DNA of 64,000 bases. Origin: Pseudomonadota bacterium (GTDB taxonomy: Bacteria > Desulfobacterota > Binatia > Binatales > Binataceae). Below, one piece after another: positions 1-64,000 of the stretch. The position numbers and the translations under genes were made by a program. Under the pieces are notes generated by a model. The model saw nothing but the letters and a program-made list of their open reading frames with translations, made no database searches and had not been told where the DNA came from. Positions within the stretch are counted from its first letter, which is position 1. Every line of letters starts with the position of its first letter. The stretch covers positions 1 through 64,000 of the forward strand of contig JAJPIF010000008.1 in NCBI GenBank assembly GCA_021324885.1, given 5' to 3'.

Positions 1-245
1 GCATTGGTTCCCTGCACCAGCACGCCGAGCGAACTCGACGGCAAACAGGCCTCCGGCGCCAGGGTCGGCGTGGCGGTTGGCGTGGCGGTTGCGGTCGGCG
101 CTGGGGTCGGTGTGGGTTTGTGCGTGGGCGCCAGGGTTGGGGCAATAAAAATCTGGCCGGTGTGGTCGGAATCGCAGCCTGCCATGCTGGCCAGCCCCAC
201 CACCAGACAAGTCAGAACAAACCATCTAAGTTTCAATTTTCTCAT
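1..245 (-). CDS. Secreted lipoprotein, N-terminal fragment (cut by window edge)
   Basis: Reading leftwards from an ATG at 245 gives an open frame to the window edge. It begins MRKLKLRWFVLTCLVVGLAS and then has the lipobox SMAGC, so a type II signal peptide is clear. The mature part starts with about 15 residues, then a threonine/proline/alanine-rich TPT/PTP stretch (about residues 38-66), a typical flexible linker between a lipid anchor and a folded domain. The last residues seen (about ACLPSSSLGVLVQGTN) could begin a beta-propeller, but that is a guess. The plus-strand frame over this DNA is valine/glycine repeat and is its shadow. Function unknown; lipoprotein nature is confident. Confidence 0.75.
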   Translation of the reverse strand, partial: MRKLKLRWFVLTCLVVGLASMAGCDSDHTGQIFIAPTLAPTHKPTPTPAPTATATPTATPTLAPEACLPSSSLGVLVQGTN

Positions 246-798
246 CGCCCCTCCACAATGTCGTCCGTTGCGTTTTAACACGGTTGAGCTAGGTGTTTAG
301 CGATCCAAACAGAAAGATTGTGGACAAGCTAAGTAAATTCGTCCCTCTTTGCAAGGTACGATTTTCCAAAGTTTCCACAAAGTCCGTTTGATCTCCCTTT
401 TTCGCATAGCCTTTTATCTAATTAAGCTCAAGCACACAAGTGTTGACTGATTTAAATTTGATTGATTACCTGCGGGAATTCTTCTTCGCACAGCGGCGCC
501 GCCGCCGCGCTTGGCATTTTCTCCTGCTTGCCGCCGGTTCGACGGCTATCGGCAGTCGCGACCGGAGGCGAGCTCCCGACTCCCGGCGAAGTTTATGAAT
601 ACACGATCGGCTTGGAATCGACGTGCAACGTGTTCGCGGCGGGCGATCGAATCAGGCCGGAGATCAGATCGAGCGATTTCCCGCGTTTCGATCGCGACCC
701 CGACACCAGCCACGACCCGTTCGCGGACTCGGAGAACCGGCCCGCACTGCAACCCGTCATGCATCGGGCAGGCGCGGCGTCCTGCCTGATACTGCCGG
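246..798. other. Intergenic region, 553 bp, no supported gene
   Basis: Positions about 280-480 are clearly AT-richer than the surroundings, as expected for a promoter region of the minus-strand lipoprotein. Positions 480-798 are GC-rich and open in several frames, but the translations are arginine- and serine-rich and resemble no family. I see no RNA gene or repeat here. Confidence 0.5.
403..431 (-). promoter_or_regulatory. Possible sigma70-type promoter for the lipoprotein gene
   Basis: On the minus strand TTGAGC (431-426) and TATGCG (408-403) are 17 bp apart, within the AT-rich stretch about 160 bp upstream of the lipoprotein ATG. The match is partial and unsupported by other data. Confidence 0.25.
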
Positions 799-2109
799 TT
801 ATCCCCGCGCCCTGCTGACCGCGCGGCGTTTTGTCGACCCGCGATTGGCGGCCTGCCCGGCCGCATCCTTGTCCCGCGCAATCCGGTCGAGCATCGGCGC
901 AAGGTCGGCGGCCATCCGCCGCGCCACAATCCCGTTGGCGGCCTCGTTCAGATGGTAGGGATCGATGAAATCAAGTTGCTGATGTCGATTATTGAGGATA
1001 CCGCTGATGTCGATCACGCCGTTGGCGGATGCGGCCTGGGCAAGCCTGCGGTAGGTGCCCTTGAAAAATTTCGCGCGCATCGGATCGCCGGGCAGCAGCC
1101 GGCGTTCGAATGGCGCCAGTTGATTTTTGGAAAAGACCGTCGGCTGCCAGTAAAAGATCGGCTCGAATTTGAATTGCTCTCCCAGCATCCGCGCCATCCG
1201 GACATTGAACAGGTAAATATCGACCACGTCCTGCTCGACCGCGTCGGTGCCTTCGAAATCCTGCGGCGGCGCCAGGTAGCTCAATGACGGGAATGGTTGG
1301 ACCTGATGCGGCAACATGTTGGGATTGTCCTTGCCGGCCAGCAGCTTGATCAGGTCGGCCAGCCCGGTGCTCATCAGGGCGCTGCGCAGGGCGGTGCGAT
1401 AGAGGATTTTGCGGCCCCACGAGGAGCTGAGAACGCTGAATTCCTGGGCGCGGAAGAATTCACTCTGAGTCAGACCGCCCATCCCGTTCTGATAGCCGGT
1501 GAAAGCTTCGTTGACGCCGTCATAAAAGAGCACGACGTCGGGCCGCTGTCCGCGCCGCAGCAATTCGTAGAGCAGCAGCAACTCCTGGGTGCTGACGTAG
1601 CCGATCTGTCCAAGATTGGTGATTTCCAGCTCGTAATTCGGGCTATCCGCAAAGTGTTTGGCCAGCAGCGACGCCAAGGTATAGTCGTCGCGCACGCCCG
1701 TGCCCCATAGAGTCGAACCGCCCATCATGAACAGGTGGATCACGGGACGATGCGAGGCGTGAGCTTGACCCGGGGGATGCCAGGTGACGCGGTTGCCGTC
1801 GGCGTCGATATTCAAATAACGGCTGGTCATCGGCCGGGCCTTCCAGTAGGCGTACGGGTACCATCGCATGTGCACGCGATTGAGACTGCGAAAGTAATCC
1901 GCGGTCCAGGGCTGTCCCTGGTACGCCTCCGAAGGAGCCGGGATAACGTCGTGATGATGTCTGACTCGTTTGACGATTGCCCCGGCCGCCGCGCTGACCA
2001 CCCAGAAAAGAAGCAAAGCCAAACCGACCTGGATCCAGGCAAACGCGGCTATGTAAACCGCCCTGGCCATCGCTCGGCGCCATCGCGGCTGCGATGTTTG
2101 TTCTGTCAT
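799..2109 (-). CDS. SGNH/GDSL-like hydrolase family membrane protein
   Basis: A 436-residue protein with one N-terminal membrane segment (about residues 17-43) and an extracytoplasmic SGNH-type domain. Visible blocks are GGSTLWG (block I, with the nucleophile Ser region), YDGVNEA (the Asn block) and DPYHLNEA near the C-terminus (block V, Asp-x-x-His). This arrangement occurs in esterases and acetyl-transferases acting on surface polysaccharides; the substrate here is unknown. I start it at the ATG at 2109 because AGGTGAAG lies directly upstream; an upstream in-frame start at 2184 would add 25 basic residues. It follows the YdcF gene by about 100 bp on the same strand, so co-transcription is likely and both may act on the envelope. 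Confidence 0.75.
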   Translation of the reverse strand: MTEQTSQPRWRRAMARAVYIAAFAWIQVGLALLLFWVVSAAAGAIVKRVRHHHDVIPAPSEAYQGQPWTADYFRSLNRVHMRWYPYAYWKARPMTSRYLNIDADGNRVTWHPPGQAHASHRPVIHLFMMGGSTLWGTGVRDDYTLASLLAKHFADSPNYELEITNLGQIGYVSTQELLLLYELLRRGQRPDVVLFYDGVNEAFTGYQNGMGGLTQSEFFRAQEFSVLSSSWGRKILYRTALRSALMSTGLADLIKLLAGKDNPNMLPHQVQPFPSLSYLAPPQDFEGTDAVEQDVVDIYLFNVRMARMLGEQFKFEPIFYWQPTVFSKNQLAPFERRLLPGDPMRAKFFKGTYRRLAQAASANGVIDISGILNNRHQQLDFIDPYHLNEAANGIVARRMAADLAPMLDRIARDKDAAGQAANRGSTKRRAVSRARG

Positions 2110-2204
2110 CTTCACCTGCCTTGCGCGACGCTCGCTGCGAACGCGCATCCGAAGTATGATCGCGGAGCGCGGTTTGAGGGACAAGGCTGAGGAGCCGCGC
2201 GACG

Positions 2205-2990
2205 CTAAAGCAGACCGGCGGCGTGATAGACGGCAATACCCAGGTATTCCCTGACCGCCATGCTGGTCATCTGCAAGCTGCCGGCGTCGGGGATCAGGTC
2301 GAGCGTCGCCTCTTGCCAGTTGCGCGCCGGCGGGCGAGTCAAGGCGGCATAATCGCAGGGCGCCGGTATCGCGTCGATGCCTTGGTGTTTGAACAGGGCG
2401 AGCGCCCGCGGCATATGCATCGCGGAAGTAACCAGAAGAACGGACGAGAGACGGCGAGCTTTGAGGATAGCCTTAACGTCCACCGCGTTTTCGAAGGTAT
2501 CGGCCGAATCGGGTTCCTGGATGATCGCAGCTTGCGGCACTCCCAGCAGGTTGATGACCTCGGCCATCCCCTGCGAGGCGGGCGGGCGATCTTTGGACCA
2601 GGGCACCCGTCCACCGCTGAGAATCACGATCGGCGCCATCTTCAGACGATAAAGCTGGGCGGCGAACAGGAGGCGATTGGCGGTCGCGCCGTCGAGGAGG
2701 ACGGTGGGCTGCGGTGGAATTGGCGGCTCGGCGTCCGCGGACAGCACCACGATGGCCTGCGCCCTGGGCAGGGGTTTACGGGGAACGTCGCGTGATTCGA
2801 GTGATGCGGCAATTAGCGCGCTGAAGTGGCTGTTGCCGGCAATTATCAGCACCAGCAGTGCGGCGGCCGCAGCCACACGGGCAAGGCGTGGGCCGCTCCG
2901 CATGGCCAAAATCGAAACCAGCAACAGCTCGCAAACCACTCCGATCGGCGACAATGCCGGCGCCAGCAATTTGGAAAGAAACACGGGCAT
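2205..2990 (-). CDS. YdcF family (DUF218) membrane protein
   Basis: A 261-residue protein with two N-terminal hydrophobic segments (about 8-28 and 34-52), followed by the DUF218 Rossmann-like domain. Recognisable parts are AIVVLSADAE, the GGATANRL-like region (here DGATANRLLFAAQLY), the PIVILSGG strand and the EPDSADTFENA motif followed by LLVTSAMHMPRA. These match the ElyC/SanA/YdcF family, linked in Escherichia coli to envelope polysaccharide and peptidoglycan homeostasis, though the biochemistry is unsettled. It is the first gene of a probable two-gene minus-strand unit with the SGNH hydrolase. Confidence 0.85.
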   Translation of the reverse strand: MPVFLSKLLAPALSPIGVVCELLLVSILAMRSGPRLARVAAAAALLVLIIAGNSHFSALIAASLESRDVPRKPLPRAQAIVVLSADAEPPIPPQPTVLLDGATANRLLFAAQLYRLKMAPIVILSGGRVPWSKDRPPASQGMAEVINLLGVPQAAIIQEPDSADTFENAVDVKAILKARRLSSVLLVTSAMHMPRALALFKHQGIDAIPAPCDYAALTRPPARNWQEATLDLIPDAGSLQMTSMAVREYLGIAVYHAAGLL

Positions 2991-3059
2991 GGTGGGTTAG
3001 TAATACAATGCGATGAAAGCTGAAAGAACTCGCTGCTGGTCAAGGGGCTTGCATCAACA

Positions 3060-3190
3060 GGAGTCAGGGAAGAGGAATGAGAAGTGAGAGGCAGGCGTTT
3101 TAGATTCTTGCGGGTTGCTTCCGTCCTTTCTCTTTTCTCGTTTTCTCTTTTCTCCATCTCGCTCCTCACGTCTCTCCTTTCACTCCTTAA
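3060..3190. repeat. Purine/pyrimidine-biased stretch with imperfect inverted repeats
   Basis: The left part (3068-3092) is purine-rich with GAGAAGTGAGAG; the right part (3118-3186) is almost pure pyrimidine and contains CTCTCCTTTCACTC. The arms are loosely complementary. A similar pair of arms occurs at 4431-4508 at the next gene boundary, suggesting a small dispersed element. It lies upstream of the zinc-ribbon/TPR gene and after the start of the YdcF gene. Confidence 0.35.
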
Positions 3191-3283
3191 TCACTCGCCG
3201 GGTGATTCCGGCCGCCGCCTGGTTCGGGAGGTTTCAACACCGGGCGCGGCTGGTATGCTTGGATGGCAGGAAATGGGTTTGCG

Positions 3284-4432
3284 ATGAAATTTTGTCCTGA
3301 GTGCGGTTCGCCGGTGCAGCCGGGGGCCAAATTTTGCGTCAATTGCGGCCAGTCGCTCAGTCTGGCGGCGCCTGCCCCCGGACGCGGCCGGATTCATATT
3401 CCGCGCGCCTTTGCCGCGGTTTTTCTGGGTGTCATCGTGGCTGGTTTGGCGGCGGCGGGAGTTCTTCTCCAGCGCCATCGCCGCGACCTCGCCCGTCAGG
3501 AAGATGCGCAGACTTCAGCGCAACTGCCGCCCGGCCATCCGCAAATCCAACTGCCAGCCAAAGCCCGCGAATTCATCAACAATCTTGCAGCCCAGGCCAA
3601 AGCCCAGCCCGCGGACATCGCCGCATGGAACCGCCTGGGTACGGTGGCGCTGCGCGCTTCCTTCTTCGATCCTTCGTATTATCGCATGGCTTCCGAAGCG
3701 TACGCGCACGTCCTGACGATCGACCCGGAGAACCTCGAAGCACTGCGCGGCGTGGGCAATCTGAACTACGACACCCAGAAATACGACGAGGCCATCGCGG
3801 CCTACGAGCATTACCTCAAGCACAAACCCGACGACCCTGACGTGCAGACCGATCTCGGCACAATGTACCTGTATACCGGCAATCCGGACCAGGCGATCAA
3901 CCGGTACAAGAAAGCGCTTTCGATCAAACCCGATTTCTTCGACGCCTACTTCAACATGGGCGTCGCGTATGGCGCGCTGAACGACACCGCGGACGCCCGC
4001 AGCGCGCTTGAACATGCGCTGAAACTGGCGCCCGACCAAGAGACTAAATCGCGGGTGAGCGGCCTGCTGGCCAAAGTTGAAGGCGGCAGCGCTCAGATGG
4101 CGTCAAACGGCGGGCCGCCGGCAGACACGGGACCGACGCAACCTGCGGCTGCCGCAAACACCTTCCAAGCCCAGATCGAATCCGTGGTCAGAGGGCTGCC
4201 ATTCGCGGGTCCCAAGGTGCAATCGGTCAGATGGGATTCGAAGAACAAGGCCACGGTCCTGATGAACGATTTTCCGATGGATGAGATGCCGCCGTTTGCC
4301 CGCAACAAGTTCCTGAACGACCTGGGTTCGGGAATCGAGGACGCCAAAAAGCAATATCACTTCAGCGGTCCTTTTGAACTGCAGATCGCCGACGCGGCCA
4401 GCGGCCAGGTGATGGAAACAGTCAAGAAATGA
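3284..4432 (+). CDS. Zinc-ribbon, single-pass membrane protein with TPR repeats
   Basis: The protein (382 residues from the ATG at 3284) opens with a rubredoxin-like zinc ribbon, FCPECG then FCVNCG (two CxxC pairs in the first 27 residues). A hydrophobic helix follows (about 40-62), then about four tetratricopeptide repeats (about 105-245; KYDEAIAAYEHYLKHKPDDP and DQAINRYKKALSIKPD are typical). A proline/alanine linker and a roughly 90-residue C-terminal domain of unknown type complete it. The ribbon probably sits in the cytoplasm and the TPRs outside, acting as an assembly scaffold; this is inference. The start is chosen where the zinc ribbon begins, with AGGAAA upstream; an ATG at 3263 would add seven residues. 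Confidence 0.75.
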   Translation: MKFCPECGSPVQPGAKFCVNCGQSLSLAAPAPGRGRIHIPRAFAAVFLGVIVAGLAAAGVLLQRHRRDLARQEDAQTSAQLPPGHPQIQLPAKAREFINNLAAQAKAQPADIAAWNRLGTVALRASFFDPSYYRMASEAYAHVLTIDPENLEALRGVGNLNYDTQKYDEAIAAYEHYLKHKPDDPDVQTDLGTMYLYTGNPDQAINRYKKALSIKPDFFDAYFNMGVAYGALNDTADARSALEHALKLAPDQETKSRVSGLLAKVEGGSAQMASNGGPPADTGPTQPAAAANTFQAQIESVVRGLPFAGPKVQSVRWDSKNKATVLMNDFPMDEMPPFARNKFLNDLGSGIEDAKKQYHFSGPFELQIADAASGQVMETVKK

Positions 4433-4508
4433 GAAGCGAGTGAAGAGGAAGTGTTCAGAAGAACCCACCGGGGTTTCACTCCTCACTTCGCTGCTCTCAC
4501 TTCTCTTT
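4431..4508. terminator. Imperfect hairpin between convergent genes
   Basis: Purine-rich GAGAAGCGAGTGAAGAGG and a downstream pyrimidine-rich arm (4482-4506) can pair with a few mismatches, with a short inner AACCC/GGGTT stem. It fills the gap between the TPR gene and bamD, which converge, so a shared terminator is plausible. The arms resemble those at 3060-3190. Confidence 0.4.
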
Positions 4509-5798
4509 CTATTGGTTTTCGGTCAGGTCCTTCTCTTCGGGCGTGAAGGTCACCAGCAGGCGCGACGGATCTTCCAGCGGGATGATCGCGAAGCGGGCCA
4601 CCGGCGTGGTGTTGAGCGTGACCGTGGTGCCGCCGCTATCGCTTTCGATCTCGGAATCCTTGAAGATCGAACGGTCGAAAACGATGTGATGGTCCAGCTT
4701 GGTGGCCGGATGGGTATTGATTAGGCGCACACTCAAGGTGGAAAACCCGGGACCGCTGGCCAGATGCTTTTCGAATTTGACCGGTCCGCTGACATCAAAA
4801 ATCACTGATAGCGGATTGGCCGAGGACGCCAGGCGGATCGCCCGCAGGGTTACCGGCTCAGTGGAAGCAGGCTGCGGCGCAGCTTCGGACGCCGCACCCG
4901 CCGCGCTAGCAGACTCCTCGGAATCTCCTCCCGCTGGCGTAACGTCCGGATTCGTCATGTCCTCGTGATGCTTGACCACGATCAGCGGAGGCTCGGGCTC
5001 GGGCGCTCCGAATCCGCCTTCCGCCAGCACCATTCGCAGCGGATCTTCCTCGGTGTCGATTGGCTGATTGAGTTTCTTGAGTTCGCTGCCGGCCCGGGAC
5101 GCATACTTGGTACCCTTGAAATGGCTTTGGAGGGCCGCGAAGGCCTGTGCAGCGGAATATTTTTTGCCCTCTTTTTCCAGCGTCACACCGAGGTCGTACA
5201 GCGCTTCGGGAGCCACCGGCGTTTCCGGATACTTCTGCAGCAACTCTTCCATCCGGGATTCGGCGGCCCGGTAATTGGCCCGCTTCTGATAATAGGTCCC
5301 GATCAACAACTCGTTGCGGGCCAGCATCTCACGGCAAACTTCAATGCGGTCGTGGGCGAGTTCCGCGAAGGGACTTTCGGGATATTGCCGCTCGATGCTT
5401 CGGAACTGCTCAAGGGCCTGCTGCGTGACCGTCTGGTCCTGCCATGGCGCGGGCATCTGATCGTAATAGGCCATGCCGAGGTAATACGAGGCGATCGGAA
5501 GATTCTTGTTGGTCGGATGCATCCGGATGAAGTCGGTCAGTGAATTGATCGCCTCGGGATAATCCTTCATCTCATAGTAAGCCAAACCTATTTTGAGTTC
5601 CGAATCTTCCGCGTAAGCGCTGAAGGGATATTGATCGATAAGGTGCTGATAATTGTCGATCGCGCCCTTGTAAAGGTGGCGATTGTAGAAATTTTCGGCT
5701 TGGCTGTAGTAATCCTGGCCGGAGGGAATCTTCTTGGTTGCGCAACCCGGCCCCAATACCCCCAACAACACAAGCGTCAAGACCCACCGCGGCTTCAT
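4509..5798 (-). CDS. bamD: BamD-like outer membrane lipoprotein with C-terminal AMIN-like domain
   Basis: This 429-residue lipoprotein (signal peptide with LGPGC lipobox) has the five-TPR BamD core, about residues 25-250. Typical parts are DYYSQAENFYNRHLYKGAI, an AYYEMKDYPEAI repeat and LPIASYYLGMAYYDQ. BamD recruits substrates for BamA in outer membrane protein assembly at the periplasmic face of the outer membrane. Known BamD proteins are about 240-300 residues; here an acidic, alanine-rich linker (about 260-320) leads to a further domain (about 322-425) containing VIFDVSGPVKFE and ending DPSRLLVTF, which looks like an AMIN domain (envelope-targeting, seen in AmiC and secretin partners). 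It lies just downstream of trmB on the same strand. Start at ATG 5798; a TTG at 5810 is an alternative. Confidence 0.8.
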   Translation of the reverse strand: MKPRWVLTLVLLGVLGPGCATKKIPSGQDYYSQAENFYNRHLYKGAIDNYQHLIDQYPFSAYAEDSELKIGLAYYEMKDYPEAINSLTDFIRMHPTNKNLPIASYYLGMAYYDQMPAPWQDQTVTQQALEQFRSIERQYPESPFAELAHDRIEVCREMLARNELLIGTYYQKRANYRAAESRMEELLQKYPETPVAPEALYDLGVTLEKEGKKYSAAQAFAALQSHFKGTKYASRAGSELKKLNQPIDTEEDPLRMVLAEGGFGAPEPEPPLIVVKHHEDMTNPDVTPAGGDSEESASAAGAASEAAPQPASTEPVTLRAIRLASSANPLSVIFDVSGPVKFEKHLASGPGFSTLSVRLINTHPATKLDHHIVFDRSIFKDSEIESDSGGTTVTLNTTPVARFAIIPLEDPSRLLVTFTPEEKDLTENQ

Positions 5799-5812
5799 AG
5801 AACTGTACAACC

Positions 5813-6568
5813 CTATTGATTGCGAGCCATGAACGCAAGCCGCCCGCCCGGCACGAAATCTAAAACATCAAGAGCAACTTCGTTAACTTTAACCGGCGCG
5901 TCCTCGGTCGCGTCAAAAGCAGACGAAAGCTGGAAGCATCCATCATATATGGGTTTGCCGGCGCTGGCGAATCGGCGGCCAAAACCGGTGCTTTGGGCAC
6001 CCGACGCCTGGTGCGCGGCAAGGCGAAACCCGCACCGCGCGAACAGTCCAGCGATATGCTCGAAATACCAGTCCACGTCGGTGGCGACGAAAATCCTACC
6101 GTCCGGTTCAAGGCATCGTCTGAGGCCGTCAGTCAGCGCCAAGGTGAAAAGGCGGTGCTTGGAGTGACGGCTCTTGGGCCAGGGATCAGGAAAGTAGATA
6201 TGAAAGGCCGCCACACTGCCGGCTGGCAGCAGAAAATTAACCACCGGACGCGCGTCAGCCCGCAACGCGCGCAAATTTTGTAGCCCGCTGCGCTCGATTC
6301 GACTTGCGAGCCATCGAAAAACGGACCCGGCCAGTTCGACGGCCAGGAAATTATGCTGCGGAACCTGCGCGGCCCGCGCCAACAGGAAATCCCCTTTTCC
6401 CGCTCCGATTTCAACTTCAAGCGGCGCCACGCTGGGAAACAGCCGTTCAGGCTCGATTGAGAAAAAAGCACCGGAGCACAGCGGCCCATCGGATGGGATT
6501 AACCCATCCTGTGGGCCGAGGAATTTTCGGGATTTACGCAATCGCGCCACGATACGGCCGCCGTCCAC
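5813..6568 (-). CDS. trmB: tRNA (guanine-N7-)-methyltransferase TrmB
   Basis: A class I SAM methyltransferase of 251 residues that makes m7G46 in the variable loop of tRNAs. The SAM-binding motif is VEIGAGKGDFLLARA (about 51-65). The diagnostic TrmB motif is IYFPDPWPKSRHSKHRL (about 123-139), with the catalytic/RNA-binding Asp-Pro-Trp-Pro-Lys core, followed by DGRIFVATDVDWY. The start is a GTG at 6568; the N-terminus is basic as usual. The stop (TAG) is 15 bp before the bamD ATG, so the two genes probably form one transcript. Confidence 0.9.
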   Translation of the reverse strand: MDGGRIVARLRKSRKFLGPQDGLIPSDGPLCSGAFFSIEPERLFPSVAPLEVEIGAGKGDFLLARAAQVPQHNFLAVELAGSVFRWLASRIERSGLQNLRALRADARPVVNFLLPAGSVAAFHIYFPDPWPKSRHSKHRLFTLALTDGLRRCLEPDGRIFVATDVDWYFEHIAGLFARCGFRLAAHQASGAQSTGFGRRFASAGKPIYDGCFQLSSAFDATEDAPVKVNEVALDVLDFVPGGRLAFMARNQ

Positions 6569-6754
6569 CGGGAACGACTGCTAAATCATAATGCAAATTC
6601 GCGCGGAAGTAATCACCGCATCAAAGAAAACCTGATCGCTGGCTTCCCTCCGCACAAGAAAGGGGGCTTCAGATCATAATCCGCTTCTTCAAGGATTTCG
6701 CGGACCGAAAAATTCTGCTCTCTTTGCTCCCTTCTCTTTTATCGTTTCCTGGTT

Positions 6755-7954
6755 CTAAATCACGCCCTGCTCTTTGAGTCGCGCGAGCTGCTCGCTGCCC
6801 AGCCCCAGCATCTCACCGTACACCTCCGCGTTATGCTGGCCGAGCAGCGGCGCGACGCGCAGGTCCACCGGCGAATCCTCCAGTTGCACCGGACAACCCG
6901 GCATCCAGAATTTGCCGCGCACCGGATGCTCGACTTCGACGATCATGCCGCGCTGGCGCAGATGGGGGTCTTCCAGAATTTCGACACTATCGAGGATTTT
7001 GCCGCACGGCACGCCCGCGTTGCCGAGGATTTCCATCACTTCGTGCTTGCTGTGGCTGCCGGTCCATTGATTGATGATGGCGCTGAGTTCGTCCACGTTC
7101 TGCCAGCGCAGTTTGTTGTTGGCAAAGCGCTCATCTTTGATCAGCTCGGGGCGGCCCATCGCCTTGCATAGAAGCTGCCACATCTCCTCGTTGCTGGTGA
7201 AGATGAAGCAGTAATCGTCGTCGCCGCCGGGCGCGCACTTGTAGATGCCATAGACGCCCATCCCGGCGCCCCGATTGCCGTTGCGTTTGACCGGCTTGTG
7301 CGTGATATGCGTGCCCATCATCGGCACCCGCACGAAATTGACGATCGCGTCCTGCATCGAGACTTCGACCTTCTGCCCCTTGCCGGTGCGCAGACGCTGG
7401 ATATAGGCGGCGAGGATCCCGAACGCGGCGTGTACTCCGGTGCCGGTATCGCCGATGGTTGGCCCCGGCTTGAGCGGCTCAGAGCCGGGAAACCCGGTCA
7501 GCGACATCGCACCGCCGGTCGCCTGCGCGATCATATCGAAGCTCTTGTAGGGCGCATAGGGCCCGTAAGTGCCGAAGCCCTTGATCGTCAGGTAAATCAG
7601 GCGCGGATTGATCGTGCGCAGGTAATCGTACCCCAATCCGAAGCTCTCAAGCGTGCCCAGCGAGTAGTTCTCGGTCAGGATATCGACCTTTTTAACCAGT
7701 TCAAGGAACATCGCCTTGCCGCGCTCGTCCTTGAGATTGAGCGTGATGCTGCGCTTGTTGGCGTTGAGCAGGATAAAGTAATAGGAATCGGTGCCGGGTT
7801 TCTCGCTGACCGACCAGCGGCCCTGCTCGCCGTTGCCCGGGCTTTCCACCTTGATAACGTCGGCCCCCATCCATCCCAACAGCTCGGTGCACGAGGTGCC
7901 CGCCTCGAATTGGGTGAGGTCCAGAACCTTGATGCCTGCCAGGGCTTTGTCCAT
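6755..7954 (-). CDS. CaiB/BaiF family CoA-transferase (class III)
   Basis: A 399-residue single-domain-length class III CoA-transferase, which moves CoA between carboxylic acids through an aspartyl-CoA anhydride. The catalytic Asp is at residue 169 in PTIGDTGTG, the same number as in Oxalobacter formyl-CoA transferase. The N-terminal GIKVLDLTQFEAGTSC and GADVIKVESP stretches and the C-terminal DPHLRQRGM are family signatures. The substrate cannot be told from sequence. AGGAGG lies seven bases before the ATG. The gene stands alone, divergent from the ATPase gene at 8117. A second, double-length member of the family is at 60353. Confidence 0.88.
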   Translation of the reverse strand: MDKALAGIKVLDLTQFEAGTSCTELLGWMGADVIKVESPGNGEQGRWSVSEKPGTDSYYFILLNANKRSITLNLKDERGKAMFLELVKKVDILTENYSLGTLESFGLGYDYLRTINPRLIYLTIKGFGTYGPYAPYKSFDMIAQATGGAMSLTGFPGSEPLKPGPTIGDTGTGVHAAFGILAAYIQRLRTGKGQKVEVSMQDAIVNFVRVPMMGTHITHKPVKRNGNRGAGMGVYGIYKCAPGGDDDYCFIFTSNEEMWQLLCKAMGRPELIKDERFANNKLRWQNVDELSAIINQWTGSHSKHEVMEILGNAGVPCGKILDSVEILEDPHLRQRGMIVEVEHPVRGKFWMPGCPVQLEDSPVDLRVAPLLGQHNAEVYGEMLGLGSEQLARLKEQGVI

Positions 7955-8116
7955 CGGAAATCCTCCTGTAACTCCGCTGGATCCTGAATCCGCCAGCCGC
8001 GGAGCTGTGACCGCTTGCGCAATTTGTAGCGCCTTGAGACGCCGACAGGCAAGCTGCGGCCACCGGGGGCGCTTTGAGCGATAGCGGGGCTTTGATAACC
8101 TTTTGGAGAGGCAGCG

Positions 8117-9238
8117 ATGGTTGAAGCGCAGGGCAAGATTGCCCGCATCCGCGAGGAACTTAACGCCCGGTTTTTCGAGCGCAGCGAGTTGATCGACGGC
8201 GCTTTATGCGCGTTGTTGTCGGCGCAACACGTCCTGATCATCGGGCCGCCGGGAACCGCCAAGTCGATGCTGGCCGAGGAGCTGTGCCAGCGCATCGAAG
8301 GCGCCAACTATTTTCAATAGCTGCTCACCAAATTCACCACTCCCGAGGAGATCTTCGGCGCGGTCAGCCTCAAGGCACTGGAGAATGACGATTACCGCCG
8401 TGTCACGACGCACAAGCTGCCCGAAGCGCATATCGCGTTCCTCGACGAAATCTTCAAGGCCAATTCGTCGATCCTCAACGCGCTGCTGACTCTGATCAAC
8501 GAGCGCCTTTTCCATAACGGGCGCGAGCGCCTCAGCGTGCCGCTCATCACGATGTTCGGCGCGTCCAATGAACTGCCTGACGAAGAAGAGCTGACGGCGC
8601 TTTACGATCGCTTCATGCTGCGCTTCGTCGCCGACTATATCGGCGAGGACTTCCGCTTCCTCAAGATGCTGGAAGCGGCCCGCCCGGTGGATCGTACGCG
8701 GCTGGGTTTCGATGAACTCGAGCATCTACGCTCGACGGTAGCGGCAATTCCGATCCCGGCATCGGTATTACGCGCGATCGCCGATCTGAGGCGCGAGCTG
8801 GGGCGCCAGCAGATCGTGGCCTCGGACCGGCGCTACCGGATGTCGCTGGATCTGCTGCGCGCTCACGCCTTCCTGATGCAGCGCACGCAGGTGACCGAAG
8901 AAGATTTGCTCTTTTTGCAGCACGTCCTGTGGAAAGACCCGGAGGAGCGGGCCAAGGTCCGCGACACCATCCAGCATCTGATCAAGGGCTACGAGGAGGA
9001 AGCGCGCGAGCTTCTGATCCAGACCCAGGAACTGCAGGAATACGCCCAGCGGGAATGGGAGAGCGAGGAGATGCGCAAGCGGGCGCTCGTCGAGGCGCAC
9101 AGCAAAATCGCTAACATCCTGACCCGCTTCGATGCCCTGGTGCGCGACGCTTCGCAGGGCGGACGGCCGCTGGAGACGGTCGAGAACATGCGCACGCAGG
9201 TCAAGCGGATTCAGCAAACGATGCTGCGTCAGATCTGA
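8117..9238 (+). pseudogene. RavA/MoxR-type AAA+ ATPase interrupted by an amber codon
   Basis: A continuous frame from ATG 8117 (GGAGAGG six bases upstream) to TGA 9236 encodes a RavA-like MoxR ATPase, except for an in-frame TAG at 8318-8320 (codon 68). Everything else is intact: Walker A GPPGTAKS (43-50), the LLTKFTTPEEIFG stretch right after the stop, Walker B IAFLDEIFKA, sensor GASNELPDEEE, LYDRFMLR with the arginine finger region, and a C-terminal helical part rich in E, R and Q. The interrupted position is an aromatic (Tyr in E. coli RavA, AFEYLMTRF); TGG to TAG is one base change. No good restart codon lies just after the stop; the first in-frame ATG (8537) is past Walker B. It could be a young pseudogene, a readthrough gene or a sequence error. 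Downstream recO starts three bases after its stop. Confidence 0.75.
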
Positions 9239-9241
9239 TCC

Positions 9242-9997
9242 ATGCCGGTAGAGGAATGCAGCCCTGCGATCGTGCTGCGTACCCGCGACTATTCCGAGTC
9301 CGATCGCATCGTCACGCTGCTCACCCTGTACGCGGGCAAACTCGGCGGTATCGCCAAGGGCGCCAAGCAATCGCGCCGGCGTTTTGAGCGCAAGCTGGAA
9401 GTGTTCTCGCATGTGATGGTTTATTTCAAGCGCCGGCCACACGGGGAACTGGTCTTTATCACCCGGGCCGAAGCCGGCGACCTGCCGCCCTTCGATCTGA
9501 CCGATGACCTCGGCAAAATCGCGATTGGCAGCTACATGGTGGAACTGGCCGACGCGCTCAGCCGCGAAGAAGCGGAAAGCGCGGGAGCCTATCGCATCCT
9601 CGCGGCGTCGCTGGGCGCCGTCGCGCGTCACGGCGCCAGCCGCGCGCTGCGGCAGGCCTTCGAACTGAATCTACTGCGATGGGCCGGGTATCAACTGGAA
9701 TTCCAGCGCTGTCAGATTTGCGCGCGGGCGCCGGCTGAGAATGCCACCTCGTTTGTGTTCATCCCGTCCCACGGCGGGATTGTGTGCCAGCATTGCCGCG
9801 CCGGACAGACTGATACGTTTGTAGGATTAAGCGCGCCGAGTGTAGCCGCCCTGGCGCAACTCAACTCGATGCCGGTGGAAGCAGCATCCGGGGCTCAAGG
9901 CGCGGGGCGCGACGCCGAAGCCGCGCTGGCCCGCTTCATGGCCACCATCCTCGACCGCAAGCTGCGGTCAGTGGATTTCCTGCATCGATTCATGTGA
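9242..9997 (+). CDS. recO: DNA repair protein RecO
   Basis: A 251-residue RecO, the recombination mediator that binds ssDNA/SSB and works with RecR to load RecA. The N-terminal OB-fold is clear: AIVLRTRDYSESDRIVTLLT and LGGIAKGAKQSRRRFERKLE are family signatures. The C-terminal half has the zinc site, CQIC about residue 158 and CQHC about 181. It starts three bases after the stop of the interrupted ATPase, so translational coupling may have existed. Convergent with the crotonase gene. Confidence 0.92.
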   Translation: MPVEECSPAIVLRTRDYSESDRIVTLLTLYAGKLGGIAKGAKQSRRRFERKLEVFSHVMVYFKRRPHGELVFITRAEAGDLPPFDLTDDLGKIAIGSYMVELADALSREEAESAGAYRILAASLGAVARHGASRALRQAFELNLLRWAGYQLEFQRCQICARAPAENATSFVFIPSHGGIVCQHCRAGQTDTFVGLSAPSVAALAQLNSMPVEAASGAQGAGRDAEAALARFMATILDRKLRSVDFLHRFM

Positions 9998-10048
9998 CCC
10001 TTGCTCGTAACACAGGCCTCCGTGGCGGCGTCTTTGCGGCAATCCGCT

Positions 10049-10852
10049 TTACTTCAAAGCCCGAAAATTGGGACGGCGCTTCTCGACGAACGCGCGGGTC
10101 GCCTCGCGATGCTGCGGTGTGGTGAAGGTGACCGCCTCCAAAGCTGCGGACGCGTCGAGTACCTGATGGAGCTGTTTCCTGATCAGTTTGTTGATCGACT
10201 GCTTGGTCCATCGGATCGCCCAGCGCGGACCGTCGGCCAGCTCCCGGGCGATTTCCCTCGCCTTGGGCATCACTTCAGCCGCTGGCAGGGCGTAATTCAC
10301 CAGGCCCAGGCGGGCCGCTTCGGCGCCCTTGATCAGATTGCCGCGCATCAGAAATTCCTTGGCCCGATTGGACCCGATCAGCGGCGGCCAGATCACCGCT
10401 CCTCCGTCGCCCGCGACCACTCCAATACGTACGTGAGTGTCGGCCAGACGCGCGGTTTCCGACGCGATCTGGATATCGCAGAACAGCGCGATAGTGGCGC
10501 CCAGCCCGATCGCGTCGCCGTTGATCGCCGCGATGATCGGCTGCTGCACATCGAGAATATCGTTGAGCAGTTGACCCGGATCGCGCGGATTCATGGGAAA
10601 ATCGCGGGCCGCATCGGCGCTGCGCGCGTCCATCCCCTTGACGTCGCCACCCGCGCAAAACGCGCGCCCGGCTCCGGTCAGGATGATCGCGTCGATCTCC
10701 TCGTCGCCCGACAAATCCCGAAACAACGTATCGAAGTCCGCGCCCATTTCGTCGTTTACGGCGTTGAGTGAGTCGGGCCGGTTAAGCGTCACCGTCGCCA
10801 CCCCATTGTCTTTTTCGATCAGGACGGCTTTGTACTTGTTGTAATCGGTCAT
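10049..10852 (-). CDS. Enoyl-CoA hydratase/isomerase (crotonase) family protein, non-canonical active site
   Basis: A 267-residue crotonase-fold protein. The CoA/oxyanion-hole region AFCAGGDVKGM and the second oxyanion segment (GDAIGLGAT) are present. The two glutamates of true enoyl-CoA hydratases (E144 and E164 of rat ECH) are replaced: GLGATIALFCDI has Thr at the first place and ADTHVRIG has His at the second. An Asp follows in VVAGDGGAVIW. So another crotonase reaction (isomerase, hydrolase, dehalogenase-like) is more likely than plain hydration. GGAG lies about nine bases before the ATG. It is followed on the same strand by nothing close; the GST gene lies upstream at 10920, so the two may be one unit. 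Confidence 0.82.
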   Translation of the reverse strand: MTDYNKYKAVLIEKDNGVATVTLNRPDSLNAVNDEMGADFDTLFRDLSGDEEIDAIILTGAGRAFCAGGDVKGMDARSADAARDFPMNPRDPGQLLNDILDVQQPIIAAINGDAIGLGATIALFCDIQIASETARLADTHVRIGVVAGDGGAVIWPPLIGSNRAKEFLMRGNLIKGAEAARLGLVNYALPAAEVMPKAREIARELADGPRWAIRWTKQSINKLIRKQLHQVLDASAALEAVTFTTPQHREATRAFVEKRRPNFRALK

Positions 10853-10919
10853 CGCCGATGCTCCTTCGATGCTGTCGCCGGCCTGGCGCAGGGGGCAAGG
10901 TCAGGACGCGCAGCAAACC

Positions 10920-11570
10920 TCAGCCGCGAATCTTCGCCTTAGCCGCCATCGGATGCAGACTGGCAGCGGCGCTGGGACGCGCGGCCACGCGCTCCATCCA
11001 TCCGGGCAGCCATTTGGCGTCGGGCGGCAGCTTGCGTCCGACCGAACGGGCGAAATCCAGCGCGCAGTACAGGATGATGTCGGCAATCGTGAAGCGGTCG
11101 CCGACGATAAACTGCTTGCCGTTCATCAGTCCGTCCAGCCACATCAGGCGCTCCTGTACCAGGTCCTTGAGTCCCTGCGCTGCTTCGGGCAGCACCTTGA
11201 TGCGATCCTTGAACATGCCGATCCCTTCGCCATAACGGAAGGAATTATAGACGTGCTCGGTGATGTTCAATTCGACGCGACGCTGCCATTGGCGGGTCTC
11301 GGCGCGCTCCTCCGGAGTTTTGCCGATCAGCGGCGGGTCGGGAAACTTCTCCTCCAGGTACTCGAAAATCGCGACGGTCTCGCCCAGGCATTTGCCGTTG
11401 TCAAGCTCCAGCGCGGGCACCTGTCCGCCGGGATTGCGCTCGGTGTACGGCGGCTTGCGGTTCTCCGCGCCCATCAGATCGACCGGCTTGGTCGGGATGG
11501 TAATTCCCTTTTCCGCCAGATACATACGGGCCGCGCGGGGATTGGGGCCGAGGGCGTCGTAAAGCTGCAT
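10920..11570 (-). CDS. Glutathione S-transferase family protein
   Basis: A 216-residue cytosolic GST. The N-terminal thioredoxin-like domain (MQLYDALGPNPRAARMYLAEK) has the glutathione-binding NPGGQVPALELDNG and the ETVAIFEYLEEKFP motif with the conserved Glu. The all-helical C-terminal domain includes FTIADIILYCAL, the usual N-capping/hydrophobic-staple region. It may detoxify electrophiles or take part in degradation; the substrate is unknown. AGGAGA precedes the ATG. The crotonase gene is 67 bp downstream on the same strand. A divergent oxidase gene begins at 11763. Confidence 0.88.
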   Translation of the reverse strand: MQLYDALGPNPRAARMYLAEKGITIPTKPVDLMGAENRKPPYTERNPGGQVPALELDNGKCLGETVAIFEYLEEKFPDPPLIGKTPEERAETRQWQRRVELNITEHVYNSFRYGEGIGMFKDRIKVLPEAAQGLKDLVQERLMWLDGLMNGKQFIVGDRFTIADIILYCALDFARSVGRKLPPDAKWLPGWMERVAARPSAAASLHPMAAKAKIRG

Positions 11571-11762
11571 GGGATGGTTCTCCTGCTGGCGTTGATGGCT
11601 GCACTATAGAATACGGCGGGGATTACGAAAACTGTTCCTGCCAAATCAAGCACGGGATCGTTTCGGAGGCTGGTTTTGGCGCCCCGCTGCATGGTTAAAT
11701 CCGGCCCAACGGCGGGCATTGAGGCCCGCCCAACTGTAGCGGGTTGGCACGAGGAAGCATCG

Positions 11763-12848
11763 ATGGCCGAATCAATCGAAGATCGTTTTCAGACTCTGCA
11801 TGAGTTTGTCAGAGCCGCGCGCAGCAAGCTTGACCGCAATGTCTGGGATTACCTGGTTGGAGGCGCGGAGACCGAGACCACGCTGGCGCGCAATCGCCAG
11901 GCGCTGGATTCGATCGCGTTGCGCCCGCGCGTGCTGCGCGACGTTTCCCATATCGACAGCACCAGCAGTTTCCTGGGCAAGCCGCTGCGTATCCCGGTGC
12001 TGATGGCGCCGGTGGGTGCGCTGCAACTGTTCGAGCCGGGCGGCGCCGGCACCGCCGGCGAAGCTGCGCGCAGTTTCGGCATTGGGATGCTGGTCAGCTC
12101 GGGCACGCTGCCCAATCTTGAGACCACTGCACAAAAAGCTGACGGGGCATTGAAGATATTCCAGCTCTACACCCGCGGCGACGAAGGTTACGTCGAGGAC
12201 CATTTCCGCCGCGCGCTCGACTGCGGCTACGACGCACTATGCCTTACGGTCGATACCGCTTACTTGAGCCGGCGCGAACGCGACATCGCCAAACGCTACG
12301 GACTGGTCCGACGCACGGGACCAGGATACGGCTTCCAGGCGCAGATGAGTTGGCGCGATGTCGATCGATGGCGCGGCAAGTTCCCCGCGCCCTTCATTCT
12401 CAAAGGCATCGCCACGGTCGAAGACGCGCTGATCGCGCTGGAGCACGGCATCGAATGCATCTACGTTTCCAATCACGGCGGGCGCCAGCTCGATCATGGG
12501 CTGGGCTCGATGGAGGTGCTGCCCGAAATCGTCGAAGCAGTGGGAGGGCGCGCGCGTATCCTGGTTGACGGATGCATCTGCCGCGGCAGCGACGTCATCA
12601 AGGCAATCGCGCTGGGCGCCGACGCGGTCGTAGTCGGGCGGCTTTACGTGTACGGGCTGGCTGCCGCGGGCGCGGCCGGAATCGTCCGCGTGATGGAAAT
12701 CCTGGAAGAGGAGATCCATATCTGCATGGGCCTGCTGGGTGTCACCAAACTCGCTGAACTGGACAAGTCCTATGTCCGCGCTGCCAAACCCATCGCAACC
12801 CCGCACGTCCACAGCGCCTTCCCGCTGCTCGACGCGCCCGGCTACTGA
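11763..12848 (+). CDS. FMN-dependent alpha-hydroxy-acid oxidizing protein (lactate/glycolate oxidase family)
   Basis: A 361-residue TIM-barrel flavoenzyme of the lactate dehydrogenase/glycolate oxidase family, oxidising L-2-hydroxy acids to 2-oxo acids. Seen in order: DYLVGGAETETTLARNR (N-terminal substrate Tyr region), PVLMAPVGALQLFEPGG, LVSSGTL, FQLYTRGD, LTVDTAYLSRRERD, the FMN lysine in FILKGIATVEDA, the catalytic His and Arg in SNHGGRQLDHG, and the phosphate-binding LVDGCICRGSDVIKA, where many relatives have DGGIRRG. Electron acceptor (oxygen or a quinone/cytochrome) is not determined. GAGGAAG lies eight bases before the ATG at 11763; an open extension upstream to 11676 has no family similarity. 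Confidence 0.88.
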   Translation: MAESIEDRFQTLHEFVRAARSKLDRNVWDYLVGGAETETTLARNRQALDSIALRPRVLRDVSHIDSTSSFLGKPLRIPVLMAPVGALQLFEPGGAGTAGEAARSFGIGMLVSSGTLPNLETTAQKADGALKIFQLYTRGDEGYVEDHFRRALDCGYDALCLTVDTAYLSRRERDIAKRYGLVRRTGPGYGFQAQMSWRDVDRWRGKFPAPFILKGIATVEDALIALEHGIECIYVSNHGGRQLDHGLGSMEVLPEIVEAVGGRARILVDGCICRGSDVIKAIALGADAVVVGRLYVYGLAAAGAAGIVRVMEILEEEIHICMGLLGVTKLAELDKSYVRAAKPIATPHVHSAFPLLDAPGY

Positions 12849-13015
12849 CGCAAAGCGCGTGTCCGGCGACCGGTTTGGTTTCCTTTTGATCCGAAATCTC
12901 CTGACCACCACAAGAAAGCCGCCATCGATACCGGCAAAAGCTGACCTGCCGTTAAGATGGAGCGAGTTTTCTCGTCAAGCCAGTTGGCACGACATGGTGT
13001 ATTTTTGTCGTTGGC

Positions 13016-13828
13016 TCATTGAGGCGGAGCCGGGTTGGGACAGTCGTTTGTATTCGGATATGCGTAGCTGGTTGATTCTGCTGCCGCGCCCGAGAAGCCT
13101 GGACATCCGTCCGCTGGCGTGTTGCAGGGGTCCGCATGCGGGAGCGCACTCAGATAAGCGTAAATGGCCTTGAGGTCGCGGTCCGTCAGGCTGTGATACG
13201 TGGGCCATGGCATCACTTGAAGCACGGGAGTGTGCGGTCCAAGCGAACAGATCGGATCCGAGGTATCCTTTTCGCAATGAATATCTTCGCCGGTGCGCAT
13301 GACGGTTATGAAATCGCTTTCAGTGAGCCCTTCCGGAAGACCGGTTGAATCCGGCGTTATGTTGCGCGCCATGAAAGGTCCGAAGCACTGACCGCCGGCG
13401 AGGTAATGAGCAACGTTAAAATTCGCTGAGAGCTGGGCGGAGGTACTCTGCGACGACCCCGTTGGTCGGAAAGGATCGCCCGCCGATGGATTGGAGCCTG
13501 CGCTATCGCCTGGTGGCAGAAACTGTGGAAACGTGTGGCATCCACTGCAGTCGCCGGCGGCGTTGACCAGGTAGCTTCCCAGCCCTACCAGATCATGGTT
13601 TTTGCCCTTGAGGTTCAATTGGCTTTCAGGAATTGGCGAAATGTCAAAGCCCTGCTGGACATACGACGAGGAGATGGCATTTGAGCCCGTGCCGGATTCA
13701 GCCAATGATTGAGGCCCGCCCCAGACCGGCTTCGAGACGAAGAAGATTGCGATGATAGTCAGTGCAAAAAGCCGAGCACATTTGGCGTCCAGATTACGCG
13801 ACCGGAGAGACACGAATGTTGCACTCAT
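13016..13828 (-). CDS. Exported cytochrome c family protein
   Basis: A 270-residue protein with a signal peptide (hydrophobic about 20-35, then KPVWGG) and one heme c motif, CSGCH, in YLVNAAGDCSGCHTFPQF. A distal methionine ligand is plausible in the VLQVMPWPTYHSLTDRDLKAIYAYLSAL segment, typical of the last helix of class I cytochromes c and of the cytochrome subunits of alcohol/aldehyde dehydrogenases. Several extra cysteines near the C-terminus (CNTPADGCPG, NDCPNP) may form disulfides. No dehydrogenase partner is adjacent, although the alpha-hydroxyacid oxidase gene ends 170 bp away on the other strand. Electron transfer in the periplasm is the likely role. Confidence 0.82.
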   Translation of the reverse strand: MSATFVSLRSRNLDAKCARLFALTIIAIFFVSKPVWGGPQSLAESGTGSNAISSSYVQQGFDISPIPESQLNLKGKNHDLVGLGSYLVNAAGDCSGCHTFPQFLPPGDSAGSNPSAGDPFRPTGSSQSTSAQLSANFNVAHYLAGGQCFGPFMARNITPDSTGLPEGLTESDFITVMRTGEDIHCEKDTSDPICSLGPHTPVLQVMPWPTYHSLTDRDLKAIYAYLSALPHADPCNTPADGCPGFSGAAAESTSYAYPNTNDCPNPAPPQ

Positions 13829-13973
13829 TTCCCCTCTGTTTCTCCTTTCGGGCTGTTATAGCGAAAGATGGAGTTAGAGCGCGGCATTGTCAAGGTGAAA
13901 GGCAGGCCGCGCGTCGTCCCGCCCAGTGATACAGTCGTATTACGCGGCAATCGTATCGCGGGAGTTTGTGACC

Positions 13974-14600
13974 ATGAAGGACCAGTTTCAGGACAAACCC
14001 ATTGATGAGCACGATTGGCATTCGCGCGAATACGTGAACTATTGGATCGAGAGCGATATCACGCGCGACGAGGAGCGGCGTCCGATTCTGAGGCGGATGC
14101 TCGCACTGGCACCCTTCTCGCGCGAGGCGCCAATTACCGTTTTGGATGTGGGCGCGGGATATGGCGTGGTAAGCGAGGAGGTGCTGAGGGCCTTTCCACG
14201 TGCGCATTTGACGCTTCAGGATTACTCCGAGTTGATGTTCGAACACGCGCACCGGCGGCTGGCCGGACTGTCGCCATTCACGTCGTACGTGCTGGCGGAC
14301 TTGCGCGATCCGGCGTGGTCGAGCAAGGTCGGCGGTCCCTTCGATCTGGTGGTATCCGGCCTGGCCATCCACAATCTTGAAGTGGAAGCGCTGATCAAAA
14401 AGTGTTACGGGGTCATCCGCGGACTGCTGCGTTCAGGCGGACTTTTCCTTGATTACGATCTGTTCGGACTGACTGCGGGCGGCGTTGACACACATTCCAA
14501 GTGGCTGCACGAAGCGGGGTTCGCGCAGATCCAGAACATCTGGGAGCATCACCCAGCGGCAGCGATCGCAGCGTGGCTTCCCGCATCAAAGAAACTTTGA
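13974..14600 (+). CDS. Class I SAM-dependent methyltransferase
   Basis: A 208-residue methyltransferase. Motif I is VLDVGAGYGVVSEEVL; LTLQDYSELMFEHAHRRL follows with the acidic residue that holds the SAM ribose; motif IV-like FDLVVSGLAIHNLE and the post-motif LLRSGGLFLDYDLFG are typical. The substrate is unknown. GGGAG lies about nine bases before the ATG at 13974; an upstream ATG at 13926 would add 16 residues. It is divergent from the cytochrome c gene and has no partner on its strand. Confidence 0.8.
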   Translation: MKDQFQDKPIDEHDWHSREYVNYWIESDITRDEERRPILRRMLALAPFSREAPITVLDVGAGYGVVSEEVLRAFPRAHLTLQDYSELMFEHAHRRLAGLSPFTSYVLADLRDPAWSSKVGGPFDLVVSGLAIHNLEVEALIKKCYGVIRGLLRSGGLFLDYDLFGLTAGGVDTHSKWLHEAGFAQIQNIWEHHPAAAIAAWLPASKKL

Positions 14601-14670
14601 TGACTTCGCGAATCGGGGGCGGCGATTCCACCGCGGTCCGATCGATTCGAACTTCAGGACCCGGACAGAC

Positions 14671-15387
14671 CTAGAACGTGGTTTCAGCCTCCTTCTTCTT
14701 ACGGCGCTGGATATAGCCGTCCTGCACGGCGCCATAGAGATCGACAGCGTAGCGGTCGACGTCCTCGAACAGTTGGAGGTTAAGCGAGCGGTAGTTAATC
14801 GCCGATCCCGCGGTGGCGCCCGCCTCGGCCGCGAAGGAAATCCACCATGTAAGGGTATAGTTCATCGGATTCATGGAACCATCCGCCACTCTGCCGACGG
14901 TGTCACGGACCGTGGACGGCCCGAAAAACGGCAGCACCAGGTAGGGTCCCATGGGCACGCCGTAATGTCCCAAGGTCAGGCCGAAGTCCTCGTCATGTTC
15001 CTTGAGCCCGAACCATGGATCGGCAACATCGAAAAACCCGGCTCCGCCCAGAGTACTGTTGATCAGAAAACGGCCGGCTTCCGATCCGGCATGGACGAAT
15101 TTGAGCTGAAACAGGTTATTGGCGAAGCGTGGAATAACGCCGACGTTGTCCCAGAAATTGCCGATATGAATGCGCACGTTTTCGGGCAGGACATCGGCGT
15201 AACCGGTGGCGACCGGACGCAGAACATACTTGTCCAGTTTTAGATTGAACCAGAACATTTTCTCGTTAAAGGGGGCAAACGGATCGCTATAGGCTTCGGA
15301 AGTCGGCTGATCCATCGGTCCGGCGGCCAGCGCTCCGGTAGTACCCAAAATCAGGAACAGGAGCGTGGCGATCAGAATGTTTTTCAC
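14671..15387 (-). CDS. mlaA: MlaA/VacJ family outer membrane lipid-asymmetry protein
   Basis: A 238-residue MlaA protein that takes mislocalised phospholipid from the outer leaflet of the outer membrane and hands it to MlaC. Family marks are YSDPFAPFNEKMFWFNLKLD, ANNLFQLKFVHAGSEAGRFLINSTLGGAGFFDVA, and DFGLTLGHYGVPMGPYLVLPFFGPSTVRDTVG. Unlike E. coli MlaA there is no lipobox cysteine: the signal peptide ends GALAAG and has no Cys, so it is processed by signal peptidase I or remains anchored. It is the last gene of the mla cluster, 132 bp after mlaC. Confidence 0.9.
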   Translation of the reverse strand: MKNILIATLLFLILGTTGALAAGPMDQPTSEAYSDPFAPFNEKMFWFNLKLDKYVLRPVATGYADVLPENVRIHIGNFWDNVGVIPRFANNLFQLKFVHAGSEAGRFLINSTLGGAGFFDVADPWFGLKEHDEDFGLTLGHYGVPMGPYLVLPFFGPSTVRDTVGRVADGSMNPMNYTLTWWISFAAEAGATAGSAINYRSLNLQLFEDVDRYAVDLYGAVQDGYIQRRKKKEAETTF

Positions 15388-15519
15388 TTGTGTAATCTCC
15401 AGTTCGATAAAGCCGCCAACTTTACCTTTTACAACACACGCCCTTTTCGATCAAAAGTCGCGCCTATAGACCGCCAAGGCCAAATCGAAAGCGATCTGCG
15501 CTGTCGCGCAGTGTCTCTG

Positions 15520-16200
15520 TCAAGAACCGGCATCGAGGGACTGTTCCTTGTTTTTGATCAGGGTGATCAGCTCGTTGTAGCCCTTGTCCGTCATGATCCG
15601 GTGAAACTGTGCCCTGTAGTTTCCCACCAGGCTGATATTGTCGATAAGCACGTCATAAACTCTCCAGGTGCCGTTTTCGTTTTTCAAGCGGTAGTCGATG
15701 GAGATCGCGTCTCCACCCGAGGGGATGATGTTGGTGTAGACCTCGGCGTAATCGCCGTTGCGCGTTTGCTTGACATATTCGATTTTCTGGCCGTTGTAGC
15801 CTTCAATTTTGCCCATGTAGGAGGCTTCGAGCAGGCGCGTGAATACGGTCACAAACTGTTGGCGCTGGGCCGGAGAAAGATTGCGCCAATCATAGCCCAT
15901 CGCCGAACGCGACATCTCGGCGAAATCGAAACGCGGCGCCACCACGGCGCGCAATCTGTCGCGCTCGGCGGAGGGCGCCGACTTATACTGCGGATTGCCG
16001 ACGATCGCCAATACCTGATCGACCGTATCTTTTACCGCGGCCATGGGACTGGCGTCCGCGGCTATAGCGGCGCGCCCCGAGGCCAGAATCAATACCGCGA
16101 TGGCGGCGGCCAGGGACGATTTCAGAACGACGTTATCGGACCGACGGGACCGGTTTGGATGCGCCTGGGTCGCCGATAGCTGGAGGGCTCTGAAGTCCAT
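15520..16200 (-). CDS. mlaC: MlaC-type periplasmic phospholipid-binding protein
   Basis: The Ttg2D/MlaC family shuttle that carries phospholipid across the periplasm between MlaA and the MlaFED complex. After an export signal (KSSLAAAIAVLILASGRAAIA) come the typical VVAPRFDFAEMSRSAMGYDWRNLSPAQRQQFVTVF and YRLKNENGTWRVYDVLIDNISLVGNYRAQF. I start at ATG 16200, which has AAGGA five to six bases upstream; the GTG at 16218 is an alternative. Either way the gene overlaps the 3' end of mlaD by more than 60 bp and the signal peptide has an unusually long basic N-tail. Confidence 0.88.
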   Translation of the reverse strand: MDFRALQLSATQAHPNRSRRSDNVVLKSSLAAAIAVLILASGRAAIAADASPMAAVKDTVDQVLAIVGNPQYKSAPSAERDRLRAVVAPRFDFAEMSRSAMGYDWRNLSPAQRQQFVTVFTRLLEASYMGKIEGYNGQKIEYVKQTRNGDYAEVYTNIIPSGGDAISIDYRLKNENGTWRVYDVLIDNISLVGNYRAQFHRIMTDKGYNELITLIKNKEQSLDAGS

Positions 16201-16681
16201 CAGTTCCTTTTTCCTCACTTTGCTTTTTGCTGCCGGTGGTTCCCATATTATTGATTAATTGGCCGATCGCATCTTCCAGAACGAAAGCCGATTCGGTTTG
16301 CCGGATAGTCGCGCCATTGGCCAGCATTTTCTCACTGGGACCAAGAGAAATTGAAACGTACTTGTCGCCGATGATGCCCAAGGTACGAATCGCCGCGATC
16401 GCGTCTTCATCCACCTGCACGCCGCTGTGAATGCTCATTTTTACCCGCGCCCGGTCGTCCTTCAACGAAATTGCGTCCACCTTGCCCACCTGAACGCCGG
16501 CGATTTCCACGTTGTCGCCAACTTTAAGTCCGGCGATATTGTCGAAGTTCGCATAAAGCACGTATCCAGACGGCGCGAAGATGCTGATTTGGCCCAGTCG
16601 AAAACAGAGGTAAGCCAAAGCTGCCAGTCCGGCCAGGGCAAAGAGGCCTACGATAAATTGCGTGGTGCGGCTTGCGTACAT
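16133..16681 (-). CDS. mlaD: MlaD-type MCE domain protein
   Basis: A 182-residue single-MCE protein: one N-terminal membrane helix (about 8-30), then the MCE domain with GYVLYANFDNIAGLKVGDNVEIAGVQVGKV, the usual core of MlaD. MlaD forms a hexameric ring on the inner membrane that binds phospholipid and sits on MlaE. The C-terminal part (VLEDAIGQLINNM and a polar tail) matches other MlaD proteins. The start codon shares one base with the mlaF stop (TGATG), so translation is coupled. Confidence 0.9.
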   Translation of the reverse strand: MYASRTTQFIVGLFALAGLAALAYLCFRLGQISIFAPSGYVLYANFDNIAGLKVGDNVEIAGVQVGKVDAISLKDDRARVKMSIHSGVQVDEDAIAAIRTLGIIGDKYVSISLGPSEKMLANGATIRQTESAFVLEDAIGQLINNMGTTGSKKQSEEKGTDGLQSPPAIGDPGASKPVPSVR

Positions 16682-17481
16682 CAGACCCTCGTTTCGGTCG
16701 TGCCAGGCGCGCGCAGGTCTTCATCTTCCGACGCTGTGCCGGCTAGAAATCGTTCGAACACCGGATCGTGCGCATCCATGACTTCCGCCACCGTGCCGTC
16801 AAGCCGCACCCGGCCATCATGCATAAAGGCAACCCGGTCGGAAATTTCGAACACCTGCGGCACATCGTGACTGACCATCACCACTGTCAGGCCGAATCGC
16901 TGATGGGTATGGCGGATCAGTTCGTGGATGGACCCGGTGCGGGTTGGATCCAGTCCGGTGGTGGGTTCGTCAAGGTAAAGGATGCTCGGATTGCGGATCA
17001 GCGCTCGCGCCAGAGCGGCCCGCTTTTGCATCCCGCCGCTGATCTCGGAGGGATATTTGTTGCCCATCCCCTCCAGACCGACGGCGGCCAGTTTTTGCGT
17101 GACCGCCTCGGCTATCTGTTCGCGGCTGAGTTTGGTTTTCTCCACCAGCGGGAAGGCGACATTTTCAAATACGGTCAGAGAATCGAACAGTGCGCCCCCC
17201 TGGAACAAAACTCCGAACTGTTCCCGAATTTTATCCAGGCCGCGCGCATTGAGCCGCGTTACCTCGGTTGAGTTTATTACAATCCGGCCCGAATCCGGCC
17301 GCAGCAGGAGCATCAGATGCTTGAGGAACACGGTTTTGCCGCAGCCACTGGGGCCGACGATCGTGGTAACCTGACCGCGCGGGCATTGCAGATTGACACC
17401 GCTCAGCACCTGTTGCGGCCCGAAGCGCTTGCACAGGTCCGTCACTTCAATTGCGAATGGGGTCGAATTATTGGCCTTCAT
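16681..17481 (-). CDS. mlaF: MlaF-type ABC transporter ATP-binding protein
   Basis: The ATPase of the Mla phospholipid transporter, 266 residues. Walker A is GPSGCGKT (43-50); the Q-loop region reads FGVLFQGGALFDSLTVFENVAFPL; the signature is SGGMQKRAALARAL; Walker B is ILYLDEPTTGLDP; the switch His is in VSHDV. The FQGGALFDSLTV stretch is typical of MlaF rather than other ABC ATPases. It overlaps mlaE by 4 bp and mlaD by 1 bp. Confidence 0.93.
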   Translation of the reverse strand: MKANNSTPFAIEVTDLCKRFGPQQVLSGVNLQCPRGQVTTIVGPSGCGKTVFLKHLMLLLRPDSGRIVINSTEVTRLNARGLDKIREQFGVLFQGGALFDSLTVFENVAFPLVEKTKLSREQIAEAVTQKLAAVGLEGMGNKYPSEISGGMQKRAALARALIRNPSILYLDEPTTGLDPTRTGSIHELIRHTHQRFGLTVVMVSHDVPQVFEISDRVAFMHDGRVRLDGTVAEVMDAHDPVFERFLAGTASEDEDLRAPGTTETRV

Positions 17482-18290
17482 TTCAGCAGCAGCGAGGTCA
17501 GAATGTAATCGAACATCAGGATCAGCACGCTGGAAAGCACGACCGCTTCAGTGGTGGCGCGGCTTACCCCCGTGGCCATCCGCGGGGCATTGTAACCCTT
17601 ATAGCAGGAGACCCACGCCACGATCAGGCCGAAGACCAGCGCCTTGTAAAGGCCGCCTGCGACATCGTCGCCGGCCAGGTTAGATGCGATCCCGTTGAAG
17701 TAACTGCCGGCCGGGGCACCCATCAGACCGACGCCAACTGCATAGCCGCCCAGAATACCGATCACATCGAAAATCGAGGCCAACAGGGGCAGGCTGATGA
17801 CGCCGGCGAGGATTCGCGGCGACACCAGGTACTGAACCGGGTCGATCGCCATCACGGTCAGGGCATCCAACTGCTCGGTCACCTGCATCGCGCCAATTTC
17901 CGCCGCCATCGCGGAGCCGGCCCTCGCCGTGACCATCAAAGCTGTGAGCACCGGCCCCAGTTCGCGCACCAGGACCAATGACACGACTGTTCCCAGGGCG
18001 CCTTCGGCGCCGAATTTCCGCAGCGTAAATTCACCCTGTAAACCCAGTACCATCCCGGTAAACACAGCAATCAGCGCGACCAGGAAAGACGATTCGGCGC
18101 CGATTATACGTATCTGCCGCAGCACCAGACGGACCTTATAGGGCGGCAGCACAATTTCCCTCACCGCGTAGAGCAGGAACAGAACGAATCCGCCCAGCGC
18201 GTCGATCGCGTCCAGAACCATGGCTCCCAGCCGCTCGATGGGCGATACGAGCCACCGCTTGGCAGGGGTAATACCTGTCGGAGTATTCAT
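17478..18290 (-). CDS. mlaE: MlaE-type ABC transporter permease
   Basis: A 270-residue membrane permease of the MlaE/YrbE family with five or so hydrophobic segments. Signatures are FTGMVLGLQGEFTLRKFGAEGALGTVVSLVLVRELGPVLTALMVTARAGSAMAAEIGAM, matching the conserved elbow and coupling helix region. It forms the inner-membrane dimer of the MlaFEDB complex. It is the first gene of mlaEFDC-A; the 224-bp gap before it (18291-18514) is the likely promoter region, although cofC lies upstream on the same strand. Confidence 0.92.
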   Translation of the reverse strand: MNTPTGITPAKRWLVSPIERLGAMVLDAIDALGGFVLFLLYAVREIVLPPYKVRLVLRQIRIIGAESSFLVALIAVFTGMVLGLQGEFTLRKFGAEGALGTVVSLVLVRELGPVLTALMVTARAGSAMAAEIGAMQVTEQLDALTVMAIDPVQYLVSPRILAGVISLPLLASIFDVIGILGGYAVGVGLMGAPAGSYFNGIASNLAGDDVAGGLYKALVFGLIVAWVSCYKGYNAPRMATGVSRATTEAVVLSSVLILMFDYILTSLLLK

Positions 18291-18514
18291 CTGGACAAAG
18301 CCTGGGAACTTATTATGCAGCGCGGCCGGCTGAGGTCCAATCAGGCGCCGGTTGAGGGAAGCATTCGCAACAAGACATCTATTTTCAACCGCTCAGCGGA
18401 TAATCGTGTACACCGGCCTCACACTTTGGATCTTGCGCCGCCTCGATCAAATCACGACCGGCGTGGCTTCGACAGCCGGACCTGGTCAAAGCCGTCACCA
18501 TTGAACATTGTTAA

Positions 18515-19156
18515 CTATGGCAATGCAAGCTCGAACCGGCCAAGTTGAGACAGGGTGTGCGAGTTCTTAGCCACATTCATGAAGTCGATCAGGTCAGCAA
18601 CCTCGTCCAGGTCCATGGCCGGCCCTGGAAGATGCAGCAGGCTGCAAGGCACGCCCAAGCGGTCACACTCCATCCGATGGAGCGCGAGGCTGCTTTTGCC
18701 AAAGCGGGTTGCAATCACGTCGGCGGGCCGGCGCACAATGATGTTGGTGCCGCGAGTATCGCGCGATGGCACCAGGACGACGCCGCGCTCCGAATGCAGG
18801 CACGCGAAGGCCTTGTCGATGTCCGCGGAGGTCAGCAAAGGAGTGTCGGAGAGCAGCGTGCACAGGGCGCTGACACCCAGGGCAACCAATTCACGCGTGG
18901 CCAGCGCGACCGCCGCATTAAGTCCGCACGGATAGCGTTCGTCGATCGCCATCGCCCCCGCGCGCCGCGCCAGTTCGAGCAACACTTCGTCGGAACTGAC
19001 GACGGCGATACAATCCGCCCGCTTGAAGCCGGTGGCAGCGTCGAGCACATCACGAAACATCGCTTCGGCCAGAAGTTCGCGCTCGCGCTGCGCCAATGCG
19101 CTCAATCGGGTTTTCGCGAAGGCCAATTGCTTGGCGGCTATCAAAACGGCACGCAC
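18515..19156 (-). CDS. cofC: 2-phospho-L-lactate guanylyltransferase CofC
   Basis: A 213-residue nucleotidyltransferase-fold protein matching CofC, which activates 2-phospholactate (or PEP/3-phosphoglycerate in some lineages) with GTP to make the side-chain precursor of coenzyme F420. The N-terminal VRAVLIAAKQLAFAKTRLSAL, with the Lys-x-x-x-x-x-K-x-R-L pattern, the LLSDTPLLTSADID segment and the VLVPSRDTRGTNIIVRRP stretch (family: DGGTNAL-like) identify it. I place the start at GTG 19156, with AAAAGAG upstream; the same frame stays open to 19642 but there it is antisense to the TPR lipoprotein gene. No other F420 gene is in the window. Confidence 0.8.
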   Translation of the reverse strand: MRAVLIAAKQLAFAKTRLSALAQRERELLAEAMFRDVLDAATGFKRADCIAVVSSDEVLLELARRAGAMAIDERYPCGLNAAVALATRELVALGVSALCTLLSDTPLLTSADIDKAFACLHSERGVVLVPSRDTRGTNIIVRRPADVIATRFGKSSLALHRMECDRLGVPCSLLHLPGPAMDLDEVADLIDFMNVAKNSHTLSQLGRFELALP

Positions 19157-19327
19157 GCACTCTTTTATACCCGATGGCAACGGGATTCGCGCAAGTGCCG
19201 CCTCGACACGAATTGGAAGGTGGCCTCGAGCGCAGAAATTTTGTCCGAGAGCTTGATGCCTTTCGAATTGGATTACAAAATGATGCCGGACAATTGTGGA
19301 GGCGGCTCCTGACAGGAGATTGAAGTG

Positions 19328-20293
19328 ATGTTTAGATTCGTTCTTCCGGTACGTGGAGCGCTCGCCCCAGCGTGGCTTGTGCTTCTGATTCCGGCCTTCG
19401 TGATGCTCGGATGCAGCCATAAGTCGGCGAGGGAGTACATCAAGGCCGGGGACCAGGCTTTGCGCGACAACCAGGTCGGCAGCGCGCAGGAGGATTATGA
19501 AACGGCGGTGAAACTGGCCCCCGACAACGCCCAGGCCCACATGAAGCTGGCCGAGTTTTACATGTTTGAGCACAACTACCCGGCGGCGGAAGCAGAGTAC
19601 ACCAAGGTGGCGATGCTGCAGCCGCTCAACGCGCAATGTCATGCCAAGCTGGCCGCCCTTTATTCTTCACGCGGGCAATGGAGTCTGGCGGAGAACCAGA
19701 TGCGTGCCGCCGTGGCGCTGGATCCGGTTTCCTCCGATTACCGGATGAAACTGGCTAACGTGCTCAACCAGCGCAATCAGGTGGGGCAGGCTGAGATTGA
19801 ACTCCGGACGGCCGTCGGGCTTTCTCCCGGCGATGCCCGGATGCATCTGGCGCTGGCCAATTTCCTCGCGACCTTGCCCAATCAGCGCAATGCGGCGGAC
19901 GAGGAGTTCGCCCGCGTCAGGCAGCTTGATCCAAGTCTGCTGCCGCCCGCACAAGCGTCGGCGCAACCCACCGGCACGACTTCAGTTCCTGCCTCCGCGG
20001 CTCCCATGAATCCGGGCGCGATGCCGGCGCCGTCCGGCCCGGACATCGCATCAGCACCACCTCCCGCTGCTCCGGCCGCGGCGCCGCCGGCCAAACCGAT
20101 CAAGGTGTTGAACAAAAGATTCCGCCTCACCCACAATTCGCCGGTGTACCAGAATCCTGACAGCAGCAGCGCGGTGCTGGCCCAGGTGCATCGGCGGCGT
20201 TACGTTCACGTCACCGGCATCACCGGAGACTGGCTCCAGGTGACCTTGCGCAACGGCACAGTGGGATTCATTCCGGTGACGGCTGCGGAGTAG
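19328..20293 (+). CDS. Lipoprotein with TPR repeats and a C-terminal SH3-like domain
   Basis: A 321-residue lipoprotein: signal peptide with lipobox VMLGC, then about five tetratricopeptide repeats (about 35-205; QVGSAQEDYETAVKLAPDNAQAHMKLAEF is typical). A proline/alanine-rich linker (about 210-255) leads to a bacterial SH3 domain (about 260-320: NSPVYQNPDSSSAVLAQVHRRRYVHVTG, DWLQVTLRNGTVGFIP). SH3b domains often bind peptidoglycan, so this may tether or organise envelope complexes; that is inference. AGGAG lies upstream; the GTG at 19325 just before the ATG is an equally good start. Divergent from cofC. Confidence 0.78.
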   Translation: MFRFVLPVRGALAPAWLVLLIPAFVMLGCSHKSAREYIKAGDQALRDNQVGSAQEDYETAVKLAPDNAQAHMKLAEFYMFEHNYPAAEAEYTKVAMLQPLNAQCHAKLAALYSSRGQWSLAENQMRAAVALDPVSSDYRMKLANVLNQRNQVGQAEIELRTAVGLSPGDARMHLALANFLATLPNQRNAADEEFARVRQLDPSLLPPAQASAQPTGTTSVPASAAPMNPGAMPAPSGPDIASAPPPAAPAAAPPAKPIKVLNKRFRLTHNSPVYQNPDSSSAVLAQVHRRRYVHVTGITGDWLQVTLRNGTVGFIPVTAAE

Positions 20294-20382
20294 AACCTCG
20301 CGCCTGTTCTCTGCCCCGATCAGGGGACGGTGGATTCCCATCCGGCGCCAAGCGACGGGGCATGGCGGCCCGCTACCAGCGA

Positions 20383-22269
20383 TTAAAGCGTGGAGGTGCT
20401 TTCCGCCGGCGAGGCTTTGGTGCCGCTGCCTGGGGATGGCCCCTCATTGAGCAACGCCTGCCAGGGGACAAAGGGGCCTTCCACAAACAGCAATCGACCT
20501 TCATCCGGACGGCGTTCGCGCAGCCATCGCGACACGATCAGCATCGGTTCCAATTCCTCCCTGGCGATGGGACGTGCGCGATAGCCCTCGTAGTTTTCCG
20601 CAACGAATGACGCCAGACTGTGCGCGGCAGCCTCGGAGTCAAGTTCGGCCTGACGGGCCAGCCGCCCGCTCAAGACCACATAGGCGCGTGCGCCCAGGAT
20701 AATGATCAGATTGTTTTCCTGGACCACGCGGCTCAGGCGCCGCTCGCGCGCGGCCAGCGCGGCCAGAGCATCCAGATCGCGCTGGCAACGCTGTGCTTCC
20801 TCGAACCGCATCGCGGCCGAAGCTTGGTCGCGCGCGGCGGCCAGCGCGTTCAGAATCGGCCCCGAACGTCCGCGTAGAAACTCGATCGCTTTGGCTACCT
20901 GCCGGTCGTAAATCTGCTCATCCACAGTCAAATTGCACGGCGCGCTGCAGCGGCCCATCTGACCGTAGATGCACGGCGAGAATTCGGGATCGGGCGCAAG
21001 TTTTCCGCTGCATACCCGTGTGCGCGTCAGGCGAATGAGCGCGTCGAGCGCGCGACGAGGACTGCGCCGCCCGATGTACGGTCCAAGCTGGACCAGATTC
21101 TGGCGGCGGCTCAGCGATGTAGTCAGCACGAGCCGGGGAAAGGGGTCGGCCATATCAATCCGGATGAAATAGGAGCTGGGCGAACTCTTGAGCATCCGAT
21201 TATAAGGCGGCTTGAGTTCCCGGATCAGCCTGGCTTCGAGCAGCGCAGCCTCCAGCGCATTGGGCGCGATCTTCGTGTCGATCGACCATACATGGCTAAC
21301 CAAATCGATCATCCGGGAGCGCAATCCGATCCCGCCGTTGAAATAGGAAGCCACCCGGCGCCTGAGACTGCGCGCCTTACCGACGTAGAGCAAGTCGCCG
21401 CGTTCATTGCGCATCAGGTAAACTCCCGGACTTTCCGGCAGTGCGGCAATCACCTCGGGCGGTACATGACGCTCGATGCGGCGTCCGCTGGAACCGGCGT
21501 GCTGATATTCCAACAGGCGGTCCAGCCGCTTGATTCCGAGCCGGGCCGCCATCTCGATGAAGATCGAGAGCAACTCTGCGGCCATCCGCGCGTCGCCCCA
21601 TCCGCGATGGCGCCCGGCAGTGGACAGGCCGAAATGCTCCGCCATCGAATCCAGGCCGCGGCGCCGCAGCGAAGGCAGCAGCCGGCGCGCCAGCCGCAGC
21701 GTGCATAGAATCGGGTTGCGCAGACCCGTTCCGAAGACGCGGCGGAATTCGAAATCGAGAAACGCGCGGTCGAACTGCGCGTTGTGCGCAACCATCACCG
21801 CGTCGCCCAGGAAATCTCTGAAGCCGGGCAAAACCTCCTCGATCGCCGGCGCATCGCGGACCATCTCGTTGGTGATCGAAGTCATCGAGCTGATGAAGCG
21901 CGGGATGCGCGTCCACGGCCGCACCAGGGTCTGAAAGGTCCCCTCGATGCGCATCCCCTTCATCCGGCACGCGCCGATTTCGATGATCTGTCCGGCGCCG
22001 GGCGCACCGCCCGCAGTTTCCAGATCAACCACGACGTAGCTGGCTTCATCGGTCGCGACCCGCAGCGCGGCGCTCGCGCGCGAAGTCCAACGCCGATGCT
22101 CGGGGTCATAGAGGAAAGCCGGGTCGCTGCCGAGCAACTGATGGATGACGCGCTCGTTGAGATCGGGGTCCGAACCAACGCCGGCAAAAACCACTCCCAT
22201 CAGTTCGGAGGTATCCGCACCCTCAGGATGGCTTTCCAAGTAGGCGCCAAGCTTTTCCCGAATCCTCAT
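20383..22269 (-). CDS. DEDDh exonuclease fused to GIY-YIG / UvrC N-terminal half
   Basis: A 628-residue fusion. Residues 1-70 are a small, probably winged-helix domain. Then a DnaQ-type 3'-5' exonuclease: VDLETAGG (D82, E84), HNAQFD (D167) and HRGWGDA (H221, D226), all DEDDh residues present. Then a GIY-YIG nuclease (PGVYLM about 281-286, LLYVGKARSLRRR about 293-305), a UvrC-like four-cysteine block (C420, C433, C441, C445) of the kind shown to hold an iron-sulfur cluster in UvrC, and a UVR motif (RFEEAQRCQRDLDAL). The UvrC RNase H-like nuclease and HhH domains are missing, as in Cho. A repair or replication-linked nuclease is likely. Start at ATG 22269, where similarity begins; GTG 22287 is possible. 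Confidence 0.85.
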   Translation of the reverse strand: MRIREKLGAYLESHPEGADTSELMGVVFAGVGSDPDLNERVIHQLLGSDPAFLYDPEHRRWTSRASAALRVATDEASYVVVDLETAGGAPGAGQIIEIGACRMKGMRIEGTFQTLVRPWTRIPRFISSMTSITNEMVRDAPAIEEVLPGFRDFLGDAVMVAHNAQFDRAFLDFEFRRVFGTGLRNPILCTLRLARRLLPSLRRRGLDSMAEHFGLSTAGRHRGWGDARMAAELLSIFIEMAARLGIKRLDRLLEYQHAGSSGRRIERHVPPEVIAALPESPGVYLMRNERGDLLYVGKARSLRRRVASYFNGGIGLRSRMIDLVSHVWSIDTKIAPNALEAALLEARLIRELKPPYNRMLKSSPSSYFIRIDMADPFPRLVLTTSLSRRQNLVQLGPYIGRRSPRRALDALIRLTRTRVCSGKLAPDPEFSPCIYGQMGRCSAPCNLTVDEQIYDRQVAKAIEFLRGRSGPILNALAAARDQASAAMRFEEAQRCQRDLDALAALAARERRLSRVVQENNLIIILGARAYVVLSGRLARQAELDSEAAAHSLASFVAENYEGYRARPIAREELEPMLIVSRWLRERRPDEGRLLFVEGPFVPWQALLNEGPSPGSGTKASPAESTSTL

Positions 22270-22448
22270 CAGCAACCACCCGTCCACAAAGCTGTCACGA
22301 GCTTTCAGTCATGACCGGCTGTTCCACTTTCGTGGTCTATTCGCTTTATCAGACGGAAGGATAAATTGCCAGTTATTTCGGCCATCGTTGTTGCTCAATA
22401 CGGGCGTCATGCAAAGCGGATGATCGCAGGCACGTCGCAGCGCGCGGG

Positions 22449-23111
22449 TCAATCCAGTTTCAGCACTTTGTGCTTGATGGCGTAACGTACGATCGCGGCG
22501 GTGGACGGCAGACGCAGCTTGGCGGCCAGATTGCCGCGATGGACCTGCACGGTTTTGGGGCTGATTGCGAGCCGTTGCGCGATTTCCTTGATTGTGGCGC
22601 CTTCGGCAATCAGCCTCAAAATCTCGCGCTCGCGCCTGGTCAGCGCCTCATCATCGCGGGGTGCGCGCCGCGCATTTCGTTTGAGTTTGTCGATCACGAT
22701 CGGCGCGACAGCCGCACTGATGTAACGTTTGCCGGCCGCGACCGCCCGAATCGCGCTCAGCAGTTCGGCACCACCTTCGGATTTCATCGCGTAGCCTGAA
22801 GCGCCGGCTTTGCCCAAAGCTTCGAGCACGTATTCCTCGTCGTCGTACTGGCTCAAGATGATGATCCGCGAAGTGGGAGTCTCCTTGCGCAGGCGATATG
22901 CCGCCTGGATTCCGTCCAGACCACGCATTCCGATGTCGAGCAAAATCACGTCAGGACGAATGCGCGCCGCCAGTTCGAGACCCTCCAACGCATCGCTCGC
23001 CTCGCCGGCAATCTGGATTTCGTTATGCTTTTCAAACAGCACGCGCAGCCCGTCGCGCATTAGCTGATGGTCGTCGATCACGACGACGCGAATCGATTTA
23101 CCATTTCTCAT
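22449..23111 (-). CDS. NarL/FixJ-type response regulator (LuxR HTH)
   Basis: A 220-residue regulator: receiver domain (1-125) with acidic pair VIDDHQLMRDGL, phospho-acceptor Asp59 in VILLDIGM, Thr/Ser and Lys switch residues in IIILSQYDDEEYV and GYAMKSEG, then a LuxR-type helix-turn-helix (about 155-215: LTRREREILRLIAEGATIKEIAQRLAISPKTVQVHRGNLAAKL). It overlaps the histidine kinase gene by 4 bp, so the two form a coupled two-component pair. DNA targets unknown. Confidence 0.93.
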   Translation of the reverse strand: MRNGKSIRVVVIDDHQLMRDGLRVLFEKHNEIQIAGEASDALEGLELAARIRPDVILLDIGMRGLDGIQAAYRLRKETPTSRIIILSQYDDEEYVLEALGKAGASGYAMKSEGGAELLSAIRAVAAGKRYISAAVAPIVIDKLKRNARRAPRDDEALTRREREILRLIAEGATIKEIAQRLAISPKTVQVHRGNLAAKLRLPSTAAIVRYAIKHKVLKLD

Positions 23112-24559
23112 AGTTCGGCGACCGGAATCTCAGCGCGCAGCACAGTACACCCCGGTTTCGACTCGAGCATGCAATTTCCCCCCATGACCGCGACCCGCTC
23201 GCTTAACCCGCGCAATCCCGAACCGGTGCCATGCTCGCGATGGGACGCGCCCCGCCCGTTATCGCTTACGACTACGCACGCGATCGCATCGCGCCCTTGC
23301 ACCTCGATATGGACGCGGTCGGCGCCAGAATGGAGGATCACGTTGGAAACGCCTTCGGCCACAACGCGGATCAGGATCTCTCTGATTGAGGCGGGAATGC
23401 GGCGAAGGCCGTGGATCTTCACGGTCGCGTGAATCCCGGCCTGCTCCAGCCGGTAAAGCTCGCCCATGATGGCCCGTTTGAAGCCGATGCGGCGCGACCG
23501 GGGCGGACGCAGCGCGTCAAGACGCTCCCTGAGCTTGCCTTCGAGCTTACGAAAAAACTTCTGTGCACTGCGGCCATCGCCATTGATTGCGATCTGCGCC
23601 GCCGCCAGCAACTGGGCCCAGTCGTCATGCAAGTCGCGGCGCAAACTGGCGCGCTCGGCGTCGGCAGTGGCAAACAAGCCCTGAAGGAGGCGCCGCGTCA
23701 GCGCGCGCTGGCGCTCCAGTTCGCGGCGCGAGGACTTTGCGGCGCGGGCAGGGCTCTGCGCGGCTGATGCAAGCAGCCGCCGCAGCCCGCGAATCAGATC
23801 GCCGCCGGCTTCGCGCAGCGCGTGCGGCCCGATCCGGTAATTATCCGCGATTTGCAACCCCTGGTGAGCTTGCGCGGCGATGATCCAGCCTTGAAATGGG
23901 CCCAGCCTGCTCAGTCCGAACGCCAGCTCTCTGAAATTCCCGCGTTGGGCGTGGGCGGCCAGGCGGCGTTTCACCGCGACGTCCTTCGCATGCTGCTGCG
24001 CAAAGCGCGTAAGTTCCGCGCGTGCGGCGAGCAAGCGATCCCGCAATTCACCGGCCTGCGTTTTCCAGAAGCAAGCCTGTTGCGAACGCTGATTGTACTC
24101 AAGCAGCGCGCAGGTGGAACGGGCCGCCAGTTCAGCTACCGCGATAGCGCTCTCGCCCACCGGTGCGGCTACAACCGCAACCCATACCGCGCCGCAGTCC
24201 TGGCGGAGGCAAAAGAGGGCGACCCTGGCTGAGTCTTCGACTTCAACCCCCGCGGATCGCAAAACCGCGGCGTCACAGGGCGTGAGATAGCGGATCGCGG
24301 AGCAACGGCCGTCCGTTTGCGCCCGTGGTCCGAGCACTTCGGCAATTCGTTCGTCGGCAATGTCGTGCGATAGCCCGTCAGCGGCCCACACGCAGTTTGA
24401 TTCGAGCCGAGCGCGGTAGCCGATTAGACAGCCTTTTGCTCGCGCCGCCCGACGCGCGCAATGGGCCAGAGCGCCAATCCGATCGCTCAACCCGGCACCT
24501 AACGGTGCGATGCCATCGGAAGCAAAGGTTGTTTCGGCGATCTGCCTTGCCAACGCCAC
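23108..24559 (-). CDS. Soluble NarX/DegS-type sensor histidine kinase
   Basis: A 483-residue kinase with no membrane segment. The first 170 residues are alanine-rich and look GAF-like; 170-300 is helical with many R, A, Q and E (coiled coil likely). The HisKA_3 dimerisation domain has the phospho-acceptor His311 in RRDLHDDWAQL, and the HATPase part has the N box EGVSNVILHSG, G1 VVSDNGRGAS and G2 GSGLRGLSERVAVMGG. The partner regulator gene overlaps its end. GTG start at 24559. The upstream UPF0182 gene ends 32 bp away on the same strand, so the sensor may be co-transcribed with that membrane protein. Signal unknown; cysteines in the sensory part (CDAAVL, FCLRQDCGAVW) hint at redox or ligand sensing but this is speculation. 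Confidence 0.88.
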   Translation of the reverse strand: MALARQIAETTFASDGIAPLGAGLSDRIGALAHCARRAARAKGCLIGYRARLESNCVWAADGLSHDIADERIAEVLGPRAQTDGRCSAIRYLTPCDAAVLRSAGVEVEDSARVALFCLRQDCGAVWVAVVAAPVGESAIAVAELAARSTCALLEYNQRSQQACFWKTQAGELRDRLLAARAELTRFAQQHAKDVAVKRRLAAHAQRGNFRELAFGLSRLGPFQGWIIAAQAHQGLQIADNYRIGPHALREAGGDLIRGLRRLLASAAQSPARAAKSSRRELERQRALTRRLLQGLFATADAERASLRRDLHDDWAQLLAAAQIAINGDGRSAQKFFRKLEGKLRERLDALRPPRSRRIGFKRAIMGELYRLEQAGIHATVKIHGLRRIPASIREILIRVVAEGVSNVILHSGADRVHIEVQGRDAIACVVVSDNGRGASHREHGTGSGLRGLSERVAVMGGNCMLESKPGCTVLRAEIPVAEL

Positions 24560-24591
24560 CTGTCCCCCCGGAAGTGGCCCATGAGGCTAGA

Positions 24592-27351
24592 TTAATGACG
24601 ACCGGGCGGGTGCTGCAAGGCCTCACCGAGTTGTTGCATTTGGGCGCCGAATTCGCTCCAGTTGCCGGAACGCAGCGCCCTCAGCGCGCGGTCGTAATGC
24701 TCAGCGGCGCTGTCCAAGCCTCCCGCAACCAGGGGTGGGGCATTGGCCGCGATTTCGCCCGCCCCAGGCCTGGGCTGCGCCACGGTGGCAGCCACGACAT
24801 GCGGCGTCGGCGCCGGTCCCGGACCGAACAGAGCGGCCAGCGTCAGATTCAGATTATCGGCCATCACCACGCGGTCGCTGTAAGATGCGATCACCCGCTG
24901 CAGTTCCGGCAATTGCCCGTTTTCCGCCCGCAGATACAGGGGCTCGACGTACAACAGCGAATTCTCGATTGGAATCACCAGGAGATTGCCGAGGATCACC
25001 CGCGATCCCATCTGGTTCCACAACGACATCTGGCGCGATATTTCGGGATTCTGATTGATCCGCGCCTGGATCTGATATGGCCCGTAAATCAGCTTTTCCT
25101 TGGAGAACGCGTACTCGATCAGATGGCCGTACTGGTCGCCGTCGCATTGCGCGGCCAGCCAGGAAATCATGTTGTCGCGCCCGCGCGGCACCATCGGCAG
25201 CATGAGAATGTACTCTTCGTGCTGCTGGCCGGGAAGGCGCATAATCACGTAGTACGGCTGCATTGTGCCGGTCTCGCCGCCGTAATTCTCACTGGGAAAT
25301 CCCCACACGTCTTCACGATTATAAAAGACCTGCGGGTCGGTCATGTGATAGGTGGCATACATGTCGGCCTGAATCAGGAACATGTCTTCCGGATAGCGGA
25401 TGTGCCGGTGCAAATCGGCAGGCATCGCGGACAGCGGCTTGAACAGCGCCGGAAAAATCCGCTCCCAGGTCTGGATAATCGGATCGTCGGGATCGGCGAC
25501 GTAAAATGTGGTCCGGCCGGTGTAAGCGTCGACCACCGCCTTGACGGAATTGCGGATGTAATTGATCTGGTCCGGGTTGCGCTGCGAGTACGGATAAAGA
25601 TTACTGGTGGTGTAGCAGTCCACGATCCAGGACAGCTTGCCGTCGTGCAGCACAATATAAGGATCGTGGTCCTGGATCAAAAACGGCGCCAACTGCGAGA
25701 TGCGGTCGCTGATGTTGCGCCGCATCAGGATTTTGCTCTGCGGCTTAATCGTGTCGGTCACCAGCAGATTGATGTCGTGGAAGTAATAGCTGAACAACAG
25801 CCGATGGAGCAGGCCACTGATCCTGACGCCGCTATTGGCCTGGTAATAGCCGTACACGTTCTCGGAACCGCGTGCGTAATCGAACTCAGGCGTGTCGGTC
25901 TTGACCAACACGTAATTGTCCGGCTCTTCCCCGTAATAGATGCCTGGACGATCAACCTTCAGTCCGACGCTGGACACCGGCGGAATGTCGCGCAGGTAAA
26001 AGACCGGCAACCCCTCGGAATCCTTGGCGTTGACCGGGCTCATTGCGATACCGCTGCCGTGCGTGAACTTAAGATGCTGATTGACCCAGGTATGGGCCGT
26101 TTGCGGCAGCAGGTCCGGGTTGAGTTCGCGCGCTGAAAGCATCACTTCCGTGTAGTTGCCCTGGATCCAGTATCGATCCACCTCCACGTCGCGGAAATCG
26201 TAATAAAGCCGGATCTCCTGCAACTGGCGGTAGGTGGCCAACAGTGGGCGCGGGTCCCACAGTCGGATGTTCTTCATGGTCGGCGAATCCTGCTCCAGCG
26301 AGGCGCGGGTCAACTGACCGGTGGCAGTGAACGGCACCACGTCGACGCCGTCAAGCTTATACGCCGCGCGCGTCATCTTTATGTTGTTGACGAGGTAAGG
26401 CTTCTCGATTCGCAACTCGTCGGGCTTGACCCACAAGCTTTCAATCACTGGCTGCACAAGGTTCAGGATCAATGCCGGCAGGAACACGATTACCGCCGCC
26501 AGCACCATCCGCCAGGCGCCGCGCGGTCCCAGGTTGGAAAAGCAGATAAGAGCCGCGAGGATCGAAAGGCCAACCAGCAGCCACAAACCCGGCCGCCACA
26601 AAAGGTTGTCGACGTAGCGGAAGCCGAAGACGACTCCGTCGCTATGAAAGAGCAGGTCGAAGCGGCTCAGCCAATAGGCGTAGGCGCGCTGGAGAAAGAA
26701 CAGGCCAAGCAGCACCGATAGCTGACCGACGGCGGCATGGGAGATGCGCGGCGGAGCCTCGCGGAAATCGAGCGATCCGCGGGCCCAGTAAACTCCGGCG
26801 CTGATCGCCGCAGCCAGGAAAATCAGCAGCAGCGCGAGATCGCGCAGATCCTGCAAGAGCGGCAGCCTGAAAACGTAAAATCCCACATCGCGGCCAAATG
26901 CCGGTTCGACCACGCCGAATTTTGTACCGTAAAATCCCTTGAGATATACGTCCCAATTGGAAGATTCGCCGACCGCCACAAAAATGGCCAGCAAGATCGC
27001 AGCGGCGCCGATCAGCAATCGCCACGGCACGCGGTCGCTGAAGGAACGAATCACCTCGGGCAGGCTGACCTGGCGCAAATCTTCAGGAAAGCGCACGATG
27101 TGGAGCTTGTCGCGGTCGGGTGAACCCCGCAAAGCGAGCAGCCCGCTGACATAGAATACCGCCGCGGCCACTGCGAACACCGCGCCGAATACCGCCAGTC
27201 TCGCGAATAGTTCGGTGTAGAACACCGAGCCGTATCCCAACGACGAGAACCACAACAGGTCAACGAGGTACGAATCGGCGACGCCCAGAACGACCAAAAC
27301 CGCGATGATTGCCGCGGCCAGACCAAACAGGATTACTCTCGGACGCATCAC
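24592..27351 (-). CDS. UPF0182 family large membrane protein
   Basis: A 919-residue member of UPF0182 (COG1615): about seven transmembrane helices in the first 290 residues, then a large extracytoplasmic domain. Family marks are LWFSSLGYGSVFYTELFARL, the RNISDRISQLAPFLIQDHDPYIVLHDGKLSWIVDCYTTSNLYPYS region and IGNLLVIPIENSLLYVEPLYL (here VILGNLLVIPIENSLLYVEPLYLRAE). A proline/alanine tail ends it. The molecular function of the family is unknown. DUF1232 lies 7 bp upstream and a two-component pair downstream on the same strand. The long plus-strand frames over this gene are shadows. Confidence 0.93.
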   Translation of the reverse strand: MMRPRVILFGLAAAIIAVLVVLGVADSYLVDLLWFSSLGYGSVFYTELFARLAVFGAVFAVAAAVFYVSGLLALRGSPDRDKLHIVRFPEDLRQVSLPEVIRSFSDRVPWRLLIGAAAILLAIFVAVGESSNWDVYLKGFYGTKFGVVEPAFGRDVGFYVFRLPLLQDLRDLALLLIFLAAAISAGVYWARGSLDFREAPPRISHAAVGQLSVLLGLFFLQRAYAYWLSRFDLLFHSDGVVFGFRYVDNLLWRPGLWLLVGLSILAALICFSNLGPRGAWRMVLAAVIVFLPALILNLVQPVIESLWVKPDELRIEKPYLVNNIKMTRAAYKLDGVDVVPFTATGQLTRASLEQDSPTMKNIRLWDPRPLLATYRQLQEIRLYYDFRDVEVDRYWIQGNYTEVMLSARELNPDLLPQTAHTWVNQHLKFTHGSGIAMSPVNAKDSEGLPVFYLRDIPPVSSVGLKVDRPGIYYGEEPDNYVLVKTDTPEFDYARGSENVYGYYQANSGVRISGLLHRLLFSYYFHDINLLVTDTIKPQSKILMRRNISDRISQLAPFLIQDHDPYIVLHDGKLSWIVDCYTTSNLYPYSQRNPDQINYIRNSVKAVVDAYTGRTTFYVADPDDPIIQTWERIFPALFKPLSAMPADLHRHIRYPEDMFLIQADMYATYHMTDPQVFYNREDVWGFPSENYGGETGTMQPYYVIMRLPGQQHEEYILMLPMVPRGRDNMISWLAAQCDGDQYGHLIEYAFSKEKLIYGPYQIQARINQNPEISRQMSLWNQMGSRVILGNLLVIPIENSLLYVEPLYLRAENGQLPELQRVIASYSDRVVMADNLNLTLAALFGPGPAPTPHVVAATVAQPRPGAGEIAANAPPLVAGGLDSAAEHYDRALRALRSGNWSEFGAQMQQLGEALQHPPGRH

Positions 27352-27358
27352 AAGCGGC

Positions 27359-27676
27359 TCAGCGGCGCTGTCCTATTTGCGCAACGTGCTCGCGGACCAC
27401 GTCGGGCGGACACAACCAGACGAAGAGCTTCAAGGTTAGAAACATAATCAACAGAAAATCCAGTTCGCCTAACACCGGGATAATATCCAACTCCAGGTTT
27501 GGAGGGGAAATGGCCAGAATCAGGCCCAAAAGCGGCACCAGCTTCACCAGCCCCGGCACTCTGGGATCGGTGAACAAACGATAAAACAACCGCACGAACT
27601 GGGGCAGATAAGCCAAAATCCGGCCCAGCCGAATCGGGTTAAAAAAGTGTGGCCTTAAGGCGTCGCGTAGCGTCAT
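27359..27676 (-). CDS. DUF1232 (YkvA-like) small membrane protein
   Basis: A 105-residue protein with the DUF1232 pattern: FYRLFTDPRVPGLVKLVPLLGLILAISPPNLELDIIPVLGELDFLLIMFLTLKLFV. Two hydrophobic segments, with the Pro-x-x-Leu-x-x-Asp-x-x-Pro-x-x-Gly turn between them. Function unknown. It probably leads the minus-strand unit DUF1232 - UPF0182 - kinase - regulator, with 7 bp to the next start codon. Confidence 0.85.
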   Translation of the reverse strand: MTLRDALRPHFFNPIRLGRILAYLPQFVRLFYRLFTDPRVPGLVKLVPLLGLILAISPPNLELDIIPVLGELDFLLIMFLTLKLFVWLCPPDVVREHVAQIGQRR

Positions 27677-27783
27677 CTGGATCTCTGCACCACCCTACCA
27701 CTTTCACAGCAAAAAGTTAGCCCCCGGCGTATGCGTAACAAAGCCGCCGCCTGCCTGCTACAATGGTTGAGGAGGCGAGACGG

Positions 27784-29502
27784 ATGAAGAGAAGGATGGC
27801 TCTGGGCGATTTTGTGGTGGCCTATTTGCGGAAAATCGGGGTTTCTCACGTCTTCGGCATCCCCGGCGACCTCGCGTTGAAGCTTTTCTTCGCGATGGGC
27901 CGCAAGCACGGCCTGAAGATGCATACGCTTTCGCACGAACCCGGAGTCGGCTTCGCGGCCGACGGCTATGCGCGCGCCACGGGCAAGATCGGCGTGGTCT
28001 GCGTTACCTACGGCGCCGGTGGTCACAACATGGTCAATCCGGTGGCCGGCTCGTTTTCCGAACGCGTGCCGGTGCTGGTTTTTTCCGGCGGTCCCGGCGA
28101 GGGAGAGCGCAAACTCGGCACCCTGATCCATCACCAGGCCCGCGACCTCGACTCGCAGTTGCGCATTTACCGCGAAGTCACCTGCGCGCAAGCCGTGCTG
28201 ACCGATCCGCGCACCGCCGCGGAGCGGATGCATGAAGTGGTCACGACGATGTGGGCCGAGCAGCGTCCGGGCTACATCGAGATCCATCGCGACATGGTCG
28301 ACCAGGAGATCGAAGTGCCACCCGAGCTGATCGCGTGGGACGGCGCGCTGCAATTCCTGCCTTCGGATCCACGCAAAGTCGAAGAGGCGGCGCGCGAGAC
28401 CGCCGCCATGTTCAACGCCAGCCTCAAACCGCTGCTGGTCGCCGGCATCGAGATCCATCGCTATAAGCTGGCGCGCGAACTGATCACGCTGGCCGAACGG
28501 ATGGGGGCGCCGGTGCTCACGACGGTGCTGGGCAAGGGCGCCTTCCCGATGGACCATCCGCTGTTCATGGGCGTGCAGGTCGCCGACATCAGCGCCCCCT
28601 CGATCCTGCAGCGGATGAAGGAAGCCGACCTCACGATCAACCTCGGATGCCTCAAGACGGACATGAATTTCTGCAATCAGCCGCCCAACATAATTCGCGA
28701 ACAAAGCATCTGGGCGGTGGACCGCCACGTCGACGTCCGCTTTCACACCTATACCGACACCTCCATCCGCGATTTCGTCTACGAACTGCTGAAGCATGAT
28801 CTCAAAATGCGCCATGAGCCGGTCCATTATGGAGACAATCTGAACGGCGGCGAGCCGGCGCAATCAGACACCGCGCCGCTGCGGGTGCGGGAAATGCTGC
28901 GCGAAGTGAACCGCTTCCTCGCCGCCCATAACAATTACTGCGTCGTTACCGAATCGGGCGACATGCTGTTCGCCGGATTGGACATCCGCGTGCCGGACGG
29001 GGGACTTTACCTGGCGCAGGGATTTTACGCCTCGATGGGTTTTGCGATTCCGGCCGCGATGGGCACACAGATCGGCCTGGGCATCCGGCCCCTGGTGCTG
29101 TGCGGCGACGGCGCGTTCCAGATGACGGGGCCGGAAATCTCGCACGCGCCGATTCTGGGCTCCAATCCGATCGTGATTGTCGTCAACAACGGCGGATGGC
29201 AGATTTTCCGCCCCGTCGTGGAGCGTCCCGAGTTGCTGCAAATTCCACCCTGGCCATACGCCAAACTGGCGGAGGACTGGGGCGGCGAGGGATTTGTGGC
29301 CAGCAATCTGGCCGAGCTGCGCGCCGCGCTTGAGGCAGCTCATGCCAGAAAGACCTTCGCGATCATCGAAGCTCGGGTGGCCGTCGACGACCTGTCGCCG
29401 GTAACCATCAAATATATCCAGGCCGCGGCCAGCCGCTCCCAGGCCCCCGCGCAACCTAACCATCGCCATCGCACGCCATTGTCGGGGGCTGATCCCCGTT
29501 AA
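27784..29502 (+). CDS. Thiamine diphosphate-dependent 2-oxoacid decarboxylase-like protein
   Basis: A 572-residue ThDP enzyme close to the pyruvate/indolepyruvate decarboxylase group. The numbering follows Zymomonas PDC well: Asp29 in GIPGDL, the cofactor-activating Glu52 in SHEPGVGFAADGYAR, and the His116-His117 pair in LIHHQARDL. The ThDP-binding GDGAFQMTGPEIS...VNNGGW motif is intact (from about residue 441). The Glu that follows in PDC/IPDC (N-N-x-G-Y-x-[IV]-E) is Phe here (NNGGWQIF), so the reaction may differ from simple decarboxylation. ATG 27784 is preceded by GAGGAGG; an ATG at 27763 overlaps that site and is less likely. It stands alone, divergent from DUF1232. Confidence 0.82.
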   Translation: MKRRMALGDFVVAYLRKIGVSHVFGIPGDLALKLFFAMGRKHGLKMHTLSHEPGVGFAADGYARATGKIGVVCVTYGAGGHNMVNPVAGSFSERVPVLVFSGGPGEGERKLGTLIHHQARDLDSQLRIYREVTCAQAVLTDPRTAAERMHEVVTTMWAEQRPGYIEIHRDMVDQEIEVPPELIAWDGALQFLPSDPRKVEEAARETAAMFNASLKPLLVAGIEIHRYKLARELITLAERMGAPVLTTVLGKGAFPMDHPLFMGVQVADISAPSILQRMKEADLTINLGCLKTDMNFCNQPPNIIREQSIWAVDRHVDVRFHTYTDTSIRDFVYELLKHDLKMRHEPVHYGDNLNGGEPAQSDTAPLRVREMLREVNRFLAAHNNYCVVTESGDMLFAGLDIRVPDGGLYLAQGFYASMGFAIPAAMGTQIGLGIRPLVLCGDGAFQMTGPEISHAPILGSNPIVIVVNNGGWQIFRPVVERPELLQIPPWPYAKLAEDWGGEGFVASNLAELRAALEAAHARKTFAIIEARVAVDDLSPVTIKYIQAAASRSQAPAQPNHRHRTPLSGADPR

Positions 29503-29886
29503 TGCGGTGGCAAAGCACGGCACCACCCCGGCGAGCCGCGCTGCGGTAGGCGGGCCAGTCGGCTGCGCTCCAAAACCTTTTGGCCCGCGGCGGCTGCCTT
29601 GATTGAGACGAATGGGCAGGCCCGACGCAAAAATCCGTGGCCTCCCAGTGGACTTGCTCGACAATCCGGTCTACAAAAGCCGTGCAGAGCCAGCTGCGAA
29701 CAACGCCATTTCGAGAGAGTTGAAGAGGCTTCCCAACCGAGTCTGGCGGTATGCAACCGCATCTTCCAAGCGGCTTAAGATAATCGCCGCCGCCTCAATT
29801 GCAGCGGGATCGCAATCGAAATACGAGGTTGAGCCACCATTCGTAATACGAGGTGAGAGTTATCCTCGTGGTGCGAGGAGAAAAAC
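29503..29886. other. Intergenic region, 384 bp, upstream of the CheB-CheR hybrid gene
   Basis: No convincing gene. A frame starting at 29603 runs into the next gene out of phase and resembles nothing. The last 70 bp become AT-richer and hold the direct repeats listed separately, so the promoter of the large signalling gene is probably here. Confidence 0.45.
29820..29854 (+). repeat. Two direct AATACGAGGT repeats upstream of the CheB-CheR hybrid gene
   Basis: AATACGAGGT occurs at 29820-29829 and again at 29845-29854, 25 bp apart, with a related GTGCGAGGA at 29871-29879, which also serves as the ribosome binding site. Repeats spaced by about 2.5 helical turns just upstream of a start could be operator half-sites. 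No regulator can be named. Confidence 0.3.
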
Positions 29887-32800
29887 ATGGATGACAGACA
29901 CTCGGTCTCCGAGCAAAGCTCAACCGTACCGATTTGCGGTATTGGCGCCTCGGCGGGCGGGCTTGAAGCGCTGCAGAAATTCTTCGCCGCGCTTCCCAAC
30001 GACCTGGGTTTAGCCTACGTGGTGATCGTGCACCTGGCTCCGGATCGAAAGAGCGAGCTGCCCGCGATCCTCGCGCGCTGGACCAGCATGCCGGTAATCC
30101 AGGTCGGAGATTCGGACAAGGCTCTGCTGGTCGCCAATCATGTTTATGTGATCGCGCCGGACCGCAAGCTCGAGATCACCGACACGTCAGTTGGCTCCTC
30201 TCCATTTGTGCAAGTCCGCGGTCAGCGCGCCGCCATCGACCTGTTCTTCCGTTCGCTGGCGACCTCGCGTGGCGACGGTTTCGCGGTGGTGCTCTCCGGC
30301 AGCGGCTCCGACGGTGCGTTCGGCGCGAGAGCGGTCAAGGAAAGCGGCGGCCTGGTGCTGGTCCAGGATCCCAACGAAGCGTCGCACGGCGACATGCCGC
30401 GGGCGGTTATCGCAACCGGCGTCGCCGATCTTATCCTGCCTATTGATCAAATGGTGGCCCGCTTAGCTGAGTTGGCGCGCACCAAGGAAAAATTGACTCC
30501 TGTGGTGCGCGCGGTTGAGAAAAACGATGTGGTTGACGGCGACCAGGAAAAGGCCCTCAAGGCCATTTTCGATCTGCTGAAAACCCGCACCGGGCATGAT
30601 TTCTCGAAGTATAAGCGCGCTACGGTGTTGCGCCGTCTGGGAAGGCGCATGCAGCTCTGTCACCAGGCCACGATAGTCGACTACCTGGAGTATCTGCGCG
30701 CGCACGTGACAGAGATTCAGGGATTATTTGAGGATCTGTTGATTTCGGTCACGAGCTTTTTCCGCGATCCGGGGGCCTGGGAGGCGCTCAGGCACCAGGT
30801 GATCAGCTTTTTGATCGAGAACACGGAATCCGGCGAGCAGCTCAGGGCCTGGGTTCCTGGCTGCGCGACCGGCGAGGAAGCGTACACGCTTGCGATACTG
30901 TTCCACGAGGAATTCGAGCGCCGCGGTACCCAACGCGACCTCATCATTTTCGGTTCCGATCCGGATGAAAGCTCTCTGCAAATAGCCCGGGCGGGACTTT
31001 ACCCGCACGCGATCGGCGCCGATGTGTCTGAATCCCGGCTTGAACGCTACTTTCGGGCTGAAGGCGATCGTTACCGCGTGGTGAACAGGATTCGCGATCA
31101 GATCGTCTTCGCCCTTCACAATCTCCTGCGCGACCCGCCCTTTTCGCGCCAGCACCTGATCTCGTGCCGCAACCTGCTCATCTATCTCGACCATGAGCTG
31201 CAGGAAAAGGCGATGGGCGTATTTCGCTATGCCTGCCAAGACCGGGCCTTCCTGTTCCTGGGTCTCTCCGAGGCGGCGGATGAAAGGCTGTTTCGCATCA
31301 TCGACAAGAAATACCGGATTTACGCCATCCGGGACCTGGATCAGGGAGATCGTCCGGCCCTGCCGGAAATTGAGTCGATGCCGGGGATGCCGGCCTTCAA
31401 ACAACCGGGCCTGGCACGCGCGGCACCGCACCGAATGGCGGCCGAGCTTCACATGAGCGCTCTGGAAGAGGTCGCTCCTCCCAGCCTGCTGGTCAATGAT
31501 GTTTGGGATGTGGTGCATCTGTCCTCTTCAGCCTCACATTTCTTTCAGCAGATTGGAGGGCCGCCGGCGCATAAGGTTACGGACCTGGTCAGGCCTGAGC
31601 TTCGCGATGAGCTGCACGCCGTCTTGCATCGCGCCTTTGAAGACCTGGAGCCACATTTGTCGCCCTTCGTTTCCGTATCCTTCGGGGGCAATTCCCGCCG
31701 CGTCGCAATGCTCGTCCAGCGGCGTCCACAAAGCGCGACCGAGGAAAGCCAGGTCCTGGTCACGTTTCTCGACGGCGGCGAGGCGGCAAACGATGCGCCG
31801 GCCGGCGAACGGGAATCGTCCGACGCGGCCGTGCAATCATTGCGCGAGAAGCTGCGCCAGGCTGAGGAGCGCTTCGACAGCATCCGCGACGATTACTACG
31901 TGACCAACGAGGAACTGCGCGCGGCCAACGAGGAACTGCAGAGCCTCAACGAGGAGTACCGCTCCACCACCGAGGAACTGGAAACCAGCAAGGAAGAGCT
32001 GCAAAGCATCAACGAAGAACTGCAGACGGTTAATAGCGAACTCAAGGGAAAGCTCGAGGAGATTTCACGCTCCCACAGCGACCTCGAGAATCTGATGGCC
32101 GCCAGCGAAGTCGCCACGCTGTTTCTGGACCTCGACGCTCGTATCAGCCGCTACACCCCACAAGCCAAGGAAATCTTTAACATCAGGCGGCGCGATCTGG
32201 GCCGCCCCATTGGCGACCTTACGCATAATCTCGAGTACGACTCGCTCGAGGAGGACGTGCGCCGCGTGTTGGCCGCCTCCAGTTCCATCGAGCGCGAAGT
32301 CACCAGCCGCGACGGAAAGGTATTCGTGGAGCGCTTGAGGCCGTATCGGATGGCCCCGGATGGGCAGCTTGGCGGAGTGGTCCTGACATTCATTGAATTG
32401 ACCGAGATCAAACGAGTCGAGGCGGCTTTGCGTGAGAGCGAGCACAAGCTCGAAGCCGAGCTCAAGGTAATGCGGCTGCTCCATCGTATGTCGATGGCGG
32501 TGGCGACGGCGGCAGGCATGCAGGACGCTCTGGACCAGATTCTGGCCACCGCGATCGAACTGCTGGACGCCGACTTCGGCAACGTTCAACTGCTCGAGGC
32601 CGGCTCCGATCAACTTAGACTGGTGGCCCATCGGGAATTCCTGGCGCCGTTCCTCAACACCTTTCAACTGATAGGCCTGGAAGATCAGACAGCCTGCACC
32701 CGTGCGTTGCGTACGCGCAGCACCGTCTGCATCGAAGATGTCACGCTCGATCCGGAATACGCTCCCTATCGGGCGGCGGCCGCGGAGGCGGGGTATCGCG

Positions 32801-34149
32801 CGGTGCAATCACAGCCGCTCATCGGCAAGGGCGGAGAACTTGTTGGCGTGCTTTCCATTCATTTCCGCAACCCGCACGTCTTCTCCCAACGCGACCGGCA
32901 GTTGGGCGAACTTGTGGCCCGCCAGGCGGCCGATCTGATCGTCAGCCGCACCCAGCAGGAGAATATAACCCGGCTCAATGAGGCGCTCAGCCGCCGCACG
33001 ACCGAGCTGGAATTCAGCGAGCGACAGCTCTCACGCAAGGCCGCGGAACTGCTGGAACAGGATCGAAACAAGGAAGGGTTTCTGGCCGCGCTTGGTCATG
33101 AGCTGAGGAACCCGATGGCGGCGATACAGAACAGCCTCGAGGTGATCTCGGGCGGCGATGAGATGTCGCAGCGCGCGGTTGTAATCTTAAGGCGCCAGGT
33201 GCAGCACATGGCGCGGCTCATCGATGACCTGCTTGACGTCAGCCGGACAAACCTCGGCACGCTGCGCATCCAACCCGCGCCAGTCGAGCTTAATCCATTG
33301 GTGCAGGCGGCGCTCGAGGCGGCCAGGAGCGCGGCGGAGAGTAAAGGCCTTGGACTGAAAATTGAAATACCGGCAGATCCGATCCACGTTGAGGCCGATC
33401 CCGAGCGGCTTTCGCAAATTCTCGGCAATCTGTTGGGCAACGCGGTGAACTATACCGATACGGGTCGGATCACCGTCAGCGTGCGCACAACAGCCAGACA
33501 CGCATCGATATCCATCAAGGACACCGGTATTGGTGTGGATCCGCAGCACATCGCAGCCCTGTTCACGCCCTTTCAAACGGCGGAACCAAAGCGGGCCGGT
33601 GGATTGGGCCTGGGCCTGTCGCTGGTTAGACGGCTGGTGGAACTGCATGGAGGAACGGTGGAATTTGCCAGTGAAGGCCGCGGTCTGGGCAGCACGGTGA
33701 CGTTTACACTGCCGCTGGCCCGCTCTGCCGCATCAGCCGCGATACCAGCAGACTTCGTCATGCCGGCTCGGCGGCGCATCCTGGTGGTCGATGATCAACA
33801 CGACGTGGCGGACATGCTGGCCGCAGTGCTCCAGAAAATGGGACAGCAGGTTAAAGTGGCCTACGACGGTGAGACCGCCCTTGAAATCGCGTTTGAGCAG
33901 CGCCCTCAGATCGCGATTGTGGACGTGGCAATGCCGGGTATGAGCGGTGTGGAGCTGGCGCAACGTCTGCGCCAGAAGTTCCCCTCCCCGGCCGCTCTGA
34001 CCCTGGTCGCGTTCACCGGATACGCGCCGGATAATGCGGCTTTCAGGCCGTCCGATTTCGACCACCACCTGCTGAAACCGCCGACCGTGGAGCGGATTGC
34101 CGCGCTCCTCAATTCTCTGCTGGAGAAGGACCCGGAACAGGGCAAATGA
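29887..34149 (+). CDS. CheB-CheR-PAS-GAF hybrid histidine kinase with receiver
   Basis: One 1420-residue protein. Residues 12-195: CheB methylesterase with Ser22 (GASAGG), His49 (VHLAPD) and Asp142 (SGSGSDG), the full triad. About 210-490: CheR methyltransferase with the SAM motif VPGCATGEEAYTLAI (about 320) and NLLIYLDHELQ. About 645-725: heptad-like coiled coil, TNEELRAANEELQSLNEEY and onward. Then PAS (about 735-850), GAF (about 880-1040), HisKA with phospho-His1071 in LGHELRNPMAA, HATPase with DTGIGVDPQ and GLGLGLSLVRRLV, and a receiver with Asp1346 in IVDVAMPG. There is no chemoreceptor or flagellar gene nearby, so it probably works outside classical chemotaxis, as other CheB/CheR-kinase hybrids. 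GAGGAG lies seven bases before the ATG. Confidence 0.93.
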   Translation: MDDRHSVSEQSSTVPICGIGASAGGLEALQKFFAALPNDLGLAYVVIVHLAPDRKSELPAILARWTSMPVIQVGDSDKALLVANHVYVIAPDRKLEITDTSVGSSPFVQVRGQRAAIDLFFRSLATSRGDGFAVVLSGSGSDGAFGARAVKESGGLVLVQDPNEASHGDMPRAVIATGVADLILPIDQMVARLAELARTKEKLTPVVRAVEKNDVVDGDQEKALKAIFDLLKTRTGHDFSKYKRATVLRRLGRRMQLCHQATIVDYLEYLRAHVTEIQGLFEDLLISVTSFFRDPGAWEALRHQVISFLIENTESGEQLRAWVPGCATGEEAYTLAILFHEEFERRGTQRDLIIFGSDPDESSLQIARAGLYPHAIGADVSESRLERYFRAEGDRYRVVNRIRDQIVFALHNLLRDPPFSRQHLISCRNLLIYLDHELQEKAMGVFRYACQDRAFLFLGLSEAADERLFRIIDKKYRIYAIRDLDQGDRPALPEIESMPGMPAFKQPGLARAAPHRMAAELHMSALEEVAPPSLLVNDVWDVVHLSSSASHFFQQIGGPPAHKVTDLVRPELRDELHAVLHRAFEDLEPHLSPFVSVSFGGNSRRVAMLVQRRPQSATEESQVLVTFLDGGEAANDAPAGERESSDAAVQSLREKLRQAEERFDSIRDDYYVTNEELRAANEELQSLNEEYRSTTEELETSKEELQSINEELQTVNSELKGKLEEISRSHSDLENLMAASEVATLFLDLDARISRYTPQAKEIFNIRRRDLGRPIGDLTHNLEYDSLEEDVRRVLAASSSIEREVTSRDGKVFVERLRPYRMAPDGQLGGVVLTFIELTEIKRVEAALRESEHKLEAELKVMRLLHRMSMAVATAAGMQDALDQILATAIELLDADFGNVQLLEAGSDQLRLVAHREFLAPFLNTFQLIGLEDQTACTRALRTRSTVCIEDVTLDPEYAPYRAAAAEAGYRAVQSQPLIGKGGELVGVLSIHFRNPHVFSQRDRQLGELVARQAADLIVSRTQQENITRLNEALSRRTTELEFSERQLSRKAAELLEQDRNKEGFLAALGHELRNPMAAIQNSLEVISGGDEMSQRAVVILRRQVQHMARLIDDLLDVSRTNLGTLRIQPAPVELNPLVQAALEAARSAAESKGLGLKIEIPADPIHVEADPERLSQILGNLLGNAVNYTDTGRITVSVRTTARHASISIKDTGIGVDPQHIAALFTPFQTAEPKRAGGLGLGLSLVRRLVELHGGTVEFASEGRGLGSTVTFTLPLARSAASAAIPADFVMPARRRILVVDDQHDVADMLAAVLQKMGQQVKVAYDGETALEIAFEQRPQIAIVDVAMPGMSGVELAQRLRQKFPSPAALTLVAFTGYAPDNAAFRPSDFDHHLLKPPTVERIAALLNSLLEKDPEQGK

Positions 34150-34262
34150 GGCGTGAGCTGCGCAGGGATGAAGCGCGATGGAAAACCTTCAGCCCCGAGG
34201 GCGATTTTGCTTCGCCACGGCATCCGATCCAAAGGCCCGCTCGCGCCTGAACTTTGCCGGGT

Positions 34263-34949
34263 TCAATTGCCGTCGAGGAGCTCGACTTTGCCGCTTCGCA
34301 GCTTGTAGCGGGCGCCGACGATTTTGAGGCTGCCGTCACTCACTCGCTGGTTGAACAGCGGCGAGCGCTTGAGAATGTTGACCTGCTCGTCCACGTTCAG
34401 ATCGATCGCGTGGGAATCGAGATTTGCGGCGCGCTGCTTGCGCGCCCGGGCGACCGCCGGACAGATATTGCCGAAAATTTCGGGCAGTTGGGCCGCCGGT
34501 TTGGAACCACATTCGCCGACAGCCCCTTTGACCGCGCCGCAACTGTCATGGCCCAGCACCATAATCAGGTTGGTGCCCAGATGCTCAACCGCGTAGTCGA
34601 TGCTTTCAAGGCCCGCGCGCGTGACCGTATTGCCCGCGATGCGCACCACGAACAGACCGCCCAATCCTTGATCGAAAATCAACTCCGGCGGAACCCGCGA
34701 GTCGGAGCATGAAAGGATGACGGCGAACGGAGCCTGGCCGCCGGCCAGCTCCTCGCGCCTTTTTGCATGCAGCAGCGGCTGGTGCGTCGTGTCATGTTGG
34801 AAGCGCTGGTTGCCCGCCATCAGCCGCGACAAGGCCTCCGCCGGGCTGATCGCCGACGCGCCGGCTTCGGCGGCTACCAGGACCCGAGCGGCCCCGAAGA
34901 TAAAAAGGGCCGCCGTCATCAGCGCATACGTCAGACGTTTTTTGTACAT
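34263..34949 (-). CDS. Periplasmic beta-class carbonic anhydrase
   Basis: A 228-residue beta-carbonic anhydrase, which interconverts CO2 and bicarbonate. The zinc ligands are Cys81 (SCSDSRVPPE, with the Asp83-Arg85 dyad), His134 and Cys137 (LGHDSCGAVKG). Unlike most beta enzymes it has an export signal (MYKKRLTYALMTAALFIFGA then RVLVAAEA), so it should act in the periplasm. The ATG at 34949 has AAGGA eight bases upstream; upstream in-frame starts add residues without similarity. A SulP-type anion transporter lies 1.4 kb away on the same strand, with an M48-like gene between them on the other strand. Confidence 0.9.
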   Translation of the reverse strand: MYKKRLTYALMTAALFIFGAARVLVAAEAGASAISPAEALSRLMAGNQRFQHDTTHQPLLHAKRREELAGGQAPFAVILSCSDSRVPPELIFDQGLGGLFVVRIAGNTVTRAGLESIDYAVEHLGTNLIMVLGHDSCGAVKGAVGECGSKPAAQLPEIFGNICPAVARARKQRAANLDSHAIDLNVDEQVNILKRSPLFNQRVSDGSLKIVGARYKLRSGKVELLDGN

Positions 34950-35308
34950 TCCCAGTCCTTTCATGTATTGGCGGTATGAGGATTCCACACACCGGCTGCC
35001 TACCCATTGCCGCATCTAAGGCGCCCGCATGCGTTGCGGTAACACGAAGCCGCGGCGCTCGAAGAAAATGCCATCAGGACCGCTACTATCAGCGCTAAAC
35101 GCATGACCGTCCCTGAAAAAACCCGGCCGCCGCCAATGGTCCCACAATCAGTAGCCGAACGCTATGGACATTGGGTGGGTTAAAACGATTGACAATCGCA
35201 TGGGGCGGCGATTGAACGAAAGCGATTCGAACCGAGTTGAAACGGCCGAAGTACGCCACTGTATCGATAGATGCGCAATCGCGTTAAAGATTAGCGAGGG
35301 CTTTGTTC
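34950..35308. other. Divergent intergenic region, 359 bp
   Basis: It separates the carbonic anhydrase (minus) from the M48-like gene (plus). A TTGACA at 35189-35194 and repeated CGATTG motifs (about 35187, 35209, 35221) occur, with an inverted GATTG-a-CAATC at about 35187-35197. No convincing -10 element follows. I see no gene or RNA. Confidence 0.4.
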
Positions 35309-36220
35309 ATGGACGCCGCATCTCAGGAAGAACCGCAGACGCTTCTGGAAAGCGGCAGCGCACGGGTCAAACCGGGAGAGCCCTCGCCCTTGCTGCTTGA
35401 TGATTCGCGGCTCCTCGCTTATCGCCATCCGGCGGAACGCCGGATGCTGGCAGTTGCGGTTGGCGCGGTCGCAATCCTGGTTGTGGGGGGCTTTCTATAT
35501 CGCGAGCGGGATGTTTTGGTCGCCGCCGCCGCGCTCTATCTATCAATGGTCTTCACTTCGCTGCAGGCAAAAACCTACTACAGACTGCAAGGCGCGGAGG
35601 TAACTCCAACCCAGTTTCCGGCCATTTACGGAATCGTCGAGGAACTGCGGACGCGGTTTCGGGCGCCGCCCACCCGTGTGTTTGTCCTGCGCAAGGTCGG
35701 CTCCAGGGCGGAGGCGCTGGGATTGAGCGCTCCATATGTTGTCGTCCTGCCGCATATCGTGATTGACTCGCTGGAGCCTGAGGAACTGCGCTACGTGCTT
35801 GGCCAGGCAATGGGGCAAATCTGTTTCGGGCATACCCGCGTGGCGGTGCTCATGGGCGGCCAGGAATCGGCATTGCCAGCGGTGCTGTCCTGGGTCGCCT
35901 GGGTGCGCGACCTGATCTTTGCCGGATACTGGCGCGCGGCAACGATAAGTGAAGATCGCGCCGGGGTTCTAGCTTGTCGAAACGTGGCTCACGCCGTCCG
36001 CGCCCAGATCAAGCTTTCCGTCGGGACCAATCAGGCGCGCGAGGTAAGGACGGAAGACCTGAGCGAACAGGCCCTCAAAGTCAGCGGCGGTGTCACCCGC
36101 ATGCAGGCGGTGTTAATTCGCTGGCGAACTCCCATCCCTCCATTTATCGAACGGCTCCAGGCGATGGCCGATTGGGCGGGGCAGCCTGAAATTTTCGCTC
36201 AACACAAACGCAAGCGATGA
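35309..36220 (+). CDS. M48-like membrane protein lacking the HExxH zinc motif
   Basis: A 303-residue protein with two N-terminal membrane segments (about 46-64 and 68-85) and a domain laid out like M48 metallopeptidases (HtpX/Ste24 type): FPAIYGIVEELRTRFRAPPTRVFVL, a stretch ending PYVVVLPHIVIDSLEPEELRYVLGQAMGQICFGHT, and SEDRAGVLACRN, where the third zinc ligand region usually lies. In active enzymes the middle motif is HE-x-x-H-...-GH. Here it is QAMGQ-ICFGH, so both histidines and the glutamate are gone while the framing residues remain. It is therefore a probable pseudo-protease. GAGGG precedes ATG 35309. Confidence 0.7.
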   Translation: MDAASQEEPQTLLESGSARVKPGEPSPLLLDDSRLLAYRHPAERRMLAVAVGAVAILVVGGFLYRERDVLVAAAALYLSMVFTSLQAKTYYRLQGAEVTPTQFPAIYGIVEELRTRFRAPPTRVFVLRKVGSRAEALGLSAPYVVVLPHIVIDSLEPEELRYVLGQAMGQICFGHTRVAVLMGGQESALPAVLSWVAWVRDLIFAGYWRAATISEDRAGVLACRNVAHAVRAQIKLSVGTNQAREVRTEDLSEQALKVSGGVTRMQAVLIRWRTPIPPFIERLQAMADWAGQPEIFAQHKRKR

Positions 36221-36232
36221 GCCGAGATTAAC

Positions 36233-36298
36233 GGCCGGTATCGAGTCATCTTGTTCAACTTTGATTTGGCTGCGGCGCGGACAGGTTGAATACCGGCC
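36233..36298. terminator. Nested inverted repeat between convergent genes
   Basis: GGCCGGTAT (36233-36241) pairs with ATACCGGCC (36290-36298), and inside it TTCAAC pairs with GTTGAA. It lies between the M48-like gene and the SulP gene, which converge. The loop is long and there is no T-run, so terminator function is only possible. Confidence 0.3.
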
Positions 36299-36355
36299 TG
36301 TTGCATTCGAGGATTCAGCTTGAGGCGCGACCTTTCTCGAAACGCGTGGCCGCCC

Positions 36356-38083
36356 TCACGCGGGCGCGGCGCCCGGACTGATCGGCTTTCGATTTATTGC
36401 GGCCAGCGCTTCATGCAGGGAGTCGAAAATCCGATCCGAGCCAATAACGTCATACAGACGGTGGCGGCGCAGATCCGACAGCAGCGGCGTTTCCGCGTGG
36501 ACCAGCACGAACGATATGCCGCGACCGGCGAGTTCCCGCAGCAGATTGTGCAGCACTCGGGCGGCGGTATAGTCAATACTGGTTATCGCGCCCGCATCCA
36601 ATATCAAAAACCGCACCGGCGTGGGCGCCGCCTCGATCAGCGTCCTTATGTCGCCCGCGAAGCGCTCGGCATTGGCATAGAACAGGTTCGCTCCGAACTG
36701 AAATATCAAAAGTCCCGCTGCGCTGATCGCGCCGGGCACCGCCGGAATCGGCCGCCAATGTCCGTCGTGGTTCACCAGCACCGCCGTATGCGGGCGGTAG
36801 CTGTGGCGTACGTGGCGCAGCAATGAAAGCACCGCTGCCAACAGGAGTCCCTCTTCGACGCCGGCCAGTACCACCACCGCGGCCGTAATCAGGGCGAGCC
36901 GGAACTCGCCCGGGCTTTCGCTTCGAATTTCGCGCAAGCCGCGGAGGTCGACGAGTTCGACGGCAACGGTGAAAACGATCGCACCGAGCACGCATCTGGG
37001 CAGATATTGCAGCGGACCAGTCAGGAACAGCAGCACCACGCCGACCACTGCGGCAGTCGTGAGATGAGCCAACTGGCTGCGTCCGCCGGCGGCCTCCACC
37101 ATTGCGGTCTGGGTCGGACTGCCGTTGACCACGAAAGCGCCGCTCAATGCGGCTGCGGCATTGGCGGCCGCCAAGCCCACCAGGTCGGTGTTTTGGTCTG
37201 ATGCCTGATGATGCCGCCACGCATAGGCGCGAGCGGTCGCCGCGCTTTGCGAAACGATTACGAGGAAACACGATGCGGCAATCGGAAGGAGCGGCGGAAT
37301 TTCTCTGAAACCGACATCGGGAAAACCGAGCCGGGGCAGTCCGCCGTTGAAGTGCTGGATGACCGCGATGCCATGTCCGGGGAAATCAAACACGAAGCCG
37401 GCGACGATCGCACCGGCGACCGCGAAAAGTGGCCCGGGAAAACGCGGCGCCACTTTGCGCAAGACCACAACGATTAATACAACCGCCGCGGCCAGAGCAA
37501 AGGCCGGTACTTTTATCAGCGCAATGCCCCGAATGGCCTCGACGAGCTGTTCAGGCGTGCGGTTTGAGGTGATCGTAACCCCGGTCATCTCCCCCAGCAT
37601 CGCGATACCGACCTGCAAGCCGACGCCGGTGAGAAAGCCCACCAAGACGGTTTGCGACAGGAAATCGGCGAGGAATCCAAGCTCAAGAATCCGCGCCAGG
37701 AGCAGCAAGCCCGCCGTCAACAGCGCCACCATCCCAGCCAATGCAACGTAATGAGCACTGGCAATCGGCGCCATCCGGGAAAGTCCGCCGGCCAGAACCG
37801 CCGCTGTTGCCGAATCCGCCGCCACCACCAGGTAGCTTGAACAACCGAACACCGCGAACGCCACCGGCGGCAGCAGCAGTGTGTATAATCCGGTGATAAC
37901 AGGGGTGCCCGCGATTCGGGTATAGCCGAGCACCTGCGGAATGTTCATCGCGGCCAGCGTTAGCCCGGCTCGCGCATCGCCAATCGCATCGCCTCGGCCA
38001 GGCGAACCGACACCGCGCAACAGCAGGCGGTGGTTGCCGCTGCGCGGTCTTGGGCGGTTGAAATTCCCGGATTTCTCGTTCAA
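36356..38083 (-). CDS. SulP family inorganic anion transporter with STAS domain
   Basis: A 575-residue SLC26/SulP transporter: about 11-12 hydrophobic segments (35-430) with the family start ARAGLTLAAMNIPQVLGYTRIAGTPVITGLYT and the motif ATARAYAWRHHQASDQNTDLVGLAAANAAAALSGAFVVNGSPTQTA, then a cytoplasmic STAS domain (about 450-560) with ILDAGAITSIDYTA. Substrates in the family are sulfate, bicarbonate or chloride; the nearby periplasmic carbonic anhydrase makes bicarbonate plausible, but this is inference. The start is a TTG at 38083, seven bases after the PPK2 stop, so it is the third gene of a methyltransferase-PPK2-SulP unit. Confidence 0.87.
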   Translation of the reverse strand: MNEKSGNFNRPRPRSGNHRLLLRGVGSPGRGDAIGDARAGLTLAAMNIPQVLGYTRIAGTPVITGLYTLLLPPVAFAVFGCSSYLVVAADSATAAVLAGGLSRMAPIASAHYVALAGMVALLTAGLLLLARILELGFLADFLSQTVLVGFLTGVGLQVGIAMLGEMTGVTITSNRTPEQLVEAIRGIALIKVPAFALAAAVVLIVVVLRKVAPRFPGPLFAVAGAIVAGFVFDFPGHGIAVIQHFNGGLPRLGFPDVGFREIPPLLPIAASCFLVIVSQSAATARAYAWRHHQASDQNTDLVGLAAANAAAALSGAFVVNGSPTQTAMVEAAGGRSQLAHLTTAAVVGVVLLFLTGPLQYLPRCVLGAIVFTVAVELVDLRGLREIRSESPGEFRLALITAAVVVLAGVEEGLLLAAVLSLLRHVRHSYRPHTAVLVNHDGHWRPIPAVPGAISAAGLLIFQFGANLFYANAERFAGDIRTLIEAAPTPVRFLILDAGAITSIDYTAARVLHNLLRELAGRGISFVLVHAETPLLSDLRRHRLYDVIGSDRIFDSLHEALAAINRKPISPGAAPA

Positions 38084-38089
38084 AGCTGC

Positions 38090-38950
38090 CTACTTCGATT
38101 GCGGCTGCCCGGCTTGCCGCTTCCCTTCAGCCGCGGCGTGATACTTGCGGCGGATCTCCGCGATATCCACTTTCGCCGGCGGCAGCCTGAGCCTCATCCC
38201 CTCCATGGTATCGGCGACTATCTCGGAAACCGCGAGGTTACGGAACCATTTGTGATCCGACGGTATAACGTACCAGGGGGCATATTTGGTGCTGGTTTTC
38301 TCGATCGCTTCCTCGAACGCTTCGATATACGCGGGCCACAGTTCGCGCTCGGAATAATCGCTTTCACTGATCTTCCAGTGCCGCTGCGGATCCTCAAGCC
38401 GCTGCCTGAATCGCTCGAGCTGTTCTTCCGGGCTGATGTGCAGATAGAATTTTACAATCGCCGTACCGTTGTCCCACAGCATCTTCTCAAAATCGTTAAT
38501 CAATTCGTAGCGGCCCGACCAGACATCTTTGGGAACCAACTTATGCACTCGCACTACCAGCACATCCTCGTAGTGCGAGCGGTTAAAAATCACCACCTGC
38601 CCCCTGGCCGGTGCTCGCAGGTGAGCGCGCCACAGAAAGTCGTGCGCGGCTTCCTGGGCGTTGGGCTGCTTGAAGCCAAAAACCGATGTGCCCTGCGGAT
38701 TCATCGCGCTGAAGACATGGCGCACCACGCCGTCTTTGCCGCCCGCGTCCAGCGCCTGCAACACGATCAGCAGCGACCGGCTGCCGTCGGCGTAGAGCAG
38801 GTACTGCAAATTTGCGATGCGCGCGGCGTTTTTATTCAGTTCCGGCATGGCACCCTCATGTGATTCGTGCTTGTCCTTGAAGCCCGGATCGATTCCGGCC
38901 AGCCGCACCTTGCTGCCGGGCTCAACCAAAAATTTCCTGCCGTATTTCAT
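38090..38950 (-). CDS. Polyphosphate kinase 2 family protein
   Basis: A 286-residue PPK2-type kinase that uses polyphosphate to phosphorylate nucleotides (or the reverse). Walker A is ALDAGGKDG, the lid module contains NRSHYEDVLVVRVH, and SESDYSERELWPAYIEAFEEAI followed by APWYVIPSDHKWFRNLAVSEIV are family signatures. Length fits single-domain PPK2. AMP or ADP preference cannot be decided from what I see. The ATG at 38950 is where similarity begins; a frame upstream to 39013 adds 21 unrelated residues. Confidence 0.9.
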   Translation of the reverse strand: MKYGRKFLVEPGSKVRLAGIDPGFKDKHESHEGAMPELNKNAARIANLQYLLYADGSRSLLIVLQALDAGGKDGVVRHVFSAMNPQGTSVFGFKQPNAQEAAHDFLWRAHLRAPARGQVVIFNRSHYEDVLVVRVHKLVPKDVWSGRYELINDFEKMLWDNGTAIVKFYLHISPEEQLERFRQRLEDPQRHWKISESDYSERELWPAYIEAFEEAIEKTSTKYAPWYVIPSDHKWFRNLAVSEIVADTMEGMRLRLPPAKVDIAEIRRKYHAAAEGKRQAGQPQSK

Positions 38951-39013
38951 CCGCGCTTCACCCCCGATGCTGTCCGAGCGACAGTTGGGAAGTTGGTTGT
39001 GCCTCACTGACAC

Positions 39014-39838
39014 CTACTTGCGCGCAATCAGGAAACTTTGCACGCGACGGCCGGAGACGGCAACTTCGGAGAATCCCGCCTCCTTCGCCATCTCAACCAT
39101 GGAGGCCGTGCCATACGCGACTGCGGCCTCGGGATATCTTTCGTCGTCGACAAATGCATTTCCCGCCCGATGTGAAAACGTCCACGGTTTTCCCATTTCA
39201 ACCGACTCCATGCAGAAGAACGACATCACCGCCATTCCCTTGGGACGCAAGGCCCGGAACGACTGCTGCAGATAAAAGGCCACCTCATTTTCCAATAGAT
39301 GGGTGAACAAGGAGGTTGAAAATACAAAATCCCGGCTTTCAGGCTGCGCTATCGTGAAAAGCTCGCAATCGGGCGAAGACAATTCCCCGCTATGGTAGGT
39401 GGAGCTCTTATGCGGCGACAACGCAAAAACAAATTTCGGCGCGGGAAAATGCGCCCGGCAATAATCGATCATCTCGGGATCGATATCTATACCCAGGTAG
39501 GTGCCTGAGAAATAATCGGCCTTCAGATGCGCCGCGATCCTGCCGCAGCCGCATCCGATTTCCATAATATCGGCGCTAGCGGTGAGGTAGCCCCGGGCGA
39601 AGCACTCGATCCAGAACTGGCTTCCGATCTGCAAATGATGGGCGTGATTGTTGACGATTTTCGTGCCGACGCCCACGCGCACCCGCAAATGGTTGGGCGG
39701 CAGATCGCGGAATTCAGGGAAAGGCGCTCCCAGCAGGTTGGCGATCGCGTTGCCGGCAACCTTGAACACCGGATTGTAACTCAGCAACGAATTGGAGGGA
39801 TAAAGCTTGCGAACCAGTTTTATAATGCTTGCCGCCAC
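39014..39838 (-). CDS. Class I SAM-dependent methyltransferase
   Basis: A 274-residue methyltransferase: motif I IMEIGCGCGRIAAHL, then YLGIDIDPEMIDYCRAHFP with the ribose-binding Asp, DFVFSTSLFTHLLENEVAFYLQQSFRALRPKGMAVMSFFCME as motifs IV-VI. It resembles methyltransferases found in cell-surface and small-molecule biosynthesis loci; the substrate is unknown. GTG start with GGAG seven bases upstream. It is the first gene of the minus-strand run leading to PPK2 and SulP. Confidence 0.8.
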   Translation of the reverse strand: MAASIIKLVRKLYPSNSLLSYNPVFKVAGNAIANLLGAPFPEFRDLPPNHLRVRVGVGTKIVNNHAHHLQIGSQFWIECFARGYLTASADIMEIGCGCGRIAAHLKADYFSGTYLGIDIDPEMIDYCRAHFPAPKFVFALSPHKSSTYHSGELSSPDCELFTIAQPESRDFVFSTSLFTHLLENEVAFYLQQSFRALRPKGMAVMSFFCMESVEMGKPWTFSHRAGNAFVDDERYPEAAVAYGTASMVEMAKEAGFSEVAVSGRRVQSFLIARK

Positions 39839-40090
39839 GTAACGCTCCCGCCCGTTTTACGCCGGTTCATGCCGAGGGTTTATGCAGCTTCGCTCCGATC
39901 ACGTCAACCTGATCACTGCGACGCCGCACTTATGCTGACACCCGGGAACGGCCCTGCGTGGAGGCGCAGATGCCAGCCCCGCTATCAAGTAGAACCAAAG
40001 TCCAATTGTAATTCTGCGCGAATTGTCAAATGATATCGTGCCATTAGCTGAAGCGATCGATTTGGGGCGTCAAATGCAACGAGGAGACTT

Positions 40091-40885
40091 ATGAGATCGA
40101 GCATGCCGAAGGCAATTTACGCGCTTCTCGCACTGGCGCTCGCCGCGTGCGGCGGATCATCGTCCGGCAGTATGCCCACCCTGCCGACTGCGGGAACATT
40201 GACCGCAGGGGCAACGTCGTCGGCTGCGCAGGTACAAAATGCGCCTGCCGTCAGCAGCCCGCCTAGCCAGATTACCGTTTACCCGTTCGCCACCAACGCG
40301 GCCGAAGTGACGCTGAACCAGGGTATCGGCGCGCGGCTTTACCGCAATTACAGCGGTCAGGACCAGACCGCCGACCAGACGCAGCTCGCGGACAGCACCG
40401 CCCAGAATATCTGCGTGCAGGTCGCCAGCAGTCTGGCGAAAAACGGCTGGAACGCGGCCTGCCAGCCGCGCGGAACCGCGCTTAGCGGCAACAATGTGCT
40501 GATCATTGACGGCGCCTTCACCGATATCAGCGAAGGCAACCGGCTGCGGCGGATGGTGATCGGATTGGGCGCCGGAGCTTCCGTGATTGACACGCAGGTC
40601 AGCCTATACCAGTACTCCAACGGCAACTACACGCAACTGGTCACGTTCACCACCCATGCGGACAGCGGCAAGATGCCCGGCGCCGGAATCACCGGACCGG
40701 CGGGCGCGGCAGCCGGCGGCGCGGCGGCCGCAGCGTCGCTGGGCGTGAATCTCGCGGCGGGCGGGGTCAAGAGCGTCACCTCGTCCACAGCGTATCTGGC
40801 CCAGCAAAGCGCCAAACAGATCGTCGATCAAACCAACAACTACCTCTCGCAACAAGGCTGGAGCCCTGCGGCTGGCAGTTCCTGA
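40091..40885 (+). CDS. DUF4410-like lipoprotein
   Basis: A 264-residue lipoprotein: signal peptide MRSSMPKAIYALLALALAAC with lipobox LAAC, a serine/threonine-rich segment, then a domain with ITVYPFATNAAEVTLN and SLAKNGWNAACQPRG...NVLIIDGAFTDISEGNRLRRMVIGLGAGASVIDTQVSLYQY. This matches the DUF4410 pattern, in which GNRLRRMVIGLGAGAS is typical. A glycine/alanine-rich hydrophobic stretch (about 195-230) may be membrane-interacting. Function unknown. GAGGAG precedes the ATG. Convergent with the SDR gene. Confidence 0.75.
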   Translation: MRSSMPKAIYALLALALAACGGSSSGSMPTLPTAGTLTAGATSSAAQVQNAPAVSSPPSQITVYPFATNAAEVTLNQGIGARLYRNYSGQDQTADQTQLADSTAQNICVQVASSLAKNGWNAACQPRGTALSGNNVLIIDGAFTDISEGNRLRRMVIGLGAGASVIDTQVSLYQYSNGNYTQLVTFTTHADSGKMPGAGITGPAGAAAGGAAAAASLGVNLAAGGVKSVTSSTAYLAQQSAKQIVDQTNNYLSQQGWSPAAGSS

Positions 40886-41190
40886 TCGCAGCGCCGGGAC
40901 ACGGCCTCGGCCCCGGCCCGATTCAGTTCCATCTCCCTGAAAGGGGCCTTCAGAGGGTCCTTCAGAAGCGCGCATTTTGTCGGGGCCGGCCGTTCGGGCC
41001 CGGGAAAGGCGCGCGTCGTCCTCCTTTTATGACGACCAATTTCCGGCAAATCACGGCCGGCAAAGAAAACCCACGCAGCCAAGTCCAAATGTGCAGGCGC
41101 ATGCCTGCAGCCTGTGGCACGCTATTTTATCGGCGGTTTCCTTGAGCGGGAGAGAATTGTCGGTCAAAAGCCTCCCACTTGAGCCATCCC
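40886..41190. other. Intergenic region between convergent genes, 305 bp
   Basis: I see no gene or RNA. It holds a short imperfect tandem (AGGGGCCTTCAG then AGGGTCCTTCAG) at about 40938-40961. Confidence 0.45.
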
Positions 41191-41985
41191 TTACCATTCC
41201 GGACCCGTTCCCAGCAGCCCCGGCATTCCCGTGTTCGCGGTGATTCCACCGTCGGCCACGAAAAACGCGCCGGTGACATACGATGCTTCGTCGGACGCCA
41301 GGAACGCTACTACGTTCGCAATTTCCTGCGGGTCGGCCAAGCGACCCATCGGAATCGCTTCGCAGATCCGTTTCATCATCGTCCCGTCCCCGGAGTTGAG
41401 GATAGCCATCAGCGGCGGCGTCGCGGTTACGCCCGGGCAGACCGCATTGCATCTGATACCCTTGCGCGCATATTCGATAGCGGTGGCGCGCGTCAAGTTG
41501 ATCACGCCGGCCTTGATCGTGTTGTAGGCGCCCAGCATGTAATCCGCCGCCAGTCCGGAGATCGAGGCGGTATTGACGATCGCGCCGCGCTTGCGCGTCA
41601 CCATTTCGGCCAACGCGCACCTGGTGGCATACCAGTACGCGGTCAACCCAACGTCGATCGTTTTCTGCCATCCCTCCAGTGCGATCTCACCCACGTGGCC
41701 GGCGGCGGCGAAAACCGCGTTGTTGTGCAGCACGTCGAGGCGGCCGAACCGATCGATGGCAAACCTGATCATCGCCTCGACTTCCCTGGGCTGCCCGATA
41801 TCGGCATGGACGAACTCCGCGCTGCCGCCGCCGTCGCGAATCTGATCGACGATGCGCTTGCCGCCCTCATCGTTCAGATCGGCGACCACCACCGCCGCTC
41901 CCTCGCGCGCAAAGGTTTTGGCGGTTGCCGCCCCGATCCCCGACGCCGCGCCCGTAATCAGCGAAACCCTGTCCTTGAGCCTCAT
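41191..41985 (-). CDS. Short-chain dehydrogenase/reductase (SDR)
   Basis: A 264-residue classical SDR, an NAD(P)-dependent oxidoreductase. Cofactor motif TGAASGIG (11-18), VADLND (Asp favours NAD), HNNAVFAAAG (structural), the catalytic Ser in NTASISG and the Tyr-x-x-x-Lys in GAYNTIKAG, followed by CNAVCPGVTATP and a FFVADGGITAN end. Substrate unknown; such genes are common beside CoA-transferases and P450s. GGAGG precedes the ATG. It ends 134 bp before the tRNA-Arg on the other strand. Confidence 0.9.
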   Translation of the reverse strand: MRLKDRVSLITGAASGIGAATAKTFAREGAAVVVADLNDEGGKRIVDQIRDGGGSAEFVHADIGQPREVEAMIRFAIDRFGRLDVLHNNAVFAAAGHVGEIALEGWQKTIDVGLTAYWYATRCALAEMVTRKRGAIVNTASISGLAADYMLGAYNTIKAGVINLTRATAIEYARKGIRCNAVCPGVTATPPLMAILNSGDGTMMKRICEAIPMGRLADPQEIANVVAFLASDEASYVTGAFFVADGGITANTGMPGLLGTGPEW

Positions 41986-42119
41986 TGCCCTTCCTCCGTT
42001 TCGGCCCCAATGTGTTCATGGTCCGTCCGAACAAGCACATTGTATGAGATCCTCAGCCATCACAAGGTCGGCAATTGCTCCGGCGTGCTGTTTAGCCCAG
42101 AATCAACGAAGACAGCGGC

Positions 42120-42196
42120 GCCCCCTTAGCTCAGATGGATAGAGCACAGGATTCCTAATCCTGGGGTCGCGCGTTCGAATCGCGCAGGGGGCGCCA
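42120..42196 (+). tRNA. tRNA-Arg (anticodon CCT)
   Basis: A full cloverleaf of 77 nt: acceptor GCCCCCT pairs with AGGGGGC, D stem GCTC/GAGC, anticodon stem CAGGA/TCCTG with loop TTCCTAA (anticodon CCT, reading AGG), T arm GCGCG-TTCGAAT-CGCGC, discriminator G, encoded CCA. Its 3' half (from 42153) is repeated exactly at 44714-44757, so the gene is the integration site of the element described here and remains intact at the left end. Confidence 0.97.
42153..42196 (+). repeat. attL-like repeat inside tRNA-Arg
   Basis: 44 bases from the anticodon loop to the CCA, identical to 44714-44757. Extending left, AGGA also matches with one mismatch between (T here, C at the right copy). Confidence 0.9.
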
Positions 42197-42230
42197 ATAA
42201 AATCAAGGGGTTTTTCCACTAATTCACCTT

Positions 42231-42990
42231 TTAGAGGCCGTCCTGACAACCAAGCTGACAACCATCAGGAAGCAAATCAACCTCAAAAATTGTTTTCATC
42301 TTTTCAGCGGCGTCAACCAGAACTTCCGGGAACACATGCGAGTAGATGTCCATCGTGACGCTTATCTGGGAATGCCGCAAAATCTCCATCACCGTTCTGG
42401 GATGGACCCCGAGGGCGAGAAGAATTGATGCGGCACTGTGGCGAAGGTCATGGAAACGAATATTGGGGAGGCCCCCTTTTTCAACATTGATTTGAACTCT
42501 CGTGTAAGGTTGCGAGGCTCGATTGGAGTTCCGATTCGGGTTGTGAAAACAAGTCCCGACTCCTTCCAGACCTCGCCCGCCAGCAACCGTTCGTGCGATT
42601 GGCGAATTTGGTGACTTCGAAGCGCAGCTACAACCGGGCCGGGCAACGGTATTGGATGACGACCGCGACTCGTCTTTGGTTCACTGAGTTGAAGCTTGCC
42701 CTCGATGCGTCCCAGCGAGTGCGTGACCGTCAACGTCCCTGCTTCTAAATCAATATCGTTCCAGCCCAAGCCCAACGCTTCGCCCCTTCGTAAGCCAATC
42801 GCGAGTGCCGCCGAATAAAGTGCTTCGAGTCTGTTATTTTTCGCAATGTTGATGAAAACCTTGGCCTCCGCGATTGAAAAGACCGGGAATGTCTTGCGCT
42901 TTACCTTGGGGCTATCTATGAGCTGCGCGAACGTTGCGTGACACCAGCGCCCATTTCATCGCCTGTCCTAAAGCTCGCGATGGCCGGGTG
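42231..42990 (-). pseudogene. Phage-type tyrosine recombinase (integrase), frameshifted and N-terminally truncated
   Basis: Reassembled from three frames on the minus strand. The 5' part reads RALGQAMKWALVSRNV, then near 42925 it must shift to continue AQLIDSPKVKRKTFPVFSIAEAK and on to LRRGEALGLGWNDIDLEAG (catalytic Arg I region). Near 42475, at a run of G, a second shift is needed to reach FHDLRHSAAS (His-x-x-Arg), LRHSQISVTMDIYSHV (His and the catalytic Tyr), ending at TAA 42233. So all catalytic residues are present in the DNA, but the product cannot be made without two frameshifts, and the N-terminal arm-binding domain is missing. Sequence error in homopolymers cannot be excluded. Confidence 0.85.
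42244..42264 (-). repeat. Left paired TGACAACCA repeat (possible integrase arm site)
   Basis: TGACAACCA twice in direct orientation at 42244 and 42256 (12-bp period), 48 bp inside the left att core and within the recombinase 3' coding end. A near-identical pair is at 44588-44608. Confidence 0.6.
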
Positions 42991-43059
42991 ATCTATAGAA
43001 CGAGCGTCCAGACGGACGCCTGCTCACAAAGATGAGATGCACAACACTGTTCACCCTGC

Positions 43060-43156
43060 GTTTAAACACTGGCCCTAAGCCATTTGCTAAGCAATAGCTA
43101 TTTATCTAGCCTCTGCGTTTAAACAGTATGTATTCTCAGGCCCTCCGCGTTTAAAC
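43060..43156 (-). repeat. Three GTTTAAACGC-containing repeats
   Basis: The 8-bp palindrome GTTTAAAC occurs at 43060-43067, 43117-43124 and 43149-43156. Read on the minus strand each has the wider context AGTGTTTAAACGC or ACTGTTTAAACGC followed by G/A-rich bases. A fourth copy, GTTTAAACGC on the plus strand, is at 44255-44262. The two rightmost copies lie in the 3' end of the 101-residue reading frame. Confidence 0.7.
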
Positions 43157-43407
43157 ACTGAGTATAGACCACCTATACCCACACTGGATATCCAGATGCT
43201 TGTGACATGTTGATGAATCGTTTGTTCGTAAACCCAATTAACATCCTGTCCCTTCAACGTCCCGGTTCTCATGCGCAGCGTATAGGAAACATTCACGAGT
43301 TCGCGCTCAAGAATCTGAGCTTGGCACATTGCGCCCGCGTACATTGCCATCACGTTGCGGATAGCCTCCGATGCTTTGCCAAGAACATTTGAGGTGCTCT
43401 GTTCCAT
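43102..43407 (-). CDS. Hypothetical protein, 101 residues (element cargo)
   Basis: Starts MEQSTSNVLGKASEAIRNVMAMYAG and looks helical; no family recognised. GAGGT lies about eight bases before the ATG, which favours a real gene. The last 20 residues are encoded by two copies of the GTTTAAAC repeat, so the native C-terminus may have been altered by repeat insertion. It follows the zinc-ribbon gene on the same strand with about 90 bp between. Confidence 0.5.
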   Translation of the reverse strand: MEQSTSNVLGKASEAIRNVMAMYAGAMCQAQILERELVNVSYTLRMRTGTLKGQDVNWVYEQTIHQHVTSIWISSVGIGGLYSVFKRGGPENTYCLNAEAR

Positions 43408-43496
43408 AACGCTACCTCAGCGCCCGTATGTATCGTAAACCGCTCGAAGTAATCGGGACGGACGATACCCGATTGTTGACTAATAACCTTTTCCGC

Positions 43497-43952
43497 TTAG
43501 GGCAGATATCCTTTGCGGCGAGCCTGCTCCACAAGGTCTGTAAACAAATGGCCATCCATAACTGGTGCATACTGCCCATACTTCTTTTCTTCTTTGGCTT
43601 CCGGCGAATCGCCATTGACTATATGCCAATATGGCAGCCAGAAATCAGGGGCATCCTTGTCCTCAGCTTTAAGAACAACAAGAAAGGGCAAGAATTCAAC
43701 CACGCTACCGTCCTCTGTTTCCCAAGTCGTCCGTTTCTCTTTCTCCGGGAGAAATGCGTCCTGCACTCGAAACTCCCACCGCCCCGCACCGAGGCCAAAC
43801 TCGGGAACAACAATGAGCATCATGGTGGAGGCCTCACATTTGGGACAAGGACGGCTCTCTGACTTTGAGACCTCGCGAAGTGCATCCAAGAGTGTCGCAG
43901 GCCAAGACCTCTCGTCGCATTTGGGGCACAAATAGTAACGCTGAGTCGCCAT
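43497..43952 (-). CDS. Zinc-ribbon hypothetical protein, 151 residues (element cargo)
   Basis: The N-terminus carries two CPxC pairs, YLCPKCDERSWPATLLDALREVSKSESRPCPKCEAST, about 25 residues apart, a treble-clef or zinc-ribbon site. The rest is mixed alpha/beta with WEFRVQDAFLP and FLPFLVVLKAEDKDAPDFWLPYWHIVNGD, then a helical end. GGAGGT is seven bases before the ATG, the best ribosome binding site in the element. I do not recognise the family. Nucleic-acid binding is possible from the ribbon, but nothing shows it. Confidence 0.7.
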   Translation of the reverse strand: MATQRYYLCPKCDERSWPATLLDALREVSKSESRPCPKCEASTMMLIVVPEFGLGAGRWEFRVQDAFLPEKEKRTTWETEDGSVVEFLPFLVVLKAEDKDAPDFWLPYWHIVNGDSPEAKEEKKYGQYAPVMDGHLFTDLVEQARRKGYLP

Positions 43953-44587
43953 ACGGTTGACCTCCTCGGTTCCTCCAAAGTTCAGTCCGGCGCGCTCTCG
44001 GAACGCGGAAAAGTTACGCTCTGGTGATAGTTATACGTCGAATCTGGATAAGATTCAATGCATCAATCCGCGTCAGTTCTCCGTCGAATCCACCCAGAAT
44101 AAAATTGGGTGGGTCCCCCTGCGGAAAACGAAAGCTGTCTAATAGAGAGGAAGTTCGAATTCGGGGAAATTATGGCTGGCCGCCGTACCGAGGTGGTCAG
44201 GGCTGGAACGTGACTGCGGTTTTTCTGGCAGAAAAAGTTCGTCGCCAGCTCGCCGTTTAAACGCCCAGTGCCCGGCTTGGTCTTCCGGCCGGTTGCAGCC
44301 GTCCCACTGTCCGGCGCTCCGGGCCGGGGTGGTCTGCCAATGGGCCTCGGAGGACCACGAGCTTTGTTCGCCTCGCCCGAGGTGATTGGGAGGCGCTGTG
44401 GCCGGTCTAGAGACCTGAAATTCGTGATGCCTGTCTTGGGTCGCATCCAGAGCCTCCTCCAGCTGGTCCGGCCAGAGGCCGAGAGTGACCAAACGCGGTA
44501 TGCCCGGCGACCTCGCGGCCTGAGCAGCATGATGCCGATGGGCCCGGGCTGAGGGTTCCCATAGGCAGTGCTCGCGGCCTGAATTTT
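43953..44587. other. Element right part, no supported gene
   Basis: Frames across this stretch are arginine/proline-rich or short. A CCACCCA/TGGGTGG hairpin lies at about 44090-44112 and one GTTTAAAC palindrome at 44255. Composition changes from AT-richer (to about 44150) to GC-rich (after about 44260), which may mark an internal junction. Confidence 0.4.
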
Positions 44588-44608
44588 TGACAACCACGCT
44601 GACAACCA
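44588..44608 (-). repeat. Right paired TGACAACCA repeat (possible integrase arm site)
   Basis: TGACAACCA at 44588 and 44600, the same 12-bp period as the left pair; the 21-bp blocks differ at one base. The right block ends 105 bp before the att core. Confidence 0.6.
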
Positions 44609-44713
44609 AGACGGCGGGCGTGATGGAAATAGCGAGGCTGGACGGAAAACCCCGGTTGGAAAAGCGTAAACTGCACAAGGACAGAGGACTAGGCGGAAGC
44701 CGACCGGTAGGAC

Positions 44714-44757
44714 TCCTAATCCTGGGGTCGCGCGTTCGAATCGCGCAGGGGGCGCCA
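44714..44757 (+). repeat. attR-like repeat, partial tRNA-Arg copy
   Basis: Exact copy of tRNA positions from the anticodon loop to CCA; the bases before it do not form a tRNA 5' half, so this is not a second tRNA gene but the right end of the element. Confidence 0.9.
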
Positions 44758-44834
44758 GTCCGCCCGAAGTCATTGAGCTTTTGGCGCCAGGCTGTCCGAG
44801 CGCTTTGCCTTTCGTATCGGTCGGTTCGCTCCCG

Positions 44835-44878
44835 AAAAAACACAGCCCTTCGGGTCCTTGAACAAACCCGAAGGGCTG
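44835..44878 (-). terminator. Rho-independent terminator after the alcohol dehydrogenases
   Basis: On the minus strand a 13-bp perfect stem (CAGCCCTTCGGGT with ACCCGAAGGGCTG, 10-base loop) is followed within two bases by six T. It starts 20 bp after the stop of the dehydrogenase gene. Confidence 0.93.
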
Positions 44879-44897
44879 CTTTGATGGCGGTTTTTGC

Positions 44898-45935
44898 TCA
44901 GAACTGGTTGATCACGCTGATGCCGACGTTTTCGAAATTCGACATCTTCTGGATTACGTCGAATGCCTTTTCCAAGGGGATCGTCTCCGTGATCAGGTTG
45001 CGCGGGGCGAGGCGGCCGCGCTCGACCATGTCGAGCATCGCCGGATAGCGATACGACTGCATCGCCAGCGAGCCGGTGAACCGGATCTCCTTGAACACGA
45101 TCTGATCCACCGGCAGCGCGACTTCGCCCTTTTCTCCCTGCGTGGTAAGGCCGATCTGGACGTGGCGGCCGCGTTTGGCCAGGCTCATCACGGCGTTGCG
45201 GCAGGTCGTCGCGATGCCGAGCGCGTCGACGCTGACGTTGGCGCCGCCATGGGTCAGATCGATCACCGCTTTAACCGGGTCGGTCTTTTTGCCGTTGACC
45301 ACGTCCGACGCGCCGACCTTTTTCGCCAGTTCCAGCTTGCGATCGTCGAGATCGACGGCGATCACCCGCGCGCCAAGCGCCGATGCGATCTGGATCGCCG
45401 ACAGCCCGACCCCGCCGCATCCATAGACCACCACCGACTCGTCGGCCTTGACCTGTCCCTGGTCCATGATGCCGTGAAACGCCGTGACGTAGCGGCATCC
45501 CATCGAGGCCGCTTCGGCAAATCCGACCGACTCGGGGAGCGGGACGGCGTTGATGTCGGCGCGGTTCAGACGCGCATAGCGGGCGTATCCGCCACCGCTC
45601 ATGGCTTTGGGACACAGATTGGAATGGCCGGCACGGCAGTCCTCGCACACGCCGCATGCCTGGGCGAGTGGCACCACCACGCGATCGCCCGGTTTGAGCT
45701 TGGTGACTTCCTTGCCAACCTCCTCGACGACGCCGGCGAATTCATGCCCAAGCACCATCGGCAGGCGCTGCGAGAACCCGATCCAGGTCCAGTCGCCCTG
45801 CCACAGATGCCAGTCGGAGCGGCAGATCCCACTGCCTTCAACGCGCACGATCGCTCCGTCCGGACGCAATGCCGGGTTGGGCATCTCCTTTACTTCCATC
45901 GGCTGGCCGACGGCTTCCATCACCAAAGCTTTCAT
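44898..45935 (-). CDS. Zinc-dependent alcohol dehydrogenase (MDR family), copy 2
   Basis: A 345-residue medium-chain dehydrogenase. Catalytic zinc ligands Cys38 (GICRSDWHLW), His64-Glu65 (GHEFAG) and a Cys near 150 (AASMGCRYVTAFHG); structural zinc cysteines 94, 97, 100 and 108 (CGVCEDCRAGHSNLC). The Rossmann motif is GCGGVGLSAIQIA with VIAVDLDDRKLELA (Asp, NAD preference). Substrate unknown. GGAGG precedes the ATG. It lies 25 bp after a close paralogue and ends in a strong terminator. Confidence 0.9.
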   Translation of the reverse strand: MKALVMEAVGQPMEVKEMPNPALRPDGAIVRVEGSGICRSDWHLWQGDWTWIGFSQRLPMVLGHEFAGVVEEVGKEVTKLKPGDRVVVPLAQACGVCEDCRAGHSNLCPKAMSGGGYARYARLNRADINAVPLPESVGFAEAASMGCRYVTAFHGIMDQGQVKADESVVVYGCGGVGLSAIQIASALGARVIAVDLDDRKLELAKKVGASDVVNGKKTDPVKAVIDLTHGGANVSVDALGIATTCRNAVMSLAKRGRHVQIGLTTQGEKGEVALPVDQIVFKEIRFTGSLAMQSYRYPAMLDMVERGRLAPRNLITETIPLEKAFDVIQKMSNFENVGISVINQF

Positions 45936-45960
45936 GACTGATCCTCCAGGCGTACGGGAT

Positions 45961-46995
45961 TTAGAACTGGTTGATTACGCTGATACCGACGTTTTCGAAA
46001 CTCGACATCTGCTCGATCACGTCGAAGGCCTTTTCCAGCGGAATGGTTTCGGTGATGAGCTTTTTGGGTTCCAGTCGGCCGCGTTCGACCATGCTGAGCA
46101 TCGCCGGATAACGGAACGATTGCAGCGCCAGCGAGCCGGTGAACTGGATTTCCTTGAAGACAATTTGATCGACCGGCAGCGCCACCTCGCCTTTTTCCTT
46201 CTGGGTGGTGAGTCCGATCTGGACGTGGCGGCCGCGCTTGCGCAGGCTCATCACGGCGTTGCGGCAGGTGGTCGCAATACCCAGGGCGTCGATGCTGACA
46301 TGGGCGCCGCCATGCGTCAGTTCCGTCACTGCTTTGACCGGATCGGTCTTCCTGGCATTGACCACGTCAGCGGCGCCGACTTTCTTTGCCAGTTCCAGCT
46401 TGCGGTCGTCGAGATCGACAGCGATCACCCGCGCACCCACCGCAGACGCGATCTGCACGGCTGACAGTCCCACGCCGCCGCATCCGTAAACCACCACGGA
46501 TTCGTCGGCTTTGACCTGGCCCTGGTCCAGCACGCCGTGAAAAGCGGTGACATAGCGGCATCCCATCGAAGACGCTTCCACGAAATCGACTTCGTCGGGC
46601 AGCGGCACGTTGTTGAAGTCGGCGTGATTCAGAAGACCATAGCGGGCGTAGCCGCCGGCGCCGGCGCCGAAGCATTGGTTGGAATGGCCGGTGCGGCAGT
46701 CCTCGCACACGCCGCATCCCTGGGACAACGGCACGACCACGCGCGTGCCCGGCTTAAGCGTCTTGACCTCCTTGCCGACTTCTTCGACCACACCCGCGAA
46801 TTCGTGGCCGAGGATGGTCGGCGTCGGCATCTGGAAACCAACCCAGGTCCAGTCGCCCTGCCATACGTGCCAGTCCGAGCGGCAGATACCGCTGGCTTCG
46901 ACGCGCACGACCGCGCCGTCGGGAGGGCATTTGGGTTCGGGCCAGTTTTTGACCGTCATCGGCTTGCCGACTTCTTCCATCACCAATGCTTTCAT
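45961..46995 (-). CDS. Zinc-dependent alcohol dehydrogenase (MDR family), copy 1
   Basis: A 344-residue paralogue of the next gene, nearly identical through the catalytic and Rossmann regions (GICRSDWHVWQGDWTW, GHEFAG, CGVCEDCRTGHSNQC, GCGGVGLSAVQIA) and at the C-terminus. The two differ most around residues 12-25 and 54-60 and at 110-140, which include substrate-pocket loops. GAGGT precedes the ATG. The pair forms one transcript, probably a tandem duplication. Confidence 0.9.
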   Translation of the reverse strand: MKALVMEEVGKPMTVKNWPEPKCPPDGAVVRVEASGICRSDWHVWQGDWTWVGFQMPTPTILGHEFAGVVEEVGKEVKTLKPGTRVVVPLSQGCGVCEDCRTGHSNQCFGAGAGGYARYGLLNHADFNNVPLPDEVDFVEASSMGCRYVTAFHGVLDQGQVKADESVVVYGCGGVGLSAVQIASAVGARVIAVDLDDRKLELAKKVGAADVVNARKTDPVKAVTELTHGGAHVSIDALGIATTCRNAVMSLRKRGRHVQIGLTTQKEKGEVALPVDQIVFKEIQFTGSLALQSFRYPAMLSMVERGRLEPKKLITETIPLEKAFDVIEQMSSFENVGISVINQF

Positions 46996-47089
46996 GACGT
47001 GCGCACCTCGTTGAATTGTGATTGCGGCGGGCCGGCAGCCCGTTGTGACCTAATGACCACATTCGGGGTCCGCTCGCAAGAGGCGGCGC

Positions 47090-48559
47090 TCAGTCCGGAT
47101 TGATTCTGGACAGCAATTGATAGGGTCCCGCGGTCCGCTCGATTTGGAATCCCGCCGGGATAGGATCGTTGCGGGGTTCGACGATTTTCTTCGCGTCAGA
47201 ATTGCGCGCCGGCGTGCTTTCCAGGACGGGGCGATCGATCGTGAAGGAGAGCATCAGGCGCGCGCACTGCGGCACATCGGGAGTGGCTACGGCCATGGTT
47301 TTGCCGTTTTGCAGAGCTGCAGCGAGCGCGGTGACGGATGCCCATTGCGCGTTGCAGTTGCGAGCGCGGGGTATTTCGACGCCGATCCAATAGCCCAGCG
47401 CCACTGCGAGATGGGCCGCCAGCAGCACAGCCAAAAACCGCAAGCGCCAGAGCGAAAAGGATTCGATCGCAAACCACAGGCACGCGACCAGTAAAGGCAG
47501 CAGCGGAAGCAGATAACGCGTGTCGGCGTCGAAGCCCCACACTGCGTAAAGGACGAAATAAAACGGCGCGGTGGCGGCAAGGACCTCGGGCTGGCGGCGG
47601 AGCAGCCGCGTCCATCCCAGTGTGACGACGGCGAACACCACCAGGTAGATCGCCATGTCGATATGCAGCCATTGGTTGTGCCCGGAATAGGCTTTGAACA
47701 TTCCAGGCACCAGCAGCCGTCCAACCTCGCTGATGCGCAGGCGCAAGCCTTCGATCGCGCGCGGAACCAGCGGCAGCCTGCGATCGAAGAAGCCGCCCAG
47801 ATGCGTGCCGAAAACAGCGCTGGGCGCGGCGCGCGCGGTTCTCAGGTCATAGAGCGTGAAGGCAACAACGCCGGCGATTGCCGGACCGGCCATCGTCGCC
47901 GCCATTAGCAGCCCGCGGCTCCATCGCAGCCGGCCTGCGCGGATTGCAATGAGCGCGGCTAGCGCGAAACCGGCGGCCAGCAGCACACCGGTTTCGCGGA
48001 TACTGACGAGGACGACCAGCAAAGCGGTGCCGGCCGCCGTCAGCATTGCGCTCCAATATCCGCTGTCGGCCTCCAATGCGGAATCGAGCACGACGGCCGC
48101 CCACATCATCGCGGCCATGAATGCCATCTCGGTCAGCGTGCGGCGGTAATAGATCCACAACGCCACGTTGACCATCGTCAGTCCCGTCAGCAGCACGGCG
48201 GCGGCGGGCGCAAGCTTGTGAAACCAGCGGTAAATCGCGGCCATGAAGATCACAGCCAACATCCAGTGGATCAGCGAAAGAACCAAAAACGGGCGACCGG
48301 AAACAAGAAAGGCCGGGCTGATAATCAGCGGGTAACCGGGCGGGTAGCCGAGGTGAGCACCACCGAGGTTGCGCAGCCGGTGCGCGACCGCGATGCTGCG
48401 CGCCATCGACAGATAAGTCGTGGCGTCTGGGGTCGGATACCAAAACGGGCTGATCTGGATGGCCATCAGGAGCGCGAAGAGGCCCAGCCATGGCAGCGGG
48501 CGGAGGCTCTGCCCGGCCAGCCATTTTTCGATTGCCTGGCCGCGATCCGCGGGTTTCAA
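47090..48559 (-). CDS. GT-C type membrane glycosyltransferase (GT39/ArnT-like)
   Basis: A multi-pass protein (489 residues from the TTG at 48559) with about ten hydrophobic helices. Near the N-terminus WYPTPDATTYLSMARSIA carries the acidic residue typical of the first periplasmic loop of GT-C enzymes, which use polyprenyl-phosphate sugars. The GYPPGYPL stretch also fits this group. A soluble tail of about 90 residues follows. The TTG start overlaps the stop of the upstream glycosyltransferase gene by four bases (TTGA), so translation is coupled; the open frame before it is that gene's shadow. Confidence 0.75.
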   Translation of the reverse strand: MKPADRGQAIEKWLAGQSLRPLPWLGLFALLMAIQISPFWYPTPDATTYLSMARSIAVAHRLRNLGGAHLGYPPGYPLIISPAFLVSGRPFLVLSLIHWMLAVIFMAAIYRWFHKLAPAAAVLLTGLTMVNVALWIYYRRTLTEMAFMAAMMWAAVVLDSALEADSGYWSAMLTAAGTALLVVLVSIRETGVLLAAGFALAALIAIRAGRLRWSRGLLMAATMAGPAIAGVVAFTLYDLRTARAAPSAVFGTHLGGFFDRRLPLVPRAIEGLRLRISEVGRLLVPGMFKAYSGHNQWLHIDMAIYLVVFAVVTLGWTRLLRRQPEVLAATAPFYFVLYAVWGFDADTRYLLPLLPLLVACLWFAIESFSLWRLRFLAVLLAAHLAVALGYWIGVEIPRARNCNAQWASVTALAAALQNGKTMAVATPDVPQCARLMLSFTIDRPVLESTPARNSDAKKIVEPRNDPIPAGFQIERTAGPYQLLSRINPD

Positions 48560-49761
48560 TGCACGGTCCCGTTGCGGCTGAAAACATCCATCGGATCGAC
48601 GCTGCAAACCCTGTGGTAAACGGCAATCGTTTCCTCGGCGGTACGGCGCCATGTAAACCGCCGGGCGCGCCGCAATCCCGCCTCGGCCATCCGCTCCCTT
48701 AACTGCCCCTCGGAAAGCAGCCGCATGACCTGCCGTGCGAAGGCTTGGGCGTCGTGCGGGTCAGCGTACAAGGCGGCGTCGCCGGCGACTTCGGGCAACG
48801 ACGAGGACGACGACGAGACCACCGGCGCGCCGCAGGCCATGGCCTCGAGGATCGGCAGTCCGAATCCTTCGTATAAAGACGGATAGACGAAGACCGCGGC
48901 ACGGCCGTAGAACTCAGCCAGGTCACGCTCCGGAACATCTGCCAAAATTCGCACCCACGGGGCGAGCGGCTGGTATTCCGGACGTGATAAAGGCGTGCTC
49001 CAATGCCATCCCTCACGGCCGATGACAACGAGGTCCACGTCCATCCCGCGTTGACGCAAACAGCGCAACATTTCGAAGAGAATGATATGGTTTTTGCGCG
49101 GTTCCAAAACTCCTACGGTCAGGATAAACGGGCGTGCGAGCTGGTAGCGCGCCAGGAAATCCTCGCTGAACAGCCCCGGCTTGAGGCCGGAATTGACGCC
49201 CAGGGGTATGTTAACGATGGTATCAGGCTCGGCCATCCCACGGCTCAGCAGGTCGCGGCGCGTATTGGCTGAATATACTATGACGCGGTCGCAGCGGCGC
49301 AGCGACGCGCGGGCCAGCAGGCGGAAGCCCAGCACGCGCATACGCGGATGGAACTGCGGGAGGATCAGGGGAGTCAGATCGTGCAGCGTGGCGACGCGCT
49401 TGATGCGGCGCGGCAGGAACGCGCCGCCGAACTGATTGGGGTAATGCAGCAGGTCCAAATCGTATTTGTCCGCCAGCAGAGCGTAGGGAAGGTCTGTCAT
49501 CCCCAAAACGCGGCGGATTTTCGACGGGCGCAGAAAAACATTGCGGGCGCGCTGATGCTTATAAATATCAAGCAGACCGATACCGAAGCGGATCAGGAAG
49601 TATTCGTTTATCGGGTCTGCCTCGAACAGATGCTTGATCAGTTGATAGATGTAAACGCCGACGCCGCCGTTGGCGATGCGGACTTCGCCCTCCACCGTCC
49701 GTTCCATCAGCCCGTCGGTGATGATCCCGATTTTGAGCGGGCGCGTGAATGGCGCCGTCAT
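48556..49761 (-). CDS. Glycosyltransferase family 4 protein
   Basis: A 401-residue GT-B enzyme. N-terminal RIANGGVGVYIYQLIKHL is the acceptor-side glycine loop; the C-terminal half has FILTVGVLEPRKNH and the donor-binding VFVYPSLYEGFGLPILEAMACGAPVVSS with the E-x7-E motif, then LPEVAGDAALYADP. It should add a sugar to a lipid-linked saccharide in the cytoplasm. The ATG at 49761 begins the similarity, with GGAG upstream. It is divergent from the Wzm/Wzt-like exporter genes, together making a polysaccharide assembly locus. Confidence 0.9.
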   Translation of the reverse strand: MTAPFTRPLKIGIITDGLMERTVEGEVRIANGGVGVYIYQLIKHLFEADPINEYFLIRFGIGLLDIYKHQRARNVFLRPSKIRRVLGMTDLPYALLADKYDLDLLHYPNQFGGAFLPRRIKRVATLHDLTPLILPQFHPRMRVLGFRLLARASLRRCDRVIVYSANTRRDLLSRGMAEPDTIVNIPLGVNSGLKPGLFSEDFLARYQLARPFILTVGVLEPRKNHIILFEMLRCLRQRGMDVDLVVIGREGWHWSTPLSRPEYQPLAPWVRILADVPERDLAEFYGRAAVFVYPSLYEGFGLPILEAMACGAPVVSSSSSSLPEVAGDAALYADPHDAQAFARQVMRLLSEGQLRERMAEAGLRRARRFTWRRTAEETIAVYHRVCSVDPMDVFSRNGTVH

Positions 49762-49910
49762 GGGACGACTCCGGCGCACTGCGGGTGCGTCAGTTCCGGC
49801 TTGACTGGGGCGCGGCACAACACGGAAGATCCTCAGGGAGCCATGAGTATGCGGATATGTCAACCATCGTGGGGCGGAGGCCGGTTGAGGCGGCCCTTTA
49901 TTCATCGATT

Positions 49911-50744
49911 ATGGCATCGGTAACGCGTGAGGGCACTCGCGGCGACGCGCCGCTGGCTCCGCCGACCCCGAGCGGCTCGCGCGGCGGCGGCAACCTGCTG
50001 TTCCTGCTGCACAACCTGGTGCTGAAGGACTTCCGCATCCGCTATCGCAACATGTCGCTCGGCGTCCTGTGGTCGATCGCCAATCCGCTGGTGATGATGG
50101 GGGTTCTGACTTTTGTCTTTACCCGGATTTACCCCAATCCGAGCGTGCCGAATTTCGCGGTTTTCATCCTGTGCGGACTGGTGCCGTTCAATTTCTACAC
50201 GCTCGCGCTTAATGCCGGCACCACTTCGCTGCTCGACAATCAGTCGCTGGTTAAACGGGTGCGCTGCCCGCGCAGGATTTTTCCAATTGCGGCGGTACTG
50301 TCGAACTGCCTTCATTTCGTGATTCAGATTGGCCTGTTATTCGTGTTTGTGCTGGCTTTCGGATATCGAATCAACCGCTTCTGGCCGTACCTGGGCCTGA
50401 TTTGGGCGCTGGAAATCCTGTTTTTGAGCGGACTCAGCCTGATTACCTCGGTGCTCGACGTTTATTACCGCGATGTCAGATACCTGGTCGAGGCGTCCAA
50501 CGTGGTGATGTTCTGGCTGGTGCCCATTTTTTATACGTTCGAGATGGTACCGCAGAACATCCGTATGTTCTACCTGCTCAACCCGATCGCGGCCGTGGTG
50601 GTGGCGGGACGCGATATCCTGCTGCACGCCAGAGCGCCTTCGGGCCCCGTACTGGAGGCATTGGCGATTGTATCGATGGGCGCTCTGGTCGTGGGAATGG
50701 TGGTGTTCAGCCAACTGGAACGTAATGTGGCGGACCAGCTGTAG
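49911..50744 (+). CDS. Wzm-like ABC transporter permease (polysaccharide export)
   Basis: An ABC-2 permease with six membrane segments. The amphipathic start LVLKDFRIRYRNMSLGVLWSIANPLVMMGVLTFVFTRI and the middle DVYYRDVRYLVEASNVVMFWLVPIFYTFEMVP are signatures of O-antigen/teichoic acid exporters. It should move a lipid-linked polysaccharide across the inner membrane with the ATPase encoded next. The start is uncertain: ATG 49911 gives 277 residues; ATG 49857 would add 18; neither has a good ribosome binding site. Confidence 0.85.
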   Translation: MASVTREGTRGDAPLAPPTPSGSRGGGNLLFLLHNLVLKDFRIRYRNMSLGVLWSIANPLVMMGVLTFVFTRIYPNPSVPNFAVFILCGLVPFNFYTLALNAGTTSLLDNQSLVKRVRCPRRIFPIAAVLSNCLHFVIQIGLLFVFVLAFGYRINRFWPYLGLIWALEILFLSGLSLITSVLDVYYRDVRYLVEASNVVMFWLVPIFYTFEMVPQNIRMFYLLNPIAAVVVAGRDILLHARAPSGPVLEALAIVSMGALVVGMVVFSQLERNVADQL

Positions 50745-50749
50745 GCTTG

Positions 50750-51571
50750 ATGATGGAGCGTTCCACGGCAATCCAGTCGGCCGAGCGAGGCGCCGCGCCG
50801 CCGTCGATTGAAGCGCCGTGCGCGGTTGAAACCCAATGCGTTTTGCGTTTCCAAAACGTTTCCAAAACGTACAGACACAACGCTTCCCGGATGGTGCTGC
50901 GGCGTGGTCTGATGACGTGGCTGAAACGTTCGCGCATCGACACCTTTTACGCCCTGCGCAACGTCTCCTTCGATTTGGGTCCGAACTCGAGTCTTGCGGT
51001 CGTGGGAGCCAACGGCGCCGGCAAGAGCACGCTTTTGCGCTGCGCCACGGGAATCTCGGTGCCGGATCAGGGGCGAGTGGAGATACGCGGCACGATCGCG
51101 GCGCTGATGGAACTGGGTGCGGGGTTCCATCCGGATCTGACCGGCGCCGAAAACGTGCTGCTCAACGCTTCCCTGCTGGGTCTTACCCGCAAGGAGACTT
51201 TGCGCCAGTTTGATCGAATCGTGGAGTTTTCGGGGCTTGGCAGCTTCATCGACGAGCCGCTGCGAACGTATTCGAGCGGGATGGTGCTGCGGCTGGCGTT
51301 TTCGGTCGCCGTGCGGGTCGATCCCGACATCCTGGTGATCGACGAAGTGCTCGCCGTCGGCGACATCGACTTCCAGGAAAAATGCATCGCGGAGATCATG
51401 CGGCTCAAGCAAAGCGGCAAAACCCTGATTTACGTCGCCCACAATCTGCCGATGCTGCGCCAGGTTTGCGATCAGGCGCTATGGCTGGAGCGAGGAGAGT
51501 TGCGCATGTTCGGACCCTGCGACCAGGTGCTCGACGCCTACGAAGCGGCGCCGCCTCCACCAACTCTCTAG
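50750..51571 (+). CDS. Wzt-like ABC transporter ATP-binding protein
   Basis: A 273-residue ATPase that pairs with the upstream permease. Walker A GANGAGKS (86-93), signature TYSSGMVLRLAFSVAV, Walker B ILVIDEVLAVGD, and H-loop VAHNL are present, and MELGAGFHPDLTGAENVLLNASLLGL is typical of Wzt/TagH. The C-terminal carbohydrate-binding domain of long Wzt proteins is absent, so export is probably not coupled to chain-end recognition. It starts five bases after the permease stop. Confidence 0.92.
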   Translation: MMERSTAIQSAERGAAPPSIEAPCAVETQCVLRFQNVSKTYRHNASRMVLRRGLMTWLKRSRIDTFYALRNVSFDLGPNSSLAVVGANGAGKSTLLRCATGISVPDQGRVEIRGTIAALMELGAGFHPDLTGAENVLLNASLLGLTRKETLRQFDRIVEFSGLGSFIDEPLRTYSSGMVLRLAFSVAVRVDPDILVIDEVLAVGDIDFQEKCIAEIMRLKQSGKTLIYVAHNLPMLRQVCDQALWLERGELRMFGPCDQVLDAYEAAPPPPTL

Positions 51572-51612
51572 ACGGGGACCGTTAGAGCCAAATTCCGTTG
51601 AGAGATACTCCG

Positions 51613-52629
51613 ATGACGATTGGCGACCGCCGAGCAGCCAGCCTGGTTTTCAGACTCACGGCACTGGTGTTGACGGTGGGTGTAAGCGCAATCGCGAAAG
51701 CGCAATCGGCCGCACCGCCCGCCCTCGTGCGCGAGGTGGCCTTCGTCTATCACACCGACATTACCGGAATAGATCCAAAAGCCCGTCACGTCGAGGCGTG
51801 GATTGCGCTGCCACGCCAGGATCGTTTTCAAACAGTCAGCGCGCTGTCGATCGACTGCCGCGTTCCCATCGAAGTGATCGATCAGCCCCGCGGCAATCGA
51901 ATTGCGCATCTGTCGGTCGATGCGCCTGTGCCTCATTCGATTGCGGTTACGATTCGCTTCAAGGTCCGCCGCATCGAGGAGACGGCCGATCTCCTGAAAG
52001 CCAAAAGAAACACTCCCGAGCCCCGCGACGGAACATTTGCCGTGGATCTGAGACCGGACCGTCTGATCCCGATCGACGGCGAGATTGCCCGGATCAGCAC
52101 CAGGCTCGGGCATGGCGAGGCGTCGGCTTATGACCAGGCGCGGGCGATTTACAATTATGTGATCGCAAACATGACTTATGATAAAACCGGCACCGGATGG
52201 GGCCGCGGCGACGCCCTCTACGCATGTGACTTCAAAAAGGGCAACTGCACCGATTTCCATTCCCTGTTCATCGCGATCGCCCGTTCCCGCGGCATCCCGG
52301 CCCGGTTCACAATCGGCTTTCCACTGGGTTCCTCGAGCTCCGGCGTTATTTCCGGCTATCATTGCTGGGCGGAGTTTTATGCCGGCGGGCAATGGGTTCC
52401 GGTCGACGCCTCTGAAGCATGGAAGCATCCGGAACTGCGCGATTATTACTTCGGCCATCTTGACGCCAATCGAGTGGCGTTCACCAGCGGCCGCGATCTG
52501 AGACTGGTGCCCCCTCAGCACGGGGGACCGCTGAATTTTCTGATCTACCCCTGCGTCGAAGTGAACGGCGAACCGCTACCGCCATCGCAGATAGACAATC
52601 GATTCGAGTACCAAGCAATCGGCGGTTGA
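51613..52629 (+). CDS. Exported transglutaminase-like cysteine protein
   Basis: A 338-residue protein with a signal peptide (hydrophobic run ending AIAKAQSA), an N-terminal beta domain and a transglutaminase-like domain. The catalytic triad is Cys in KKGNCTDFHSLFIAIARSRGIPAR, His in SGYHCWAEFY and Asp in WVPVDASEAWK. Bacterial members act as proteases or amidases; the substrate is unknown. It follows the exporter operon by about 40 bp on the same strand. I start at ATG 51613; TTG 51598 would add five residues. Confidence 0.85.
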   Translation: MTIGDRRAASLVFRLTALVLTVGVSAIAKAQSAAPPALVREVAFVYHTDITGIDPKARHVEAWIALPRQDRFQTVSALSIDCRVPIEVIDQPRGNRIAHLSVDAPVPHSIAVTIRFKVRRIEETADLLKAKRNTPEPRDGTFAVDLRPDRLIPIDGEIARISTRLGHGEASAYDQARAIYNYVIANMTYDKTGTGWGRGDALYACDFKKGNCTDFHSLFIAIARSRGIPARFTIGFPLGSSSSGVISGYHCWAEFYAGGQWVPVDASEAWKHPELRDYYFGHLDANRVAFTSGRDLRLVPPQHGGPLNFLIYPCVEVNGEPLPPSQIDNRFEYQAIGG

Positions 52630-52942
52630 CGCAAGCTCTTCCTTGCCTACGACTGAATGTGGGAAAGCTGGTGGCGCGCCGCATTGTTGCTGGTCTCGTC
52701 CAGGTCAGGCCCTCTGCGAGATCCGATATGCCGCCGCCGCATTGCCGCGCGGCGCTCGTCGGCGGGCAGGCAAATTAGCGATTGCGCGGATCGCGTCAGA
52801 CTGATTCCCATCTGCGTCCGTTGCCCAACTGTTATTCTGAAAGCACGGGAATCTCAACGTTCGAACGGCATACGGCGATGGCTTTGGAGCGGCCCGCCGG
52901 GGATTGATAAAATCGGTTAAAGACGCAATCGGGAGTTTCGCA
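52630..52942. other. Intergenic region, 313 bp
   Basis: A frame at 52657-52920 is arginine/serine-rich without family similarity; I do not regard it as coding. Nothing else seen. Confidence 0.45.
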
Positions 52943-53326
52943 ATGAAGCTGGAGCGGCTCGATCATTATGGCCTGGAAGTAAACGATCTGAAGCGGGCCG
53001 AAGCATTTTACACTGGCGTATTAGGATTCAGTGTGGTCGCCCGTTTCGGCGACCAGGTGCTGATGGAATGTGGCGGGCAGAACCTCGCCCTGTTCGGGGT
53101 TGCTCGTGCGCCGCTGACGGCGGAGCAGCGCGCCGCGCTGATCAACCATCCGCTGGGCAAGGGCCATCACGCATTCAAAGTCGGGCGCGAGGATTTTTTG
53201 CAGGCGCGGGCGACGCTCACTGCGGCCGGCGTCGAGTGCGCCCCGGCGATCGACTGGGGCGATCACGATTGCATGTACTTCCTCGATCCTGACGGCAACC
53301 TGCTGGAGCTGGTCAGCTATCGATAA
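52943..53326 (+). CDS. VOC (glyoxalase/bleomycin resistance) family protein
   Basis: A 127-residue vicinal-oxygen-chelate protein. Two beta-alpha-beta-beta-beta halves with probable metal ligands His in RLDHYGLEV, His in GHHAFKV and Glu in NLLELVSY; DRAEAFYTGVLGF-like (LKRAEAFYTGVLGF) and YFLDPDGN are typical. The reaction (isomerase, dioxygenase, binding protein) is open. GGGAG is eight bases before ATG 52943; an upstream start at 52904 adds 13 unrelated residues. Confidence 0.87.
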   Translation: MKLERLDHYGLEVNDLKRAEAFYTGVLGFSVVARFGDQVLMECGGQNLALFGVARAPLTAEQRAALINHPLGKGHHAFKVGREDFLQARATLTAAGVECAPAIDWGDHDCMYFLDPDGNLLELVSYR

Positions 53327-53432
53327 CTTCAAACAAACCAGCCGGCTCTTTTCCGTCCACCCTCTCCCCACATTTTGAGACTGTCAATTTTCGACAAAAA
53401 CAAATTATAGGACAACTGGGCAGTCCTAATTT

Positions 53433-53566
53433 CCTCCCCCGATCGGGGGAGGATTAAGGTGAGGGACCTTAGCGCGCGGCGCTATTTTTCAGCGCCGCGC
53501 ATATTATGTCTGGCGCCAAACCGAGCCAGACGCTAAGCACCACCCGGCGCTGGAAAAAAGCGCCGG
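53433..53566. repeat. Cluster of four palindromes between convergent genes
   Basis: (1) a 20-bp perfect palindrome at 53433-53452, centred on GATC between runs of C and G; (2) a 10-bp stem at 53474-53483/53491-53500 with a 7-base T-rich loop; (3) TCTGGC/GCCAGA at about 53509-53530; (4) CCGGCGCT/AGCGCCGG at 53544-53566 with an A-rich loop. Hairpins 2 and 4 are near-mirror copies of each other. The rest of the 352-bp gap 53327-53678 holds no gene. It may serve as a bidirectional terminator or be a REP-like element. Confidence 0.65.
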
Positions 53567-53678
53567 TCTCTCCCGTCAAAGCGAGGCCTCAGACCAGGAA
53601 AATCGACAGTCTCTTTTGTCGTAAAGAAGGGTGAGAGCGCCTGATACATTTCGAGCAATCAATTTGGAAGTGGTTGGT

Positions 53679-54860
53679 TCACTGCGGCTCGCCATCCGGC
53701 TCCGGTTCCAGGTTTGACGGCGGGGGCGCCTTGAGCTGGCTGTGCTCGTGTCCAACCTCGATCCATTTTTCGACCTGGCGGCGCTCGCGGACCAGGAAAC
53801 TCTGGATCGCCTTGCGCAGCCCTGCATGGACGATGAAATGCATGCTGCGGGTGAACGCCGGATCGAAGCCGCGCAGCCATTTGTATTCGCCGCCGGCGCC
53901 CGGCTCGAAGCGATGATTGCCCACCCGGATGCAATGTTCGATCGCGGCGTAATAGCACACATTGAAATGCAGGAATTTAAGCTCGCGGAACGTCCCCCAG
54001 TAGCGCCCATACATCACGCCGGCCTTCTGTACGTTAAAAGTGCCGGCGATAAGGCGATCGCGGTCGAAGGCGCAAACCAGGCATAGATGGCGCTTGAAGG
54101 CGGCTATCAGGTCGAAAAACCTCGGTGTCAGGTACTGGCGTCCCCAGTAAAGCTTGTCGATGGTGGTGCGGTACAGCGCAAACATCGCAGGCAGCAGCTC
54201 GTCGGGAATTTCATCTCCGGCAAATACACGGATAGTGATCCCCTGCTTCTCCAGGACGGCGCGCTCATGACGCACGGCGTAACGTCGCTTGCTTTTGAGA
54301 TGGGCCAGGTAGTCGTCGAAGCTGGCGTAATTGGCATTGTGCCAATGGTACTGGTAGCCGACACGTTCCATGAAATGCAGCCGCCGCAGCACCTCGGCTT
54401 CCTCCTGGGAACAGAAATTAACGTGCACCGACGACAGGCGATTCTGGCTGCACAGCGAAATCAGCGCCCGGCCCAGCAATTCGGCCATCTCCGTCCGATC
54501 GCATCCGGGGCGGATCAGAAACCGCTGGCCCGTATGCGGCGTGAAGGGCACCGCGCACAGCAGCTTGGGGAAATAGCGGATGCCGGCGCGCTCGGCCGCC
54601 TCGGCCCATCCGTGGTCGAAGACAAATTCGCCCATGCTGTGGCTTTTGAGATAGACCGGGCAGGCGGCGGCCAGGGAACCGGTGCCGTCGCGGAGCACGA
54701 TGTGATAGGGAGCCCATCCGCTGTCAGCCGCAGCGCTTTGGGACAGCTCCATCGCGTGCAGCCAGTCCCAATCCAGAAAGGGGCTGTCATTGGGGGCCAA
54801 CAGCGAGTTCCATTGATCGCGCGGGATTTTGGCGATACCTGCTACGATTTCGGCTTTCAC
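53679..54860 (-). CDS. GNAT/FemAB-like acyltransferase (COG3146, PF04339)
   Basis: A 393-residue protein of the family once called peptidogalycan biosynthesis proteins. Characteristic are SPFLDWDWLHAMELSQSAAADSGWAPYHIVL, YFPKLLCAVPFTPHTGQRFL, SVHVNFCSQEEAEVL, YQYHWHNANYASFDDYLAHLKSKRRYAVRHER and the terminal FEPGAGGEYKWLRGFDPAFTRSMHFI. The fold is a double GNAT; the acyl donor and acceptor are unknown. GTG start with AGGA upstream. Divergent from clpS. Confidence 0.9.
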   Translation of the reverse strand: MKAEIVAGIAKIPRDQWNSLLAPNDSPFLDWDWLHAMELSQSAAADSGWAPYHIVLRDGTGSLAAACPVYLKSHSMGEFVFDHGWAEAAERAGIRYFPKLLCAVPFTPHTGQRFLIRPGCDRTEMAELLGRALISLCSQNRLSSVHVNFCSQEEAEVLRRLHFMERVGYQYHWHNANYASFDDYLAHLKSKRRYAVRHERAVLEKQGITIRVFAGDEIPDELLPAMFALYRTTIDKLYWGRQYLTPRFFDLIAAFKRHLCLVCAFDRDRLIAGTFNVQKAGVMYGRYWGTFRELKFLHFNVCYYAAIEHCIRVGNHRFEPGAGGEYKWLRGFDPAFTRSMHFIVHAGLRKAIQSFLVRERRQVEKWIEVGHEHSQLKAPPPSNLEPEPDGEPQ

Positions 54861-54945
54861 GGAAGGGGTCCTGCCAATGCTCTACTGACTGCCCACGTCA
54901 TCTGCTATTCTTTTTAAGGAAAAGCGAAGGCGAACGGGACTCAAG

Positions 54946-55287
54946 ATGGCAACGGGAAAGAGCAATCGCGGCAATGACGGCGGCGCGGCGCGCGAGGAGG
55001 TCGTGATCGAGCGGCGCACGCAGACCAAAACCAAAAAGCCGTCCATGTACAAGGTTATTCTGCTCAATGACGATTACACCCCGATGGAGTTCGTCGTCGA
55101 ACTGCTCAAGGTAGTCTTTCATAAGCCGCATGCGGAAGCGACCCGGATCATGCTCCATGTCCATCAAAACGGGATGGGAATTGCGGGGATTTATCCATTT
55201 GAGATCGCGGAGACCAAGGTCCGCACCGTGGACGAACTGGCCCGCGAGAATCAGTTCCCGCTTAAGTGTACAATGGAAAGGGAATGA
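54946..55287 (+). CDS. clpS: ATP-dependent Clp protease adaptor ClpS
   Basis: A 113-residue N-end rule adaptor that delivers substrates with bulky hydrophobic N-termini to ClpA. The substrate-pocket motif [20 protein letters not shown] is complete, and [34 protein letters not shown] contains the conserved HxxG-type segment and ClpA-binding face. The basic, polar N-terminal extension of about 30 residues is usual. It is followed 45 bp later by clpA, so substrate choice and unfolding are encoded together. Confidence 0.95.
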
Positions 55288-55332
55288 CGGAGCGGGCTTT
55301 TGCTTGCGGCGCGCTCCAGCGATGATTGATTT

Positions 55333-57684
55333 ATGGCATCTTCTTCCGGTGTGATGATCAGCCGCGAGCTGCAGGTTACGCTGCAGCTCGCGATGACCGA
55401 GGCGGCCAACCGCCGCCATGAGTACGTCTGCATGGAGCATCTGCTCTACGCGATGCTGCATGACGCCACCGCCAGCAACATCCTGCGCCATTGCGGCGCC
55501 GACCTGGCGCGTCTGCGCAAGCGCCTGCTTAAGTACCTCGACGAGAAAATCGAGCGCGTGCCCGGGCATGGCCAGGTTTCGCCGCGGTATGCGCTGGGGG
55601 TGCAGCGCGTGCTCCAGCGTGCCGCCGCTCATGTGCAGTCGGCGGGCCGCCAGGAGATTAACGGCGGCAACGTGCTGGTCGCGATGTTCGCCGAACCAGA
55701 TTCCTACGCTGTCTATTTCCTGCAGGAGGAAGAGGTGACGCGCTTCGACGTCGTCAACTATATCTCCCACGGCGTATCCAAGGTCGAGCCGGACGAGGAG
55801 AAGGCGGGCGCCGAGGAGATCGAGGGCGAGGAGGAAGACGGCGAAGAGGGCGCGCATCCCCGCAAACAGTCCGCCGCCAGGGCGCTTCAGACCTACGCGG
55901 TAAATCTCAACGAAAAAGCGGCCAAAGGTCTGATCGATCCGCTGGTGGGACGCAAAAATGAGCTGGAGCGCGCGATCCACGTGCTGCTGCGCCGGCGCAA
56001 GAACAATCCGATTTTCGTGGGCGAGGCGGGAGTGGGCAAAACCGCGATCGTCGAGGGGCTGGCGCTCGCGATTCACAAGGGCGAGGTCCCCCCGCCGATG
56101 CGCGACTGCGAGATTTACGCGCTGGATATGGGCGCGGTGCTGGCCGGCACCAGGTATCGCGGCGATTTCGAGCAGCGGTTAAAGGGCGTGCTCAAGTCTG
56201 TAGTCGGCAATCCCAAACGCATCCTGTTCATCGACGAGATTCACACCATTGTGGGTGCGGGAGCGGCGTCGGGCAGCACCATGGATGCCTCCAACCTGCT
56301 TAAGCCCTCGCTGGCTTCGGGCGAGCTCAGATGTATCGGATCGACGACCTACCAGGAGTACAAACGCTCCTTCGAGCGCGACAAGGCGCTGGCCCGCCGC
56401 TTCCAGAGAATCGACGTGCTCGAACCGTCGCGCGAGGAAGCGCGCCAAATCCTGGCCGGGATCAAGGGCTATTACGAAAAGCATCATAACGTCACCTATG
56501 ACGAAGAGGCGCTTGAAGCGGCTGTCGAACTTTCGGCGCGCTATATCAACGACCGCTATCTGCCCGACAAGGCGATCGACGTAATCGACGAAGCAGGCGT
56601 CGGCGCCCGTCTGGGAGCCGCCGACGGCGAAACCGCAGTGGTCTCAGCCAAAGACGTCGAACGCGTGGTTTCGCGTATCGCCAGGATCCCTGAACGAACG
56701 GTTTCAACCACCGACCGCGTCAAGCTCGAGACCCTGGAAGAGGAACTCAAAAAAGTCGTTTACGGCCAGGACCACGCGATCGAGGCGGTCGCGCGCGCAA
56801 TTCGCATGTCGCGCAGCGGCCTGTCCCATCCGGACCGTCCTGTTGGCGCGTTCATGTTCGCGGGACCGACCGGAGTCGGCAAGACGGAAGTCGCCCGTCA
56901 GCTCGCCAAGGTGATGGGCGTGGAGTTCATCCGCTTCGACATGAGCGAGTACATGGAACGCCATACGGTGTCGCGCCTAATTGGCGCGCCGCCGGGGTAT
57001 GTCGGCTTCGATCAGGGCGGGCTGCTAACCGACGCGATCAACCGCACCCCTCATTGCGTGCTGCTGCTCGACGAGATCGAAAAGGCGCACCCCGACCTGT
57101 TCAATATCCTGCTCCAGGTGATGGATCACGCCTCGCTGGTCGATAACAACGGGCGCAAGGCGGACTTCCGCAACGTAATCCTGGTGATGACCACCAACGC
57201 GGGCGCGACGGAACTGACACGTGCGATGATCGGCTTTGGCAAGGACTATCGATCAGGCAACCCCAAGGACGCGATCGATCGGATGTTCAGCCCTGAATTC
57301 CGTAACCGCCTCTCCGGGATCGTCGAATTCACCCAGTTGTCGCCGGCCGTGATGGAGCGGGTGGTGGACAAGTTTATCGCCGAGTTGGGCGAGCGGCTGG
57401 CCACCCAGAAAGTGGACCTCTCGATCACCGAGGCGGCGCGCAGATGGCTCGCGCAGCGCGGCTACGATCCACGCTTCGGCGCGCGCCCGATGGCGCGTCT
57501 GATCGAAACCGAGATCGCGCGGGTGCTGGCCGACGAAATCCTGTTCGGGCGGCTCAACGGCGGCGGCCATGTCACGGTGGACGCCGACCACGATCAGCTC
57601 AAGTTCGAGTATTTGCAGGGTGGCGGCCTTCCCGAAGGAATCCCGCAAGCCCCGGCCGAGGAACCCGAACCCGCGTCGAAATAA
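55333..57684 (+). CDS. clpA: ATP-dependent Clp protease ATP-binding subunit ClpA
   Basis: A 783-residue Hsp100 unfoldase with the ClpA layout: N-domain (1-145), acidic linker (about 150-180, [13 protein letters not shown]), AAA1 with Walker A GEAGVGKT (about 230) and Walker [10 protein letters not shown] (about 297), no ClpB-type middle coiled coil, and AAA2 with GPTGVGKT (about 513) and VLLLDEIEK (about 576). The ClpP-docking tripeptide is IGF at residues 633-635. It feeds proteins to ClpP, whose gene is not in the window. A perfect hairpin follows its stop. Confidence 0.96.
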
Positions 57685-57731
57685 AATGGCTGCATGGGAC
57701 AGGCTTTTCCAGCCTGTCCCATGCAGCCATT
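57685..57731. terminator. Perfect 21-bp hairpin between clpA and the MetE-like gene
   Basis: Arms 57685-57705 and 57711-57731 are fully complementary with a 5-base loop (TTTCC). It occupies almost the whole gap between convergent genes and is preceded by an A-run (T-run for the minus-strand gene), so it can end transcription from both sides. Confidence 0.85.
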
Positions 57732-57738
57732 GTGACAG

Positions 57739-58896
57739 TTACCCCCACAGCTTCGCTGATGCGATCCGGCAGCCTTCGGCCATCGCTTTGAACTTCAGCC
57801 AGACGACACCCGGATAGACCGGGGTCATACCGGCGAAGGTGGCAAAGCCGCAGTCGGTGCCGGCCATCAGATGGTCGCCGCCCACCACCGACGCCCAGTT
57901 CAGGAGGCGCTGCGCGACCAATTGCGGATGCTCGACGAAATTGGTGGTGGAATCGAGCACGCCCGGAATCAGCGTCTTGCCCTCGGGCAGCTTGACGGTC
58001 TCGAACACCTGCCATTCATGCTCATGGCGCGGGTTGGCGGCCTCCAGCGAAATCGTGGCCGGACGCGCCTTAAGCACGATGTCGATAATGTCGGCCAGCG
58101 GCACATCATAATGATGCGGGCCTTCATAATTGCCCCAGCACAGATGCATCCGCATGCGCTCGGGCGCGATCTTGGCAGTCGCATGGTTGAGCGCCTCAAC
58201 ATGCATGCTGATGCGTTTGCGGAAATCGGCCAGGCTCATATCAGGGAACCAGATATGGCGGCTCATGGCGAGGTCGGGGCAGTCCAGTTGCAGCATCAGA
58301 CCGGCTTCGCTGATCGCCTCGTACTCGACCTTCATCGCGTCGGCCAGCGCGCCCACATAAGCGTCGGGAGTTTTGTAGTAGCGATTGGAGAGAAAGCCGG
58401 AGATAACGCCGGGCGACGCCGCGCTCATGAAGGAGCTTTCAACCTCAACCCCACTGAGCGCCGCTTTGAGGTTGGCGATATCAGTGTGGACCTCGCGCAG
58501 GTCCTTGTATTTGATTGGGCCGTCGCACACCGGAGCCTTGATACTGCCCGTTCCGGCCCGCTCGAACATCCGCGCCGCCAGTTCAGGAAATTCCTTGAAA
58601 TCGGCCAGCGCGAAGCCCGAACCAAACAGCGTTCCCTCACTTTCAAATCCGGTGAGGCGGTCCTTGACGTAGGTGGAATAGGAAATCTTGCTGACCTCGC
58701 CGTCGTTGACGACATCGACGCCGGACTCGGCCTGCTTGCGGACGATTTCATCCACGGCGGCGGCCAGGCAGGCGTCGAATGCAGAGGTATCACTCAGGCG
58801 GCCCGCCTCACGCGCCTCGATCATCTTCATCAGTTCAGGCGGGCGCGGCAGGCTGCCTGTATGGGTAGTCAAAATCCGCTTGCTGCTGTTTGGCAT
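57739..58896 (-). CDS. MetE C-terminal-like cobalamin-independent methyltransferase
   Basis: A 385-residue protein matching the catalytic C-terminal half of MetE (methionine synthase II family), without the N-terminal half. The zinc ligands are present: His and Cys in MHLCWGNYEGPHH, Glu in ISLEAANPRHEHE, Cys in GTDCGFAT. The start LTTHTGSLPRP and SGVDVVNDGE are typical of the short family. Such proteins may methylate homocysteine from other donors or transfer methyl groups from methylated substrates; the donor is unknown. GGAGGAG precedes the ATG. No SAM or cobalamin riboswitch is evident upstream. Confidence 0.85.
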   Translation of the reverse strand: MPNSSKRILTTHTGSLPRPPELMKMIEAREAGRLSDTSAFDACLAAAVDEIVRKQAESGVDVVNDGEVSKISYSTYVKDRLTGFESEGTLFGSGFALADFKEFPELAARMFERAGTGSIKAPVCDGPIKYKDLREVHTDIANLKAALSGVEVESSFMSAASPGVISGFLSNRYYKTPDAYVGALADAMKVEYEAISEAGLMLQLDCPDLAMSRHIWFPDMSLADFRKRISMHVEALNHATAKIAPERMRMHLCWGNYEGPHHYDVPLADIIDIVLKARPATISLEAANPRHEHEWQVFETVKLPEGKTLIPGVLDSTTNFVEHPQLVAQRLLNWASVVGGDHLMAGTDCGFATFAGMTPVYPGVVWLKFKAMAEGCRIASAKLWG

Positions 58897-59297
58897 GGCT
58901 GCTCCTCCGACCCTGTTTGAAACAGTTTACAGCGCCTTGTCCCCGATCATGGTCGAAGGCGCCTGCTACAGTTGAAGCACGCTCCAAGGTTCGATCACAA
59001 GCGCAGGCGAGCCGAAGACGCATACCGTCCATCCGGCCCATACCTTGCCCGCGATTGGACCATAGAGTATCGGTCGTGAGCGGCAATCATGGCAGCCTCG
59101 GCACCATCGGCAATTTCCGGGCCATCGCACCCGTCCCCAACCCGAGCGGGCGCGATCCCATCAGGCGCCGGCGATGGCCGTTGAAGACGCGTTCTGGCTG
59201 AGGCCGCCGGTCACAACGGCGGCGATGCTGCTGCTTTCGCCGCGCGGCGCTATCGCGCTCCGCGCCACCGCAGAGGAGCATTAAAAAGGCGAGACCG
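58897..59297. other. Divergent intergenic region, 401 bp
   Basis: Frames here are proline/arginine-rich or very short (for example a 36-codon frame at 59173-59283). I see no motif or RNA. Promoters for the flanking divergent genes should lie here. Confidence 0.4.
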
Positions 59298-59828
59298 ATG
59301 CGGCTTTTTGGGTTGTCGATTCGGGACCTGCTCGCCTTTCCGTATCGGCTGGCAGTTCTGGAAACGTCAACACCGGTGGTGCGTGTGCTCAAGCGGATCG
59401 AGCAGGCCGTCGAACCGCGCAGGCTCTGGCGCTTTTCCCGGGTGCATCGGGACTTCGAAGGCGTGGTTTCGCGAAACAATTTCAAAATCATGCGCATCAT
59501 TCATTATCGCAACTCGTTTCTGCCGGTGATCGCGGGAACGGTTCAACCCCGGCTGCAGGGCGGCACCCGGGTCGAAATCACGATGCGCCTGAATAAGGCT
59601 GTCGCCGCCTTTATGATGTTATGGGCCTGCGTCCCGCTCGCTATCCTGCTCTATGCCGGCCTCCTCGCTTCCGGAGCCCCAGGCGTGAGCAGCCTCCCAG
59701 CATTGGTCTTTGCGATAGCGGTGTTCTGTTTCGCCTACGTCATATGTGCCGGCGCTTTCAACGTCGAGGCACGCCGCGCGCTCGACCTTCTGATCAGGGT
59801 CGTCGAAACCAACGCCGACGGAACCTGA
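59298..59828 (+). CDS. Hypothetical membrane protein, 176 residues
   Basis: The first 100 residues are basic and soluble (RDLLAFPYRLAVLETSTPVVRVLKRIEQ...); then two hydrophobic helices (about 103-122 and 131-152), then a short amphipathic end. The stretch FKIMRIIHYRNSFLPVIAGTVQPRLQGGTRVEITMRL resembles a small beta domain often preceding paired membrane helices in hypothetical proteins. GGCGAG precedes the ATG. Function unknown. Confidence 0.65.
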   Translation: MRLFGLSIRDLLAFPYRLAVLETSTPVVRVLKRIEQAVEPRRLWRFSRVHRDFEGVVSRNNFKIMRIIHYRNSFLPVIAGTVQPRLQGGTRVEITMRLNKAVAAFMMLWACVPLAILLYAGLLASGAPGVSSLPALVFAIAVFCFAYVICAGAFNVEARRALDLLIRVVETNADGT

Positions 59829-59899
59829 CAGACGCGCGACGCTTGCAATGCCTATGGCAGGGTTGCTAAGAAAAGAAAGCTAGTGACGAAGGTAGTGCG

Positions 59900-59924
59900 C
59901 TACTGTCTCCTTTGGAGACAGTAG
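59900..59924. terminator. Hairpin after the 176-residue membrane protein gene
   Basis: CTACTGTCTCC and GGAGACAGTAG pair perfectly (11 bp) around a TTT loop, 72 bp after the gene stop. There is no following T-run, so it may instead stabilise the transcript end. Confidence 0.5.
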
Positions 59925-59969
59925 CCTTGAAGCGGCAAATTATTATGCCACGGGATCTTAGACCGGGAA

Positions 59970-60215
59970 ATGTCATTAGCCGGCGATAAAATCTGGGCCT
60001 CGCTTATCCGCCGCTTGCGGCGGCTGATCATTCGCGAGCGTACGGCCGGTGAAGTCGCGCTCGATATGATGTTGTTTGTATTGGGTGTGGCGTTTTTCTA
60101 CGTGGTCGATGTGACCATTATCGCGCACGCCGCTCCGGCCGCATTTCAGGACCTGTTGGATCTGGCCGTCTATCTCACCCGGCACACGGCAAGCTCAATC
60201 CAGTTCATGTACTGA
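59970..60215 (+). CDS. Possible small membrane protein, 81 residues
   Basis: MSLAGDKIWASLIRRLRRLI, then one hydrophobic helix (VALDMMLFVLGVAFFYVVDVTII) and a mildly hydrophobic end. No ribosome binding site at good spacing and no known family, so it may be spurious. The basic-then-hydrophobic layout is protein-like. Confidence 0.4.
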   Translation: MSLAGDKIWASLIRRLRRLIIRERTAGEVALDMMLFVLGVAFFYVVDVTIIAHAAPAAFQDLLDLAVYLTRHTASSIQFMY

Positions 60216-60352
60216 CCTTTTGCGCGTTTAAAACCCGCCCTTCAAGTTCGATAAACGCGGTTCTCTGTGAAACCAGCGACGGGAGCGTGCAGCCGGTTGA
60301 CATACCGCCTGACTCGGGCGAAAACGGGCAGTACGCAGGGAGGACGCTAGCC

Positions 60353-62716
60353 GTGGCTGGAAGTCTTGAAGGCATAACAATTGTGGATCTCTCCCAGCAT
60401 CTGGCCACTCATATGGCAACGCTGGTGCTGGCGGAACAGGGCGCGGATGTAATCAAGGTCGAGCCGCCCGGAGGCGATCCGCTGCGGCAGGTCGAACCCG
60501 CCTACTTCATCCGCAATCGCAGCAAACGCAGTATCATACTGGACCTGACCAACCCCGAGCAGCGCGACACGCTGCTCAAGCTGCTGCAACGCGCCGACGT
60601 CGTGGTCGAGTCCTTCGGGCGCGACCACATGACGAAGCTGGGACTGGACTACGCAAGCCTGCGTGACCATTTCCCGCGCCTGATCTACTGCTCGGTCAAC
60701 GGGTACGGCGAGGACCATCCATGGCGCAACCGTCCGATCCAGGACGGATGCGTGGCGGCGCGGATGGGACTGTATTTCGATCAGCCCGGCGACTACATCG
60801 ATCCGGAAAAAGACGCGCCAGTTTACCTCTATTGCCAGTTTCCCAGCTATGCGACCTCCTTCACGATTCAAATCGGAATCATGGCAGCGTTGCGCGTGCG
60901 GCTGCATTCCGGCGCGGGTCAGGCGGTGGAATGCGCGCTGCACGACGGGATGCTGCTGATTACACCGCTGATGTGGATGTGGGCCGACAACCCTACCCCG
61001 ACCTTCGCCGCCCGCACCAAGCTGCGCGCACCCTATCGCCCGTGGCTTTACGAGTGCGCCGACGGCAAATGGTTGCATCGGATGCAGACGGCGAAGGGCA
61101 ACGTGATGGCGATCTCGAAGCTGCTGGGGATCGAGCTACCCGCGGGAGTTACGCGCGAAAAGCTGATGGCGAACGTCGAGCAGCGCAAATGGTTCGAACA
61201 GCAGGAAATCGCGGCTTTCAAGAAAAAGCCCCGCGACGAATGGATCAAGCTGCTGCGCGATATCGACGTGCCAGTCGAGGCGGTGCTGCCCACTGAGGAG
61301 GCGTTCTTCGTCCCGCAGGCGCGCGCCAACGAAGTCGTCGCCGAAATTGACGATCCCAACCACGGCCACGTCGTGCAGATGGGAATTCCCTTTCGCTTCT
61401 CCAGGACTCCGGGTGCGATAAAGTCGCTCGCGCCGCAGCCCGGCGAACATACGCGTGAGATTGTCGCCGCGCTCAACCGCCCCGCGGACCGCGCGATTGC
61501 CAGGGCGATCAAACCAAGGCCGCTGCGCCATCCTCTGTTCGATACGCTGGTGATCGATTTCGGCCATTATGCGGCGGGACCATTCGGACCGATGCTGCTA
61601 TCCGATCTCGGCGCGAGGGTGATCAAAGTCGAGACGATCGAAGGCGAGGGAATGCGCCAGCCGTTCCAGCCCTTCTTCATTTCGCAGCGCGGCAAGAAGG
61701 CCATCGCTGTCGATCTCAAGAGCGAAGAGGGACGACAGATCGCCTACCGGCTGGTCGAGCGCGCCGACATCGTCCATCACAACCAGCGTCCCGGCGTCGC
61801 CGAGCGGCTCAAGATTGATTATGCGACGCTGAGCAAGATCAAACCTGACCTGATCTACACGCACGTCCCGGCTTACGGAACGCACGGCCCGCAATGCCAT
61901 GAGGGCGGCTACGATCAGCTCTTCCAGGCGATGTGCGGGATGGAATACATGGGCGGCGGCGAGGGCAACGATCCGGTATGGAACCGCTACGGGCCGGTGG
62001 ATATGTGCGCGGCGACTTTGTCCGTGATTGCCACTTTGATGGCCCTGTATCATCGCGATCGCACCGGCGAGGGACAGTTCGTCGATACCTCGCTGCTCAA
62101 CGCCGGCCTCTACGTCAATTCCGACGCCTTCGTGACGAATCGCAACGATGTGCGGCGACGGCCTACGATGGACCGGACGCAGACCGGAATCAGCGCGGAC
62201 TATCGCTTTTACGCGGCCAGCGAAGGATGGATTTTTATCAGCGCAATCTTCGAGGATCAATGGCGCCGGCTGTGCGAGGTAATCGGCAAGCCGCATCTGG
62301 CCGGCGACCAGCGCTACCGCTCGCATTACGATCGCGTCGATCGGCGCTACGAGCTGGCCGAGGTAATCGAGCCGATTTTCAAGACCCGCACGGCGCAGCA
62401 TTGGTTCGAAGCACTGGATGCGGCCGGGGTGCCGTGCGAAATTATCAACAAAGGTTACTGGGAGCGCTGGCTGCTGGATCCCTGGTCGATTCTGACCAAG
62501 CGCGTGGTTGAGTATTACGAGAAGGAGACGCAGAGCCGCTTGCGCATGATGGGCGAAAAGATCCGCTTTTCGCAGACGCCCGAATTCGTCCAGGGTCCGC
62601 CGCCGCGCCTCGGTGAGGATACGCAGGAGATCCTGCACGAATTGGGCTACAACGCGGCTCAACGCAAGGAACTCAAGGAGCGCAGGATCGTAACCTGGCC
62701 CGACAAGGTGGCCTGA
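60353..62716 (+). CDS. Double-domain CaiB/BaiF family CoA-transferase
   Basis: A 787-residue protein made of two class III CoA-transferase units. First half: GITIVDLSQHLATHMATLVLAEQGADVIKVEPPGGDP; second half: DTLVIDFGHYAAGPFGPMLLSDLGARVIKVETIEGEG and AAGVPCEIINKGYW. The catalytic Asp is seen only in the second half (Asp550 in NRYGPVDMCAATLS); the matching place in the first half reads FPSYATSFTIQIG with no Asp. So one active site seems kept and the first half may be structural. I start at GTG 60353, with GGGAGG about ten bases upstream; GTG 60287 would add 22 residues. The P450 gene follows 99 bp later. Confidence 0.87.
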   Translation: MAGSLEGITIVDLSQHLATHMATLVLAEQGADVIKVEPPGGDPLRQVEPAYFIRNRSKRSIILDLTNPEQRDTLLKLLQRADVVVESFGRDHMTKLGLDYASLRDHFPRLIYCSVNGYGEDHPWRNRPIQDGCVAARMGLYFDQPGDYIDPEKDAPVYLYCQFPSYATSFTIQIGIMAALRVRLHSGAGQAVECALHDGMLLITPLMWMWADNPTPTFAARTKLRAPYRPWLYECADGKWLHRMQTAKGNVMAISKLLGIELPAGVTREKLMANVEQRKWFEQQEIAAFKKKPRDEWIKLLRDIDVPVEAVLPTEEAFFVPQARANEVVAEIDDPNHGHVVQMGIPFRFSRTPGAIKSLAPQPGEHTREIVAALNRPADRAIARAIKPRPLRHPLFDTLVIDFGHYAAGPFGPMLLSDLGARVIKVETIEGEGMRQPFQPFFISQRGKKAIAVDLKSEEGRQIAYRLVERADIVHHNQRPGVAERLKIDYATLSKIKPDLIYTHVPAYGTHGPQCHEGGYDQLFQAMCGMEYMGGGEGNDPVWNRYGPVDMCAATLSVIATLMALYHRDRTGEGQFVDTSLLNAGLYVNSDAFVTNRNDVRRRPTMDRTQTGISADYRFYAASEGWIFISAIFEDQWRRLCEVIGKPHLAGDQRYRSHYDRVDRRYELAEVIEPIFKTRTAQHWFEALDAAGVPCEIINKGYWERWLLDPWSILTKRVVEYYEKETQSRLRMMGEKIRFSQTPEFVQGPPPRLGEDTQEILHELGYNAAQRKELKERRIVTWPDKVA

Positions 62717-62815
62717 TCGGGCGGACGTGGTCTTGTTTGCGCTCGCAGTGTAACCTCGAAGGCAGCCGCACTTCGCATCAAGACGGCGGTATTCGGGGCG
62801 CCAGGAGAAAGCGGG

Positions 62816-64000
62816 ATGATAACACCTCAGGATGACATCAATTTGACCGATGCCCATTTCTTCGCCAAGGGCGATATTCATGACTTGTTCAGGCGGATGC
62901 GTGCGGCCGACCCGGTGCATTGGACGCAGGGCCGGCTCAAGCGGGGGTTCTGGTCGATCTTCAAGCACGAGGACGCCTACACCGTTTACAAGGGCGCTTC
63001 GGAATATTTCAGCAACGGTAAGTTCAGCGTCGGGCTGCCCTCCAGCCCGGAAATCGAGGCGGCGTTCAACCCTGACCTCACCGGCTGCAACAAGATGCTG
63101 GTGGCGAGCGACGGCGAATTGCATCGGGACTTCCGCAAGGCGTTCAACGCGATGTTTCTGCCGCGTGCGATCAGGCAATACGAACATTCGGGCCGCAAAC
63201 TGGTGCTGGAAATCCTCGACGACGTGCTGCCGCGCGGGCGGTGCGAATTTGTCACCGAAGTCGCCACCAGGCTGCCGATGACAATCGCCTTCGACATGAT
63301 GGACATTCCGCGCAAGGACTGGCCGCTGATGACCGATCTGGTCAACCGCGCCATGGGTCCCGAGGATCCGGAATTCCAGGTGGACTCGTCCGCCGTGGCG
63401 ACGCGCGACAAGGCCTGGGGACAGGCGGTAGGCTACTGCATCAAGACCGCCTTGGAGCGGCGCGGCAGTTCCGCGACCGACCTGCTGAGCGTCATCGCCA
63501 ATGCCCGCGTGCTGGGCGGCCGCCTGCTCACCGACGAGGAAATTGGATACAACGGATTTATGTTCATCATCGCGGGCCTGGACACGACCCGCAACGCGAT
63601 CGCCGGCGGATTGCTGGAGCTGATACGCAATCCCGCCCAGATGCGCCGCCTGCGCGAGGACAAGTCGCTGATGCGTCCGGCGGTTGAGGAAATTCTGCGC
63701 TGGACCAGCCCGATTACCCATTCGATGCGCACGGCGCTGAAGGATACGGAAATCCGCGGACGCAAAATCAGGCAAGGCGACTGGGTGGTGGTGTGGAACG
63801 CGGCAGTTAACCGCGACGAGGAAGTATTCGCCGACCCCGAGAAGTTCGATATCGCGCGCGATCCCAACGACCATTTCGCCTTCGCTTACGGCGAGCATTT
63901 CTGTCTCGGCGCCCATCTCGCGCGCCTGGAGATGCGGCTGATTTTCGAGGAAATCCTCGACCGCATGCCCGACGTCGAGCTGGACGGCGAGGTCGAATGG
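62816..64000 (+). CDS. Cytochrome P450 (C-terminal end beyond the window)
   Basis: An open frame from ATG 62816 (AGGAGA eight bases upstream) to the window edge, 395 codons, is a bacterial class I-type P450. The I-helix has AGLDTTRNAIAGG (acid-alcohol pair Asp-Thr), the ExxR motif is EEILR, RTALKDTEIRGRKIRQGDWVVVWNAAVNRDEEVFADPEKFDIAR is the beta/meander region, and the heme cysteine is Cys363 in FAYGEHFCLGAHLARLE. The soluble N-terminus (no membrane anchor) fits. Only the last 20-30 residues are missing. It needs ferredoxin and reductase partners not seen here. With the CoA-transferase upstream it suggests oxidation and CoA-linked catabolism of an organic acid or lipid. Confidence 0.93.
   Translation, partial: MITPQDDINLTDAHFFAKGDIHDLFRRMRAADPVHWTQGRLKRGFWSIFKHEDAYTVYKGASEYFSNGKFSVGLPSSPEIEAAFNPDLTGCNKMLVASDGELHRDFRKAFNAMFLPRAIRQYEHSGRKLVLEILDDVLPRGRCEFVTEVATRLPMTIAFDMMDIPRKDWPLMTDLVNRAMGPEDPEFQVDSSAVATRDKAWGQAVGYCIKTALERRGSSATDLLSVIANARVLGGRLLTDEEIGYNGFMFIIAGLDTTRNAIAGGLLELIRNPAQMRRLREDKSLMRPAVEEILRWTSPITHSMRTALKDTEIRGRKIRQGDWVVVWNAAVNRDEEVFADPEKFDIARDPNDHFAFAYGEHFCLGAHLARLEMRLIFEEILDRMPDVELDGEVEW

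Follow-up and report, generated by a model that had tools for sequence, protein, structure and literature searches.

The locus at tRNA-Arg(CCT)

In the window (the whole 64,000-nucleotide stretch of DNA that was analysed), an intact tRNA-Arg(CCT) gene is followed by a small element bounded by direct repeats of the tRNA 3′ part, with a broken tyrosine recombinase gene and two small open reading frames (ORFs) between the repeats. The features are as follows, in the coordinates of the window:

42120-42196, plus strand: intact tRNA-Arg(CCT), its 3′ part forming the left attachment copy (ARAGORN; Rfam RF00005, 66.3 bits)
42148-42196, plus strand: left core (attL), 49-bp repeat with the last 44 bp exact (repeat comparison)
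42231-42977, minus strand: pseudogene of a tyrosine recombinase that retains just the C-terminal catalytic half and has two or more frameshifts (PHROGs, PF00589, BLAST)
42244-42264, plus strand: putative arm-type tandem of the left end, TGACAACCA-AGC-TGACAACCA; it shares sequence with the final codons of the integrase (...DGCQLGCQDGL*)
43060-43156, no strand: three GTTTAAAC palindromes (43060, 43117, 43149), with a fourth at 44255 (motif count)
43102-43407, minus strand: 101-aa ORF without relatives in the searches; GAGGT precedes the ATG by 6 nt
43497-43952, minus strand: 151-aa ORF whose N-terminal part has a CPxC...CPxC motif resembling a zinc ribbon, without relatives in the searches; GGAGG precedes the ATG by 8 nt
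44588-44608, plus strand: putative arm-type tandem of the right end, TGACAACCA-CGC-TGACAACCA, some 125 bp ahead of the right core
44709-44757, plus strand: right core (attR), tRNA 3′ part without the 5′ half, 48 of 49 positions identical to the left core
44758-44799, plus strand: flank after the element, like the sequence right after tRNA-Arg(CCT) cores elsewhere in the family (83% over 35 bp with genome G010)

The two cores, which differ by a single mismatch, contain an exact 44-bp stretch (42153-42196 and 44714-44757), and an exact repeat of this length inside 12 kb excludes chance. ARAGORN reads the left copy as part of a complete tRNA (Arg, anticodon CCT), the Rfam call being slightly shorter (42120-42193), and calls no tRNA at the right copy. 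No other copies of the tRNA-Arg(CCT) core are present in the window. From core to core the unit measures 2561 bp, with a GC content of 53.6% vs 60.2% and 62.3% for 5 kb on either side and a shift in base composition near 44200 within the element. The first-pass annotation had described an exact 44-bp repeat of the tRNA 3′ half, a right copy lacking the 5′ half and an element of about 2.6 kb; all of this holds, with the repeat now extended to 49 bp.

The recombinase gene adjoins the tRNA on the minus strand and was assigned to phrog_1 integrase in PHROGs (1.8e-10), while PF00589 matches it in two pieces lying in different frames (2.3e-10 and 5.2e-7), in agreement with the earlier claim of a tyrosine recombinase remnant beside the tRNA. 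The two pieces are divided by a frame change at a AAAAAGGGGG run near 42470. Compared with an open, related integrase on contig C8 of the same genome, BLAST matches to the remnant begin at about residue 161 of 382 and homology in another frame can be followed by eye from about residue 146, with no match to the N-terminal part (approximately 145 residues) anywhere in the element. The integrases of the class closest to the remnant are 42-52% identical and distant ones down to about 34%, while the best relative in genome_contigs, from an Acidimicrobiaceae MAG, is 49% identical; the fragment had no match among viral contigs. Judged from its reading frames the gene cannot yield a working enzyme. 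Where a genomic island would carry an intact tyrosine integrase between both copies there is a pseudogene with frameshifts and no N-terminal half, so the element is a remnant rather than an active member of that class.

The two ORFs share the strand of the integrase gene, upstream of it, and a Shine-Dalgarno-like sequence precedes each start codon; they may be passengers kept by the element. Neither protein has relatives in Pfam, PADLOC or PHROGs, nor convincing ones in 148 genomes of the class, in which the 151-aa protein gave one weak match (3.4e-4) in a frame with stops. Nothing usable was found for the 151-aa protein in NCBIfam (an FmdB zinc-ribbon match fell far under the cut-off), phages, plasmids, genome_contigs or viral contigs, and nothing for the 101-aa protein in NCBIfam or viral contigs. 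AlphaFold models reached a pLDDT of 64 for the 151-aa protein and 46 for the 101-aa protein, with nothing significant in a Foldseek search of the PDB with the former. Transfer or phage genes left no trace in the element in searches of Pfam, PADLOC and PHROGs. The GTTTAAAC palindrome has nine copies in the whole 4.53-Mb genome, four of them inside the element, and three copies have a longer context in common within about 100 bp.

To the right of the element, sequence like 44758-44799 runs in some genomes of the family into tandem CTTTGGC copies, as at the left end of a further element, and because of this the flank may be what an older element left behind rather than the plain flank of an empty site. 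Two adjoining zinc alcohol dehydrogenase genes follow (44898-46995), an apparent tandem duplication with 300-nt segments 84% and 76% identical, and the pair is also present in both congeners.

Tandem sites at the element ends

A 9-bp repeat, TGACAACCAnnnTGACAACCA, occurs in tandem 48 bp past the left core and about 125 bp ahead of the right core, reading TGACAACCAAGCTGACAACCA at 42244 and TGACAACCACGCTGACAACCA at 44588 with a period of 12; shuffled sequences contained zero such tandem repeats. The placement is as expected for integrase arm-type sites, a function that we infer from position and conservation. Across the 148 class genomes the pattern TGACARCCAnnnTGACARCCA has 26 occurrences in 15 genomes and its reversed form none. 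The AA version (TGACAACCA) is confined to both ends of this element, with all other copies being AG, such that relatives have TGACAGCCA where the window element has TGACAACCAnnnTGACAACCA. By sequence, this one base change common to all four repeats binds both ends into one element, and it suggests that the sites evolved together with the enzyme. The TGACAGCCA tandem lies just past the stop codon of several related class integrases, most of whose loci lie at tRNA 3′ ends (Lys, Glu, Ser, SeC, Phe or Arg). Since TGACAGCCA tandems follow related integrases at various tRNAs, the arm sequence seems to track the integrase lineage and the core the tRNA.

The same genome (G000) holds a 13.1-kb prophage-like element at tRNA-Arg(TCG) on contig C8 (about 28460-41650, L102), with 48-bp core repeats, the open integrase related to the window remnant, a primase/polymerase (Prim-Pol), a tape measure protein and a head protease match. 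It carries TGACAGCCA arm tandems at both ends, which differ from those of the window by one base per repeat, and its core differs from the window core. It is possible that this element is a relative of the ancestor of the window element.

Cores and flanks of tRNA-Arg(CCT) were gathered across the class (148 genomes), and many left ends were found to have a tandem repeat of period 11 or 12 that begins approximately 41-68 bp past the core, its sequence varying by element (e.g. GTGTCCA, TGACAGCCA, TGTAGGCGT). At right ends, with two mismatches allowed, a tandem was present for 14 of 21 cores (the window's own included) in an 8-base range around 126 bp ahead of the core, vs 3.3% of the positions used as controls at these loci, a comparison that overstates certainty somewhat as the range was fixed after viewing the data. 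At up to one mismatch the figures were 11 of 21 vs 0.6% of control positions.

Insertions at tRNA-Arg(CCT) across the class

By DNA search the window element is absent from 37 relatives. The tRNA-Arg(CCT) core pattern was found in 105 of the 148 class genomes, most of the compared genomes being drafts in many contigs, and mostly as a single copy; two or more matches occur in 21 genomes, in at least 15 of which the extra copy lacks the tRNA 5′ half. Where a second core lies on the same contig its spacing ranges from about 0.7 to 15 kb. According to the first-pass annotation, a lack of insertion polymorphism together with constant spacing would have spoken against an inserted element; neither was found, with the element missing from the 37 relatives, single cores prevailing, spacing variable and, in genome G133, an apparently empty and an occupied site side by side (see below). 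Judged by its cores, tRNA-Arg(CCT) is a recurrent target in the class, the scan having covered this tRNA alone.

Units of 0.7-1.8 kb occur at tRNA-Arg(CCT) in relatives, and a toxin-antitoxin pair is the cargo of five units of 0.7-1.4 kb (G029, G133, G004). Genome G029 has eight cores on two contigs (C166 and C213; loci L010 and L039), in arrays, where the shortest units between adjoining cores measure 0.74-0.77 kb; its units of about 0.75 kb encode HicAB twice and a ParE/Unstab_antitox pair. The 1.1-kb unit of G133 (loci L035 and L036) holds TacA1/GNAT genes only and the unit of G004 DUF1902/HicA. No integrase (PF00589) was found on the contigs carrying these five units, and a clear arm tandem was not found in the G133 unit. 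Two cores were rejected as a unit in G051, which has a whole-tRNA duplication, and in G024, where the second core is degenerate and lacks arm sites.

In G133, a MAG, the occupied contig starts within the tRNA and continues with the TacA/GNAT unit, a core and the flank, while on a second contig the whole tRNA leads directly into the same flank, with 183 of 185 bases identical. The pair resembles an occupied and an empty site in a mixed population; it could also be due to a strain mixture or a binning error. At the window locus, no empty site flanked by the same genes was found in the genus (two congeners), where none is demonstrable since synteny is broken, both congeners having tRNA-Arg(CCT) and the alcohol dehydrogenase pair on different contigs.

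Origin of the element and its place among known systems

The element is probably, and in our view with good confidence, the remnant of an integrative element targeted to tRNA-Arg(CCT), internally deleted, immobile by itself and with attL and attR intact, akin to a cis-mobilizable element (CIME). This is in keeping with the tRNA-targeted, decayed element proposed at first pass, to which the core repeat, the tandem sites at both ends, the broken integrase and the absence from relatives all point. A tyrosine integrase would once have inserted the element into the 3′ part of tRNA-Arg(CCT), with the core and the 9-bp tandem arm sites at either side as its binding sites; once the element is circular, the core would have a tandem site on each flank. 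Strand exchange within the core would have duplicated the tRNA 3′ end, leaving the tRNA whole at the left and a displaced copy at the right end. The integrase would later have lost its N-terminal half and gained frameshifts; further internal sequence probably disappeared along with it, which would account for the small size. What remains would be two small genes and both ends, with no movement by an enzyme of its own. As no longer ancestor of the window element was found among the class genomes, the internal deletion is read from the missing half of the integrase; that ancestor could equally have been a prophage like the C8 element.

The first-pass annotation had left two explanations side by side, a remnant after deletion and a minimal element mobilised in trans. 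The truncated and frameshifted integrase favours the former, whereas the intact ends, including the arm-type sites, and the integrase-less units in the class keep the latter possible. On the trans explanation the element would still be mobile, its excision and insertion being carried out by an integrase from another locus, and its cargo would be the two small genes. The near-identity of both cores and arm sites is consistent with this, as are the toxin-antitoxin units of 0.7-1.4 kb at the same tRNA in G133, G029 and G004, the G133 contig pair and the presence in the same genome of an open related integrase whose arm sites are so nearly the same. Nevertheless we consider it unlikely for the window element, as the pseudogene shows the element to have once encoded an enzyme for itself, the C8 integrase sits at tRNA-Arg(TCG) with a differing core and so may not recombine the window core, this genome's assembly carries no sign of excision and the cargo does not match any recognised toxin-antitoxin pair. 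For the group of small units, trans mobilisation is plausible.

Two further explanations address the ends. Since relatives have multi-core arrays and the composition shifts near 44200, recombination inside a tandem array could have joined a left and a right end from two different elements, yet the TGACAACCA variant, otherwise absent from the class, stands in all four repeats at both ends, which makes such a junction highly improbable. An assembly artefact or a partly duplicated tRNA, with no integrase involved, would fit the repeat alone; it is contradicted by the integrase remnant beside the tRNA, by arm sites whose distances at each end are typical of the family and by the lower GC inside the element, and we give it practically no credence. 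The deletion remnant stays the preferred reading, with trans mobilisation as its main competitor. A wider proposal, rather doubtful at present, is that the window element belongs to a class-wide tRNA-Arg(CCT) system of small cassettes, many with toxin-antitoxin cargo only, that keep their arm sites and would be moved in trans by the integrases of other elements.

Like a CIME (PMC5704250), the window element keeps attL and attR (cores and putative arm tandems at both ends), is small and has lost its integration gene, here a dead integrase. It differs in that neither transfer genes nor an ICE or IME ancestor were identified, and because no ICE or IME origin is demonstrated its membership is only partial. 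Tandem accretion is known for CIMEs (PMC5704250), while tandem cores are found here only in relatives. With tRNA-targeted islands as mapped by Islander (PMC4383910) it has in common the intact tRNA, a 3′ fragment displaced to the far end in unchanged orientation and an integrase gene beside the tRNA. Islander, however, requires an integrase gene (PMC4383910), which in the window is a pseudogene and which the mini-units of relatives lack altogether, so integrase-less units would escape tools of this type. The earlier remark that 2.6 kb is far below the usual island stands against the Islander size peaks of 13.6 and 39.9 kb (PMC4383910), although not against the still smaller units at the same tRNA in relatives. 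Tycheposons, as summarised in the extract of PMC10872708 used here, have a tRNA border, a tyrosine recombinase and 4-200 kb of cargo, from which the window element departs in its size and broken recombinase.

The additive flexible genomic islands (fGIs) of Methylophilaceae, with recurring tRNA-Lys 3′ repeats and sizes of 330 bp-42 kb (PMC10872708, in the same extract), are like the class-wide units in their variable number of tRNA 3′ ends and small, mostly unknown cargo; arm-type sites are not described in that extract. The integrase-less arrays in relatives resemble such islands, several tandem repeats with cargo being found in G029, but the window holds a single unit and the toxin-antitoxin-only units belong to relatives. 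The window element is an ordinary kind of remnant and its setting may matter more, namely repeated hits on tRNA-Arg(CCT) in one class with the smallest units consisting of a toxin-antitoxin pair alone. Tandem arm sites at a fixed distance from the core would offer a route, from sequence alone, to such units and to the integrase that serves them. If mobilised in trans, these units would work like CALINs, integron cassette arrays without an integrase (PMC11389934), the enzyme coming from elsewhere, although the window element is not a member, its sites being tRNA 3′ ends with arm sites rather than attC. If this is true, trans-moved cassettes would depend on the integrases of other elements as CALIN cassettes depend on integron integrases.
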